A stretch of DNA of 43,404 bases from a virus, in IMG/VR virus record IMGVR_UViG_3300045945_000008, positions 1 through 43,404 of that record; one strand, written 5' to 3'. Made by a program: the position numbers and the translations under genes. The first letter of the stretch is position 1; every line of letters starts with the position of its first letter. Below, one piece after another: positions 1 through 43,404 of this stretch. The notes under the pieces were generated by a model that had not been told where the DNA came from, searched no databases, and saw nothing but the letters and a program-made list of their open reading frames with translations.

Positions 1-127
1 TGCTTCGCGTCCCGAACCGCTACCAGACCAGACAGCAATTCATGGAAGCCTGGATGGTTTCCAAGCTGACATCGGGCAACACCTACGTTTTGAAAGAGCG
101 CGACGAGCGCAACGTGGTGGTGGCGAT
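1..127. repeat. Terminal direct repeat, left copy (contig overlap)
   Basis: Bases 1-127 are identical to 43278-43404. Both begin tgcttcgcgtcccgaaccgc and end at tggtggcgat. The repeat lies inside the portal gene and keeps its reading frame. It is therefore best read as the overlap left when a circular or circularly permuted genome is assembled, not as a biological terminal repeat. The unique unit is 43,277 bp. Confidence 0.95.
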
Positions 128-1112
128 GCACATTCTGCATCCCGGCCTGGTAAGACCAAACGTGGCCGAACTGGACGGCTCGGTCTGGTATTCGCTCGGC
201 ACCGATCCGCTGGCGGGCGTCGACAAAACCGACATCATGATCCCCGAATCCGAGATCATCCACGATCGCTTTCCCGCATTGGGCGGACACCGGCTGTGGG
301 GCGTGTCGCCGATCACCGCCTGCGGCCAGGCCGCGATGCTTGGATTGAACATCCAGAATATGAGCAACAAGTTTTTTATCAACGGCGCGCGGCCGTCCGG
401 CATCCTGTCCGTCCCGCCGGAAATCCCCGAGGAAACCGCGCAGCTATACAAGAACAAATGGGAGGCCAACTACTCGCAGGCCAATATCGGCAAGGTCGCC
501 GTGCTCGGCGGCGGCATGAAATACGAGCCGATCGTGATGATGACGTCGCAGGACGCGCAACTGATCGAACAGTTGAAGATGACCGAATCGATGGTCTGCA
601 CCGCGTTCGGCGTTCCTCCACATAAAATCGGGATCGGCCCGGCGCCCAACATCTCGATCGAAAGCCTGGACATGGGTTATTATTCCGGGTGTTTGCAGAA
701 ATTGATCGAGGCCGTTGAATCCTGTTTGGATAAAGGCTTGGGCCTCGAGGACAACGGGCTGCCCTATCAGACGCAAATGAATATCCGCGATCTTTTGAAA
801 ATGGACACGCCGACGCGGGTCAAGACCTACAGCGAAGCGGTCAAAGGCATCCTGTCGGCCGATGAGGTGCGGCAGGAACTCGGCTATGTCGATACACCAG
901 GCGGAAACGCGGTGCTGTCGCAGCAGCAGAATTTCTCGCTGCCGGCGCTGGCCAAGCGCGATGCAAAGGATGATCCGTTCGCGACGGCGCCGAAGCCTGC
1001 GGCAGCACCGGCACCACAGGCCGAACCGGACGAAACCGAAACGCGGCAATTGCACCAGGCGGAATATCGTGCAGCCTTGCAACAGGCGGTGAACGATGCT
1101 CGCACTCACTGA
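1..1112 (+). CDS. Portal protein, C-terminal part (HK97-like); start lies at 42977 across the circular join
   Basis: This is the continuation of the portal gene that begins at 42977. Joining the two pieces across the 127-bp overlap gives one 470-residue frame. The portal forms the dodecameric DNA channel at the capsid vertex and binds the terminase and the head-tail connector. The visible part has the pattern of HK97/lambda-type portals: a motif GHRLWGVSPITACGQA, a central NKFFINGARPSG segment, and a Pro/Ala-rich, charged C-terminal tail. The end overlaps the next gene by 17 bp. An ATG at 42 is an internal methionine, not the start. Position after protease/capsid and terminase supports the call. 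Confidence 0.93.
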   Translation, partial: LRVPNRYQTRQQFMEAWMVSKLTSGNTYVLKERDERNVVVAMHILHPGLVRPNVAELDGSVWYSLGTDPLAGVDKTDIMIPESEIIHDRFPALGGHRLWGVSPITACGQAAMLGLNIQNMSNKFFINGARPSGILSVPPEIPEETAQLYKNKWEANYSQANIGKVAVLGGGMKYEPIVMMTSQDAQLIEQLKMTESMVCTAFGVPPHKIGIGPAPNISIESLDMGYYSGCLQKLIEAVESCLDKGLGLEDNGLPYQTQMNIRDLLKMDTPTRVKTYSEAVKGILSADEVRQELGYVDTPGGNAVLSQQQNFSLPALAKRDAKDDPFATAPKPAAAPAPQAEPDETETRQLHQAEYRAALQQAVNDARTH

Positions 1113-1908
1113 AAAAACAGCGTTGATCCAGGCGCTCGGAATGGTCGTGCATGACGAGGTGAAGGCGGCGATCGGCCCGCTGCAGACGCGTATCGCACAG
1201 CTTGAGGGCGAATTAAAAAAAAAGCAGGACGTGGCGGACGACGAAGGGCCACCGCCCGTCGATCAGGAATTTCTGCGCCAGTACGTTCGCGTGGCGCTTG
1301 AACCAATATTCAAGATCATAAATGGCGGCGATAACGATATTTCGCGCGACGAGATTCGTCAGCTTGTGGCTGATGCTGTTGGCGAGGCTGTCGCTGGTCT
1401 GCCTGTTCCTCGTCACTGTGTGGGCGTGTTTATTGACCGTGCTGGCCATCTGCATCATCTGCTATCCGATGGAACGGATATTGATCTGGGCCAGGTCAAC
1501 GGCGCGGACGGCAAGGACGGCGCTGCGGGATTACCTGGGGTAGATGGCTTGGATGGCGTCGGTTTCGAGGCTATCGCGTTCGAGCAGGTGAGCGAGCGGC
1601 ATTATCGCCTGGTGGTCGGCAATGCCGACGCCAGCAAGATCAAGACCTTCGATATCGTGGTGCCCGGCCAGATCCAGCGCGGCATGTGGACCGATACTGT
1701 GGACTATGAAGCGGGCGACTGCGTCACGCTCGGCGGCTCGCAATGGTGCGCGCGGGTTGAGAACAAAGCCTCACGGCCGGACACCGACAACGAAAACTGG
1801 TTCCTCACGGTCAAGCGCGGGCGCGACGGCAAGCAGGGACCGCAAGGGCCGCAAGGCGAGCGCGGCCCGCCCGGCGAAGTGATTACAAAGATTCTGTCTA
1901 GCCCATAA
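1096..1908 (+). CDS. Collagen-like repeat virion protein
   Basis: A 270-residue protein with a predicted coiled coil near residues 18-45 (TRIAQLEGELKKKQD). It has two blocks of seven Gly-X-Y triplets, at about residues 136-156 (GADGKDGAAGLPGVDGLDGV) and 242-262 (GRDGKQGPQGPQGERGPPGE). Between them is a compact Trp/Cys-containing segment (residues 195-237) that resembles small carbohydrate-binding modules. Collagen-like triplets trimerise phage fibres and surface spikes. With its place right after the portal this suggests a head-surface or fibre protein. The role is inferred. The start overlaps the portal end by 17 bp. There is no signal peptide. Confidence 0.75.
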   Translation: MLALTEKTALIQALGMVVHDEVKAAIGPLQTRIAQLEGELKKKQDVADDEGPPPVDQEFLRQYVRVALEPIFKIINGGDNDISRDEIRQLVADAVGEAVAGLPVPRHCVGVFIDRAGHLHHLLSDGTDIDLGQVNGADGKDGAAGLPGVDGLDGVGFEAIAFEQVSERHYRLVVGNADASKIKTFDIVVPGQIQRGMWTDTVDYEAGDCVTLGGSQWCARVENKASRPDTDNENWFLTVKRGRDGKQGPQGPQGERGPPGEVITKILSSP

Positions 1909-1949
1909 ACCCCGCCGCCCTGGGCAAGCGGTAACGAAGGAGTCCTGCG

Positions 1950-2426
1950 ATGGCTAACTACGAAGCGCCCTTGCTGCAGGCGACCGTAAGCACGTCGTTT
2001 AAGACAACGGGTGCATTGTGGTCGGCTGGTACTGCAAGGCTCATGGTGTACGAGGTGGAATTCGGCCAGGGCGGCTCGCTCGCCTCGACCGATTGCCAAT
2101 GTGAATGGGATCTGTCGGTGTTTTCGTCAACGAACATCCTCACATCGACATCGGTCACTCCCAACAAACTCGATCCGGCCGACGTGGTGTCGGTGGCGGT
2201 GTTTGCCAACAATGCCACCACGGAATTGACCTACACCACCGCGGGCAACGGGCTGGCGCTGAAACGCTGGTCGATCAACCAGCGCGGATCATACCGCTGG
2301 CGCGCGCTGGACGATGGCGACAACATCATCGTCCCGGCCACGTCGCTGACCGGCATCGGCATCCGCACGCTGTCGAGCAACTTCACCGGCTCGGCGATCG
2401 GCAATATCTCTTGGGTGGACCGCTAA
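1950..2426 (+). CDS. Hypothetical virion protein, possible head decoration protein
   Basis: A 158-residue protein rich in Ser, Thr and small residues with a beta-strand pattern, and no transmembrane segment. It follows the collagen-like gene with a good Shine-Dalgarno (gaaggag) about 7 bases before the ATG. The composition and the location between portal and tail genes fit a small head-surface or decoration protein. No family motif is recognised, so this function is only a guess from context. Its stop codon overlaps the next start by one base (taatg). Confidence 0.7.
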   Translation: MANYEAPLLQATVSTSFKTTGALWSAGTARLMVYEVEFGQGGSLASTDCQCEWDLSVFSSTNILTSTSVTPNKLDPADVVSVAVFANNATTELTYTTAGNGLALKRWSINQRGSYRWRALDDGDNIIVPATSLTGIGIRTLSSNFTGSAIGNISWVDR

Positions 2427-2692
2427 TGCTCAAGCCTGGGGGTGTCGGGTTCTACTGCGATGGCATCAACACGCACGAGGTTCACACTTCGACGTGTTTC
2501 CACTGCGGGAAGATCACCGACATCCCCTCGATGCGGAAGATGCACGAATATGTCGATATCTGCCGGAACTGCTTTCACTTTGTCTGTCTCAGCCCCGAAT
2601 GCTTGAAGCGGGGCTGCTCGCCACTGATCAAAAGGATTGAGGCGCAGGAAAAGGCCGCGTATCAACGCGACCAATTGCGCAAGATGCTATGA
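2426..2692 (+). CDS. Small zinc-ribbon protein
   Basis: An 88-residue protein starting at an ATG that overlaps the previous TAA stop. It has two CxxC knuckles, TCFHCGK near residue 24 and ICRNC near residue 49, then a third Cys pair (CLSPEC). This is the layout of a zinc-ribbon fold. The C-terminus is a charged helix. No enzymatic motif is seen. The next gene is also a small Cys-rich protein, so the two may work together or derive from a common small zinc-binding module. Function unknown. Confidence 0.7.
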   Translation: MLKPGGVGFYCDGINTHEVHTSTCFHCGKITDIPSMRKMHEYVDICRNCFHFVCLSPECLKRGCSPLIKRIEAQEKAAYQRDQLRKML

Positions 2693-2699
2693 GGGTGTC

Positions 2700-3143
2700 A
2701 TGGAAATCAAATGCGAGAATTGCGACAACTGGACCACCAGGAAAACAAGGGTCTATGACGACGGCACCGAGATAACGGATTTTGAGGCCGAGGACGGCAA
2801 AGGGCAGTGCTGCGTCATCAATGCGCAGACTGCCTTTGATTTTTACTGCGCCAAGTTTATGAGCGCGACCGGCGATCACGTCGAACGTCAGCTAATCACC
2901 GGCGCGCCGTGGCAGAATTTCAAGATGATCCCATGCCCCGACTGCAACGGGCGCGGCTCAGGCATCAACGGCGGCGTCTGTCAACGCTGCATGGGGACCG
3001 CCAACGTCCGGCAATACGACGACGGCTATATCGGGGAAGAAAAAACGCGGCGGCACCCCAACGAGCCGGAAGTGGCGGCGCAGGTCGATCCCGGCACCAT
3101 TCTCGCGCCGATGGAAAAGCCCAGCCTGACGAGTGAGCAGTGA
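2700..3143 (+). CDS. Cys-rich protein with DnaJ-type zinc finger motif
   Basis: A 147-residue protein. Its N-terminus has a CENCDNW motif. The middle carries CPDCNGRGSG followed by CQRCMGTANV, the paired CxxCxGxG-like arms of a DnaJ zinc-binding centre. Two arms are present instead of the usual four, so only one zinc site is likely. The J domain is absent. Such small DnaJ-finger proteins are common in phages and usually uncharacterised. The chosen ATG at 2700 follows a gagggtgtc stretch 7 bases after the preceding stop. The end overlaps the FkbM gene by 4 bp. Confidence 0.72.
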   Translation: MEIKCENCDNWTTRKTRVYDDGTEITDFEAEDGKGQCCVINAQTAFDFYCAKFMSATGDHVERQLITGAPWQNFKMIPCPDCNGRGSGINGGVCQRCMGTANVRQYDDGYIGEEKTRRHPNEPEVAAQVDPGTILAPMEKPSLTSEQ

Positions 3144-3847
3144 CCGTCCAACAACTTGAAACCATCTACGGCACCATGTTCGTGCCCGACAATGATCAGG
3201 GCCAGTATTGGTGGCTGCACAACACCGGGGCCAGCCCCGAAGATGATTTCATCGAGAAGGTCTGCGATCTGCTCGAGGACCGGCCCAAGGGCTGCGCCGT
3301 CGATGTGGGGGCAAATTTCGGTTGCTGGACATTGGCCCTGGCAAAGCACGCCCACACCGTTGTTGCCATCGAGCCGCAGGCGTGCATTCACCGGCTACTG
3401 TCGCAATCGATCAACGCCTCTCACCATCGCAACATCGAATTGATCCGCATGGCGGCGGGCGATCGTTCGGGCTTGACGCAGATCGCCGCGCTTGACATCG
3501 ACGGCGCCATGAACTTCGGCGGCATCGAACTGGACAAGAAATACTTTAACGACGGCTGGAATACGCTCGGCCATGCCAACGAAGAAGCGCCGATGGAAGC
3601 GGTGGCAATGGAGCGGCTGGACATTACGTTGATGGGATACATGGTGTCGTTCATCAAGATTGATGTGGAAGGCTACGAAATGAAAGTTCTCGAGGGCGCC
3701 AAGCATACCATCGAACGGTGTAAACCCATCCTGTTTGTCGAAATGGACCACCCGAAAGGCCACAAGGAAATGCTGCGCCAGCAGCTAATCGACTACGGTT
3801 ATGCGCTGGACGAGATGGGCGGGAATTTCCTGGGGTTGCCGTTATGA
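3140..3847 (+). CDS. FkbM-family SAM-dependent methyltransferase
   Basis: A 235-residue protein of the FkbM methyltransferase family, which typically O-methylates sugars or natural products. The SAM-binding motif I is VDVGANFGCWT at residues 54-64, followed by VVAIEPQ (acidic residue binding the ribose). The family signature FIKIDVEGYEMKVLEG is near residue 172, and a terminal LFVEMDH strand follows. The start is a GTG that overlaps the previous TGA stop (gtga), which implies translational coupling. It is followed directly by a TPR/GT9-like gene, so the likely substrate is a glycan. The acceptor is unknown. Confidence 0.88.
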   Translation: MTVQQLETIYGTMFVPDNDQGQYWWLHNTGASPEDDFIEKVCDLLEDRPKGCAVDVGANFGCWTLALAKHAHTVVAIEPQACIHRLLSQSINASHHRNIELIRMAAGDRSGLTQIAALDIDGAMNFGGIELDKKYFNDGWNTLGHANEEAPMEAVAMERLDITLMGYMVSFIKIDVEGYEMKVLEGAKHTIERCKPILFVEMDHPKGHKEMLRQQLIDYGYALDEMGGNFLGLPL

Positions 3848-5457
3848 CCCGACGCATCGAGCGGATGATCGAACTGGCGCGTGCCCACATGGACAACAAT
3901 GGGGTCAACGCGGCGGGCGCATACTATCGCATGGTGCTGAAGGAAACCGAACCGCCGAAGTCTGGAATTGAAAAGGTGGCGCGCGGCGAAGCCTGCATGT
4001 GGTTTGCCCGCCGCGCGGTGGCGCACAGTTGCTTTGGCGAGGCGACCGATTGGTATCGCAAGGCGACGGACGCTGACCCGCTTGCCGTCGAGTATCGGCT
4101 TGAGTATTGCCGCAAGGCGCTGATCCCGATGGACATGCTGAAGAACGCGCGCATCGAGGCCGAGCGCGCCACGCGCATCGATCCTAAGAGCAAGGAGGCA
4201 TGGGCCACGCTTGGCATGATGGAACATGCGCTTGGCAATGCCGCAGCAGCCATCGCGGCGTTTGACCGGCAACTTGAATTGGCACCGGACGATGACATCG
4301 CGCGCCTGGACCGAGCGACGATTGCGCTGGATACGGCGGATTATAAAACCGTCAGGACAATGGTGCAGACCGTCAACGGCAAATACTATGGCGACGCATT
4401 GAACTGTCTCGCCATGTGCGCCTACCGCGAAGGCCAGCATGAGAAGGCAATCGAACTATACGACCGCGCCATCGAGCATCGCTGCCAAGACCCGGAATTA
4501 GCGACGTGGAACAAGTCGCTGGCACAGCATTCGATTGGCGACTACGAAAACGGCTGGCAGTCGCACGAAGCGCGAGGCAGGCAGCAGACAGACGGTGCCA
4601 TGCGACTGATCATGAACAGGTTCGCTAGGCCGATGTGGAATAACGAACCCCCGCCTGCGCGCCTGCACCTGCATCAGGAAATGGGATTTGGCGACGCCAT
4701 CGCCATGCTGCGCTATGTGCCTCTGCTGATCGAGCGCGGATATCAGGTCTGCATCGAGGTCAACGAAAGTCTTGTCAGTCTAGTGCAGCGGTCATTTCCA
4801 CAAGCCAATGTCGTTGCGAAGGCGGCTGACTATCCCGGCGCAATCGGCATTCCGCCTTTCGACTACCATGTGCCGATGCTGTCGTTGCCCGCTATCTTCG
4901 GAACGACCATCGACACGGTGCCATGGAGCGGGCCGTATCTGAAATCTGAAATGCGGTATGTGCGCGGATCACAACTGCGCGTCGGGCTGTGCTGGTCATC
5001 CGGCATCCGTAGAGGCGAACATATTTGGCTTGAAGAATACGGCAAGCGTAAATCGATCAATAATTTTGCCGAAATACGTCCGATATTGCATTCGATTGAT
5101 GCCGAATTTGTTTCGCTACATTTGAGCGGCGGCGACGAATTGCTGATTGACGTTCTCGACAACACTTCAACATGGGACGACACCGCTGCATTGATGGCCA
5201 GCCTTGATCTTGTCATCACCGTCGACACGTCGGTGGCGCATCTGGCCGGTGCAATGGGCAAGCCGACCTGGATCATGATGCACACAGAAGGTTCATGGCA
5301 CTGGATGGCGGAACGGCCGGGCGCGATGTGGAATGAACGGTCGCCGTGGTATCCGTCCGCCAGATTGTTCAGGCAGAAAAAACCGCATGAATGGGGCGAG
5401 GTGATCGAACAGGTTAGCGCCGCATTGGCGGAATTTCGCAAGGACAAGGCAGCCTAG
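3844..5457 (+). CDS. TPR repeat protein fused to a GT9 (heptosyltransferase-like) domain
   Basis: A 537-residue two-part protein. Residues about 1-250 are TPR helices (for example AWATLGMMEHALGNAAAAIA). Residues about 275-537 are a GT-B fold like ADP-heptose:LPS heptosyltransferases (GT9). The GT part has a GFGDAIAMLRYVPLL start motif, a RVGLCWSSG motif near residue 380, and the donor-site motif TVDTSVAHLAGAMGKPTW near residue 459. TPR-GT fusions of this type often modify surface glycans or proteins. The ATG overlaps the FkbM stop. The role in the phage is inferred: sugar transfer to virion proteins or host envelope. Confidence 0.85.
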   Translation: MTRRIERMIELARAHMDNNGVNAAGAYYRMVLKETEPPKSGIEKVARGEACMWFARRAVAHSCFGEATDWYRKATDADPLAVEYRLEYCRKALIPMDMLKNARIEAERATRIDPKSKEAWATLGMMEHALGNAAAAIAAFDRQLELAPDDDIARLDRATIALDTADYKTVRTMVQTVNGKYYGDALNCLAMCAYREGQHEKAIELYDRAIEHRCQDPELATWNKSLAQHSIGDYENGWQSHEARGRQQTDGAMRLIMNRFARPMWNNEPPPARLHLHQEMGFGDAIAMLRYVPLLIERGYQVCIEVNESLVSLVQRSFPQANVVAKAADYPGAIGIPPFDYHVPMLSLPAIFGTTIDTVPWSGPYLKSEMRYVRGSQLRVGLCWSSGIRRGEHIWLEEYGKRKSINNFAEIRPILHSIDAEFVSLHLSGGDELLIDVLDNTSTWDDTAALMASLDLVITVDTSVAHLAGAMGKPTWIMMHTEGSWHWMAERPGAMWNERSPWYPSARLFRQKKPHEWGEVIEQVSAALAEFRKDKAA

Positions 5458-6755
5458 TGTTCGAGGTCGATTGCCTCAGGGTCGTGCAGATCCTGGCGCC
5501 AATCCCGCCGTGGTGGTTCACCGATTCTGCGGTTGATCTTGATTTCCAGAACAACAGGCTATGGGAACCTATAGGCGGCGAGGATACGACGCCGGATTTC
5601 ACGGCATATCTGTCATGTTCGCGCGCATCGACCGGCTACGCCAAGACCGCAGACGGCACGTTGGTGAACTTCGGCAACAACGCGCTGCGCATCACGGACC
5701 TCGGATTGCTGGTGGAGGATGCGCGGACTAACTTTGTATTTCGAAGCCAAGAACTCGGCAACGCAGTTTGGAGCACAACTTTTACAAGTGCTACTACTGA
5801 TGCAACGACTGCGCCAGACGGCACCAGCACGGTAGAAAAATTGATCGCAACTTCTAGCGGCGGCGCAGACCAACACCGCATTCTTCAATCTGACGTCTCC
5901 TCAGATGGATTTAACGCCAAAGTGTTTTCAGTATTTTGCAAGGCTGCGGAGAAAACCGCCGTTGGTCTTAGCATCAGCGACCGTGCGGGTGGCACCGTCT
6001 ACGCCGACTTTGATTTGACAAACGGACTCACCGGGCACACCGCTCAGACTGGAAGCTGGACAGGGGTTGGTTCAAGCATCGAAGCATTCGGCGACGGCTG
6101 GTATCGGTGCTCCGTGACAGGAGTAAAAGGGGCGGGCGCTCTGGGGTGTGAGGTATTCATTAATACGCTGGACAGCTACGGCGGCGCTTTAGCTTGGAAT
6201 TCGCCCGGCAGCGTTGGTGTCTACGCTTGGGGTGCACAATTCGAGGAAGCTAGTTTCGCTTCCTCCTACATCCCCACCACGTCCGCCAGCGCCACGAGGG
6301 CGACGGATGTTGTGACATTTACTGGTTCTGTCAATTCAATAATCAATGGCACCGCAGCGTCAGCCCTTTTGGATGTAACGTGCAACATTGATTCGAACAT
6401 TGACAATATGCGGATACTTGGGAGTTCAGATGGCTTTGGGATATTGATCGGTATTACTAACGGAAATGATTTACAGGCAAATACGGGTACGGGGCAACTT
6501 GTCGATGGCAGTTTTTCATTACAGTCACCGCATAAAGCAGCATGTTCTTACATAACTGCTGGAGGTGGACGGTCGCTGGTTCTTGATGGCGGAACGGTTG
6601 CGACTGACAGCAATGCATCAGGCGCCTCTGGAAATGCGACATTAGGAAAAGGCGCATCCGGCGGTGGAACGCCCTCTTGGTTTAACTTTAGGCGCTTTGT
6701 TGGCTGGTCCTCCCGTCTTGCCGACGCCACGCTGCAATCGAGGACGGCCCCTTGA
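5457..6755 (+). CDS. Phage fibre/spike protein with lectin-like (CBM/LamG-like) domains
   Basis: A 432-residue protein that begins with a GTG overlapping the TAG stop of the preceding gene (tagtg). The middle shows the pattern of phage spike-fibre domains: EDARTNFVFRSQELGNAVW, a GDGWYRCSVTG strand, and YIPTTSASATRATDVV near residue 275. This is a well-known motif of head-spike or tail-fibre carbohydrate-binding domains. The C-terminal 130 residues look like a concanavalin/LamG fold (GFGILIGITNG, RFVGWSSRLADAT). It is probably a virion surface protein that binds or displays glycans. Codon use is AT-richer in places than in its neighbours. Confidence 0.75.
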   Translation: MFEVDCLRVVQILAPIPPWWFTDSAVDLDFQNNRLWEPIGGEDTTPDFTAYLSCSRASTGYAKTADGTLVNFGNNALRITDLGLLVEDARTNFVFRSQELGNAVWSTTFTSATTDATTAPDGTSTVEKLIATSSGGADQHRILQSDVSSDGFNAKVFSVFCKAAEKTAVGLSISDRAGGTVYADFDLTNGLTGHTAQTGSWTGVGSSIEAFGDGWYRCSVTGVKGAGALGCEVFINTLDSYGGALAWNSPGSVGVYAWGAQFEEASFASSYIPTTSASATRATDVVTFTGSVNSIINGTAASALLDVTCNIDSNIDNMRILGSSDGFGILIGITNGNDLQANTGTGQLVDGSFSLQSPHKAACSYITAGGGRSLVLDGGTVATDSNASGASGNATLGKGASGGGTPSWFNFRRFVGWSSRLADATLQSRTAP

Positions 6756-7153
6756 TCGACTATTTCCTGCGCTTCAATAGCGAGGCAGAGGCTATTGCCG
6801 ATCCACAGGCCGACAAGCTGGGCAGGTATGACAACAGCAGCAGCCCGCCGATTTGGCATTGGAGTCGTGACTACGTTATTCCAGATGTGAAGGCATGGCG
6901 TCCATCACAGGATGTGGGATCGACGCCGGTTCATACCTACATCGCCGGATGGATGGCATTGGTAGGATGGAGCAAGGAGGCACCCTATTTGCTCAACCAT
7001 CCCAATCTGCAATTCGCCCTGAACCGCGAATGGGACCCGAATGCCAGTCCGCGCAATCTTGTCGTGAAAAACAATATCGGCGCGGTGATCAATGACATTA
7101 ATGTCGACAATGTATTTTGCGGTTCGAATTACCCCGTTGGCGGCTTCAATTAA
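6752..7153 (+). CDS. Hypothetical protein, probable virion accessory protein
   Basis: A 133-residue protein with a TTG start (ttgatcgac) that overlaps the previous TGA stop by 4 bp. No alternative start near the beginning of the frame is better. It is rich in Trp, Asn and Pro, with no transmembrane segment and no recognisable motif. It lies between the lectin-like fibre gene and the glycine-rich repeat protein, so it may belong to the same surface structure. The function is not known. Confidence 0.6.
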   Translation: MIDYFLRFNSEAEAIADPQADKLGRYDNSSSPPIWHWSRDYVIPDVKAWRPSQDVGSTPVHTYIAGWMALVGWSKEAPYLLNHPNLQFALNREWDPNASPRNLVVKNNIGAVINDINVDNVFCGSNYPVGGFN

Positions 7154-9958
7154 ATGGCCACCAAGCGAATCTTCATAACGGCTACCGGGGCCGGCACGTT
7201 TACAATTCCAAGTGACTGGACCAGTACCAACTCGATTGAAGTTATCGGCGGCGGGGCAGGCGGCGGTACCGGAGCGGGCGCGGCCAGGGGTGGTGGTGGC
7301 GGCGGACAATACCGCATCGCAAGCAATGTCGGCGGTCTTAGCGGCACCATAGACCTTTCCGTTGGCACAGGCGGCGGGGCACAGACTGCAGGCGGCAATA
7401 CCTGGTGGAACGGAACGACGTTCGGCGGTGCTACGCTATCGGCGCAGGGCGGACAGACGACGACAACCGCCACGGCTGGCGTGGGCGGTTCGACAGGAAC
7501 CGGCGGCAGCGGCTCCAACGGTGGCGCGGCTGGTGCGGGCGGCAACGCTTTAACTGGCGGCGGCGGTGGCGGCGCAAGCGGTCCCGGTGGTGTTGGTGGC
7601 ACGGGCGGCAAAGGCGATGACACCACGGCTGGCGCGGATTTCGGCGGCGGCGGAGGGTCAGGCGCTGGCACCAGCACAGGCGGCGGTGCCGGAACGCAAG
7701 GCAGCACAAGCGCGGGCGTGGGTGGCACCAATGCCAACGGCGGCGGATCGGGTGGCAATGGTGGTTCAGGCGCGGGCGTTACCCCGACTGCTGCCACCAG
7801 CATGTGGACATCGACACATCTGCCCGATACGACCACGCCATCTGTGGTCAGTATTTCGACTGGCGGTGGCGGTGGCGGTGGCGGCTCGGCATCGGGCGCT
7901 GGCGGCAACGGGTCTAACTACGGTGCTGGTGGCGGTGGCGCAGGCAACGGAACCGGGGGTTCCGGCACGCAGGGCGTCATCATCATCACCTACGTGGTAC
8001 CAGATATTGCCTGGTTCGAAACGTCATCCATAATTGAACAGCCGCGCCAGCCGAATCTAAATGGGCGCCGTGCATCCGCTTTAAGATCGAAAAGCCAGTT
8101 TGCCGCCTTCGATCTCAAGCCGTTCGACAACTGGATACAACCAGTCCAGCCACCGCATCCACGGCGGGAAAAGCTCGGATCGGTCGTAAAGGGCATTGAC
8201 GCCATCGAACGGCCCTATGTATTCGTGGCGCCGCCATCGCCGGCCTGGCAATGGGAGCCGATCCTGCTCTCGCCGCGGCGCCCATACCGGCGGCAGATCA
8301 CGGGCGGCGATCCCGGCAATGCCAGCCTCTATTCGATCTGGCGCAATTGGGGTTGGCAGGTTTCGGCGCCGACCGTTGACAAGCGGCCGCGGCAAATTCC
8401 GTCCTCGGTCATGTGGGACGACGGAACGCAGGCGCCGTTGGTTGTCACGCAACTGATTCGCTATGCCGACAACTTCGATGAAATATTCATCAGCAAGAAA
8501 CGGCGGCAGACCTATTCCGCCGTCATGTGGGATGACGGGACACAGGGACAACTTGAAACCTGGCGCAACTACGGATGGCAGATTGAACCGCCGACGCTGC
8601 CGAGGCCGAAGTCCAATCGCGGCGCGTTCCTCGAGGGCATCGACGGGGTCGAGCGGCCGTATGTGGTGCAGGTTGCGGTCAATTACTTCGACACCGTTGA
8701 TGACTTTTTCGTCCAGCGCAATCGCGTCGTTCATTCGGCGATCATGTGGGATGACGGTGCCACGTCGCCATTGGTCAATTTCTTTCCGTTCGGTTGGCCC
8801 ATTCAGGCATGGCAACCACCGCAGCCGAAATGGATGGAGAAATTCGGCACCATCGCGCCGAAGGACGATGGCATCTACCGGCCAAAGGATTTGGGCCTGC
8901 AGACCGGGGATTTCCCGTGGCAAGAATCGCCTTGGGTCTACCCGCGAATGCGCTACGCCAAATGGGGCGGCATCGCACCGCGCGAAGACGGCATCGAATT
9001 GCCATTCAGCTTCTTCCGCGATCACGGTTTTGCGGTACAACCCTGGCAACCGCCGCACCCGGCCTATGAAAAACACTTTGCCGCCTTTGCACCTGGCGAG
9101 CCGGCGATTGATGAAAACCCATTCAGGCAATTCTTCCCGCATGGCTGGCCTATTCAACCCTGGCAACCACCACATCCGAGGCCGGAACGGTGGGGATCGA
9201 TCGCGCCGAAGTCAGACGGCACCGAAGGTCAGAAACCATTTGGATTACAGACCGGCGACTTCAGATGGATGGAAACGCCGTGGGTTTACCCGCGTGCCGC
9301 CACGCGACTGCGGGCGCAGACCGCGGCGATCGCACGAGGCATCGACGGCGCCGACACGCTGCGCCAATTCTTCCCGTTCGGGTGGTTTGTGCAGCCCTGG
9401 CAACCGCCCAACCCGCGGCCGGAAAAGTGGGGCGCCGTTGCCATCGGCGAGGACGGAATTGAAAAGCCATTCGTTCCACCGTTTGTCTTTGTCTATTCGC
9501 CTGATCTTGACGAAACCATCGTGCGGCGCCGTCCGCGCATGGTGCCGGATGATAACACTTGGGATGGCTGGGAACGGTTCACCTTATGGCGCAACGCCGG
9601 ATGGGAAGTTCAGCCTTGGCAACCGCCGCACCGCGGCACCGAACACCGCATTGGCGCCATCCTTGAGGGCATCGACGGCATTGAGGGACGGTTTGAGCGG
9701 TTCTTCAATTTCGGCTGGCCGATCCAGCCCTGGCAACCGCCGCACCGCGGGCAGGAATGGCACGGCGCCGGACTGCTGCCAGCCTGGTTTATTGATGGCA
9801 CGTTCTTCCCGATCGAGCCATTCGTGCCGCCGCCGGCGATCTTGCCGCGCAATCCGACGCACCTTCGGACGCGCAGCGGCTTTGAACTTAGTCAGCGCGG
9901 TGCAAGCCTCGACCGCCGTGGCAGCGGCAGGAATATCCGTGGCAACAACCAGAGTTAG
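7154..9958 (+). CDS. Large virion protein: glycine-rich domain plus WQPP repeat array
   Basis: A 934-residue protein whose ATG follows the previous stop directly. Residues about 25-275 form a glycine-rich domain (runs such as GGGAGGGTGAGAARGGGGGG) like the Gly-rich regions of phage tail fibres. Residues about 295-900 are tandem imperfect repeats of roughly 40 residues centred on QPWQPPHPRPEKWG, followed by IAP-x-DGIE and often a FFPFGWPIQ segment. At least six clear WQPP copies and several degraded ones are visible. The C-terminus is basic. No enzymatic motif is present. Its size and place suggest a virion surface or fibre protein, possibly an acceptor for the neighbouring glycosyltransferases. 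Confidence 0.72.
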   Translation: MATKRIFITATGAGTFTIPSDWTSTNSIEVIGGGAGGGTGAGAARGGGGGGQYRIASNVGGLSGTIDLSVGTGGGAQTAGGNTWWNGTTFGGATLSAQGGQTTTTATAGVGGSTGTGGSGSNGGAAGAGGNALTGGGGGGASGPGGVGGTGGKGDDTTAGADFGGGGGSGAGTSTGGGAGTQGSTSAGVGGTNANGGGSGGNGGSGAGVTPTAATSMWTSTHLPDTTTPSVVSISTGGGGGGGGSASGAGGNGSNYGAGGGGAGNGTGGSGTQGVIIITYVVPDIAWFETSSIIEQPRQPNLNGRRASALRSKSQFAAFDLKPFDNWIQPVQPPHPRREKLGSVVKGIDAIERPYVFVAPPSPAWQWEPILLSPRRPYRRQITGGDPGNASLYSIWRNWGWQVSAPTVDKRPRQIPSSVMWDDGTQAPLVVTQLIRYADNFDEIFISKKRRQTYSAVMWDDGTQGQLETWRNYGWQIEPPTLPRPKSNRGAFLEGIDGVERPYVVQVAVNYFDTVDDFFVQRNRVVHSAIMWDDGATSPLVNFFPFGWPIQAWQPPQPKWMEKFGTIAPKDDGIYRPKDLGLQTGDFPWQESPWVYPRMRYAKWGGIAPREDGIELPFSFFRDHGFAVQPWQPPHPAYEKHFAAFAPGEPAIDENPFRQFFPHGWPIQPWQPPHPRPERWGSIAPKSDGTEGQKPFGLQTGDFRWMETPWVYPRAATRLRAQTAAIARGIDGADTLRQFFPFGWFVQPWQPPNPRPEKWGAVAIGEDGIEKPFVPPFVFVYSPDLDETIVRRRPRMVPDDNTWDGWERFTLWRNAGWEVQPWQPPHRGTEHRIGAILEGIDGIEGRFERFFNFGWPIQPWQPPHRGQEWHGAGLLPAWFIDGTFFPIEPFVPPPAILPRNPTHLRTRSGFELSQRGASLDRRGSGRNIRGNNQS

Positions 9959-9961
9959 ATC

Positions 9962-10567
9962 ATGGCAGCACTCGTAAGAGTAACGGCACCGACCACCACG
10001 CCGATTTCACTGACGGAAGTGAAGGAGCATTTGCGCGTTGACGGCACCGACCAGGATTCAATTATTCAAGCCTATCTCGATGCGGCCACCGCTTTCGTTG
10101 ACGGGGAATGGGGCTGGCTCGGCCGCGCCTTGGTCGAGCAGACCTGGCGGCTGACGATCGACACGTTCCCCTGCGCCGAAATCAAGATCCCGCTGCCGCC
10201 ACTGATCTCGGTCAACAGCGTGATTTATTTCGATGCCGCCGGCGATCCGCAGACGATGGTCGAGGATACCGATTATTTTGTCGATGACCAAAGCGAGCCG
10301 GGCTGGATCACGCCGATGACTACCTGGCCTGCAACGCTCGACGCCATCAACAGCGTTCAGATCGAATTTGTCGCGGGCTATCAATCGACCTCAAGTCCGG
10401 TTGATCCGGCCGAGAATGTGCCGGCCAGTATCAAGCAGGCCATGCTGTTGATGATTACCGACTGGATGGAACACCGGCAAAACATCATCACCGAATCGGT
10501 CGCCTTGCCGCCCTATGCAAGCCAGATCCTGTTGCGCCCGTATCGCGTCGATGTGGGATTTGCATGA
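9962..10567 (+). CDS. Head-tail connector protein (phiE125 gp8 / HK97 gp6-like)
   Basis: A 201-residue protein of the phiE125 gp8 / HK97 gp6 head-tail connector type. The N-terminus has the helix motif ISLTEVKEHLRVDGTDQD, followed by IIQAYLDAATAFVDGEWG. The middle contains a strand-rich segment (LPPLISVNSVIYFDAAG), and the C-terminus has PASIKQAMLLMITDWMEHRQ. These proteins form the ring below the portal. The next structural gene of the same block, the head-closure protein, is 5.8 kb away, separated by the glycan cassette. The ATG lies four bases after the preceding stop. Confidence 0.85.
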   Translation: MAALVRVTAPTTTPISLTEVKEHLRVDGTDQDSIIQAYLDAATAFVDGEWGWLGRALVEQTWRLTIDTFPCAEIKIPLPPLISVNSVIYFDAAGDPQTMVEDTDYFVDDQSEPGWITPMTTWPATLDAINSVQIEFVAGYQSTSSPVDPAENVPASIKQAMLLMITDWMEHRQNIITESVALPPYASQILLRPYRVDVGFA

Positions 10568-11217
10568 AGGGCGAACGGCCAGCCTGGTGGCCGGATTGGG
10601 CCGGTCAGTATGTGGCGATCATCGGCGGAGGCCCTTCGCTCAAACGCAGCGAAGTGGACATGCTCAAAGGCAGGATACGCACGGTCGCGATCAATGAAGC
10701 CTATCAACTGCTATCGCCCGACGTGCTTTACTCCTGCGACTTCAAATGGTGGCAATTGCGCTATAACAACGTCAAGAACATGCAATGCCTGAAGGTAACG
10801 CAGGACGTGCAGGCTGCAGGACATTTTCAGGGATTGCAGCGCATCAGATTGCGTTCAGGCGCGAACGGCAATTACTGCATGCCGTTTCTCATGGACGAAT
10901 GGGGCGAAGTCGGCAGCGGTCAGGGATCGGGATTCCAGGTCGTCAACTGGATGGCGCAGATGGCGGTGAAAGGAATGGCCCTGCTCGGCTTTGATGGTTG
11001 CGAAGTCAACGGCCAGATCCATTGGCACGGCCGTCACGGCGAAGGGCTGAACAACCCAAATAACAGCACCTTCATCGGATGGAAGAACTGGATGGAAAAC
11101 GCTGCGCCGAAGCTGCAGGAATTGAATATAGATATGGTCAACTGCTCGGCGATCTCGGCAATCGGATGCTTTCCTAAGATAACCGTAGAGGACACGTTGA
11201 GGCGATGGAACCTATAA
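10564..11217 (+). CDS. GGGPSL-motif glycan-associated protein (DUF115-like/GT-like)
   Basis: A 217-residue protein opening with YVAIIGGGPSLKRSEVDML, the nucleotide-binding loop seen in DUF115/MptE-like and some sialyltransferase-like phage proteins. It continues with TVAINEAYQL and a later GSGQGSGFQVVNWM and KGMALLGFDGCEVNG segment. The pattern resembles Rossmann-fold glycan enzymes. An exact family cannot be fixed without a profile search. It is the first gene of the glycan cassette, overlapping the connector stop (atga) and the next GT gene by 13 bp, so it is probably co-translated with them. Confidence 0.65.
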   Translation: MKGERPAWWPDWAGQYVAIIGGGPSLKRSEVDMLKGRIRTVAINEAYQLLSPDVLYSCDFKWWQLRYNNVKNMQCLKVTQDVQAAGHFQGLQRIRLRSGANGNYCMPFLMDEWGEVGSGQGSGFQVVNWMAQMAVKGMALLGFDGCEVNGQIHWHGRHGEGLNNPNNSTFIGWKNWMENAAPKLQELNIDMVNCSAISAIGCFPKITVEDTLRRWNL

Positions 11218-12014
11218 GAATATTTGTCGGCTGTCCCGCCAACGGGGAAGATGCCGAGGCGCAGGCGATGCTGGAATATACATTGCGCAAGCATCATCCC
11301 GACAACGATCTGGAAATCACCTGGATGATGCTTTCCAGAGACAAGGATTCGCCGTGGTACTCGAGCGCGACGTCGGGCTGGAATACGCAACTGTGGGCCA
11401 CTCCGTTTTCGGTGTTTCGCTGGTCGATCCCGCACATCGTCGGCACCGGCAAGGCGATTTACATGGACGTCGACATGGTGGCGCTCGCTGACATTGCCGA
11501 ACTATGGAATCAGCCTTTTCCGCCGGGCAAGGCGGTGCTGTGGAAGGACGAAAAGAATTCGTGCGTCATGCTGATGGATTGCGCGCCGGTCAAAGCCGCG
11601 CTGCCGCGGTTCGAGGACATGCGCCGCAAGCTAGGCGGGTATAGCGTCTATAGAGATATTCACGTCCGGCCATTGGCGGCTAAATTCAAGAACAATTGGA
11701 ACTGCCTGGATGGCGAGAACTACGCCACACTGACCGATCCCGATATCAAGATCCTGCATTTTACTCGTGTGGAAAGCCAGCCGCATTTGAAATATGCGCT
11801 TCCGCGCCTGCGGGCGCAGGGCAAGAAACATTGGAATAGATGGACGCTGCGACGCGATGAGTCGATGCCACATGTGCGGGCCGACGTTGCCCCGCTGGTC
11901 GAGACGATCTGGCAGAACGCGCAGGAAGCCGGCTACACGGCGGCGAAGTACGAAGCAATGGCGTCCAACTTCGGCAACTATGACGCGGTTCGCGGCGGAC
12001 ATCGGGCGGCGTAG
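11205..12014 (+). CDS. GT-A glycosyltransferase (GT8-like)
   Basis: A 269-residue GT-A-fold glycosyltransferase. The N-terminal strand RIFVGCPANGEDAEAQAM leads into WATPFSVFRWSIPHIVG, typical of GT8-like retaining enzymes. The metal-binding DxD motif is YMDVDMVALADI near residue 87. The acceptor side has NSCVMLMDC and ILHFTRVESQPHLKY near the C-terminus. Transfers a sugar from a nucleotide-sugar donor to an unknown acceptor. Overlaps the previous gene by 13 bp and shares one base with the next start (tagtg). Confidence 0.8.
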   Translation: MEPIRIFVGCPANGEDAEAQAMLEYTLRKHHPDNDLEITWMMLSRDKDSPWYSSATSGWNTQLWATPFSVFRWSIPHIVGTGKAIYMDVDMVALADIAELWNQPFPPGKAVLWKDEKNSCVMLMDCAPVKAALPRFEDMRRKLGGYSVYRDIHVRPLAAKFKNNWNCLDGENYATLTDPDIKILHFTRVESQPHLKYALPRLRAQGKKHWNRWTLRRDESMPHVRADVAPLVETIWQNAQEAGYTAAKYEAMASNFGNYDAVRGGHRAA

Positions 12015-12802
12015 TGGGTGCCGGGGACGACATAATTGCCACGGGTTTGGCGCGAGGTTTCAAGGCTGACGGAAAGCTTGCTGCATTCGGGGACGGCCAC
12101 AAGATTCTTTGGGGACCGTTCAGCGAAGAAATGTTCAGGCACAACCCGAACATCGCACAACCGGGACTTGAGCATCGACCGGAGTTGAAATGGATTCACC
12201 ATTACAAGGGTGCGCGGCTTTACAACAAGCACGCCAATGGTCGATGGACCTGGAATTATGATTTCAAGGTCAAGCCCGGCGAATTCTTCTTCAACGAGGT
12301 CGAGCAGCACGTCATCGCGCACCGGCGCTCGATTGGTCCGTTTATCGTGGTCGAGCCGAACGTGGAGTGGCACAAGCAGGTGGCGCCGAACAAGGATTGG
12401 GGTGCGTCTAACTACAACGAACTGACGGCGCGGTTTATCAGGCATGGACACAGGGTGGTGCAGTTCATTCACAAGAACAGCCGCACCCGGCTGCGTGACG
12501 TGACGACTCTGCAATTCCACAAATTCCGCGAGGCGATTGCCACGCTGTCGCTGGCCAAACTCTACATCGGGCCGGAAGGCGGCATGCACCACGCGGCGGC
12601 GGCGGTTGGCATTCCTGCTGTCGTGATCATGGGCGGTTTCATCCCGCCGCAGGTCGTCGGCTATGATGGTCATGTAAACTTAACCGGCGGCGCCGAGGCG
12701 TGCGGCACCATTGGACCGTGCGAACACTGCAAGAAGGCAATGGCAAAAATATCGGTGGAGGAAGTGTGGGATTCGGCGACGCGATTATGGCCTCTGCACT
12801 AG
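12014..12802 (+). CDS. GT9-like glycosyltransferase, copy A
   Basis: A 262-residue GT-B protein related to GT9 heptosyltransferases. It begins at a GTG that overlaps the preceding TAG. The N-terminal loop VGAGDDIIATGLARG corresponds to the GxGD motif that anchors the acceptor domain. FIVVEPNVEW begins the second domain, and the donor-site motif GPEGGMHHAAAAVGIPAVV is near residue 180. A Cys cluster (CGTIGPCEHC) sits near the C-terminus. It aligns along its length with the next gene, including the start, so the two arose by tandem duplication. Confidence 0.8.
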   Translation: MGAGDDIIATGLARGFKADGKLAAFGDGHKILWGPFSEEMFRHNPNIAQPGLEHRPELKWIHHYKGARLYNKHANGRWTWNYDFKVKPGEFFFNEVEQHVIAHRRSIGPFIVVEPNVEWHKQVAPNKDWGASNYNELTARFIRHGHRVVQFIHKNSRTRLRDVTTLQFHKFREAIATLSLAKLYIGPEGGMHHAAAAVGIPAVVIMGGFIPPQVVGYDGHVNLTGGAEACGTIGPCEHCKKAMAKISVEEVWDSATRLWPLH

Positions 12803-13638
12803 CGCGCGGACTGCATGCGCAGGGCAAGCTTGCAGCGTTCCATGCCCCAGGTCCGAAGCGCAAGGATGGGACGTTTGAGGCGGCGACCTACCCACTAAAA
12901 ATAAAATGGACGGGGTATTGTGACGATATATTCCTGCACAATCCGAACATCGCGCGGCCTGGCCAGGAAGATCAGGACAACATTATTTGGCACCTACACT
13001 ACAAAAAGGTTTTTAGCTATTGCCGCTACGACGGTGCACAGCGCCGCTATATCTGGAAACCGGATTTCCAGGCACAGCCGGGCGAATTCTTCTTCACCGC
13101 TGACGAACTCGATCTGCCGGTGCCGAGGCCATTCATCGTGGTTGAGCCTAACCTTGCCTGGCAACGGCAGGTCAATCATAACAAGGATTGGGGCGAGGGC
13201 AGGTTCGAGGCGCTGGCGGTCAAGCTGATGAAGGCGGGCCACCAGGTCGTGCAGTGCATCCACGATAATTCGCGGCGCAGGATTCGCGGCGCGGTGCAGA
13301 TCCCGACACCGCAATTCCATCAGTCGGCGGCGATCATGTCGCAGGCCAATCTCGTCATTGCGCCGGAAGGTGCCAACCATCACGCTGCCGCGGCGCTCGC
13401 CATTCCTGCGGTCATTGTGTGGGGCGACTGGTCGCCGCACGGCATGGGCTATCCTGGTCAAATGAAACTATCCGGCAAGGGACCGCTGCAAGCCTGCGGC
13501 AATACGTTCAACTGCCCGCATTGCCGAACGGTCATGGACTCAATAACGGTGGATGAGGTTTACGATGGCGCGATTCAACGGCTGCAAGGTGCTGCAGGTC
13601 TTGAGCGAATTCGACCAGTTCTGCAAAGTGCTGGTTGA
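12766..13638 (+). CDS. GT9-like glycosyltransferase, copy B
   Basis: A 290-residue paralogue of the preceding gene. The GTG at 12766 was chosen because its product begins VGFGDAIMASALARG, aligning residue by residue with copy A, and because ggtggagga lies just before it. Shared blocks are HNPNIA, PGEFFF, FIVVEPN, NHNKDWG and the donor motif APEGANHHAAAALAIPAVI. The end keeps the Cys cluster (CGNTFNCPHC). It overlaps copy A by 37 bp and the next methyltransferase by 74 bp. Likely transfers a sugar, with donor and acceptor unknown. Confidence 0.8.
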   Translation: MGFGDAIMASALARGLHAQGKLAAFHAPGPKRKDGTFEAATYPLKIKWTGYCDDIFLHNPNIARPGQEDQDNIIWHLHYKKVFSYCRYDGAQRRYIWKPDFQAQPGEFFFTADELDLPVPRPFIVVEPNLAWQRQVNHNKDWGEGRFEALAVKLMKAGHQVVQCIHDNSRRRIRGAVQIPTPQFHQSAAIMSQANLVIAPEGANHHAAAALAIPAVIVWGDWSPHGMGYPGQMKLSGKGPLQACGNTFNCPHCRTVMDSITVDEVYDGAIQRLQGAAGLERIRPVLQSAG

Positions 13639-14146
13639 TGAAAAGGTCCGCTCATACCTCGAGATAGGTTGCTGGTCGGGCGGCACGATCCAGATGGTCG
13701 CGGCCAATGTCCTGCCGCGCGGTTCGCGCATCGTCGCGGTCGATAAGCCATTCAAGCCGACAAAGGAATTTCATCTGCGGCAGACCATCAACGGGCTATG
13801 CGCAAAGGGCTACGACGCTAAGGTATTCATCGGTGACAGCACCGACCCCAAGATCATCGCCGCCGCGCAGGCGTGCGGTCCCTATGACGCGGTATTCATC
13901 GACGGTGATCACCGGCTGGAATATGTCAAAAGCGATTGGGAGCATTACGGCACAATGGGACGCATCGTCGGCTTCCACGACATCGCCCGCGATCTGCCGG
14001 CCGACGCGCAAGGCGGGCCGCACGAGGTCGCTTCGTTCTGGCGCGATTTCAAGAACGGATACCGGCACGAGGAATTCATCAGCGAGTCGAGCCGCACCGG
14101 CGCCAAGGGTGGCGCCTTCGGCATAGGAGTGGTGTGGCGTGTATAA
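13565..14146 (+). CDS. Class I SAM methyltransferase (CmcI/Methyltransf_24-like), copy A
   Basis: A 193-residue Rossmann methyltransferase. The ATG at 13565 is preferred over 13553 because it aligns with the start of the paralogue and has gagg upstream. Motif I is YLEIGCWSGGTIQM, followed by RIVAVDKPF. The metal/substrate motif is VFIDGDHRLEYVKSDW, and GRIVGFHDI follows. This pattern fits the cephalosporin-hydroxylase-like CmcI and Methyltransf_24 group. It overlaps the previous GT gene by 74 bp and the next copy by 8 bp. A small-molecule or sugar methyl acceptor is inferred from the setting. Confidence 0.8.
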   Translation: MARFNGCKVLQVLSEFDQFCKVLVDEKVRSYLEIGCWSGGTIQMVAANVLPRGSRIVAVDKPFKPTKEFHLRQTINGLCAKGYDAKVFIGDSTDPKIIAAAQACGPYDAVFIDGDHRLEYVKSDWEHYGTMGRIVGFHDIARDLPADAQGGPHEVASFWRDFKNGYRHEEFISESSRTGAKGGAFGIGVVWRV

Positions 14147-14711
14147 AATCAACGGGCACAAGATCCTGCAGTATCCCGGCGAACTTGAGCGGCTGATCGC
14201 GATATTCCGAGACAACAACGTGCGGTCTTATCTCGAGGTCGGCTGTAAATATGGTGGCTCTCTGTGGGAGATTGCCTGCGCTTTGCCGAAGGGATCGCGC
14301 ATCGTGGCGATCGACCTGATGCAATACCAGGATCAGACCACGCATCTGCGCAACAGCGCCAACGATCTCACGGCGCGCGGCTATGATGTAACCCTGTTGC
14401 CGGGCGATTCCACCGATCCGAAAAAGGTCGAAACCATCCGCCCGCTGGGACCGTTCGACGCTTGCCTGATCGATGCTAACCATACGCTGCCCTACGTCAC
14501 GAAGGATTGGGAGAATTACGGGCCGATGTGCCGCATCGTGGCGTTCCATGACATTAACTGGTACCGGCCGCCGGATTGGCCTGCCAACCACCCAGATCGC
14601 AAATATCAGATCGACGTGCCGCAATTCTGGAATGGATTAAAGGGCGGATACCGCCATGTGGAAATAAAGCTGGACAAGCAGGACAACGGGATTGGCGTGC
14701 TATGGCGCTGA
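14139..14711 (+). CDS. Class I SAM methyltransferase, copy B
   Basis: A 190-residue paralogue of the preceding gene, starting at a GTG with aggag nine bases upstream. Motif I is SYLEVGCKYGGSLWE. The DGDH box of copy A is here LIDANH, so the second acidic residue is changed to Asn, while YVTKDWENYG and RIVAFHDINW are kept. The two copies align from the first residue (MYKINGHKIL against MARFNGCKVL), so a tandem duplication is clear. The altered box may change metal binding or substrate. Confidence 0.8.
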   Translation: MYKINGHKILQYPGELERLIAIFRDNNVRSYLEVGCKYGGSLWEIACALPKGSRIVAIDLMQYQDQTTHLRNSANDLTARGYDVTLLPGDSTDPKKVETIRPLGPFDACLIDANHTLPYVTKDWENYGPMCRIVAFHDINWYRPPDWPANHPDRKYQIDVPQFWNGLKGGYRHVEIKLDKQDNGIGVLWR

Positions 14712-15385
14712 ACGTCATCACCTGGCTGTGGGGCAACAAGTACGGCCCTAAGGACGTGACCCGGCTTGCCAATGCCGTGAAGGAAAACCTGCAATGCGAG
14801 CATCGGTTTTTCCTGTTCACGGATCGCAAGTATTTTGGCCTGCCTGCGCATGTGAAGGTGGCGACCATAAGCGATCCGGCTCTATGCCAGCGCAATTGTT
14901 TCTGCCGGTTGCGCATGTTCGATCCGATCTGGCAGGGCTGGTATGGCATGGACGGCAAGATCATATCCATCGATCTCGACGCCATCATCACCGGACAGAT
15001 TGACGAACTGTTTGCCGGCGACGCCACATTCAAGATCCTCAAGGGCGCCAATGCCAGCAATCCGAATCCGTTCAACGCCAGCGTGATGATGTTGAGGTCA
15101 GGTTGTCACGCCGACGTATGGGCAGACTTTTCCGTCGAGGCCGCAAACAAGATTCCGTTTCACGAATTCCCCGACGACCAGGGTTGGATCCATCACAAGT
15201 TGCCGGACGCTGACGGCTGGCCGGTTGGCAGTGCGTCAGGCATCTACGCATTCGAAAAACCAGGCTGGCCCGGAGGTCATGACCTGCCAACGGACGCACG
15301 GATCGTCGCCTTCTTCGGTTGGCGCAAGCCAAGCAACTTTATGTATATCCCGTGGATCAAAAAGTATTGGAAGACTGCCGCATAA
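14702..15385 (+). CDS. GT-A glycosyltransferase
   Basis: A 227-residue GT-A protein starting at an ATG that overlaps the previous stop by 10 bp. It opens NVITWLWGNKYGPKDV and has HRFFLFTDR, typical of small phage and bacterial GT-A enzymes. The DxD motif is KIISIDLDAIITGQID near residue 85. FNASVMMLRSG and DQGWIHHKL follow, then the C-terminal GWRKPSNFMYIPW. Likely transfers a sugar from a nucleotide-sugar. No membrane segment. The next gene overlaps its 3' end. Confidence 0.8.
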   Translation: MALNVITWLWGNKYGPKDVTRLANAVKENLQCEHRFFLFTDRKYFGLPAHVKVATISDPALCQRNCFCRLRMFDPIWQGWYGMDGKIISIDLDAIITGQIDELFAGDATFKILKGANASNPNPFNASVMMLRSGCHADVWADFSVEAANKIPFHEFPDDQGWIHHKLPDADGWPVGSASGIYAFEKPGWPGGHDLPTDARIVAFFGWRKPSNFMYIPWIKKYWKTAA

Positions 15386-16197
15386 ACCCGCGCGAGGTGG
15401 CCTTTTTCTTTCCGGCCAACCTTACCAAGACATTCGCCGCCAAGGTCAAGCTGTTCATGCGGATGGCGGACTATATCGAAGGCGCTGGCGGGCGCGTCAT
15501 CCGCGGTGATATCGATATGCTCGCGCGCGCGGCCGATGATGGCGCGATCCCCGTCATCGGCTGCACACCGCAGCTGCGCCCGCTGATCGAGCGCTGGTGT
15601 GCAAGCGGGCGGACATGGGTCTATTGGGACAGGGGATATTTCCGGCGCGGCTATTACCTGACCTGGCTGCCGAAAGGCGATGATGGCGGCTATTACCGCT
15701 GGCACATCAACCGCCCGCAGATGGGCGAAATCTACGACGTGCCCGACGACCGCTGGAAACGGCTGCAGATCGACAACCAACTGCGCCCTTGGAACAAGGA
15801 CGGCAAATATATCGTCATCATCGACACGCCGTCTGACTACTGGAACCTGTGGGACAACATCGGCTGGGTGAAGAACACCGCCGAATATCTGCGGAGCATA
15901 ACCAAACGTGAAATCAGAATCCGCGACAAAGAAAGTAAGATTCCGCTATATGCCGAACTTGAGCGGGCGCATTGCCTGGTGGCGCATGGTTCGAACGCTG
16001 CAATTGAATCTGTGGTCTTTGGCTGCCCGGTATTTGTAGATCGTTCGAGCGCGGCTGCCCTGGTTGGGCAAACCGATTTTGCCAGCATTGAAACGCCGGT
16101 CTATCCCGAACGACAACCTTGGCTCAATTCAATCTCTTATTGCCAGTTCACAGAAAGGGAAATGATGGACGGCACCCTTTGGAAGATGATTCGCTGA
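15319..16197 (+). CDS. Glycan-associated protein, GT-B-like (capsule-synthesis-type)
   Basis: A protein of up to 292 residues. The start is uncertain: TTG at 15319, GTG at 15352 or TTG at 15367, none with a clear ribosome site. The overlap with the previous gene makes a later start more likely. The C-terminal half contains RAHCLVAHGSNAAIESVVFG followed by CPVFVDRSSAAALVGQTD. This is the donor-loop pattern seen in capsular polysaccharide and glycerophosphotransferase-type GT-B enzymes. It closes the glycan cassette and overlaps the following small gene by one base. Confidence 0.68.
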   Translation: MAQAKQLYVYPVDQKVLEDCRINPREVAFFFPANLTKTFAAKVKLFMRMADYIEGAGGRVIRGDIDMLARAADDGAIPVIGCTPQLRPLIERWCASGRTWVYWDRGYFRRGYYLTWLPKGDDGGYYRWHINRPQMGEIYDVPDDRWKRLQIDNQLRPWNKDGKYIVIIDTPSDYWNLWDNIGWVKNTAEYLRSITKREIRIRDKESKIPLYAELERAHCLVAHGSNAAIESVVFGCPVFVDRSSAAALVGQTDFASIETPVYPERQPWLNSISYCQFTEREMMDGTLWKMIR

Positions 16198-16403
16198 TGC
16201 CGTGGGTCAGGTTTACCAAGAACTTCGACTGGCAACCGCACAACGCCCGCTGGATGATTTCATATAAGGCCGGGTCGGTGTTGCTTGTGAAGCAAGTTGT
16301 GGCAAACAATGCAATCCGCGAGGGCAAGGCGGAACCAATTGAAAGACCTATAAATGCCGATAGCAGTCGCAGGCGATCTCAGGTATCGGGTCGGGTTCTA
16401 TAG
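16197..16403 (+). CDS. Small phage protein next to head-closure gene
   Basis: A 68-residue basic protein whose ATG overlaps the previous TGA. It reads MPWVRFTKNFDWQPHNARWM, followed by YKAGSVLLV and AIREGKA. Short proteins of this pattern are common before the head-tail adaptor gene in siphoviruses. The function is unknown. The gene overlaps the next by 50 bp, which is long but common in this operon. Confidence 0.65.
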   Translation: MPWVRFTKNFDWQPHNARWMISYKAGSVLLVKQVVANNAIREGKAEPIERPINADSSRRRSQVSGRVL

Positions 16404-16731
16404 CCGCGACACCGGGGCAGGCTCGCCTGACGTGCCGGATTACGGCAGCGGGCCGGGTTACTCGGACACGGCGGCTTTCATTGTGTGGGCTGATATCACG
16501 CCAAGGCTGGGCGGCGAGGCGATCCTGGCAGCGCGGTTGACCGGAAAGAACTTCGCCAACATCACCGTCCGTCAAAGCAGCAACACCGATCAGGTGGACA
16601 CCGATTGGAAATGCAAGGACGAGGGCACGGGTGAGATTTACAATATCCGATCTGTCATCGACCCGCACCAAGGGGACCACAGTCACGGCCTGTTCTGGGA
16701 AATGCTGTGTGAGAAAGGCGTGGCGGTCTGA
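16354..16731 (+). CDS. Head-tail adaptor / head-closure protein (SPP1 gp16-like)
   Basis: A 125-residue protein of the head-tail joining family (SPP1 gp16-like, PF05521 type). The N-terminal MPIAVAGDLRYRVGFYSRDT is typical, with VWADITPRLGGEAILAARL in the middle and the strand TDWKCKDEGTGEIYNIRSVI near the end. It closes the portal channel after packaging. The next three genes are the tail completion, terminator and tube proteins. This is the standard order and resumes the head-tail block interrupted by the glycan cassette. Confidence 0.85.
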   Translation: MPIAVAGDLRYRVGFYSRDTGAGSPDVPDYGSGPGYSDTAAFIVWADITPRLGGEAILAARLTGKNFANITVRQSSNTDQVDTDWKCKDEGTGEIYNIRSVIDPHQGDHSHGLFWEMLCEKGVAV

Positions 16732-17162
16732 TGGCCAGGAACGCTTCGGTTGAGCGATTTCGTTTGCTGACGGAGGAACTGAAAAAAGAAGTTCATGTGG
16801 AAGCCGTGGCGGAATTGAACCGGCAGGCGGCGGCATTGGCCGAATTGATCAGGTCAGTCGCGCCTGTCTATCAGGGGCCGGTTGAGCCGGGCGGGGAATT
16901 GAAAACATCTGTCCGCATGATTCCAGACCGCAGCAAGGATACAGTGGTGCGGATCGTAGCAGGCGGAAAACTTACCACGCGCCCGGCGATTTCATCGCAG
17001 CCTTATGATTATGCTCGCGCCGATGAGTTCGGGACGCATAAGATGGCGGCAAAACCATTCTTCTTTCCCACCTACCGATTGAGGAAAAAGAAAATAATTT
17101 CCGCCATGAAGCGCAAAATCACCGCTTCGATCAAGAAACGATCGGCACCGGCCAATGTCTGA
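16731..17162 (+). CDS. HK97 gp10-like tail completion protein
   Basis: A 143-residue basic protein of the HK97 gp10-like tail-component group. It has an N-terminal helix, an internal PGGELKTSVRMIP segment, DYARADEFGTHKMAAKPFFF near residue 95, and a Lys-rich tail. The motif of a Tyr/Phe/His cluster with AKPFF is a hallmark of this family. It overlaps the previous gene by one base and the next by 8 bp. It acts in tail completion and attachment. Confidence 0.85.
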   Translation: MARNASVERFRLLTEELKKEVHVEAVAELNRQAAALAELIRSVAPVYQGPVEPGGELKTSVRMIPDRSKDTVVRIVAGGKLTTRPAISSQPYDYARADEFGTHKMAAKPFFFPTYRLRKKKIISAMKRKITASIKKRSAPANV

Positions 17163-17559
17163 TCCGTCACTCAACCTGCAAGCCGCTATTGTTTCCAGGT
17201 TGAAAAACGATGCGGGAGTGACCGCGGTTGTCGGTCAGCGCATCTATGACGAGGTCCCGGCCAATCCGACGTTTCCGTATATCTCAATCGGGGACAATCA
17301 GGTTCTGCCAGACGATGCCGACTGCATCGACGGCACGGAAATCTTCTGGCAACTGGACGGATGGGCGCGCGACCCACACTTTCCGACTGTCAAACAGATC
17401 AGCCAAGCGGTAGTGGCTGCGATGCATAATCTGCCGCTCACGATCACCGGGTACAACAACATCATCTGCGAACTAAACACGGTGAACTACCTGCATGATC
17501 CGGACGGTATCACCCGGCATGTCGCTATCAACATTCGGTTTCTCATTCAGGCGCAATAG
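17155..17559 (+). CDS. Tail terminator protein (DUF3168 family)
   Basis: A 134-residue DUF3168 protein, the tail terminator that stops tube growth and joins the head. It opens DPSLNLQAAIVSRLKNDAGV and has VGQRIYDEVPANPTFPYISI, followed by ATG-free strands ending in HVAINIRFLI. The order gp10-like, DUF3168, tail tube is conserved in many siphoviruses. The start overlaps the previous gene by 8 bp. Confidence 0.88.
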   Translation: MSDPSLNLQAAIVSRLKNDAGVTAVVGQRIYDEVPANPTFPYISIGDNQVLPDDADCIDGTEIFWQLDGWARDPHFPTVKQISQAVVAAMHNLPLTITGYNNIICELNTVNYLHDPDGITRHVAINIRFLIQAQ

Positions 17560-17574
17560 AAAGGAAGGACTCCA

Positions 17575-18036
17575 ATGGCTGCTCCAACCACGATTCCCGG
17601 TCATCGAATTCTCATTCTTGTCGGCAGCGGCGGCGACTCGCCGGGTTCGCCCGACGTGTTTTCTGAACCGTGCGGACTCGTCACCAAGGGCATCAACTTG
17701 ACTGCCGCGACGGGCACATCGGTCATTCCAGACTGTACCGATCCGTCTCTCGCGGCGTGGGAGGCCAAAGACGTTGTGTCGCTTGCGCTGGAAGTCACCG
17801 GCACGGGCGTGATGGCGGTTGAAAGCTTCCAGACATGGAATCTCTGGTTCCTTGGCGGGACGGAACGCGCATGCCGCATCCAGCTTGTGTCGCCTTCTGG
17901 CTTTAGCAACTATCTCGGCTACTATCTCGGCAACTTCATCCTGTCCGCCCTGACGTGGGGCGGTGAGCGCGGCCAGAAGGTCACCATCGACGTGACGCTG
18001 GTCAACAACGGTGCCGTCACCTTCGTGAATGCCTAG
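17575..18036 (+). CDS. Major tail tube protein
   Basis: A 153-residue tail tube protein of the gene-transfer-agent/TP901-1 type. It opens with TIPGHRILILVGSGGDSPGS and FSEPCGLVTKGINLTAATG. Near the middle is TGTSVIPDCTDPSLAAWEAK, then ending strands GQKVTIDVTLVNNGAVTF. It polymerises into the tail tube. A strong Shine-Dalgarno (aaggaagg) lies about 7 bases before the ATG, fitting a highly made protein. Confidence 0.85.
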   Translation: MAAPTTIPGHRILILVGSGGDSPGSPDVFSEPCGLVTKGINLTAATGTSVIPDCTDPSLAAWEAKDVVSLALEVTGTGVMAVESFQTWNLWFLGGTERACRIQLVSPSGFSNYLGYYLGNFILSALTWGGERGQKVTIDVTLVNNGAVTFVNA

Positions 18037-18038
18037 TC

Positions 18039-18482
18039 ATGGCAGCAAACGGGGAAGTCGAACTGGTCTGGGGCGACGGCGAGCATAAGTTTAACATCGC
18101 CATCCTGCGCTGTATCCTCGAACTTGAGGACAAGTGCGGCGCTGGCGTTGCGGAAATCTACGCGCGGATCTCGAACGGCAAGTGGAAATACAACGATATC
18201 CGTGAAACCATCCGCCTTGGTTTGAACGGGGCAGGCATGACACCGGACCGTTCCGTGCGTCTGGTGGAACGGTACTGCGACAACCGACCGTGGACGGAAA
18301 GCCTGCTGACGGCGCAGGCGATTCTGATTGCCGCGATGGTTGGCATACCGGGGGACGAACTGGCAAAAAAACCGGAGACGGAGCAGGCCAAGGCCGATCA
18401 ATCTACCGCGCCGACGGAAAGATCGCCCGCTCCGTCCTCTATGGACTCGGCGCAGCCATCGGATTCACGCCGCGAGAACTAG
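18039..18482 (+). CDS. Tail assembly chaperone, unshifted product (GTA gp10-like)
   Basis: A 147-residue protein resembling gene-transfer-agent tail chaperone PF11836 (Phage_TAC_11). It opens MAANGEVELVWGDGEHKFNI, then ILRCILELEDKCGAGVAEIY and RETIRLGLNGAGM. The chaperone coats the tape measure during tail assembly. Its C-terminal part after residue 111 is low-complexity and Ser/Pro-rich, as expected of the unshifted tail. A slippery A7 site lies at 18365-18371. The second frame that continues after it is listed separately. Confidence 0.85.
   Translation: MAANGEVELVWGDGEHKFNIAILRCILELEDKCGAGVAEIYARISNGKWKYNDIRETIRLGLNGAGMTPDRSVRLVERYCDNRPWTESLLTAQAILIAAMVGIPGDELAKKPETEQAKADQSTAPTERSPAPSSMDSAQPSDSRREN
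18365..18436 (+). promoter_or_regulatory. Programmed -1 frameshift signal of the tail chaperone
   Basis: A run of seven A (18365-18371) is in the frame A AAA AAA, the classic -1 slippery heptamer. Starting 5 bases later is an 8-bp inverted repeat, gacggagc (18377-18384) with gctccgtc (18429-18436), with a 44-base loop. The shifted frame stays open to 18628 and has no ATG start near the shift. The layout matches the G/GT chaperone logic of lambda and GTA-like phages. Confidence 0.72.
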
Positions 18483-18628
18483 ACGGAATGACGATGTGGG
18501 AACTGGCTGCGTGCATCGATGGTGTGAACTATGCCAACGATCCGGAGCGCAAGCCTGAACCCATGACCAATGAGGAATTTGACCAGATGCTGCGGGACTA
18601 TGACCACCTGATAGCACCGAGGAACTGA
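18371..18628 (+). CDS. Tail assembly chaperone, -1 frameshift extension
   Basis: Read by a -1 frameshift from the preceding gene, this adds about 85 residues to 111 residues of the first frame, giving a 196-residue product. The extension contains GLGAAIGFTPRELDGMTMWE and ends with DQMLRDYDHLIAPRN. This is like PF09550-type small chaperones (Phage_TAC_6) that follow the gp10-like gene in GTAs. An ATG at 18488 would give only a 46-residue independent product lacking half of this conserved segment, so the frameshift is preferred. It ends two bases before the tape measure ATG. Confidence 0.7.
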   Translation, partial: TGDGAGQGRSIYRADGKIARSVLYGLGAAIGFTPRELDGMTMWELAACIDGVNYANDPERKPEPMTNEEFDQMLRDYDHLIAPRN

Positions 18629-18629
18629 C

Positions 18630-20513
18630 ATGGCCGGTGATACTGCTGCATTGGTCGTTGCGTTATCCGCGCAACTGACCAAGTTCGAAAAGGATATGAA
18701 GAAGGCATATGAAATTGCCGACAAAGGTGTTGCCGATATTGAGGAACGATTTAGCAAGGTAAACGTCTCGGTCGGCATTAAGGGCGGCGAAGGCTTAGAG
18801 GCACTGATCAGCGGGCTAAAGACCCTTGCTGGCGCTGGCGGCTTAGCGGCAATCATCAGTCAAGTCACATCGCTGAATGAGCAGGTTGCCAAGATCGGAG
18901 AAAGCGCATCGCGCGTTGGGTTAACGACAGATCAGTTTCAAAAGCTGCGGTTCGCCTTTGTGGCAACCGGATCATCGGTTGAGGCGGCAGAAAGTTTCAT
19001 CGACACATTCAGCCGCAAGGTTACCGAAGCGGCACAGGGAACGGGGGCGCTTTATAATTTTCTGCATGCGAACAATATCGAGGCACGGCAGTTTGCCAAG
19101 CTGCCGATCAATGAGCAGATCGGGCGTTACGCGGATCTGGTAAAGAACGCCTCAACAAACAATCAGATATTCATTTCATCGCTTGTGTCGTCACGCCAGG
19201 CTGCGGCGGGGGTGACCGACGCCTTAAAGGATGGCCGCGAAGGATTGGTGGCACTTGGCGATCAGGCGGAAGCGACTGGCGTTCTGCTTGATAGAGGTTT
19301 CGTCCAGCGCGCACAAAAAGCCAACAAGGAATTTCAGATTTTAAAATTGCAGGCGACGACTTTTTTGCAAGAGGCTGCACTAGCCGCTTCAGAACAGTTC
19401 AAAAAGCAAAGCCAACAAAACGTCGAAAACAACAAGCAGTTGATCGACGGGTGGAACAGATTTTTGGAGGTAGTCAAAACCACATTTCCGGGGCTGGTGG
19501 ACTATCTTAAAGAAGGTTTCAAAGACGTAGGGCAATCAATCGAGGATGCCGCAAAGCTAAGGGGGGTTGCAACGCAGCAGTCCAATTTTGCTCGTGGCGT
19601 TGAATTATTAAAGGGCGGGCAGGGTACGCAATTAACCCAAAAGCAGATGGGAGAATTCCCTGGCTATCAAGCCGCGAAAACGACTAACGAAGACCTGACC
19701 AAGATATATAACGAACAGCAAGCGACGTTTCAGAAACTTATCGACCAGCAAAACAAGCGAAATCAATTGTTGTTGGCCGAAGCGCAAACGATGGGACAAA
19801 CCATCGGCCAACAGACGGCCTACAAAACAGAAATTGCATTGCTTAATGATGTGACCGAGAAGCAAATTCCGCTGTCGGCGGCGATGTATCAAGAAATTCT
19901 CAAGGTCGCGGCGGCGGCAGGTGAGGCGGCACAACGTGCGGAAGATGCCCGCATAGCATGGCAGGGCTTGAATAATGCCGTGCAATTTGCGGGCAATCAG
20001 TTAATAGACATTTTGGACGGCCTCATCAACAAGACAACGACATGGCAGGATGCGCTGAAGAATCTGCAGCAGGCCCTGCTAAAGGCGATGTTGCAGGCGA
20101 TTATTTTAGGCCAAGGGCCACTTGGTAACATCCTTGGTCTCGGCGCTACTACGCCGGGAGGCACGGGCGGAATTTTTGGTGCATTGCTCAAGGGGTTGAC
20201 GGCTAGGCAATCTGGTGGTCCGGTCGGTGCCGGTCGTCCCTATATCGTCGGTGAGCACGGGCCGGAACTGTTCGTGCCCGGTTCGTCAGGCAAGATTGTT
20301 CCCAATCAAGTCAGCAAGTCATCCACCGGCACTGGATTGCAGGTCGTTGTCAACAACACGGTATCGCAGGACACTGAAACAACGACCCGCCGCGAGCAGG
20401 GACCGGGCATCGACCGGCTGGTGATCGACATTGTGAAGCGCGGCATGTCGGGCGGGCAGTTCGATGACGTGAACCAGTCACGCTTCGGCATGCGGGCAAG
20501 GAAGGTGCGATGA
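18630..20513 (+). CDS. Tail tape measure protein
   Basis: A 627-residue tape measure protein. It has long Ala/Gln/Lys helices (FKKQSQQNVENNKQLIDGWN), a hydrophobic stretch near residue 480-520, and a C-terminal GGPVGAGRPYIVGEHGPELF. That motif is typical of tape measure proteins. At about 1.5 angstrom per residue this would fit a tail of roughly 90-100 nm. That estimate is inferred. Its ATG lies two bases after the chaperone extension. Confidence 0.9.
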   Translation: MAGDTAALVVALSAQLTKFEKDMKKAYEIADKGVADIEERFSKVNVSVGIKGGEGLEALISGLKTLAGAGGLAAIISQVTSLNEQVAKIGESASRVGLTTDQFQKLRFAFVATGSSVEAAESFIDTFSRKVTEAAQGTGALYNFLHANNIEARQFAKLPINEQIGRYADLVKNASTNNQIFISSLVSSRQAAAGVTDALKDGREGLVALGDQAEATGVLLDRGFVQRAQKANKEFQILKLQATTFLQEAALAASEQFKKQSQQNVENNKQLIDGWNRFLEVVKTTFPGLVDYLKEGFKDVGQSIEDAAKLRGVATQQSNFARGVELLKGGQGTQLTQKQMGEFPGYQAAKTTNEDLTKIYNEQQATFQKLIDQQNKRNQLLLAEAQTMGQTIGQQTAYKTEIALLNDVTEKQIPLSAAMYQEILKVAAAAGEAAQRAEDARIAWQGLNNAVQFAGNQLIDILDGLINKTTTWQDALKNLQQALLKAMLQAIILGQGPLGNILGLGATTPGGTGGIFGALLKGLTARQSGGPVGAGRPYIVGEHGPELFVPGSSGKIVPNQVSKSSTGTGLQVVVNNTVSQDTETTTRREQGPGIDRLVIDIVKRGMSGGQFDDVNQSRFGMRARKVR

Positions 20514-20863
20514 CGACCGCAGCATGGCCAGCATCGACGCTGCGCTGCCCCGTTCTCAACTTCACGGAGACGCCGCAGCCGAACGTGGCATCGTTCAAGC
20601 CGGAAGTCGGCCCGCCGAAGATGCGGCGACGGTCAACGGCCAAGGGCTGGCTGACGTCGCTGACGTTCCGCTTTTCCAATTCGCAGCTAACGTCCTTCTA
20701 TACGTTCTATGAAACCACGCTCGAGGACGGCAGTCTGCCTTTCACGATGAACCATCCGCGCACGACCACATCGTACAACTGGATGTTCAGTGATGAGCCG
20801 GAGATCACCCGCACATCGCCTGGCTACAACATGGTTGCGCTTCGTCTGGTGCGATTGCCGTAA
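20510..20863 (+). CDS. Minor tail protein downstream of tape measure
   Basis: A 117-residue protein whose ATG overlaps the tape measure stop (atga). It is strand-rich (SLTFRFSNSQLTSFYTFYET, then NYNMVALRLVRLP-like ends). Its place directly behind the tape measure fits the distal-tail/minor tail proteins (lambda gpM position). No firm family assignment is possible from the sequence alone. The next gene follows with no gap. Confidence 0.7.
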   Translation: MTTAAWPASTLRCPVLNFTETPQPNVASFKPEVGPPKMRRRSTAKGWLTSLTFRFSNSQLTSFYTFYETTLEDGSLPFTMNHPRTTTSYNWMFSDEPEITRTSPGYNMVALRLVRLP

Positions 20864-21379
20864 ATGCCGCGCACGCTGAATGTCGATTTTCGCAAGGAAA
20901 GCGAGGCGCAGTTTTCCGGCGAAGCCGTTGTCGTTTTCCTTACCATCTCGCACGGCACGCTGGCCGATCCGATCCGGGTCAATTGGGATACCAAGGATTT
21001 TGTGTATGACGGAAACACATACATCGGCTTTCCGTTCGCCCTAAACATACTTACTGACGACGAGAGTCCGCCAAAGGCGCAACTGCAAATCCAGAACATC
21101 GACCCGCGCATCGGCGACACGCTGCGCACCCTGATTACACCGCCACGGTTGAAGATAGAAGTGTTGTCGACGCTTGACTTTGATCTGACCGCCGACCCAA
21201 GGACGGAAATAGGGTCGCCTGGCGCGACGGTGATCTACTCCGCCGACAAGCTATTCCTGATCAATGCCAGCGTGGACTTCCTGACCGTGACGGCCGAGAT
21301 TGTCGGGTGGGATTATCTGCAGCGGGTGTGGCCGGGAGTGCGCGCCACACAGGCATACTTTCCAGGGCTGTTCCGGTGA
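20864..21379 (+). CDS. DUF1833-type minor tail protein
   Basis: A 171-residue protein of the DUF1833-type tail group, which occupies the lambda gpL-like position. It has YDGNTYIGFPFALNILTDDE, PPKAQLQIQNIDPRIGDTLR, and a C-terminal VRATQAYFPGLFR. The ending is conserved in this family. It forms part of the distal tail complex. The GTG of the next gene overlaps its TGA by 4 bp. Confidence 0.78.
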   Translation: MPRTLNVDFRKESEAQFSGEAVVVFLTISHGTLADPIRVNWDTKDFVYDGNTYIGFPFALNILTDDESPPKAQLQIQNIDPRIGDTLRTLITPPRLKIEVLSTLDFDLTADPRTEIGSPGATVIYSADKLFLINASVDFLTVTAEIVGWDYLQRVWPGVRATQAYFPGLFR

Positions 21380-21792
21380 CTTGGACCGCGAAATATATCG
21401 GACTGCCGTTCAAGGACCACGGACGCGACTGGGACGGGGTAGATTGCTGGGGACTTGTGCGTTTGATTTTATGGCACGAGCGCAAGATTGAAATTCCGTC
21501 CTACGGGGATACATCGGCACTCGACCTTGCCAACGTTGCGGGACTGATGAAGGTGAAAAGCATTGCCGAGCCTTGGGTCAACGTCATCCCGGCTGCGGCG
21601 CACGAGTTCGACGTGGTGGTGATGCATCATCGACGCGACCCGATCCACGTCGGCATCATGGCTTCGTCAACGCACATGATGCACATCGAGGAAAAGATTT
21701 CAGCCGTGCTGCTGCCGATAACGCACCCGACCATCCGCTTCCGTTATCCCAAGTATTTCAGGCACAGGCAGTTGCTCGATCATGCGGCTTGA
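21376..21792 (+). CDS. NlpC/P60-like tail peptidoglycan hydrolase
   Basis: A 138-residue protein beginning at a GTG that overlaps the previous stop. It has the NlpC/P60 catalytic layout: Cys24 in GVDCWGLVRLILW and His91 in DPIHVGIMAS. A third polar residue follows about 12 residues later. Such enzymes lie in the tail tip and cut peptide cross-links in peptidoglycan during DNA entry (lambda gpK position). The overlap with the next gene is 11 bp. The domain is short and lacks the usual Mov34-like half. Confidence 0.82.
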   Translation: MTWTAKYIGLPFKDHGRDWDGVDCWGLVRLILWHERKIEIPSYGDTSALDLANVAGLMKVKSIAEPWVNVIPAAAHEFDVVVMHHRRDPIHVGIMASSTHMMHIEEKISAVLLPITHPTIRFRYPKYFRHRQLLDHAA

Positions 21793-24700
21793 CGCGAATA
21801 GGATTCCACTCGCCTACCGCGCACCGTTCGACTTCGGCAAGTGCTACGTTGACGAGCGTCTGCCGGGCGAGAGCATCCTTGATATGGTTTTGAGCGTGCC
21901 CGATCTACCGCGCGACTTCATGCGCAACGGCTACGTCTGCATCAACAACGAGGTCGTCCCGCGTAACCTGTGGAAGCATGTCAGGCCACGACCGGCGACG
22001 GCGGAGGTGCCGATCTGCGTTACCTTGCATTATGCGCTGCAAAGTCCCGGCGGCGGTGGGGGCGGCGGTGGTAGGAAACAGATACTCGGCCTGGTTGCCG
22101 CGATTGCATTGTTGGTGGTGGTGGCATTCCTCACTGGTGGTGCGGGTGCGGCGGCGTTTCCTGCCTTGGGCGGCGAGCTTTTTCTTGGCGTTACAGTCGG
22201 TCAAGTCGTTGGCGGCGCGGTCGGCATTGCCGGTGCCCTGGCCATCTCGGCTCTGACGGCGCCACCCGTCAGCGCGCCAGGTGTTGAAAGCGGCGCGAGC
22301 CTGAACAGCGAGCAGGCTGAAGCTGCGGCAGCGAGCGGCAACGCCCTAGATCGCGGTGGAGCCATCCCGCGAGTCATCGGAACGCGGAAAGTGTTTCCGC
22401 CCTTTGCCTGCGAGCCGGTGGTCGAACTGGTCGGCCAAGACGAATATGTCGAGGCACTCTATATTCTCAACGGACCACACTTGCTTGAGGATATCCGCAT
22501 CGACGGCAATCCAATTGCTGACGCCGAAGATGTTGATTACGAGACACGGGAAGGCTGGACCAGCGATACCCCGGTGACATTGGTCGAGCGACAAGCCCGC
22601 ACCTTCGCACCGCAACTAGAACTTTCTGTGCATTCCGTTGATAGCGGAAACTCTTTCCTGCTGCATCAATCCCTGCCGGAAAGCGATCTGCCGGTGTGGC
22701 ACGGCGTGACGACGCGCAGCCTGATGGACGAAATATGGCTGCATTTTCTGTTGCCGGGCGGGATTTCCAATGCAACCACGGCTTCCGTGGCAATCCCGTT
22801 TCGCATTCGATTTCGCGAGCGCGGCGAAACGACGTGGATCAACTGTCCTGAATTTCACGCAATTTCAGGTTCGGTTAATCAATTGCGTTTTGCCGTTCAG
22901 TTCAAGTGGGCAACGGCAGTTTTTCAAGCGCCACCGGGTGCCGGTTCTGCAGGGGATTCCGGTGCCATCTACTATGCCCATATTGACGTGCCGCCACAGA
23001 CAGTCACCCCTGCGACGCCGACTGATCAAGAGTGGAATGCCAACAGCTACTTTGATGATGCAGGCGGCGGAACGCTTTATATAGTTCCCGGAAGTACCGA
23101 AGCCAGCACTCGCATACAAAACGTCGCGCTGACATCCAACGGCATCACCTTCTGGATGGATGAAAATACTTTTCCGAAAGGAATGTATGAGATCGAAATC
23201 AAGCGGGGATCGCCATATCTGGTCGCCAGTTTTACCGGCACGACTTACACCTATTCCGGCACGGTCACGGATTTCTTCTGGTACAAGACTTCCGCAGGTA
23301 ACCACATAGTGCCGCAGAGCCGGGCGAACATCTCAGATCGATGCATCTTGAATCGTGTCGTGTCGGTCTGGAACGAAGCGCCGATCGCGGCGCTAGGTGA
23401 GGGAAAATTCTCGCAGATCGCCATTCGCGCACTGAATCGCAGCATTCGGCAACTGTCTGTTGTGGCGTCCGGCTACGTGCGCGATTGGGACGGTAGCGGG
23501 TGGAACGACTGGACGACGACATCCAACCCGGCACCGCATTATGCCGACGTATTGAGCGGCGCGCAGAACCTAGACCCGCTGGCGGAGGACCTGCGCGACG
23601 ACGACGCACTGGTGGCGTGGCGCTCCTTGTGTGTGCAGAACGATTGGACATGCGACAGCATCGTGAACGACACCCGCACGCAGGACGTATTGGGACTGCT
23701 GGCGTCGTGCGGCTATGCGCGCCCATATCAGTCGGACATCTACGGCGTGACCGTGGACAACGACCGGTCCGCCGACACGCCAACTCAGATATTCTCGCGG
23801 CGCAATTCGGTCGGCATGAAGTTCGAGCGAGGCTTTGCGAGAGTCCCTGCCGGGTTCAACGTCAGCTATAGGGATGAAACCGAGGACGATGATCAGGCGC
23901 AGATCGCGGTCTATCAGCGCGACCCGTCGTTCAGCGACCTCACGGTACTGGAATCAGTCAGCTATGACGGCCTGATTAGTTCCAGCAAGGTCACGGCGCG
24001 GGCGCAGTTCGATCTTGACCAGGCAAATCTGCGCTCGACGTTCTACACGTTCGACACCGACATCGAGAATATCGTCTGCCGTCGCGGCGATCTGGTCGGT
24101 GTGCAGCACGACGTGCTGACCAGCCGCGCGGGCGACGGCTACATGTACTCAAAGCAAACTTCTGGATCGCCAAGCCAGATCACCGGCATCACGCTGGACG
24201 CAGAACTGCCAATCACCAACGAAACCGAATGGTTCTCGCTGACGGACGTGTTCACAGTCACAGATGTCTTTCTCGTCGGCATCACCACCGGCATCGTCAT
24301 CCGGCACACAGATGGGACGCTATCGACGCATGAACTATCGAACTCGACCGGATCAACGAAGGTGCTGACCTTTGCCACGCCGTTCACCGATGATGCGACC
24401 ATTCAGGGCTTTGACAACAACGACAGGAAATACGGCTGCATGGTCGTGGCCGGGGATCTCAGTTACGAATATCGCCGCCTGCTGGTGCAGTCGATCACGC
24501 CGAAGGAGGACCTGAAGGCAACGCTGGTTCTGGTGGACGAAGCTACCGATCTTGTGCGCTACACCGCAATCACCCGGCTGCTGCTGCACTTTGAGGGCAC
24601 AGACGGATCGACCGATTTCGAGGATTCGTCGCGCAACGACCACGAAGTCGAGTCGCTGGACGGTGATCCGAAGATCGACACCGCGCAGTTCAAGTTCGGC

Positions 24701-25228
24701 GCGTCGTCGCTGGAACTGGACGGCTCATCCAATGCCTTCTACTACCCTGACCACAAGAACTGGAATTTTGGCCGCAACGACTTCACGGTTGATTTCTGGA
24801 TCAGGCGCAACGGCTCGCAGACTGCACTCGCCGGAATTCTGGGGACTTGGACTTCGGTAGTGATTGGCGGGTGGTTCTTCTATTGGGGAGCAGGCGGAGC
24901 TGCGAATGCCATACAGTTCGATGATGGTCAGGGAGTTACACTTACCAACTCAACCACGATCAGCGACGCGACGTGGACGCACGCCGCGGTCGAGCAGTAC
25001 AACGGTACAACTAAACTCTTTATCGCAGGGACTTCCGTTGCTTCAGTGTCAACACCTAATGGGATTGCCTACGGCGGGACTGGTCTGGCGATTGGCTCGA
25101 TCTCAACAGGATCATTCGTCCAGCCCATCATGACCGGATGGATTGACGAATTTCGCATCAGCGGTATCGCGTGCTATCAGGGCGCGAATTTCACACCCGA
25201 ATCCGCAGCGTATGGAGAACCGGACTAA
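21782..25228 (+). CDS. Tail tip attachment protein (lambda gpJ-like) with C-terminal LamG domain
   Basis: A 1148-residue host-attachment protein. An N-terminal domain is followed by a poly-Gly stretch (residues 91-97) and a hydrophobic segment ILGLVAAIALLVVVAFLTGG. Then comes the J-like core with AIPRVIGTRKVF near residue 195. Repeated strand-rich modules of the gpJ type follow (for example DALVAWRSLCVQNDWTCD). The last 215 residues (about 932-1148) are a concanavalin/LamG-like domain with LLLHFEGTDGSTDFED and a FRISG ending, likely binding host surface glycan. The hydrophobic segment resembles the gpI-type region of tail assembly. Determines host range. Confidence 0.85.
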   Translation: MRLDANRIPLAYRAPFDFGKCYVDERLPGESILDMVLSVPDLPRDFMRNGYVCINNEVVPRNLWKHVRPRPATAEVPICVTLHYALQSPGGGGGGGGRKQILGLVAAIALLVVVAFLTGGAGAAAFPALGGELFLGVTVGQVVGGAVGIAGALAISALTAPPVSAPGVESGASLNSEQAEAAAASGNALDRGGAIPRVIGTRKVFPPFACEPVVELVGQDEYVEALYILNGPHLLEDIRIDGNPIADAEDVDYETREGWTSDTPVTLVERQARTFAPQLELSVHSVDSGNSFLLHQSLPESDLPVWHGVTTRSLMDEIWLHFLLPGGISNATTASVAIPFRIRFRERGETTWINCPEFHAISGSVNQLRFAVQFKWATAVFQAPPGAGSAGDSGAIYYAHIDVPPQTVTPATPTDQEWNANSYFDDAGGGTLYIVPGSTEASTRIQNVALTSNGITFWMDENTFPKGMYEIEIKRGSPYLVASFTGTTYTYSGTVTDFFWYKTSAGNHIVPQSRANISDRCILNRVVSVWNEAPIAALGEGKFSQIAIRALNRSIRQLSVVASGYVRDWDGSGWNDWTTTSNPAPHYADVLSGAQNLDPLAEDLRDDDALVAWRSLCVQNDWTCDSIVNDTRTQDVLGLLASCGYARPYQSDIYGVTVDNDRSADTPTQIFSRRNSVGMKFERGFARVPAGFNVSYRDETEDDDQAQIAVYQRDPSFSDLTVLESVSYDGLISSSKVTARAQFDLDQANLRSTFYTFDTDIENIVCRRGDLVGVQHDVLTSRAGDGYMYSKQTSGSPSQITGITLDAELPITNETEWFSLTDVFTVTDVFLVGITTGIVIRHTDGTLSTHELSNSTGSTKVLTFATPFTDDATIQGFDNNDRKYGCMVVAGDLSYEYRRLLVQSITPKEDLKATLVLVDEATDLVRYTAITRLLLHFEGTDGSTDFEDSSRNDHEVESLDGDPKIDTAQFKFGASSLELDGSSNAFYYPDHKNWNFGRNDFTVDFWIRRNGSQTALAGILGTWTSVVIGGWFFYWGAGGAANAIQFDDGQGVTLTNSTTISDATWTHAAVEQYNGTTKLFIAGTSVASVSTPNGIAYGGTGLAIGSISTGSFVQPIMTGWIDEFRISGIACYQGANFTPESAAYGEPD

Positions 25229-26157
25229 TGGCACTCGACAGATTGACACCGACCACCGGGCCAAAGACCGGGACGGCCTACGCGACCGAAATACAGGAGG
25301 AAGTAACCGGCCTGTGGGACCGCGCCGTATGCACGCTGACCGGCGTGGCGGGCACCAACACCATCACCGCCACGCTGACGCCCGCGCTGACCGGCAGTCT
25401 GCAGAACGGGATGCCATTCATCCTCAAGCCTGCGGCGACAAACACATCGACGGTGACGCTCAATCTCAACGGCGGCGGTGCGGTCGATGTGCGTGACGCG
25501 GAGGACACCGCGCTAGTCGCTGGCGCATTGCGAATTAATGCCAGCTATCTACTCCGCTACGACTCGACGTTCGCCCACTTCGTCATCGTTGGCTATGTTC
25601 CGGCGGCGACGCTTTCCCCGATGGCTGTGCTGTTGGTCAGCGCAGGGGCAGGAGCATCGATTGATTTCACCACAAATATCAGTTCTTCCTATTTCGCGTA
25701 TCAAATAGTGCTGAACAATCTACGACCGGCAACGGACGACGTTGAACTCTGGCTACGCATTAGCACGGACGGAGGTGCTAACTATCAGGTCACGAACTAC
25801 GATTATGTTCATACCAATGTCAGAGCCGACACAGGCGCTTCTTCTGTTATCTCCGCGACGGCAGGGGCCAAGATCATACTGGCTGGCAATTCCGCGGCCG
25901 GTCTGGCAGTCGGAAGCGCCGCTGAGGAAGGTGTCTCAGGCATTATCACCTTTCATGATCCAGCAAGTTCTACCATTTACAAGCCATTCAATTTTCAGGG
26001 CGGTTATATCAGCGCGCAAGCGACTCCGACGCTTTGGACCTTCAACGGCTCTGGAATGTGGAAAACCGTGACGGCGATCAACGCCATTCGCATCATGTTC
26101 GAGAGCGGCAACATTACTTCTGGCACTGCTCAGCTTTACGGAATGAGATTCAGCTAA
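25228..26157 (+). CDS. Tail fibre/receptor-binding protein
   Basis: A 309-residue protein whose ATG overlaps the preceding TAA (taatg). The N-terminal DRLTPTTGPKTGTAYATEIQ is like other phage fibre proteins, with TNTSTVTLNLNGGGAVDVRD. The C-terminal half has a beta-sandwich pattern (YQIVLNNLRPATDDVELWLR) and ends AQLYGMRFS, a common end motif in phage tail proteins. It probably binds the host surface together with the gpJ-like protein. Confidence 0.75.
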   Translation: MALDRLTPTTGPKTGTAYATEIQEEVTGLWDRAVCTLTGVAGTNTITATLTPALTGSLQNGMPFILKPAATNTSTVTLNLNGGGAVDVRDAEDTALVAGALRINASYLLRYDSTFAHFVIVGYVPAATLSPMAVLLVSAGAGASIDFTTNISSSYFAYQIVLNNLRPATDDVELWLRISTDGGANYQVTNYDYVHTNVRADTGASSVISATAGAKIILAGNSAAGLAVGSAAEEGVSGIITFHDPASSTIYKPFNFQGGYISAQATPTLWTFNGSGMWKTVTAINAIRIMFESGNITSGTAQLYGMRFS

Positions 26158-26159
26158 TC

Positions 26160-26807
26160 ATGACCAAAGCAGAAAAACTTGCTCTGCTCGACAAGCTATG
26201 GCCAAACGCGCCGACCACGCTGCTCGACGCGATTATCGAGTACGGGCCAGCACTTCGGGAGAAGTACGAGATCAACACGCCGCTGCGGCTGGCGCACTTC
26301 ATGGCGCAGATCAGCCACGAGAGCGGCGGCGGCACCATCACCATCGAGAACATGAACTACACGACGGCGCGGCGCATCTGTCAGGTCTGGCCGTCGCGAT
26401 TTCCAAGCGAGGGGAGCGCACAGCCCTATGTCAAGAACCCAAGAGGTCTTGCGAACAAGGTCTACAACGGTCGCATGGGCAACAGGTCAGGAACAGACGA
26501 TGGATACAATTATCGTGGACGCGGATTACTGCAGCTTACGGGCCGGGAAAGTTATCAGCGTATCGGGAAAGCACTTGGCCTTGACTTGGCCGGTGATCCA
26601 AACCTCGTGAACCAGCCGCCGCAGAACTCGCTCGAGATCGCGGCGCGCGAGTTCAAGGAACTGAAGTGCCTGCCGTCCGCAGACGCCGACGACGTGCGAG
26701 CGGTAACGAAGAAGGTGAACGGCGGGTACAACGGGCTGGAGGACCGCAAGCAATGGCTGGCAAAGTGGAAGAAGGTTCTGATCCCGAAGCTGGACCTGAC
26801 GGGGTAA
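26160..26807 (+). CDS. GH19 endolysin (chitinase-like muramidase)
   Basis: A 215-residue glycoside hydrolase family 19 endolysin that breaks the sugar backbone of peptidoglycan. Two catalytic glutamates fit the family: Glu54 in AQISHESGGG and Glu63 in TIENMNYT. The signature DGYNYRGRGLLQLTGRESYQ follows. There is no signal peptide, so a holin is required. The ATG follows the fibre gene by two bases. It starts the lysis block. Confidence 0.9.
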   Translation: MTKAEKLALLDKLWPNAPTTLLDAIIEYGPALREKYEINTPLRLAHFMAQISHESGGGTITIENMNYTTARRICQVWPSRFPSEGSAQPYVKNPRGLANKVYNGRMGNRSGTDDGYNYRGRGLLQLTGRESYQRIGKALGLDLAGDPNLVNQPPQNSLEIAAREFKELKCLPSADADDVRAVTKKVNGGYNGLEDRKQWLAKWKKVLIPKLDLTG

Positions 26808-26812
26808 AGCAC

Positions 26813-27100
26813 ATGGGCGCACTGGAAGAAGGCGGCAAGGCGCTAGGCAGCATCGTAGATGCGATGAAGTCGTCGCCGCTGGCGCTGGCGCTCATTCTTG
26901 TCAATCTGGTCTTCATCGTGTTCACGACGTACATCCTGCATGAACTCGCGGAGAACCAGCGCATCCGAATGGCCGCTCAGGAAAAGATACTGACACAATT
27001 GATCAGAGACTGCACGAGCGGACGAAAGCCAGAAGAACAATCCATGCTGCGCCTGCCGCCAGTACCGACCATCCCAATAACGAAGGAGGCTACAAAATGA
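26813..27100 (+). CDS. Single-pass membrane protein, lysis-associated
   Basis: A 95-residue protein with one membrane segment (LALALILVNLVFIVFTTYIL, residues 22-42), followed by a charged helical part with one Cys. It could be an inner-membrane spanin-like or a holin-like protein. The position between endolysin and two small membrane or secreted proteins supports a role in lysis. No family motif was recognised. It overlaps the next start by 4 bp (atga). Confidence 0.68.
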   Translation: MGALEEGGKALGSIVDAMKSSPLALALILVNLVFIVFTTYILHELAENQRIRMAAQEKILTQLIRDCTSGRKPEEQSMLRLPPVPTIPITKEATK

Positions 27101-27402
27101 AAACAATTTTGCTAGCGTTGCTGTTCGCCATCGCCATGACAGCCAATGCAGACGCCAAGAAAAGACAAGTCTATATCAACAAGCCGTCGCCGCCCGCTTA
27201 TGTGCCGGGGACTGTGCCGCTTATTGCGGTGCCGCCGCTCGCGGTCGGTTTTGATCTTGTTCGCCGCACGTCGTGCGATCCACGAGTGGCGGTGAGCACA
27301 GGCAAGGGCGATCCTGGTTTCGATCTAGTCAACGGGCCGCTGTATGGGAATTTCCTTGTGCCTGCAATATATCGCAAGGAATGTCAGGCGCAGCCGAAGT
27401 GA
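27097..27402 (+). CDS. Exported small protein with signal peptide
   Basis: A 101-residue protein with an N-terminal signal peptide (MKTILLALLFAIAMTANADA) that would be cut after ANA or ADA. It has no lipobox Cys. The mature part is basic and Pro-rich (KPSPPAYVPGTVPLIAVPPL) with two Cys. A strong Shine-Dalgarno (aaggagg) lies about 7 bases ahead. It is likely periplasmic. It might work with the preceding membrane protein in envelope disruption, but this is inferred from position only. Confidence 0.68.
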   Translation: MKTILLALLFAIAMTANADAKKRQVYINKPSPPAYVPGTVPLIAVPPLAVGFDLVRRTSCDPRVAVSTGKGDPGFDLVNGPLYGNFLVPAIYRKECQAQPK

Positions 27403-27406
27403 TGCC

Positions 27407-27622
27407 ATGCCGACATATGAATATAAATCGATCTACGTGACCCGCTCGCCCGGTGCGGATCGCTACGTGCCAGCCGATGACTTGCTGAATGGCAATGGTG
27501 ACGAAGGCTGGCAATTGGTTTGCACATCGACGGTGCCAGGTCATCTGACGACCGCCATCTATGAAATCTTCTATTTCACGCGACAGAAAGTCGGACCTAC
27601 AGAGGGAGGGAACCATGATTGA
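27407..27622 (+). CDS. Small DUF4177-like protein
   Basis: A 71-residue protein starting MPTYEYKSIYVTRSP, with LNGNGDEGWQLVCTSTVPG near the middle. The EYK...LN..G.EGWQLV pattern is that of DUF4177 proteins. The function of that family is unknown. The start has a weak ribosome-binding region. It overlaps the following holin-like gene by 8 bp. Confidence 0.68.
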   Translation: MPTYEYKSIYVTRSPGADRYVPADDLLNGNGDEGWQLVCTSTVPGHLTTAIYEIFYFTRQKVGPTEGGNHD

Positions 27623-27839
27623 ATCAGTCATCTTGTCGCTGATTTACATTCTCGTAATCGCGGCGGTCATCTACATCATCCTGTGGATTCTCTCGACCGT
27701 GGCCGGGGTGCAGTTGCCGGAAAAGGTCATCCAGATCATCTGGATAGTGTTTGCGCTCGTCTGCCTGCTTATACTTGTGAGGCTGCTTTTACCGGGACTG
27801 GGCGTCAAGCTTGGCGCCCTGCTGCCCATGCTGGCGTGA
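27615..27839 (+). CDS. Two-TM holin-like membrane protein
   Basis: A 74-residue protein made almost wholly of two membrane segments (VILSLIYILVIAAVIYIILW and IIWIVFALVCLLILVRLLLP) joined by a short polar turn. Size and topology fit class II/III holins, although the similar Thivi_2564-type small membrane proteins have no shown lysis role. The ATG has a good purine-rich site (gagggagg). It is the last gene of the rightward operon, 37 bases before a strong terminator. Confidence 0.7.
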   Translation: MIESVILSLIYILVIAAVIYIILWILSTVAGVQLPEKVIQIIWIVFALVCLLILVRLLLPGLGVKLGALLPMLA

Positions 27840-27876
27840 CGCGCAAGACATTCTGCGCTGTCTTTGAAAAGATAAA

Positions 27877-27905
27877 GCCGCCCCCGTTGCTGAGGGCGGC
27901 TCTTT
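27877..27905. terminator. Bidirectional intrinsic terminator
   Basis: A perfect 7-bp stem gccgccc (27877-27883) and gggcggc (27894-27900) with a 10-base loop. It is flanked by A-rich sequence on the left and tctttg on the right, so it can end transcripts on both strands. It separates the rightward late operon from the leftward gene ending at 27908. Confidence 0.78.
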
Positions 27906-27907
27906 GT

Positions 27908-28252
27908 CTATGCGGCGTGGATGTCTGCCGCCTCATCCTCACACAGCGGAGTCTCTACCGCTGATTTGAGTTCGGTTAGCGCCTTATCCATTGTCTCCCA
28001 GGTGACTCCACCGGCCGGGAAGTAGGCGTAATGGGCGGTCATCTTGGGGAATGGCTTTTTGTACGAAGCCTTCGGGATTGGGTGGTCGTAGTGCTTTGTC
28101 ACCATGATTGTGACGCCCGCACTCGGAACCCATAGGCACTCGACCTGAATGGTTCTGTTGCCTATTACCTCGGACCAGAGGCACCGTAGATTGTGCTTGT
28201 GTTCAAGCTCGGACCAACGGGCTTCCATATCGTCTGGCTTTGTGCTAGACAT
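27908..28252 (-). CDS. Hypothetical protein, leftward early operon end
   Basis: A 114-residue acidic protein with no transmembrane segment or recognised motif. The ATG is at 28252, with a clear aggaga site six bases upstream on the reverse strand. It reads MSSTKPDDMEARWSELEHKH, with VGSE-like acidic stretches near the end. It is the last gene of the leftward operon and ends just inside the bidirectional terminator. Function unknown. Confidence 0.65.
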   Translation of the reverse strand: MSSTKPDDMEARWSELEHKHNLRCLWSEVIGNRTIQVECLWVPSAGVTIMVTKHYDHPIPKASYKKPFPKMTAHYAYFPAGGVTWETMDKALTELKSAVETPLCEDEAADIHAA

Positions 28253-28595
28253 TTGTCTCTCCTATTCAGTTGTCAAACAGCCTCGCCGGTTGGCTCATCC
28301 CAACCGACGCAGGCATGTTAGCAAACGACTTTTCCAAAATCGGAAAACGCACCGCAACATGAACGTGGCTCTAGGACAACTTGAACGGTTTTGATGATTT
28401 GGTTTTCAATTTGCCGGAATATTCTCCGGGGATTGTGCGGTGCGTTTCGGAGTGTCACAATTCAATTCGTCAATTGCATCAATCTAAAAAACGCAATAAA
28501 GTTGCTAAAATAGTTTTTCGACAGGACGGGGGAGCCGGGTCGCGAATGGCCCGGTTTTTATTTTGCCTTCGCCTCAATCTGTTCCTTTGTGGGGG
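28253..28595. other. Gene-free, AT-rich intergenic region with inverted repeats
   Basis: About 340 bases without a convincing gene. It is clearly AT-richer than the genome around it. It holds a 7-bp inverted repeat cggttgg/ccaaccg (28287-28306), a palindrome ttttcc-aaaatc-ggaaaa (28330-28347) whose left arm ttccaaaa matches the arm of the putative operators, several AT-rich tracts, and a rightward terminator at its right end. It could be a promoter/operator region for the gene at 27908-28252, or a small RNA locus. Confidence 0.6.
28533..28560 (+). terminator. Rightward intrinsic terminator in the gene-free region
   Basis: Stem ccggg (28535-28539) with cccgg (28550-28554), extended by flanking wobble pairs, followed on the plus strand by tttttatttt. 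On the reverse strand the following bases are C-rich, so it acts only rightward. No rightward gene precedes it, which makes the transcript it ends unknown. Confidence 0.6.
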
Positions 28596-28808
28596 TCATG
28601 GCTTATCCTTCATCGCCCGTATGGCGGCGGCGATTTCACCGGCAACCAAATTGTCACGCAAATCAAAGGCGAAAGTATCCGCCACCTGCGCACAGCGTTC
28701 GATGGTGGCGGCTTCCAGTGTGAGCATTTCCTTTCGTAACCGCGCTTCGATGTGGATGCCCTGATTGGCAACCTCTTGCCATCGCTTGTCGGTCATTTTG
28801 GTCTCCAT
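28596..28808 (-). CDS. Small phage protein
   Basis: A 70-residue helical protein starting METKMTDKRWQEVANQG, with a second possible ATG at 28796. It has the motif ATIERCAQVADTFAFDLRDN followed by LVAGEIAAAIRAMK, which is common in small phage proteins of unknown function. It overlaps the upstream gene by 16 bp. Confidence 0.68.
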   Translation of the reverse strand: METKMTDKRWQEVANQGIHIEARLRKEMLTLEAATIERCAQVADTFAFDLRDNLVAGEIAAAIRAMKDKP

Positions 28809-29005
28809 TCAATGCAGGTATCCATCAGCGCCTGTGTAGCACCGGACACCGGGTCGATAATCAGGACGCGCTGGCGGTCTGTCTTGGCGCAAACCCATGC
28901 GCTGACTTCTATGCGGTTGTGCAGCATCGCGTTGTTCAGGTAGGTCGCCGCGCTCAATGCGGTCAACCAAGCAATCAGCAGGATCGCAAGAATGAGCCGC
29001 GTCAA
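28793..29005 (-). CDS. Small membrane-anchored or exported protein
   Basis: A 70-residue protein with a hydrophobic N-terminus (LILAILLIAWLTALSAATYL) that could be a signal peptide or anchor, followed by two Cys (VCAKTD and DTCIEW). The start appears to be a TTG at 29005, just after a copy of the ggttagac repeat on the reverse strand. No other start lies near the hydrophobic segment. Function unknown. Confidence 0.58.
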   Translation of the reverse strand: MTRLILAILLIAWLTALSAATYLNNAMLHNRIEVSAWVCAKTDRQRVLIIDPVSGATQALMDTCIEWRPK

Positions 29006-29007
29006 GT

Positions 29008-29179
29008 GTCTAACCCTGAGAACAATCAGATATCTTTGAGCGTCTAACCTTTTGATATTTCATAAAATCCATATTTCGGGGGTCTTTGTGGATATTGAAT
29101 GAAGTCGCGGACTTCCACTGTCTAACCATTCAAAAGCTATCCGTGCCAATGCTGGATTGTTCGGCTTGAGTGTCTAACC
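29008..29179. repeat. Four direct copies of gtctaacc
   Basis: The octamer gtctaacc (ggttagac on the reverse strand) occurs at 29008-29015, 29042-29049, 29120-29127 and 29172-29179, all in the same orientation. Three lie in the 124-bp gap between the methyltransferase and the small membrane protein, and one inside the end of the methyltransferase gene. It is a candidate iteron or protein-binding array. The function is unknown. Confidence 0.6.
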
Positions 29180-29918
29180 GATCCGCCTCCATTATCGCCC
29201 GCCCGATGATTTCCGGGATTTGCGGGATGACGGAATTTCCGACGGCGTGAAGTCTGTCCAGCCTTCCTGGTAGCCCATCATCCATTCTGCGAAGGAGGGG
29301 TTGAGGCCAACAATTTCCTCGCTCGAACGGAGCATCGCAGACTGACTGCAAATCCTCCTCGCCACGCAGCCACCACGATCCAGGCGGGCTAAAATTCTTG
29401 CCTGAGACCAGTCGCGGCCCTCGCGTGCCGACGGGGTAGGCAATAATCCAGATACGGTCGCGCTCGTGAATGGCACCGACATCGCTGGCGCGTATGCAAT
29501 GCCATTCCGTGTCATAGCCGATCTCGGCCAGGTCTCCGAGAATTTCGCCCAATCCTCGACAAAGGAGCGCTGCCACGTTCTCCACGATGACGTAGTCCGG
29601 TCGTACCAGGCGAATGGTTCTAAGAAACTCCCGCCAGAGTCCTGAGCGGGCTCCGGCAAGTCCGGCGCCTGAACCGGCAAGGCTGATATCCTGACAAGGG
29701 AATCCACCGGAGATTGCATCAACCTCAATTCCGTCTGTTGCGAGGCGTTCGGCGGTAAGTGTTGTAATGTCGTCGTAGCAGGGGACGTGGGGCCAGTGCT
29801 TTGCGAGGACTCGCCTGCAGAACGGATCAATTTCACAGAACGCAACGGTTTGGAACCCGGCCCTTTCGAGGCCGAGGGAGAACCCGCCGATGCCCGAGAA
29901 CAGGTCAAGCAGTCTCAT
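29130..29918 (-). CDS. C5 cytosine-specific DNA methyltransferase
   Basis: A 262-residue DNA (cytosine-5) methyltransferase starting at the ATG at 29918. Motif I is LLDLFSGIGGFSLG. The catalytic Cys75 sits in SGGFPCQDIS (motif IV), ENV is at residues 113-115 (motif VI), HERDRIW is motif VIII, and HAVGNSVIPQ is motif X. The target-recognition region is short, so it is a small Dcm-type enzyme. No cognate restriction endonuclease is seen next to it. It may protect phage DNA from host restriction. It overlaps the integrase stop by four bases. Confidence 0.92.
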   Translation of the reverse strand: MRLLDLFSGIGGFSLGLERAGFQTVAFCEIDPFCRRVLAKHWPHVPCYDDITTLTAERLATDGIEVDAISGGFPCQDISLAGSGAGLAGARSGLWREFLRTIRLVRPDYVIVENVAALLCRGLGEILGDLAEIGYDTEWHCIRASDVGAIHERDRIWIIAYPVGTRGPRLVSGKNFSPPGSWWLRGEEDLQSVCDAPFERGNCWPQPLLRRMDDGLPGRLDRLHAVGNSVIPQIPEIIGRAIMEADRLDTQAEQSSIGTDSF

Positions 29919-30964
29919 CCCGTTTTTTTCGTCTGGTCCGCCGCTTCCCATCGCCTGATCGCATTCCTGGCCATCTGTTTTCGCGCCGCGCGCCTGGTGT
30001 AGTGCAGCGCCATCTTGGCCGAGCGATGTCCGGTCACCGCCATGATCTCATCGATAGAGCAACCGGCTTCTGCCAATGCCATCGCGGCATTCTTGCGCAG
30101 GCCGTGGAATGAATAGCCCCTGATGCCGAGCCGCTGCAGCTGATTGCGCACCAGGCGGGCCAGGGAAGCCGGGTCATAAGGTTTGCCGCGCTCGCCTGTA
30201 AGAACATATTCACCGCGCCTTGGCATTGTCTGTAAGACTGCGGCTAAGGCTTTGTGACACGGCACCATCACATACTCGCCGGTTTTCTGCTGCACGACTT
30301 CGATCGTCTCGCCGTCGAACTGCGACCATTTCATCTTCACCACATCGGATCGGCGCTGCCCGGTGTAGCGGCCCAGCATCACGGCAAGGCGCAGATGCGC
30401 CGGCGCGCTGGCATCGAAGGCGGCGAAGATGTCATCGGTCCATGGCTGGCGTTCGTTGGCTTCGCTGCGGTCATGCACGCGGGTGACGCCGACGGTGGGA
30501 TTGGCCTCGAGGCCGTCAAGGTTCAGCCGATCGTCGGCGAACTGCCACAGCACCGACAGGCGGCTGATGGCGCTGTCGGCAACCGATGCGGTATGCGCCT
30601 GGTGAAAGTGGTTGCGGATCATCTTGACGTGCTTGGCCTTGAGATCGCGCAACAGTCCGGCACCGAATCTTTCCTTGAGCTCGTCGAAGATGCGGCGATC
30701 GGCGCGGACTGTTGACGGGGCGCGGCCTCTGAATTCGTCGGTTGAGACATAACGATCGATGACCCAGCCAAGGCTGCCGTTGAGGAAAGCGACCTTGTGC
30801 GGATCAAAGCCGAACTTTTCCTTGGCGTTGGCGGCTTCGTAGGCGGCAAGAAAGCCCGGCGATCCTGGTGCCGGCAGCGCGATGGCGGGGAAACCCTTGC
30901 GGCGAAAGTAATAGCGCGCCTTGCCGTGGCGATCGGTATAGGCTTTCACATACCGCAGCTTCAT
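29915..30964 (-). CDS. int: Tyrosine-type site-specific integrase
   Basis: A 349-residue tyrosine recombinase that integrates and excises the phage DNA. Residues 1-175 hold the arm- and core-binding domains. The catalytic set is visible: Arg204 in LGRYTGQRRSD, a Lys near 227, His287 and Arg290 in SFHGLRKNA, His313 in VTGHRSAKM, and Tyr322 in LHYTRR. The start is the ATG at 30964, overlapping the excisionase-like stop by 4 bp. The attachment site was not identified in this window. Confidence 0.93.
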   Translation of the reverse strand: MKLRYVKAYTDRHGKARYYFRRKGFPAIALPAPGSPGFLAAYEAANAKEKFGFDPHKVAFLNGSLGWVIDRYVSTDEFRGRAPSTVRADRRIFDELKERFGAGLLRDLKAKHVKMIRNHFHQAHTASVADSAISRLSVLWQFADDRLNLDGLEANPTVGVTRVHDRSEANERQPWTDDIFAAFDASAPAHLRLAVMLGRYTGQRRSDVVKMKWSQFDGETIEVVQQKTGEYVMVPCHKALAAVLQTMPRRGEYVLTGERGKPYDPASLARLVRNQLQRLGIRGYSFHGLRKNAAMALAEAGCSIDEIMAVTGHRSAKMALHYTRRAARKQMARNAIRRWEAADQTKKTG

Positions 30965-31206
30965 TTCATGTCCTTCATGATGGTGTCGAAGCTGTTGCGA
31001 TCATCGGCCGACATCTGCTCGAAGGCCAATTCTAGCGCCAGCCGGTCCCACAAAGCCATTGCATCAATGTAGGTTGGTTTCGGTAATTTCCCTGCATCCA
31101 CCAGCTGCAGGAACTTGCTGCGCGACATGGACAAATAGGCCGCGGCCCGATCGGCCCGCATGGCGCGCGGTGGATAAGCCAGGTGGTCGTGCAGCTTTAG
31201 TGTCAT
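30961..31206 (-). CDS. Excisionase-like / AlpA-type helix-turn-helix protein
   Basis: An 81-residue protein with an AlpA/Xis-like winged helix: MRADRAAAYLSMSRSKFLQL followed by VDAGKLPKPTYI. This type binds DNA near the attachment site and directs excision. Location directly before the integrase and the small size support the call. The stop overlaps the integrase start (atga). Confidence 0.78.
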   Translation of the reverse strand: MTLKLHDHLAYPPRAMRADRAAAYLSMSRSKFLQLVDAGKLPKPTYIDAMALWDRLALELAFEQMSADDRNSFDTIMKDMK

Positions 31207-31541
31207 TATGAGCTAGCGCCACCACGCTTTCGCAACTCGCTTTCGATCTTCTCCACGATGTTCGATTTCAACGGCACCGGGTTCGCTGGCTGGCGTTTCG
31301 GGGCGTAAGCCTCTGGACCTTGCCCACGCGCCGAGAGCGCCAGTGTTGTCTCGACAATCTGCAAACGGGTGAGGACGATCTGCATGTCCTCTGAAGTAAG
31401 TTCCCCCTGACCAATCGTAAAAGTCCCGCGAATGAAGATGTGGTTGTTGATTTCCCGCGCCAGTGCTTCCAGCAATCTTTCGTTCTCGGCGCGGCGCAGG
31501 CTTGTCAGCAAATCGCGCAGCAATGTTTCTGGCTGTGACAT
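31206..31541 (-). CDS. Hypothetical protein
   Basis: A 111-residue protein starting at the ATG at 31541, which has a ggagaaag site nearby on the reverse strand. It is helical, with LLTSLRRAENERLLEALARE near the start and an internal LTSEDMQIVLTRLQIVETTL. It overlaps almost fully with the C-terminal reading frame of the neighbouring membrane protein, in a different frame. Its own ribosome-binding site and its codon pattern make it the more likely gene of the two in the overlap. Function unknown. Confidence 0.62.
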   Translation of the reverse strand: MSQPETLLRDLLTSLRRAENERLLEALAREINNHIFIRGTFTIGQGELTSEDMQIVLTRLQIVETTLALSARGQGPEAYAPKRQPANPVPLKSNIVEKIESELRKRGGASS

Positions 31542-32163
31542 TGATCTTTCTCCAAACCCCCATGATCGATGATCGCCGGCCAGGCGGGAGCAAGCCCAGC
31601 AACGACAAGGCAGCGGCCAGTCCTATCAAGACAAACAACGCCAGCCATGCACCGGCTGACGGCGCGGCTTTCTTCGGTGCCGGCGTCGGCAGCGGCACGA
31701 CATCGGACTCAAGCGGCGTCGGATCTGGCGCGAACAGCGGATCGGCAAATGCAAGGCGATCGGACTTCCCGACTGGCTGGACAATCGTGAACGTCACGAA
31801 GCGTTCGCGGAAGGTGTCGAACTTGTCGGTCGGCTGAGTGCCGTTCGCGTCAAGCACGGCTTCGGCCTTGTGTTCGGCGACGGGCGGCGCGACCTTTGGC
31901 AGTGGTGCTGCCACCTTTTTCTTCCTGACGATGGCGCGGTCCTTCATCGTCCCCCAGCAGCCGCGCGACTTCCACAGGTGCGCGGTCGGATACTTTGCCC
32001 GTGCCTCTTGCAGCGTCGGGCAGTCAGGCGTTGCCAATGCCGTTGTAATGAACGCAGCGACACCACAAGCAGCCATGAAGAAGCTGACCCACCAATTGAA
32101 TTTGATATGCGGGCGGCAGGCATATGCCGCTGAAAGAACCATACAATAGAGCGACAGCTTCAT
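31213..32163 (-). CDS. Two-TM membrane protein with Pro-rich periplasmic-type linker
   Basis: A 316-residue open frame starting at the ATG at 32163. The first segment VSFFMAACGVAAFITTAL is near residues 26-43. A Lys/Pro-rich part follows (KKKVAAPLPKVAPPVAEHKA), then a second segment AWLALFVLIGLAAALSLLGL near 172-191. The last 110 residues overlap the preceding gene in another frame and are Arg/His/Gly-rich, like an untranslated shadow, so the natural C-terminus could be nearer residue 207. The function is not known. It may be an envelope or superinfection-exclusion protein, by location and topology only. Confidence 0.6.
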   Translation of the reverse strand: MKLSLYCMVLSAAYACRPHIKFNWWVSFFMAACGVAAFITTALATPDCPTLQEARAKYPTAHLWKSRGCWGTMKDRAIVRKKKVAAPLPKVAPPVAEHKAEAVLDANGTQPTDKFDTFRERFVTFTIVQPVGKSDRLAFADPLFAPDPTPLESDVVPLPTPAPKKAAPSAGAWLALFVLIGLAAALSLLGLLPPGRRSSIMGVWRKINVTARNIAARFADKPAPRRERKIAGSTGAGNQQPHLHSRDFYDWSGGTYFRGHADRPHPFADCRDNTGALGAWARSRGLRPETPASEPGAVEIEHRGEDRKRVAKAWWR

Positions 32164-32168
32164 GGCGT

Positions 32169-32465
32169 TCACCGTGCCGCTTTCCTCAATGCCTTGATGA
32201 CTTCTTCCTTCGTGCGGCCAAGCGCGTCGTTCCATGTTGCGGGGTTGCGATATCCCTTTGTGATTTTTTTCAACCGGTGCCCAAGTTCGACATGAACCTC
32301 GTCCGGCATAAAACCGAATGCGCGTATGGATCCGAACAGGCAGACGCGACCGTCCGGCATGCTCATGGCGCGCTGGCACCATCCGTGCTTTTCGATATAG
32401 TCGGCAGCGAAGTTGAGAATTTGTTTCGCCTCGTGTTCGATTTCGATTTTAGGGTTATGCAGCAT
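32169..32465 (-). CDS. DUF6197-like protein
   Basis: A 98-residue protein starting at the ATG at 32465. It has ILNFAADYIEKHGWCQRAMS, then DGRVCLFGSIRAFGF, and a C-terminal WNDALGRTKEEVIKALRKAA. This order matches the DUF6197 family, whose role is unknown. The start lies five bases after the stop of the small gene ending at 32471, so the two are probably translated together. Confidence 0.72.
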   Translation of the reverse strand: MLHNPKIEIEHEAKQILNFAADYIEKHGWCQRAMSMPDGRVCLFGSIRAFGFMPDEVHVELGHRLKKITKGYRNPATWNDALGRTKEEVIKALRKAAR

Positions 32466-32470
32466 GGCTT

Positions 32471-32638
32471 CTAATGATCCTTCCTTGCTACTTCCCGCGC
32501 CATCACCGGCATGTATCCATCGCGCCACATGCGCAGCAGTTCGTCCGCGGCCTGTTGCGGCGTGCAGCCCAGCACCTTGGCCATCACGGCGATGGCACCC
32601 TCCAGGCTGATTTCCTCATCGTCGTCGTCGAACCCCAT
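32471..32638 (-). CDS. Small acidic protein (55 aa)
   Basis: A 55-residue protein starting at the ATG at 32638, with a gaggaaa site upstream. It reads MGFDDDDEEISLEGAIAVMA, then a helix with AKVLGCTPQQAADELLRMWR, and ends in ARKDH. The very acidic start and amphipathic helices suggest a small binding protein. It fits between the lipoprotein and the DUF6197 gene without overlap. Function unknown. Confidence 0.68.
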   Translation of the reverse strand: MGFDDDDEEISLEGAIAVMAKVLGCTPQQAADELLRMWRDGYMPVMAREVARKDH

Positions 32639-32650
32639 CGCGCTGTTTCC

Positions 32651-32902
32651 TCAATTTTCAACGGTGCGCTTTTCGTAGCCTCTTGCTTTCATGCAAAGCG
32701 TTCCTAATTCTGCGGCGCGGATAGCCTCGCTAAAACCTGCGTTCGTCGATGTAGTGTCGACTGTTCGTTTAACTTCATACATGCATTGGGCTTCATCGTT
32801 CTTTAGCGCTGCTGCAGTCACACCCGGCTTATCCCAAACCCAAGTGCGATTGCACCCAGCCAGCGCCAATGAAATACAAATGACGCATATGAGCCGACTC
32901 AT
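32651..32902 (-). CDS. Small lipoprotein
   Basis: An 83-residue protein with a signal peptide and lipobox (LICVICISLALAGCNRTWVW). Cys18 would be lipidated. The mature part is polar with two further Cys (AQCMYE and TLCMKARGYEK), giving a possible disulphide. The ATG at 32902 overlaps the RecT stop (tgatg). Phage lipoproteins in early regions can block superinfection, but no direct sign of this is seen here. Confidence 0.75.
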   Translation of the reverse strand: MSRLICVICISLALAGCNRTWVWDKPGVTAAALKNDEAQCMYEVKRTVDTTSTNAGFSEAIRAAELGTLCMKARGYEKRTVEN

Positions 32903-33705
32903 CACTCCGCACCCGTTTTCAGTTCGAGCTCGTCGGACATCTCGGCGCCCGGCTGCGCTTGTTCGCCGCCAAAGGCATCAAGCCGGTCGGCAATGGCGGT
33001 GAGTGGCTTCACGTTCGGGTGCGGGTTGTCCTTTTTGTCGGCTTCCAGATCATCATCGCGCCGGATCAGGTCATCGAGATCGGATGACGTCGGCAACCGC
33101 TTGGCCAGGTTGCGCAGCACGGTTTTTTGCCAGGCCTCGTCGGTCCATTCTGTCCATAATGGGGAATTCTTGGCTCGGCTGGCGCTGCGGCGTTTATTTA
33201 TTTCGCTTTCGGACATCACCTTGATCATCACGCCGCCATCCTTGGTTTCCGCCATTGCGTAGGCCTTGATCGCCTTGCCGGTGCCGTCGCCTGGAACGTG
33301 CTTCATGTGCTCGCCGTGCTCGTCGATCCAGTAGTTGAACTCCTCGCCGTCGCGCACGATGCCGGCGGTGATTGCCTTGAACTGGCCGGAATTGCGGAAC
33401 CGTTTGAGCAGCCCGCCGATCATGGGCAGGTAGACAACCTTGCCGCCCATGACGACGAAGGCGGCATCGCGGTTGTCGGGAAGCAAGCCGTCGGCGGCGC
33501 ATTTCATGCAGGCCACGCCAAGCGATTGCCGGTCGGCGGCAAGCAGTTCGGTGTTGAGCAGCACCGCCGTTTTCACCGCGCGGATGAAGCGGTCAGCCGG
33601 GATGTGATCCGGCAGTGCACTCTTGAATTCATGCGATCTGGCGACAAGCTGGAATTCCAGCGATTGCATGGGGTCTTTAGCGATCTTGTCGGATTTGGCG
33701 GTCAT
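32902..33705 (-). CDS. recT: RecT-family single-strand annealing protein
   Basis: A 267-residue RecT/Redbeta-type annealing protein. The ATG at 33705 overlaps the exonuclease stop (atga). Family features are VLLNTELLAADRQSLGVACM with LPDNRDAAFVVMGGKVVYLP, and the core KRFRNSGQFKAITAGIVRDG. The C-terminus is acidic. It anneals single-stranded DNA left by the partner exonuclease and helps recombination and repair of phage DNA. Confidence 0.88.
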   Translation of the reverse strand: MTAKSDKIAKDPMQSLEFQLVARSHEFKSALPDHIPADRFIRAVKTAVLLNTELLAADRQSLGVACMKCAADGLLPDNRDAAFVVMGGKVVYLPMIGGLLKRFRNSGQFKAITAGIVRDGEEFNYWIDEHGEHMKHVPGDGTGKAIKAYAMAETKDGGVMIKVMSESEINKRRSASRAKNSPLWTEWTDEAWQKTVLRNLAKRLPTSSDLDDLIRRDDDLEADKKDNPHPNVKPLTAIADRLDAFGGEQAQPGAEMSDELELKTGAE

Positions 33706-34634
33706 GTGGTTTCCTTTATGCGCAGCACGCGCGGGGTTGATGGCGCAACGGTGTAGCCCTTGCGGTTCATTATTTTCCAAGTGACGTTGAAACCTGGAAC
33801 GATCGCGGCTGACGCATCCCGCATTTTATCCATCACCATCGCGTCGATTTCGTCACACCGCTCGGTTGCCGTTTTAATTGCGGATTTAAGCCCGGTGCGT
33901 TCCTGTAATCCTGAGATCACTTCGTTGTCGCCGGACAGGTCGATTGTTTTGGCGTCGAGCTCGCGCGGTGATAGCGCTGCGATCAGTTCCTTGTCCTTGC
34001 CATAATCGCGATCGGGTTCGTTGCCGTCGCGGATATCGTTCCAGAACTGCTGCACCGCCTGCTTTATCTTTTCCTCGGCGGCACGATGGCGCGGCACTTC
34101 AAAAATATGGCAAGGCAGATCATGCGGATCGACGACGAGCACCGCTATGGCACCGAACGCGGCATTGGTCAGCATCATCTCGGTGGCGATCTGCAGCATG
34201 ACCCACATCGGCGGTCCTGCCAGTTCTGTGCCGCCGTTCCAATCGCGCGCGAACACCGAGGGCGCCGCGGTCTTGCATTGCAGGACGCCGTTGCGTTCCG
34301 GCGGGTCGGTATCGGAAATATAAAAATCCGGCGTGCAGCCCAACCGCAGATCGGGATCGCGGAAATAATGCTTGGCCTTGGTGATCAGCCATTGCGGGCG
34401 CTGTTCCTCGACTGCCGCCGCAACCGCGCCTTCAAGGATCCTGCCACGACGCAAGGGGCCACTGTCCTTGACTTCCGGCAGCTCGACCTTGCCCTGCTTT
34501 TCGATGTAGAGGCGAAGCGCGGACACATACGGGTGCAGCCCATGAAGCGCCGGTTCGACGGACGCCGTGACGTCGCGCTTTCGGAGACTTTGCCATTGAT
34601 CGCGGCTGGTTATGTCGATGCGCTCAATCGTCAT
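33702..34634 (-). CDS. YqaJ/lambda-exonuclease-family recombination nuclease
   Basis: A 310-residue protein of the YqaJ/lambda exonuclease group (PD-(D/E)XK fold), partner of RecT. Motifs are LGCTPDFYISDTDPP, with the metal-binding Asp, and GVLQCKTAAPSVF, where the (E)xK position reads QxK. An extra helical C-terminal part follows. The substitution of Gln for the expected Glu is unusual and may weaken metal binding. It is the first gene of the leftward operon. Its ATG at 34634 has a ggagg with only one base between, and the putative promoter lies directly before it. Confidence 0.82.
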   Translation of the reverse strand: MTIERIDITSRDQWQSLRKRDVTASVEPALHGLHPYVSALRLYIEKQGKVELPEVKDSGPLRRGRILEGAVAAAVEEQRPQWLITKAKHYFRDPDLRLGCTPDFYISDTDPPERNGVLQCKTAAPSVFARDWNGGTELAGPPMWVMLQIATEMMLTNAAFGAIAVLVVDPHDLPCHIFEVPRHRAAEEKIKQAVQQFWNDIRDGNEPDRDYGKDKELIAALSPRELDAKTIDLSGDNEVISGLQERTGLKSAIKTATERCDEIDAMVMDKMRDASAAIVPGFNVTWKIMNRKGYTVAPSTPRVLRIKETT

Positions 34635-34640
34635 GCCTCC

Positions 34641-34669
34641 GTTCTATTCCAAAACATTTGGAAAGGCAA
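34641..34669 (-). promoter_or_regulatory. Putative leftward early promoter with operator (PL-like)
   Basis: On the reverse strand: -35-like TTGCCT (34669-34664), a 17-bp palindrome TTCCAAATGTTTTGGAA filling the spacer (34663-34647), and -10-like TAGAAC (34646-34641). The exonuclease ATG lies 35 bases after the first T of TTGCCT, so the message would be leaderless or nearly so. The twin site at 35276-35292 supports a repressor-operator reading. Confidence 0.6.
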
Positions 34670-34677
34670 GCGGCCAT

Positions 34678-34694
34678 TCACAAGAATTTTGGAC
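34678..34694. promoter_or_regulatory. Possible degenerate second operator
   Basis: A 17-bp stretch TCACAAGAATTTTGGAC that keeps the right arm TTTTGGA of the operator consensus but only part of the left arm. It lies 31 bp from the full operator, three helical turns. It may be a weaker site for co-operative binding. Confidence 0.35.
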
Positions 34695-34786
34695 AATAGC
34701 GGTTGCAATCGGGGGCGCGACAAATAGACTGTGCAAGTGCCCCGTGCCGTGGCGTGTTAATTAGTGGGGCCAGATAAGGGTCGGCC

Positions 34787-34966
34787 ATGACACCGGATGC
34801 GCACAAGCGCCAGGCCTTGAGTTTGGCCGCACAGTTGCCGGAACAACCGGAAGATGTGCGGGCGGTAATGCTGCAACTACAAGTGCTTGTCGATGACTTC
34901 CTGCTGCGAACGGAAGGCCAACCTGCCCGGCCTAGCGTCGTGCCCTTCCGCGCCGAGAGCCATTAG
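34787..34966 (+). CDS. Small protein (59 aa)
   Basis: A 59-residue rightward protein starting at ATG 34787 with an aaggg site about 8 bases upstream. It reads MTPDAHKRQALSLAAQLPEQ, then PEDVRAVMLQLQVLVDDFLL. It is helical, possibly a small regulator. It overlaps the 3' end of the leftward repressor by 35 bp. Function unknown. Confidence 0.55.
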   Translation: MTPDAHKRQALSLAAQLPEQPEDVRAVMLQLQVLVDDFLLRTEGQPARPSVVPFRAESH

Positions 34967-35213
34967 GAAGCTCGCCCAGGCGTTTTGCCAGCTCGACGGG
35001 CAGTCCGGCAGGGTTTCCGAAGAATAACCAATCCATGGTCACGCCCGGGAAGCGGCGGCATATCTTAATCGCCACGTCCAGGCTCAACGGTGTCCCGCGC
35101 TCGAAGTTATTCCACCGGCTGATCTTGATCCCCAACGCTGCGGCCATGGCGGTCTGCGTCGGGATCTCCAGCGCCTCGCGCAATCGCACCAGCCGCGCAC
35201 CCTGTTCAGTCAT
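34932..35213 (-). CDS. XRE-family HTH repressor (CI-like)
   Basis: A 93-residue DNA-binding protein with an HTH of the Cro/CI family: LRLREALEIPTQ-type start, then TQTAMAAALGIKISRWNNFE (recognition helix), and LSLDVAIKICRRFPG. The ATG at 35213 is preferred over an upstream GTG at 35222. There is no protease-like C-terminal domain, so it is not of the SOS-cleaved kind. It is transcribed opposite to the Cro-like gene and is the likely lysogeny repressor acting on the paired 17-bp palindromes. Confidence 0.82.
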   Translation of the reverse strand: MTEQGARLVRLREALEIPTQTAMAAALGIKISRWNNFERGTPLSLDVAIKICRRFPGVTMDWLFFGNPAGLPVELAKRLGELPNGSRRGRARR

Positions 35214-35269
35214 GGGCCGCACTCTACTACTGCCCGCGATGCTACGTCATGTCGCAAGGCTTTGGGAAG

Positions 35270-35297
35270 TTGCATTTCCATAAATTTTGGATATGCT
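35270..35297 (+). promoter_or_regulatory. Putative rightward early promoter with operator (PR-like)
   Basis: -35-like TTGCAT (35270-35275), the 17-bp palindrome TTCCATAAATTTTGGAT (35276-35292), and -10-like TATGCT (35292-35297). The operator matches the leftward one at 13 of 17 positions. The ATG at 35305 lies exactly 35 bases after the first T of the -35 box, the same spacing as for the leftward promoter. It lies between the repressor and the Cro-like gene. Confidence 0.65.
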
Positions 35298-35304
35298 GGC
35301 GGGA

Positions 35305-35526
35305 ATGAAACTATCCACGGCAGCCGAAATCATCGAAAAGCTGGGCGGAATCAACACCGTCGGGGCTTTGACGAACTCCGATTACAAGGCGGTGTGGAAT
35401 TGGAAGGCCGGCAACTGGTTTCCCGCCCGCACCTACGTCGTCCTTGATGCCGAATTGCGCAAGCGCGGCCTGATCGCGCCGGCCTCGCTGTGGGGCATGA
35501 AGCAAACCGAATTCGAGAAAAAGTAG
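35305..35526 (+). CDS. Cro-like HTH regulator
   Basis: A 73-residue protein with the Cro/YdaS-like HTH: TAAEIIEKLGGINTVGAL, then DYKAVWNWKAGNWFPARTYV. The pattern 'NWK..NWFPARTYVVL' is typical of such phage regulators. The ATG at 35305 was chosen because upstream starts would sit inside the promoter, and because it matches the spacing of the leftward start. It is divergent from the repressor and is the first gene of the rightward regulatory operon. Confidence 0.75.
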   Translation: MKLSTAAEIIEKLGGINTVGALTNSDYKAVWNWKAGNWFPARTYVVLDAELRKRGLIAPASLWGMKQTEFEKK

Positions 35527-35555
35527 CCGCGTCAAACGCCGCGAAAGGCGCGCCG

Positions 35556-36011
35556 ATGGATGCCTATGCCCCAAAGCCAAGCCGATGGGACGACAATCCG
35601 GGGATGGACGACATGCTCAAGCAATTGCTGGCCGAGGGGTTCAGCGCCCGCATCATCGCCGACAAGCTGTCGAAGCTATTCGGCGCACCGTTGACACGCA
35701 ATTCGGTGATCGGGCGCGCGGCGCGAAAGAAATTTCCTGTCCCGATAAAGACCAAACCGAAAGCAAAGCCCGTTCCGATCTTGTCTGCGGCGGCCTTTAC
35801 CCGGACGTTGAAGCAGACAAGGGCGGCGGGCGTTGAACCCTTGCAAACCGCGCCCGCCGCTTTCCTTGGCATTGCGCTGATTGATCTAAATCAACACCAC
35901 TGCCGCTATCCGGAAGGCGATCCGATCCTGTTCTGCGGCCAGCCGCCGGTCGATGGATCGCCGTATTGCAAAAAGCATACGCGCCTGTGTTTCGTCGGGG
36001 GTAAACGATGA
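35556..36011 (+). CDS. gcrA: GcrA-family cell cycle regulator homologue
   Basis: A 151-residue GcrA-like protein. The DNA-binding part is MLKQLLAEGFSARIIADKLS followed by LTRNSVIGRAARKKF, and the C-terminal sigma-factor-binding part has CRYPEGDPILFCGQPP and SPYCKKHTR. In Caulobacter and relatives, GcrA activates promoters that carry methylated GANTC sites during S phase. A phage copy may take over that programme or co-ordinate lytic genes with it. That role is inferred. The ATG at 35556 has an aaagg site. Confidence 0.88.
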   Translation: MDAYAPKPSRWDDNPGMDDMLKQLLAEGFSARIIADKLSKLFGAPLTRNSVIGRAARKKFPVPIKTKPKAKPVPILSAAAFTRTLKQTRAAGVEPLQTAPAAFLGIALIDLNQHHCRYPEGDPILFCGQPPVDGSPYCKKHTRLCFVGGKR

Positions 36012-36643
36012 TCGAGGCCGCCGAATACGCGACACCGTATCAACGCCGCCTGTATGAGCGCTATCAGGAGATCCACCGCAAATTCTTTCCCCGCCCGCCG
36101 GTATTTCCCGAAGCGCAGCCGGAAGCACAGCCAGAGCAGCCGCCAGAGCCAATTCCGGCAATCCCGGTCAAGCCGATCGATATCACGCAGACCAAACTGC
36201 GCATGCGCATCATCCGCCGTGTGGTCTGCGCTTCGTTCAGCATTACGCAGGAGTTCCTGATCAGCGAGCAGCGCACGGCAAAGGTCGTCGTTCCCCGGCA
36301 TCTGTGCGCCTACCTGATATCGCGCTTCACCACCGCATCGCTGCCCACGATCGGCAAATCCTTGGGCGACCGCGATCATACGACGATCATCCATGCCATT
36401 CGGCGCACAGGGGTGCGCATTGCCGCCGACCGCAAGTTTGCCGAGAGGGTGCACATGATCGAGCAGGAAATCCGCAACGAACTGGGCGAAACGTCAAGGC
36501 CGCGGCACTGCATCGCGCGCTATGTCGAGCATCATAGGGTGGCCGACTACCTGCTCATCGGCTGGATGTGGGCCGCGAACCTGAACGAATACGCGGCGCT
36601 GCTGATCTGGCCATGCGGCTGCCAGTATGTGGAGCCGAAATGA
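36008..36643 (+). CDS. DnaA C-terminal-domain (domain IV) protein
   Basis: A 211-residue protein that carries the DNA-binding domain IV of DnaA but no AAA+ ATPase. A Pro-rich N-terminus (residues 32-55) is followed by domain IV at about 65-150: QEFLISEQRTAKVVVPRHLC and LPTIGKSLGDRDHTTIIHAI. The latter is the DnaA-box recognition signature. The C-terminal 55 residues are unique. It may compete with or recruit host DnaA at DnaA boxes. The start overlaps the GcrA stop (atga). Confidence 0.85.
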   Translation: MIEAAEYATPYQRRLYERYQEIHRKFFPRPPVFPEAQPEAQPEQPPEPIPAIPVKPIDITQTKLRMRIIRRVVCASFSITQEFLISEQRTAKVVVPRHLCAYLISRFTTASLPTIGKSLGDRDHTTIIHAIRRTGVRIAADRKFAERVHMIEQEIRNELGETSRPRHCIARYVEHHRVADYLLIGWMWAANLNEYAALLIWPCGCQYVEPK

Positions 36644-36876
36644 CCTGGCAGCACCGCTACCGCCGCCATCTGCGCTCACGGGAATGGCGATATCTCAAAG
36701 CCAGAGTGGTCAACATGCGCGGACGGCAATGCGAGATCTGCGGTGCCGTGAACGACCTGCACCTGCATCACAAGACATATCTGCGCTTCGGCCACGAGCG
36801 CATCGAGGACGTCGAGCTGCTCTGCCACACGTGCCACCGGGAAACGCATCGGCAGGAGCCGCCATGGGCATCGTGA
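36640..36876 (+). CDS. HNH endonuclease
   Basis: A 78-residue HNH nuclease starting at an ATG that overlaps the previous stop. It has a CEICG knuckle, the HNH core LHLHHKTYLRFGHERIEDVE and LLCHTCHRETH. HNH proteins in phages aid DNA packaging or act as nicking endonucleases. A role at the early-operon position is unknown. It overlaps the next gene by 13 bp. Confidence 0.85.
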   Translation: MTWQHRYRRHLRSREWRYLKARVVNMRGRQCEICGAVNDLHLHHKTYLRFGHERIEDVELLCHTCHRETHRQEPPWAS

Positions 36877-37304
36877 AATGGTATGCCCGCGATCCGCTGC
36901 GTGCCCTCAAAGGCATGATGAACATGACGCTCGAGGAATGCGGCGCATACAACAAGATCCTTGACCTGATCTACCTGCACGACGGCAGCCTGATCGATGA
37001 CCCGAAAGAAATCTGCCGCTGGCTGAATTGCAACGCAAAAACCTGGCGGCGCGTCCGCACAAGGCTCATGGATCTGGGCAAGCTTTATATCCACGGCGGC
37101 TGTCTGCATAACCAGCGCGCCGACGAGGAGATCGTGAAGATCAAAAGAAAGGTCGATCAGGCGACCTCTGCGGCTGACCAACGATGGGCCACATATAATG
37201 AAATCAAGAGGTTGTCGGATGCGGACGCAATGCTACCCAGAACCAGAGTAAGTAAGCTAAGCGCAAATATCGTGCCAATTTCCGGAAACCGAGAAAGAAA
37301 GTAA
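36864..37304 (+). CDS. DUF1376 (YdaU-like) replication-associated protein
   Basis: A 146-residue protein of the DUF1376 family (YdaU/primosomal-like). The motif MGIVKWYARDPLRALKGMM, the helix LTLEECGAYNKILDLIYLHD, then DDPKEICRWLNCNAKTWRRV, and LHNQRADEEIVKIKRKVDQA are all typical. Such proteins often lie next to phage replication genes. A ggag site precedes the ATG. It closes the rightward regulatory operon. The next 150 bases hold no gene. Confidence 0.82.
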   Translation: MGIVKWYARDPLRALKGMMNMTLEECGAYNKILDLIYLHDGSLIDDPKEICRWLNCNAKTWRRVRTRLMDLGKLYIHGGCLHNQRADEEIVKIKRKVDQATSAADQRWATYNEIKRLSDADAMLPRTRVSKLSANIVPISGNRERK

Positions 37305-37353
37305 GAAAAAATTTAGCCCTTGAGCGGGCCAGCAAGCGCCAAGGACTGCCCCT

Positions 37354-37370
37354 TACCAAAGCTTTTGGAA
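37354..37370. promoter_or_regulatory. Third copy of the 17-bp operator palindrome
   Basis: TACCAAAGCTTTTGGAA matches the operator at 34647-34663 at 14 of 17 positions. It lies in the 153-bp gap after the DUF1376 gene. A good -10 box (TATACT at 37408-37413) lies about 40 bases downstream but has no clear -35 box. The site may control entry into the HNH/NusG/terminase segment. Confidence 0.5.
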
Positions 37371-37457
37371 TTCGTCGTGGATTTCGTGCGAACGCATGGG
37401 CAGCCGCTATACTTGGATTTGGAACCATGCTAGGCGCGGTAATTCGCGGGGCAAATC

Positions 37458-38069
37458 ATGCTTATAGCGCCAATCAAACTCAAAAAATGCAGCCAATGCG
37501 GCGGTGAGTGGGATGAGGAAGCAGCATTCAGAAAAAATCCTCCCCGCTGGCAAGGGTCCCTGCCAGCATCGCGGCCGCGGTGTGTGGGTTGTGAATTAAC
37601 AGAACGAAATGACCCATCACCCGAAGCTAGAGCACGCAAAAAAGCAAAAGAAACTTTGGACTACCACGCTGGAAAATATGGGATGAAGCCGGACCAGTTT
37701 GCTCGGCGTTATGGTTGGGACACCAATCGGATGGCCTACGATATCATGCACATTTATGAAAACACGTGCTGCTATTGTTGGGAAAGATACGATGGCATGG
37801 GCAACGGATTGAGGGACATCACACTTGATATTGTAGATCGCGAGCGCGAGCCATATTACGGTACTAACGTTAGATGGTGCTGTTCGACGTGCAATTCCGA
37901 AAAAGCAACAATGAGTCCAGAGTTGTGGGCACGGCGCTTAAATTTCTGGCGCGAATATCACAACCATATTGAATCAATAAAGAAAAACGTCGTTCATGGC
38001 CTGCCAATGGAAGCCTATTTTGGGCCGGCTAAATTGATTTCTATGGTCGTTCTTGCGTTGCTGTTCTAA
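37458..38069 (+). CDS. HNH-like endonuclease with zinc-knuckle, AT-rich insert
   Basis: A 203-residue protein. Two CxxC-type knuckles (KKCSQCGG near residue 10 and CCYCWERY near 106) are followed by TLDIVDREREPYYGTNVRWC and CSTCNSEK. This is an HNH-type metal-binding core. The coding sequence is clearly lower in GC and has more AT-rich codons than its neighbours, so it may have been gained recently (homing-type or moron). The function in phage DNA packaging or mobility is not certain. Confidence 0.72.
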   Translation: MLIAPIKLKKCSQCGGEWDEEAAFRKNPPRWQGSLPASRPRCVGCELTERNDPSPEARARKKAKETLDYHAGKYGMKPDQFARRYGWDTNRMAYDIMHIYENTCCYCWERYDGMGNGLRDITLDIVDREREPYYGTNVRWCCSTCNSEKATMSPELWARRLNFWREYHNHIESIKKNVVHGLPMEAYFGPAKLISMVVLALLF

Positions 38070-38609
38070 ATGCGCTGGTACGCCGCCAAAACAAAACCCC
38101 GCCAGGAGCACACGGCTCTCGAGCACCTGCGCCGGCAGAACTTCGAAACCTACTGCCCGCGCATTATGATTGAGCGCCTGAAAAGCACAGGCATACGCCG
38201 CGAGTTGGAACCTCTCTGCCCCGGCTACGTCCTGATCCGCTTCGATCTCTCCGACACGACTTGGCGCGTTATCAACAGCACCCGCGGCATCTCCAAACTG
38301 CTCAGTTTCACGGAAAACGGCACGCCAACCGCCATCACGCCCGGCAGCGTGGAAAGCCTGAAAGCGCTTGAAGCACAAGGCAAACTGTTCATATCGGAAG
38401 TCACGCGCCTGCACCGTGGCGACAAGGTGCGCATCAAGTTCGGCACGCTGTCCGATCGTATTGCCGAAGTGGTTTTTTCCCAAGGCAACCGCATCACATT
38501 GCTGCTTAATTTACTTGGTCGGAAAGTCCCTATAAAAGCACCACTACATGCCCTTGAGGTGGTGCAGGGTCGGCACACTAAAGCTAGGTCCCCTGCGCTG
38601 GTGCGGTAG
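38070..38609 (+). CDS. NusG/RfaH-like transcription antiterminator
   Basis: A 179-residue NusG-family protein. The NGN domain (residues 1-100) opens MRWYAAKTKPRQEHTALEHL and has LCPGYVLIRFDLSDTTWRVI. A KOW-like part follows (residues 115-165, VTRLHRGDKVRIKFG). It is shorter and more basic at the C-terminus than host NusG. Such specialised paralogues (RfaH/LoaP) bind RNA polymerase and let it pass terminators in long operons. The late operon that follows spans more than 30 kb. ATG directly follows the previous TAA. Confidence 0.85.
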   Translation: MRWYAAKTKPRQEHTALEHLRRQNFETYCPRIMIERLKSTGIRRELEPLCPGYVLIRFDLSDTTWRVINSTRGISKLLSFTENGTPTAITPGSVESLKALEAQGKLFISEVTRLHRGDKVRIKFGTLSDRIAEVVFSQGNRITLLLNLLGRKVPIKAPLHALEVVQGRHTKARSPALVR

Positions 38610-38635
38610 CCATTGCCCGCACATCAGGGGCTTTT
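38590..38635 (+). terminator. Nested hairpin after the NusG-like gene
   Basis: Outer stem cccctg (38590-38595) with caggggc (38625-38631) and inner stem gtgcgg (38601-38606) with ccgcac (38617-38622), followed by cttttcc. The stop codon of the NusG-like gene lies inside it. It could be an attenuator or terminator in front of the terminase/capsid genes. The sequence tgcggtagc at the stop also resembles the RfaH-type ops core ggcggtagc. That last match is weak evidence. Confidence 0.55.
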
Positions 38636-38662
38636 CCTTATTTCGAAACACAGGATCAACCA

Positions 38663-39019
38663 TTGACCAAGCGCAATTGGGCCTATGGCCGCAAGGCACT
38701 CAAGTCCGAAGGCGGATATCACCGGCTGTATGCGTCCAAGCGGTGGAAGATCAATCGCCTGCACCAGCTAACACTGCATCCACTATGTGCCGAGTGTATG
38801 CGTGGAAACTATGTGCGTGCAGCTACAGTAGTACACCACCTGCAGGACCATAAAGGCGATGAATACCTGTTCTTCCATTCGCCATTGGAGTCGTTGTGCA
38901 AGTCATGCCATGACGCAATCAAGTACGGATCAAAGCATCATGGATGTGATCTCAGTGGTAAACCTTACAAGACCAGGCCGATATACATTGATCACAACGC
39001 AGTGGCTGGCGGTAAATGA
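38663..39019 (+). CDS. HNH endonuclease of the terminase region
   Basis: A 118-residue HNH protein with a TTG start at 38663 after an agga site. Core: CAECMRGNYVRAATVVHHLQ, DHKGDEYLFF, then LCKSCHDAIK. HNH proteins beside terminases are needed for cos-end packaging in HK97-like phages. It directly precedes the large terminase with an 81-base gap that could hold the cos site (note a gggggg at 39021-39026). Codon use is lower in GC. Confidence 0.8.
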   Translation: MTKRNWAYGRKALKSEGGYHRLYASKRWKINRLHQLTLHPLCAECMRGNYVRAATVVHHLQDHKGDEYLFFHSPLESLCKSCHDAIKYGSKHHGCDLSGKPYKTRPIYIDHNAVAGGK

Positions 39020-39100
39020 CCGGGGGGCATCGAATCCTTTGGATATACAGCTTTTGAATTACCGGCGCGCAGTTTTTCACCTAATTCATAGTGAAATCTG

Positions 39101-40693
39101 ATGGGCCTACGGGGTGCCGGAACCAATCTGAAATTGCAAGCGGATCACGATCCTGGCATCAAGCCGCCAGACTGGACGAAGGAAAAAGATCCGCTCGAAC
39201 AAATATTTTCTTTTGTTGAATCGTTGCCGATCACCAAAGGCATCTACGCCGGGCGTTCGATGGAGTTGCTGCCTGGTCAACGCGAGTTCATTCGCCAGAT
39301 ATACGGGCGTAAGAAGCGGGACGGCACGCGACAGGTACGATTGGCGATCAAGTCGGAACCGCGTGGCAATGGCAAGACTGGATTGTTGGCGGGACTTGCG
39401 TTGTGTCATTTGTTCGGGCCGGAAGCCGAACCGCGCGGTGAAATTTATTCTTGTGCCTATAACAAGCTGCAGGCTGCGCTGATCTTCGAGGAAATGAAGG
39501 CGATCATCGAGGCCCTGCCCGCCGGCCATGTGCCGAAATGCAATATCCGCCGCGGCGGCAAGATAATTGAAATACTCGATGGTAATGCTGCCGGATCATT
39601 TTATGAAAGCCTGTCGGCCGATGATCGCCGCGCGCATGGTTTGTCGCCGACGATGTGGATCTACGACGAGTTCGCGCAGGCGCCGAATGCAGATTTGCTC
39701 GACAATCTGCGCACCGCGATGGGCAAGCGGGCGGAGAGCCTCGGCGTGGTGATTTCCACGCAGGCCGCCAACGATCAGCACCCGCTGTCGAAGATGATCG
39801 ACGATGCGAAGCTGGGTGTTGATCCGAGCATCTATTTGCAATTGAAGTGCGCGCCGCCCGACGCCGATATTTTCAAGGAAAAGACCTGGCGCGCCTGCAA
39901 CGAGGCGCTGGGCAAGTTCCTCAGCCTGGCGGAATTCCGCGACCAGGCGCGATCGGCGGAGCGGTCATCATCGTTCCGCGCCAAGTTCCGCAATCTGCGT
40001 TTGAACCAACGCATTGACGCCACCACGCAGTTCATCGGCGACGACGACTGGATGGTATGCAAAGGCAAGCTGGATTTTACCGAACTGCGCGGCAAGCCGT
40101 GCTATGCGGGACTGGATCTTTCCACCGTCATCGACATGTCGGCGCTGGTGCTGTATTGGCCGCATAATGGTTCGGTGCTGCCGTTCTTTTGGCTGCCCGA
40201 GGAAGGACTGCACGAGCGCGACAAGAAGGAGCGCGGCCATTACCGCGAGTGGAAGGATGCCGATTTGATCGAAACGACGCCGGGCAGGGCGATCAATTAC
40301 AAGGCGATCATCCGGCGGTTGAGCGAAATCAAGCAGCATTACGATCTGCGCGCCATTGCCTACGATCCATGGAACATCACGCAGTTCACTTCGCAATGCG
40401 AGGACGAGAACATCAAGCTGCCGCTGGTGAAGTTCGGGCAGGGCTACAAGTCGATGGCGCCGGCGGTGAAGATGCTCGAGGAAGCGGTCAAGAACGAAAC
40501 CATCCGCCACGGCGGGCATCCGATCCTGCGCTGGCAGATGGCGAACGCCGCGGTGGAGAGCGACCCGGCCGCGAACCGCAAGATCACCAAGAAGCGATCG
40601 AGCGGGCACGTCGACGGCGTGGTGGCGATGCTGATGGCGATGGGCGTGTCGCGCATGGTGGCGCGGCCGGTGACGCCGTTCCTGCTGACCTAG
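39101..40693 (+). CDS. terL: Terminase large subunit
   Basis: A 530-residue TerL that pumps and cuts phage DNA. The ATPase shows a Walker A variant at SEPRGNGKTGLLAG (residues 85-98) and Walker B at TMWIYDEFAQAP (residues 184-195). The nuclease domain has CYAGLDLST near residue 346 and a later HVDGVVAMLMAMG. It resembles HK97-type Terminase_1. The ATG at 39101 has little Shine-Dalgarno. No small terminase was found directly upstream. Confidence 0.92.
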   Translation: MGLRGAGTNLKLQADHDPGIKPPDWTKEKDPLEQIFSFVESLPITKGIYAGRSMELLPGQREFIRQIYGRKKRDGTRQVRLAIKSEPRGNGKTGLLAGLALCHLFGPEAEPRGEIYSCAYNKLQAALIFEEMKAIIEALPAGHVPKCNIRRGGKIIEILDGNAAGSFYESLSADDRRAHGLSPTMWIYDEFAQAPNADLLDNLRTAMGKRAESLGVVISTQAANDQHPLSKMIDDAKLGVDPSIYLQLKCAPPDADIFKEKTWRACNEALGKFLSLAEFRDQARSAERSSSFRAKFRNLRLNQRIDATTQFIGDDDWMVCKGKLDFTELRGKPCYAGLDLSTVIDMSALVLYWPHNGSVLPFFWLPEEGLHERDKKERGHYREWKDADLIETTPGRAINYKAIIRRLSEIKQHYDLRAIAYDPWNITQFTSQCEDENIKLPLVKFGQGYKSMAPAVKMLEEAVKNETIRHGGHPILRWQMANAAVESDPAANRKITKKRSSGHVDGVVAMLMAMGVSRMVARPVTPFLLT

Positions 40694-40699
40694 GAGGGG

Positions 40700-42727
40700 A
40701 TGATGGACATCATTCACAAGCTGCATGCCGGGCCGGTTGAGGGCAAGGATTTTGTCCTGTCCGATGCAACGCCGGATCGGGTCGGCGATGTGGTGGAGGT
40801 CGGCGGCTGGGATCTGAAGAATTTCAACCGCAACCCGATCGCGCTGTTCAATCACAATCCGAATGCGCCGATAGGCAAGTGGCACAACGTGCGGGCCGAC
40901 AACGGTGCGCTGCGCGGACGGCTTGAACTGGCCGCCGAAGGCACCTCGCCGCGCATCGATGAGATTCGCAAACTGGTGGACGCCGGCATTCTGCGCGCCA
41001 CATCGGTCGGCTTTCGCTCGATCGATGACGAACCAATCAATGAGAAAAAGCCGTGGGACGGCACCCGGTTCAAGAAGCAGGAACTGGTAGAGGCATCGCT
41101 GGTTGCAGTGCCTGCCAATGCCAACGCGCTGGCGATGGCCAAGTCTTTGGGAATGTCCGCTGATACGCTGAAGCTGTGTTTTGAAACCCTCCCGCCTGAT
41201 AGCCCAGGCAGCAACGCCGTACCCAACCGTTCCGACAAGGACAAGGCGGAGATTCCCGCGCCGGTTGCCAAGGCATCCATCATGAAAGAACGCAAAATGC
41301 CCAAGACCATTGCGGAGAAAATCTCCGCGCTGGAAGCCACGCGCGCCGCCAAGGTGGCGCAGGCAACCAAGCAATCGGAAACCGAAGGCGACGTGATGAC
41401 GACGCTCTCGGTCGAGGAAAAGGAAGCGCACGACACGCTGATGGCGGAAATCAAGGATTGCGACGACACCATCATCCGTCTGCGCGACATCGAGAAGCTG
41501 GCGAAGGAATCGGCGAAGCCCGTCGAACCCGAGCCGGAACAAGTGATCAAGAGCAACGGTTCAAGCCTGGCGCGCGTCACCCAGGTTAAAGCCAATATCC
41601 CGCAGTACACCGAACTCTGGCGCTTCCTGCAGGCGCTGGCCGTAGGCAAGGGCGACCAGACCAAATCGCTGCGCTTCGCCAAGCATGCGGTGAAGTACGG
41701 CACATGGGGCAATACCCCGGAAATTGCCGAACTGTTCGAGCATGATTTGCAACAAATGGGCGACATGATCAGCAAGGCGGCGGTGCCGTCTGGTTTGACC
41801 ACGGATTCGACGTGGGCAAGCCCGCTGATTTTCTACCAGCAGCTTGTCAGCCAGTTCGCCGAGTACTTGCGGCCGCTGCCGATCATGGGGCGGATTTCTG
41901 GATGGCGGCGGGTCCCGTTCAATATCCAGATCCCACGGGCCACTACGGGGACTTCGGTGTCTGGATGGGTTGGCGAAACGGCTCCGAAGCCGCTCACCTC
42001 AATGGCGTTCGATTCCTTGACCCTGCGCTGGGCCAAGGCCGCAGTCATCGTCGTGATGAGCGACGAGTTGATTCGATTCTCGTCGCCGTCGGCGGAAATG
42101 GTGGTGCGGGACGATCTCACCCGCGCGATGGTGCAGTTCCTCGACACACAACTGATCGGCACCGCGGCAGCGGTCACCAACGTCAGCCCTGCGGGACTGC
42201 TCAATGGTGTTACGGGAATAACCCCGACGGGAACGAACATGGCGGCGTTCCGCGCCGACGTGGCGTCGCTGCTGGCCAACCTGTTCGCGCTCAATCTGCC
42301 GACCGCGGGCGGGCACTGGATCATGACGCAAACGCAAGCGACAAAGCTGGGTCTTGCACAGAACAGCTTCGGGCAGCCGGTATTCCCCGGACTTGGCCCG
42401 GAGGGCGGCACGCTGATGGGATATCCGGTGGTGACATCGGAAAATATCTCGTCATCGACCGGGTCGCCGACTGAAGGCTATCCGATCATCTTCGTCCTGC
42501 CGGGTGAAGTGCTGATGGCCGACGACGGCGTGACGCTGATTGACTCCAGCAACCAGGCCAGCGTGCAGCAAGACTCGGCACCGGACTCGCCGCCGACTGC
42601 ATCGACGGCGTACATCTCGCTCTGGCAAACAAATCAAACGGCTTTGCGCTGTGAACGTTGGATCACCTGGGCCAAACGCAGGTCCGGCGTGGTGCAGTTC
42701 ATCGACCGCGCCAAGTACGCCGAATAA
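40700..42727 (+). CDS. Fused prohead protease and major capsid protein (HK97-like)
   Basis: A 675-residue fusion. Residues about 1-190 are the HK97-type serine protease, with His52 in LFNHNPNAPIG and Ser102 in LRATSVGFRS. A charged, coiled-coil-like linker (residues about 200-290) acts as the scaffold/delta domain. The rest is the major capsid protein with the HK97 fold: WASPLIFYQQLVSQFAEYLR, SGWVGETAPKPL, VVTSENIS and YISLWQTNQTALRCERWITW. The ATG at 40700 is close to aggagggg. An ATG at 40703 gives better spacing. The product must be cleaved during capsid maturation. Confidence 0.92.
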   Translation: MMDIIHKLHAGPVEGKDFVLSDATPDRVGDVVEVGGWDLKNFNRNPIALFNHNPNAPIGKWHNVRADNGALRGRLELAAEGTSPRIDEIRKLVDAGILRATSVGFRSIDDEPINEKKPWDGTRFKKQELVEASLVAVPANANALAMAKSLGMSADTLKLCFETLPPDSPGSNAVPNRSDKDKAEIPAPVAKASIMKERKMPKTIAEKISALEATRAAKVAQATKQSETEGDVMTTLSVEEKEAHDTLMAEIKDCDDTIIRLRDIEKLAKESAKPVEPEPEQVIKSNGSSLARVTQVKANIPQYTELWRFLQALAVGKGDQTKSLRFAKHAVKYGTWGNTPEIAELFEHDLQQMGDMISKAAVPSGLTTDSTWASPLIFYQQLVSQFAEYLRPLPIMGRISGWRRVPFNIQIPRATTGTSVSGWVGETAPKPLTSMAFDSLTLRWAKAAVIVVMSDELIRFSSPSAEMVVRDDLTRAMVQFLDTQLIGTAAAVTNVSPAGLLNGVTGITPTGTNMAAFRADVASLLANLFALNLPTAGGHWIMTQTQATKLGLAQNSFGQPVFPGLGPEGGTLMGYPVVTSENISSSTGSPTEGYPIIFVLPGEVLMADDGVTLIDSSNQASVQQDSAPDSPPTASTAYISLWQTNQTALRCERWITWAKRRSGVVQFIDRAKYAE

Positions 42728-42740
42728 AATCAGACTCAGG

Positions 42741-42772
42741 ATGGCGCTGTTTAACGACGGCGCCATTTTTTT
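42741..42772 (+). terminator. Intrinsic terminator after the capsid gene
   Basis: A perfect 7-bp stem atggcgc (42741-42747) and gcgccat (42760-42766), followed by seven T. It lies 14 bases after the capsid stop, just before the next gene's ribosome-binding site. It is expected to reduce transcription of the portal relative to capsid unless antiterminated. Confidence 0.8.
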
Positions 42773-42788
42773 CAAAGGAGGTGCCAAG

Positions 42789-42980
42789 GTGTCATTGCGT
42801 TTCGAAGCTTTGCAGAAATTCTACTGGCAAGGCCACTATCTGAACGCCGGGGATTCGTTCGAGGCTAACGAGCGCGAAGCTGTGGCGCTGCGCCTGATGC
42901 ACAAGGAAGTGAAAGAGGTCGAACAAGACGAGGCGCGGCCGCGGCAACGCTACCGCACGCGCGACATGCGCAAGCAATGA
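42789..42980 (+). CDS. Small protein between capsid and portal
   Basis: A 63-residue basic protein starting at GTG 42789. The start is set by a strong aaaggagg (42774-42781) seven bases upstream. An ATG at 42741 lies inside the terminator and is rejected. It reads MSLRFEALQKFYWQGHYLNA and has EREAVALRLMHKEVKEVEQD before a very basic end (RPRQRYRTRDMRKQ). Proteins of this type are common between capsid and portal. No function is known. The end overlaps the portal ATG by 4 bp. Confidence 0.7.
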   Translation: MSLRFEALQKFYWQGHYLNAGDSFEANEREAVALRLMHKEVKEVEQDEARPRQRYRTRDMRKQ

Positions 42981-43404
42981 AAATCCTCGGATTCGAATGG
43001 CGCCGCAAGGTGCCGGTGCCGTCGGTGACGACGCCGGTCGGCTGGTCGTTCAATTCGCCATGGGACTGGCTGAACCATTGGCCGATCATTCAGGAACCGT
43101 TCACCGGCGCCTGGCAGCGCAATATGGAATTGCGCATGGAGACGGTGCTGACCTATCACGCCGTCTATGCTTGCATCAATCTCATTGCCGGCGATATTGG
43201 AAAACTGACGCTGCGATTAGTTGAAAGAATCAAGGACAATGTTTTTGTCGAAGTCGATGTTCCTGCGTTCAGTCCAATGCTTCGCGTCCCGAACCGCTAC
43301 CAGACCAGACAGCAATTCATGGAAGCCTGGATGGTTTCCAAGCTGACATCGGGCAACACCTACGTTTTGAAAGAGCGCGACGAGCGCAACGTGGTGGTGG
43401 CGAT
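42977..43404 (+). CDS. Portal protein, N-terminal part; continues at 1..1112
   Basis: The portal starts at this ATG, overlapping the stop of the previous small gene. It reads MKILGFEWRRKVPVPSVTTP, then GWSFNSPWDWLNHWPIIQEP, ETVLTYHAVYACINLIAGDI and ends at the contig edge. The frame joins the start of the window without a break across the 127-bp overlap, giving a 470-residue protein. The early VYACINLIAGDIGKL motif is typical of HK97-type portals. Confidence 0.92.
   Translation, partial: MKILGFEWRRKVPVPSVTTPVGWSFNSPWDWLNHWPIIQEPFTGAWQRNMELRMETVLTYHAVYACINLIAGDIGKLTLRLVERIKDNVFVEVDVPAFSPMLRVPNRYQTRQQFMEAWMVSKLTSGNTYVLKERDERNVVVA
43278..43404. repeat. Terminal direct repeat, right copy (contig overlap)
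   Basis: Identical to 1-127. See the left copy. It marks the closure point of a circular assembly and is not counted twice in the genome length. Confidence 0.95.

Follow-up and report, generated by a model that had tools for sequence, protein, structure and literature searches.

The window, the whole 43,404-nucleotide stretch of viral DNA analysed here, is a complete circular siphovirus genome with a 127-bp end repeat. The phage is temperate, with an integrase at 29915-30964, and it also encodes a C5 cytosine methyltransferase. Eight glycan genes, co-directional and overlapping, occupy positions 10564-16197 between the head-tail connector and the head-closure gene, as a sequence-only reading of this DNA had described; they encode a GGGPSL (GPSL) protein, a GT8-like enzyme, two GT9 enzymes, two O-methyltransferases, a second DxD-containing GT-A enzyme (GTA2), and a GT-B transferase. 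The cassette lies within the late head operon, where promoter-like sites are not above chance, in keeping with the earlier proposal that the glycan genes are expressed with the head genes; the integrase is about 14 kb away on the opposite strand. The start codons of GTA2 (14702), GT9 B (about 12766), methyltransferase A (about 13565), and GT-B (within 15319-15385) are internal to the listed open reading frames. The cassette and its boundaries are as follows.

9962-10567, + strand: head-tail connector, left boundary of the cassette (phrog_442, E=3e-29; PF05135).
10564-11217, + strand: GPSL protein, a sialyltransferase-like (GT42-like) transferase and first cassette gene (phrog_4603 "alpha-2,3-sialyltransferase", E=4e-35).
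11205-12014, + strand: GT8-like GT-A glycosyltransferase with a DxD motif (PF01501, E=0.003).
12014-12802, + strand: GT9 (heptosyltransferase-family) enzyme A (PF01075, E=5e-9).
12766-13638, + strand: GT9 enzyme B, paralogue of A (PF01075, E=4e-8); the open reading frame is called from 12700, with a likely GTG start at 12766 from homology and alignment.
c. 13565-14146, + strand: SAM-dependent O-methyltransferase A, Methyltransf_24 (PF13578, E=2e-9).
14139-14711, + strand: SAM-dependent O-methyltransferase B, Methyltransf_24/RMNT_CmcI-like (PF13578, E=1e-6; PF04989, E=7e-6).
14702-15385, + strand: GTA2, GT-A glycosyltransferase with an invariant DxD, D91/D93 (phrog_1962 glycosyltransferase, E=8e-16).
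c. 15319-16197, + strand, true start within 15319-15385: GT-B transferase with a KpsC/WbbB-like predicted fold (AlphaFold2 pLDDT 89).
16354-16731, + strand: head-closure (head completion) gene, right boundary of the cassette (PF05521, E=2e-11; phrog_25).

The AlphaFold2 model of the GPSL protein (pLDDT 93) most closely resembles, among PDB folds compared with Foldseek, the sialyltransferase CstII (1ro8; E=1.4e-3, prob 1.00, TMq 0.53), and the GPSL profile gave no meaningful match to PDB sequences. His153 is invariant in 26 relatives of this protein, and Trp154 is nearly so. The PF01501 match of the GT8-like protein is sub-threshold (17.6 bits vs. a cut-off of 24.3), but the same family is recovered at E<=0.01 in 15 of its 24 relatives (best 8e-6), the DxD aspartates D88 and D90 are invariant across relatives, and its profile matches the GT8 structure 5gvv (E=1.4e-3). 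GT9 A and B both exceed the curated PF01075 cut-off of 22 bits (36.2 and 33.4 bits, respectively), and the profile of A matches the LPS heptosyltransferases 1psw and 2gt1. The two GT9 enzymes are a paralogue pair with 46% identity, as are the two methyltransferases, also 46% identical, whose Methyltransf_24 and RMNT_CmcI matches exceed the curated cut-off. The RMNT_CmcI match of methyltransferase B (PF04989, 7e-6) is to a rhamnosyl O-methyltransferase family, and its profile matches O-methyltransferase structures. The DxD of GTA2 is invariant in an alignment that includes PmgQ of phage P1.

The last gene is placed by fold comparison only, because sequence searches gave no family: the GT-B family did not match any solved structure by sequence, Capsule_synth/KpsC sequence profiles gave no match, and Pfam returned DUF6716 alone, below its cut-off. 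Its best solved folds by Foldseek are the Kdo-transferases KpsC (8fux; E=1e-4, prob 1.00) and WbbB (5fa1; E=7e-4), at about 10% identity and a TM of 0.4-0.5, and the model also resembles capsule-synthesis-like viral proteins in BFVD; the alignments for the structure models were built from window and contig sequences. Profile searches, which the sequence-only reading had proposed as a check on its family calls, placed the GT9, Methyltransf_24, GPSL (phrog_4603), and GTA2 (phrog_1962) proteins in families, and left GT8 below threshold and GT-B without a sequence family.

A second set of glycan genes, matching the earlier description of an FkbM gene followed by a TPR-GT9 gene at 3140-5457, lies in the same window together with two candidate acceptor proteins.

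3140-3847, + strand: FkbM-family methyltransferase (PF05050, E=3e-18).
3844-5457, + strand: TPR domain fused to a GT9-like domain, candidate protein glycosyltransferase (TPR_2, E=2e-10; PF01075, E=5e-5).
5457-6755, + strand: virion structural protein with 22% Ser/Thr, candidate acceptor (phrog_5939 "tail protein", E=4e-43; composition).
7154-9958, + strand: long protein with a Gly/Ser/Thr-rich N-terminus and W/P repeats of about 38 residues, candidate head fibre and acceptor.

The PDB matches of the TPR-GT9 protein include the TPRs of O-GlcNAc transferase. Scanning the viral contigs with this protein returned zero relatives, so the pair at 3140-5457 is without a close relative at the sensitivity of the scan. 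The 38-residue period of the 7154-9958 protein is seen as an autocorrelation of 0.135 (0.076 expected), and several relatives have, next to the cassette, long proteins built on a 20-residue G/A/S/T repeat or on W/P repeats of 30-38 residues. The 7154-9958 and 5457-6755 proteins are the likeliest acceptors, as candidates. A repeat protein as the universal acceptor was considered and rejected: such proteins are absent from the cassette-adjacent slot in many cassette-bearing loci, and in L037, L102, L106, and L124, for example, the connector and cassette stand directly beside the portal-side gene without one.

The cassette recurs widely. A scan with the GT-B gene recovered 152 relatives in viral contigs and five alphaproteobacterial genome contigs, and a single-sequence GPSL scan returned one short locus. 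The recurrent gene order is GPSL-GT8-GT9-MT24-GTA2-GTB, and among 51 loci of at least 11 kb, nearly all retrieved via the GT-B gene, GTA2 is present in 50, GT9 in 49, MT24 in 47, GT8 in 44, and GPSL in 38. Accessory genes in these loci are also of glycan type, comprising further methyltransferases, TylF, and a hexapeptide acyltransferase. The cassette occupies four sites (connector/head-closure, capsid/portal, portal/connector, and portal/scaffold of an unrelated phage), and a diverged, older variant lies between the major capsid and connector genes of an independent prophage. In 85 of 93 loci, the profiles from the window identify a virion gene next to GT-B; of the other eight, L050, L110, and L122 carry a phrog_145 portal, accompanied in L050 by a confirmed scaffold gene, and L083 carries tail genes. 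At least eight placement changes over the four sites are required on the GT-B tree, compared with 24.6 in shuffles, indicating a unit that has changed place repeatedly while remaining among head genes. The arrangement, which had been called unusual, is indeed rare in named phages, but environmental phages of Alphaproteobacteria commonly carry it, and no description of it was found in the literature searched.

This relocation, together with variable copy numbers and homing-type endonuclease-like genes in a few copies (e.g., L118 and L124), would fit a selfish or neutral island that inserts into late operons without a virion function. Such an island is very improbable, as the enzyme set, its order, and its catalytic residues are kept across dozens of phages, at roughly 50% identity, which implies selection for activity. 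Glycosylation of phage DNA bases is likewise very improbable. Many phage glycosyltransferases do act on DNA, as noted in work cited in PMC12619734, and this phage has a C5 cytosine methyltransferase; against this, the cassette enzymes resemble LPS/capsule transferases and O-methyltransferases, the cassette accompanies head genes rather than replication genes, and hydroxymethylase, TET/JBP-like, and base-kinase genes are absent among the scanned proteins, in which small ORFs are partly covered.

The gene content, the families or folds, the operon layout, and the recurrent linkage to virion genes are directly established, and from these we infer an acceptor, donor sugars, an order of action, and a purpose. 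The cassette is probably a late-expressed virion-glycosylation pathway that attaches an O-methylated oligosaccharide to at least one head-associated protein. During assembly, cytoplasmic transferases would build this short oligosaccharide in place from host nucleotide sugars. The GT9 enzymes probably take ADP-heptose-like donors and the GT-A enzymes UDP-hexoses; the sialyltransferase-like and KpsC-like enzymes probably draw on CMP-ulosonic or nonulosonic acids (CMP-Kdo, for instance). The methyltransferases would next O-methylate the sugar chain. The FkbM and TPR-GT9 pair probably modifies adjacent surface proteins likewise. As related viruses also keep the enzyme set within their shell genes, the particles are probably coated with a custom sugar chain, which may serve adsorption, particle stability, or shielding. 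Virion decoration, as first suggested from the sequence, agrees with the enzymes, the late head block, and the head-gene linkage across dozens of phages, and its acceptor, sugars, and purpose are proposals; blocking of antibodies, also suggested, has no specific support, and the hosts found are soil and water Alphaproteobacteria.

The same enzymes could instead act on the surface of the infected cell or the lysogen, changing its LPS, capsule, or O-chain, with lysogenic conversion or superinfection exclusion as the result. The phage is temperate, folds of the GT8, GT9, and KpsC-like kinds are those usual in LPS/capsule enzymes, a late-operon position also fits a late change of the host envelope, and a predicted LPS glycosyltransferase of a Sinorhizobium prophage has been proposed to act by envelope modification (PMC5537653). 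Host-envelope modification is nevertheless rather unlikely: the cassette shows no Pfam match to a membrane flippase or polyprenol-linked transferase and no clear transmembrane segment in any of its proteins (highest 19-residue hydropathy 1.78), it lies in the late head operon rather than beside the integrase as in gtr-type clusters, and promoter-like sites there are not above chance. Moreover, the linkage to virion genes persists through several relocations, and a jumbo Caulobacter phage has a related set beside its tail fibre. Virion decoration is favoured over host-surface conversion because the cassette is tied to head genes across dozens of phages. A more far-reaching version of virion decoration, less likely than not, is that of a mobile "virion glycan island" kept in diverse alphaproteobacterial phages, which would build an O-methylated, LPS-core-like (heptose/Kdo-type) oligosaccharide on long repeat-protein head fibres, a coat comparable to bacterial surface glycosylation.

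Virion glycosylation itself is already known: glycans on the capsid and tail tube of mycobacteriophages Che8 and Rita have been demonstrated (Freeman et al. 2023), according to the passages citing that work in PMC11256854 and PMC12619734. In Maravista, the transferase genes are located close to the genome's 3' end. What is new is a multi-enzyme, mobile island in the head block. The two systems share phage-encoded glycosyltransferases and, for the present phage probably, sugars on virion proteins; they differ in that here eight to ten enzymes, sugar O-methyltransferases among them, lie inside the head operon of alphaproteobacterial phages. No mycobacteriophage homologue appeared among the tblastn matches of GTA2, GT-B, and GT9 A, and none was named for GPSL. 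Homology to the mycobacteriophage transferases is not a required feature, and convergent systems are possible. If the proposed pathway is correct, phage virion glycosylation would be a conserved trait involving several steps and shared by many alphaproteobacterial phages (rhizobia, Caulobacterales, soil, and water), rather than a mycobacteriophage curiosity; a complete candidate pathway would lie in one operon, testable through host prophages in sequenced strains, among them Mesorhizobium sp. CA8, M. jarvisii LMG 28313, and Bradyrhizobium sp. URHD0069.

GPSL and GTA2 have homologues in phage P1, encoded by pmgO and pmgQ, but these are two enzymes only, outside a head block and annotated as putative morphogenetic; both were non-essential in a CRISPRi screen (PMC10695390), which counts against decoration yet does not exclude it. 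In the late region of Tetraselmis viridis virus S20 (NC_020840), for which no functional study was found, the interval separating capsid from head closure holds GPSL-type proteins, a methyltransferase, and a homologue of GTA2, in another order, with further enzymes and just 26-31% identity. In the jumbo Caulobacter phages C1 and CcrColossus, the set lies beside the tail fibre rather than at the connector/head-closure site, where homologues of GT8 and GTA2 were not detected, and GPSL, GT-B, FkbM-annotated, and GT9 homologues stand in a row directly after a long tail-fibre-side gene.

The eight genes of the cassette (window 10564-16197) are flanked, as the sequence-only reading had described, by the genes for the connector (9962-10567) and for head closure (16354-16731), all on the late strand, with each gene overlapping or abutting its neighbour; no promoter-like sites above chance were found within the cassette. 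By profile matches, two of the genes encode GT9 enzymes and two encode Methyltransf_24 enzymes, one of the latter with an additional match to rhamnosyl O-methyltransferase/CmcI; of two GT-A enzymes, one is GT8-like and the other belongs to the phage family phrog_1962. The DxD aspartates of both GT-A families are present in all aligned relatives. The GGGPSL-motif protein falls in phrog_4603, labelled alpha-2,3-sialyltransferase, and among solved folds its AlphaFold2 model (pLDDT 93) best resembles the CstII sialyltransferase, though only modestly (TMq 0.53). For GT-B, the final gene of the cassette, no sequence family matched; the top solved folds for its model (pLDDT 89) are the Kdo-transferases KpsC and WbbB (E ~1e-4, TM 0.4-0.5), and its BFVD matches are capsule-synthesis-like viral proteins. 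Because CMP-activated sugars serve as donors for CstII and the KpsC/WbbB enzymes, and ADP-heptose for the GT9 family, both are a reasonable guess for the donors used here. Glycosylation of DNA by these transferases would require a base-hydroxylating partner, and its absence among the scanned window proteins argues against this role.

The window, an entry of the IMG/VR virus database, begins and ends with the same 127 bases (1-127 and 43278-43404), which form a direct terminal repeat, so the genome is a closed circle of ~43.3 kb, the arbitrary contig ends of which split the portal gene. The phage is a temperate siphovirus, with a recognised tyrosine integrase, RecE/RecT, terminase, fused protease-capsid, portal, connector, head closure, neck, terminator, tail tube, tape measure, and tail tip. 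A homologue of the GcrA cell-cycle regulator (35490-36011; PF07750, E=9e-18) suggests an alphaproteobacterial host; a GcrA homologue is likewise reported in phiCbK-like phages (PMC3556154). Near the terminase, the phage also encodes a NusG-family transcription factor (38070-38609; PF02357, E=1e-20).

A scan for the GT-B family retrieved 152 viral-contig relatives, 80 of which were kept. It also hit five genome contigs, every one from Alphaproteobacteria (two Mesorhizobium, Bradyrhizobium, Phenylobacterium, and Hyphomonadaceae). All four genomes that were checked carry one copy, and among 385 evenly drawn alphaproteobacterial genomes only three others have so much as a diverged copy; because of this scarcity, GT-B looks like a phage family and not a common cellular one. 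Two of the three diverged copies belong to a cassette, one of them in a clear prophage.

All loci were mapped with profiles of the window's own genes; GT-B was the main means of gathering them, they are not independent of one another, and the counts are therefore descriptive and give no probabilities. The recurring order is GGGPSL protein, GT8, (methyltransferase), GT9, Methyltransf_24, second GT-A, GT-B, from which the window departs mainly by a paralogous second GT9 and a second methyltransferase. This conservation makes it unlikely that the cassette is a neutral island. The site of the unit varies: it lies between connector and head closure in the window type, between capsid and portal in the Mesorhizobium type, behind the collagen-like gene on the portal side, or between portal and scaffold in a Bradyrhizobium prophage with terminase, portal, and scaffold of other PHROG families. 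The GT-B protein tree requires at least 8 site changes, versus 24.6 with shuffled labels. In cassette-free relatives with a connector, head closure usually adjoins it within ~10 bp, a junction that represents the empty site. In another prophage, an older variant (two GT-B genes, GT9, FkbM, and GT8) lies between capsid and connector. In 85 of 93 GT-B loci, a virion gene that the window's profiles recognise is the closest mapped structural gene on one or both sides. Of the eight exceptions, three (L050, L110, L122) carry a portal of phrog_145 and L083 carries tail genes; L121 repeats the L050 prophage, L095 has the portal-like family in common by BLAST, the L060 contig is 5 kb long, and L114 is the remaining locus. 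Accessory genes of the relatives concern sugar tailoring: 44 loci have additional methyltransferases, 12 have TylF-type genes, and 11 have a hexapeptide acyltransferase. Endonuclease-like proteins within two cassettes (L118:8513-9430 and L124:9057-10001; GIY-YIG/HNH type by eye) perhaps aid cassette spread.

Because the enzymes are kept and the block moves between sites and phage types, yet stays with head genes, the cassette is best explained by a job during particle assembly, probably virion decoration. A related gene set adjoins the tail fibre in a jumbo Caulobacter phage. The main alternative, modification of the host envelope, draws on the similarity of the enzymes to those of LPS and capsule synthesis and on the temperate nature of the phage, but is opposed by the location of the cassette, its persistence with head genes, and the lack of membrane parts, no clear transmembrane component having been found in it. 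Virion sugars are already known in phages: in mycobacteriophages they are documented on capsid and tail tube proteins (Freeman et al. 2023, as cited in PMC11256854 and PMC12619734). The literature searched contains no description of this cassette. P1 PmgO and PmgQ, homologues of two cassette enzymes, were called non-essential by a CRISPRi screen (PMC10695390).

For virion decoration, the gene neighbourhood of the cassette points to candidate acceptors. Several relatives encode, just before the connector or GGGPSL gene, a long protein (~16-26% Ser+Thr) whose Gly/Ala/Ser/Thr repeat spans 20 residues, while the window and some relatives have instead, in or near the same slot, a Trp/Pro repeat of ~30-38 residues (DWPLP or PWQPP).

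Very long 20-residue Gly/Ala/Ser/Thr repeat proteins (L handles denote relatives' loci)
L003:1-2553
L054:2434-5292
L070:2-2668
L062:5133-6563
L033:1099-2583
L119:1872-4091
L084:1-3165

Long Trp/Pro repeat proteins
window 7154-9958
L055:897-3992
L087:1316-4126
L077:2211-5288
L117:3820-6024

The Gly/Ala/Ser/Thr proteins, with a self-match at period 20 of 0.23-0.33 against 0.11-0.15 expected, mostly adjoin the connector or cassette and are possibly head fibres. For the candidate acceptors, the Gly-rich, lectin-containing gp76 of phiCbK, a proposed head filament (PMC3556154), offers a useful analogy and no more. Not every cassette locus has a repeat protein at this slot, and other head proteins are therefore also to be considered as acceptors. 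A collagen-like protein encoded directly 3' of the portal (window 1096-1908) is kept in nearly all cassette phages having that region, and its gene often lies immediately 5' of the GGGPSL gene.

Follow-up and report, generated by a model that had tools for sequence, protein, structure and literature searches.

Predicted operators in the early promoter spacers and a probably leaderless cro mRNA: the putative immunity region of a temperate soil alphaproteobacterial phage

In phage lambda, the repressor and Cro genes are divergent, operators lie at both early promoters, and cI is expressed from PRM as a leaderless mRNA; the cro mRNA, in contrast, carries a ribosome-binding site in its leader, and CI has a cleavable C-terminal domain. 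Leaderless switch mRNAs are also described for PY54, a telomere phage of Yersinia, where cI and cro each give one leaderless mRNA, whose 5' end was placed at the AUG by RACE (PMC4488713), and for the repressor-type mRNA of the paaR2/ydaS locus of CP-933P, a cryptic prophage of E. coli O157:H7 (PMC8630535). From these accounts, such mRNAs are thus already known as a kind. Regarding possible hosts, 320 gene start sites in B. japonicum are reported 0-10 nt before start codons, 192 of them exactly at these codons (PMC4842269), and 171 leaderless mRNAs, all with AUG, are reported in S. meliloti beside 4,430 other mRNA starts (PMC3616915). According to these data, such hosts therefore read leaderless mRNAs, for a small minority of their genes.

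Here we describe the early control region of IMGVR_UViG_3300045945_000008, an IMG/VR virus record that was analysed whole (43,404 bases, the window). Since it encodes an integrase, RecT, a RecE/YqaJ exonuclease, a GcrA-like protein and a large terminase (Pfam, PHROG), we judge it by its genes to be a temperate tailed phage; it appears to belong to the temperate phages of soil alphaproteobacteria, with its early genes controlled from two operator-bearing promoters. The stretch around the two elements is predicted to form its immunity (lysis-lysogeny) control region, with a lambda-like layout: a divergent HTH repressor and a small HTH Cro-like gene, and the same operator at both early promoters. 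Contrary to lambda CI, whose cleavable C-terminal domain has no counterpart found in it, the repressor here counts only 93 aa. PY54 is alike in its divergent cI/cro genes and its HTH Cro with a palindromic operator, although the single operator bound by that Cro lies near cI rather than within the spacer of the cro promoter, and the host is a gammaproteobacterium (PMC4488713); in the window phage the operator lies in the PR spacer and recurs at OL, with a spacing kept over many phages. CP-933P resembles it in its 97-bp divergent region, where both proteins bind operators, but the leaderless mRNA described there is that of the cI-like gene, and the locus is coupled to a toxin-antitoxin module (PMC8630535). 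Like the window phage, the rhizobial phage 16-3 is an alphaproteobacterial temperate phage, with PL and PR under its C repressor (PMC3694467). The literature located, in which subscription journals are thinly covered, names no leaderless cro in this phage clade; as far as it shows, the new part is an OR1 within the PR spacer that is kept across many phages with changing operators. The features of the region are as follows.

33702..34634, minus strand: RecE/YqaJ-type exonuclease gene (YqaJ Pfam 8e-12; PHROG 434, 1e-47), predicted leaderless from PL, ATG 35 nt from the -35
34641..34669, minus strand: putative leftward early promoter PL, with -35 TTGCCT (34669-34664), TTCCAAATGTTTTGGAA (34663-34647, OL1 in the spacer) and -10 TAGAAC (34646-34641), then GGAGGC and ATG 34634
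34647..34663, unstranded: predicted operator OL1, TTCCAAAACATTTGGAA, a perfect 7-3-7 palindrome with 0 mismatches to TTCCAAANNNTTTGGAA (none in 60 shuffles)
34678..34694, unstranded: predicted weaker operator OL2, with its centre 31 bp from that of OL1 (doublet reached by none of 100 shuffles)
34787..34966, plus strand: small conserved ORF, convergent with the repressor gene, with no family match in Pfam or PHROG; comparable small ORFs stand at the same place, by eye, in L009, L017, L022 and L004
34932..35213, minus strand: prophage repressor gene, HTH_3, 93 aa (Pfam HTH_3 5e-6), ATG 35213 preferred to GTG 35222
35221..35226, minus strand: weak -10-like TAGAGT, candidate PRM, 7 nt before ATG 35213; second-best promoter match, start predicted at -1, no clear -35
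35270..35297, plus strand: putative rightward early promoter PR, with -35 TTGCAT (35270-35275), a spacer of 16 and -10 TATGCT (35292-35297), then GGCGGGA and ATG 35305; top generic sigma70 match among the 150 nt before cro, with its start predicted at -1
35276..35292, unstranded: predicted operator OR1, TTCCATAAATTTTGGAT, inside the PR spacer, centre 21 nt before the cro ATG, place kept in relatives
35305..35526, plus strand: Cro-like gene, 73 aa, predicted leaderless from PR (AlphaFold pLDDT 87; best solved folds are Cro proteins)

The original prediction paired two elements on opposite strands, each with an ATG 35 nt from the start of its -35 and with 13 of 17 operator positions in agreement. 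Direct reading confirms both the distances and the agreement; the shared element is real as well, but its consensus had been printed with 18 letters, one n too many, the correct form being TTCCAnAnnTTTTGGAn. The element, TTGC(C/A)T followed by TTCCANANNTTTTGGA, occurs exactly twice in the window, each time 35 nt 5' of an ATG. The exact 16-mer consensus has no other match in the 43,404 bases, nor has the whole element when its box is relaxed to TTGCNT. The -35/-10 spacer measures 17 in PL versus 16 in PR. Palindromic sites with at most two mismatches to TTCCAAAnnnTTTGGAA number three in the window, for 0.1 expected and a maximum of 1 in 60 shuffles, and the 31-bp doublet of OL1 and OL2 is present in the window and in four relatives. 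A further operator-like site, TACCAAAGCTTTTGGAA, lies at 37354-37370 with one mismatch (0.017 sites of at most one mismatch expected); it is intergenic, ahead of the ORF at 37458, lacks clear promoter boxes and was not seen in the near relative.

We consider it quite probable that this is an immunity region with operators in the spacers of PR and PL, a leaderless cro mRNA and, in this phage, a leaderless exonuclease mRNA too. PR would drive cro and the genes after it, and PL the exonuclease gene and recT. With the same palindromic operator placed in the -35/-10 spacer of both, RNA polymerase would be kept out whenever an HTH dimer is bound there. The expected readers of the operators would be the Cro-like protein and the divergent repressor, and both early mRNAs would be translated without a Shine-Dalgarno sequence. 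This reading is built on the sequence itself, the conserved position, the recurrence of each lineage's own operator at OL and the absence of usably spaced Shine-Dalgarno sequences; protein binding, start sites, repression and leaderless translation are its predictions.

A first relative, IMGVR_UViG_3300047319_001294, encodes an exonuclease with 78% identity and a Cro-like protein with 81%. There the promoter of cro has the form TTGCAT-17 bp-TATATA-7 nt-ATG and the one on the left the form TTGTAT-17 bp-TATGCA-7 nt-ATG, 36 nt in each case, the left ATG being that of a small ORF, not of the exonuclease gene. Scanning viral contigs for the DNA element returned 18 stretches, one of them this known relative; three of the 17 others (L009, L017, L022) encode a Cro-like homologue of 45-48% identity whose ATG lies exactly 35 nt from the -35. 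The remaining 14, in which no ATG-started gene was seen at that place, were taken as chance matches. Searches with the Cro-like protein make no use of the operator sequence: an alignment of five sequences led to 13 viral and 3 genome loci, and one of 16 rows to matches in 23 out of 265 genomes from a single genus, taken to be Bradyrhizobium from the named seed locus. Among phage records the protein matched two Bradyrhizobium phages only, its L036 version matched none, and one plasmid match was found (L041); protein scans that started from one exonuclease or one repressor sequence gave few matches or none. Named relatives are ppBeUSDA76-1 in B. elkanii USDA 76 and ppBdUSDA122-1 in B. diazoefficiens USDA 122. 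The start-codon rule kept 41 of 42 records, leaving out L061, which has GTG where the cro ATG stands in others, and the removal of five loci redundant at >60% upstream identity left 36. L036 and L038, which duplicate L042 and L034, were left out too.

When the close relatives were scored with a generic sigma70 matrix that had no training on these loci, the top-scoring start fell at -3..+1 relative to the cro ATG in 9 of 16 (maximum of 4 among 200 shuffles, mean 0.66). The same held for six of the 12 not already known to have this operator, and the matrix prefers another start in 7 of the 16. The best palindrome is centred 19-25 nt before the ATG in 10 of the 16 (shuffles 0.84, maximum 5). The distant relatives are only weakly above chance on both measures, with 5/20 for the start (shuffles 0.89, maximum 4) and 4/20 for the palindrome (shuffles 0.98, maximum 5), and nine non-redundant ones (L048, L052-L058, L064) have no such cro geometry by eye.

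The 17-bp sequence was rejected as a conserved feature: it differs between lineages, and its place stays. Palindromes at the place of OR1 include TTCCAAAnnnTTTGGAA, TTCAAnnAATTTGAA, TATCACnnnnnGTGATA, ATCTAn7TAGAT, TTCACAnnnTGTGAA and TTCAGAAnTTCTGAA. Each locus was characterized by its own OR1, with the operator centre set by hand, from the palindrome survey or by eye, and this OR1 was sought 250-1400 bp upstream in 28 of the 41 loci, with 100 shuffles; the redundant L059, L060, L062 and L065 were left out, together with the nine loci without visible geometry. The operator recurs in 25 of the 28. In 22 it does so as a doublet whose sites lie 30-32 bp apart and in three (L031, L047, L063) as one site, neither form being reached by any of the 100 shuffles, and L032, L034 and L044 failed over the same range. 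In 23 of these 25 validated loci, 20-25 nt separate the centre of the operator from the cro ATG downstream, the two others being L046, at 27 nt (21 from an ATG 6 nt upstream), and L047, at 40 nt. In L047 the cro leader (1478-1503) is almost all hairpin and ends just before the ATG (-14.4 kcal/mol versus -5.2 for shuffles).

The proposal that the 17-bp palindrome is an operator thus comes out strongly supported, since OR1 and OL recur in other phages with a palindrome particular to each, and since the recognition helices of both the repressor and the Cro-like protein differ with operator class. The repressor helix RWNNFERG accompanies TTCCA-type sites in seven of eight such loci (the exception is L043), and RLSN accompanies TTCAA-type sites in all four. 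The match is imperfect, because in L030 the Cro helix has changed beside a retained TTCCA operator and L049 combines the RWNNFERG repressor helix with a different operator.

Near-leaderless mRNAs had been predicted on both sides. For the Cro-like gene, the comparison bears this out through the start prediction, the place of the palindrome and the paucity of Shine-Dalgarno sequences. As the -10 boxes end 6-7 nt before the ATG, transcription is expected to start at the AUG itself or 1-2 nt ahead of it; both window genes have this start codon (ATG 34634 and ATG 35305). A 4-nt Shine-Dalgarno match at 4-11 nt is found in just one of 20 cro genes, hand-picked as leaderless-like, versus 64 of 119 annotated genes of the two named Bradyrhizobium phages, which are related; the window cro has none at that distance. 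Because of the palindrome place, the operator recurrence and this scarcity, the cro mRNA is likely leaderless. The same operators and promoters could instead produce mRNAs with short leaders, starting further upstream and using GGAGG/GGCGGG as ribosome-binding site, which we regard as improbable. Even though a purine-rich run abuts the ATG, or almost does, in the window, L025, L026 and L030, and GGAG leaders follow the left promoters of five relatives, only 1-3 nt separate run and ATG, too short for an ordinary Shine-Dalgarno sequence, and the single match among 20 cro genes also speaks against such leaders. The purines are accounted for by a G-rich discriminator after the -10, and the 20-25 nt between palindrome and ATG are what one would expect of a -10 that sets the position of the AUG.

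On the left side, the prediction of a leaderless mRNA holds only in part. It is plausible for the window phage's exonuclease gene and, in one relative, for the first gene on the left, where the ATG stands 35 nt (window) and 36 nt (L023) from the -35, both leaderless-looking; the related record L023/L006 has TTGTAT-17-TATGCA at the place of PL. However, in L026, L030, L025, L029 and L033 the left ATG lies at 53-65 nt, behind a leader with a GGAG-type site, and a Shine-Dalgarno leader precedes the left gene in most relatives read. The leaderless exonuclease gene would thus be less general than the leaderless cro, and the window phage may have lost the left-side leader that its relatives keep.

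The palindromes could also be operators beside sigma70-like boxes that arose by chance, with another sigma factor or a distant promoter at work and the spacing due to common descent. The hexamers of PL and PR are indeed poor sigma70 matches (7-8 of 12 by our own count), and a stringent sigma70 consensus scan, with terminators, of 33500-36500 returned no promoter. Nevertheless, the generic matrix gives the same start in nine of the 16 close relatives, and common descent poorly explains a spacing kept among cro proteins of median 40% identity with replaced operators, which makes this explanation quite improbable. Still further from likely is that the repeats are sites of a host factor instead of operators of the two HTH proteins, since the operator differs among prophages of one bacterial genus and tracks the phage's own recognition helices.

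Returning to the leaderless reading of cro, its promoter-to-AUG distance might, in this group of phages, have been selected for leaderless translation, persisting while operator and recognition helices were replaced together, a rather doubtful idea for the moment. If true, entry into lysis would require ribosomes that can initiate on a message without a leader, such as intact 70S or stress-altered ribosomes, and the decision would be sensitive to the translational state of the host. Irrespective of this, a two-site pattern in one contig becomes a conserved control module of many uncultured phages and of prophages of Bradyrhizobium and its kin, the operator sequences become testable, and the choice of start codons is aided. 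One layout with differing operators also offers a natural series for studying how repressor and site evolve in step and why leaders disappear from the early mRNAs of phages.

The 35-nt distance had also been offered as an objective choice of start codons. It does fix 34634 and 35305, but not the repressor start, for which the rule was rejected; the better start is ATG 35213, 91 bp from the cro ATG, and in 23 of 41 loci a repressor start codon at a distance of 88-97 nt to the cro ATG could be chosen by hand. In these 23 hand-picked loci, the best promoter match falls within -3..+1 of the repressor ATG in four, the window's being only second-best. Pfam gives HTH models only for this 93-aa protein, with no C-terminal dimerisation or self-cleavage domain found. 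No peptidase domain was seen in the repressor either, which makes induction through RecA-driven self-cleavage unlikely; an antirepressor or another route would be needed. The Cro-like protein is modelled with four helices (AlphaFold, pLDDT 87.1) and matches Xfaso 1 Cro (TM 0.62/0.69, E 0.04) and 3bd1 (Z 7.0); a Cro fold is likely but unproven, because these scores are middling.

Three further genes stand to the right of the control region.

35490-36011: GcrA-family cell-cycle regulator homologue, directly after cro (Pfam 9e-18)
36008-36643: DnaA C-terminal-domain protein, next after the GcrA-family gene (Pfam 3e-21)
38070-38609: transcription antiterminator homologue, ahead of the terminase gene (PHROG 6386, 3e-19)

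GcrA-family and replication-initiation-type genes are also annotated in the plasmid record L041.
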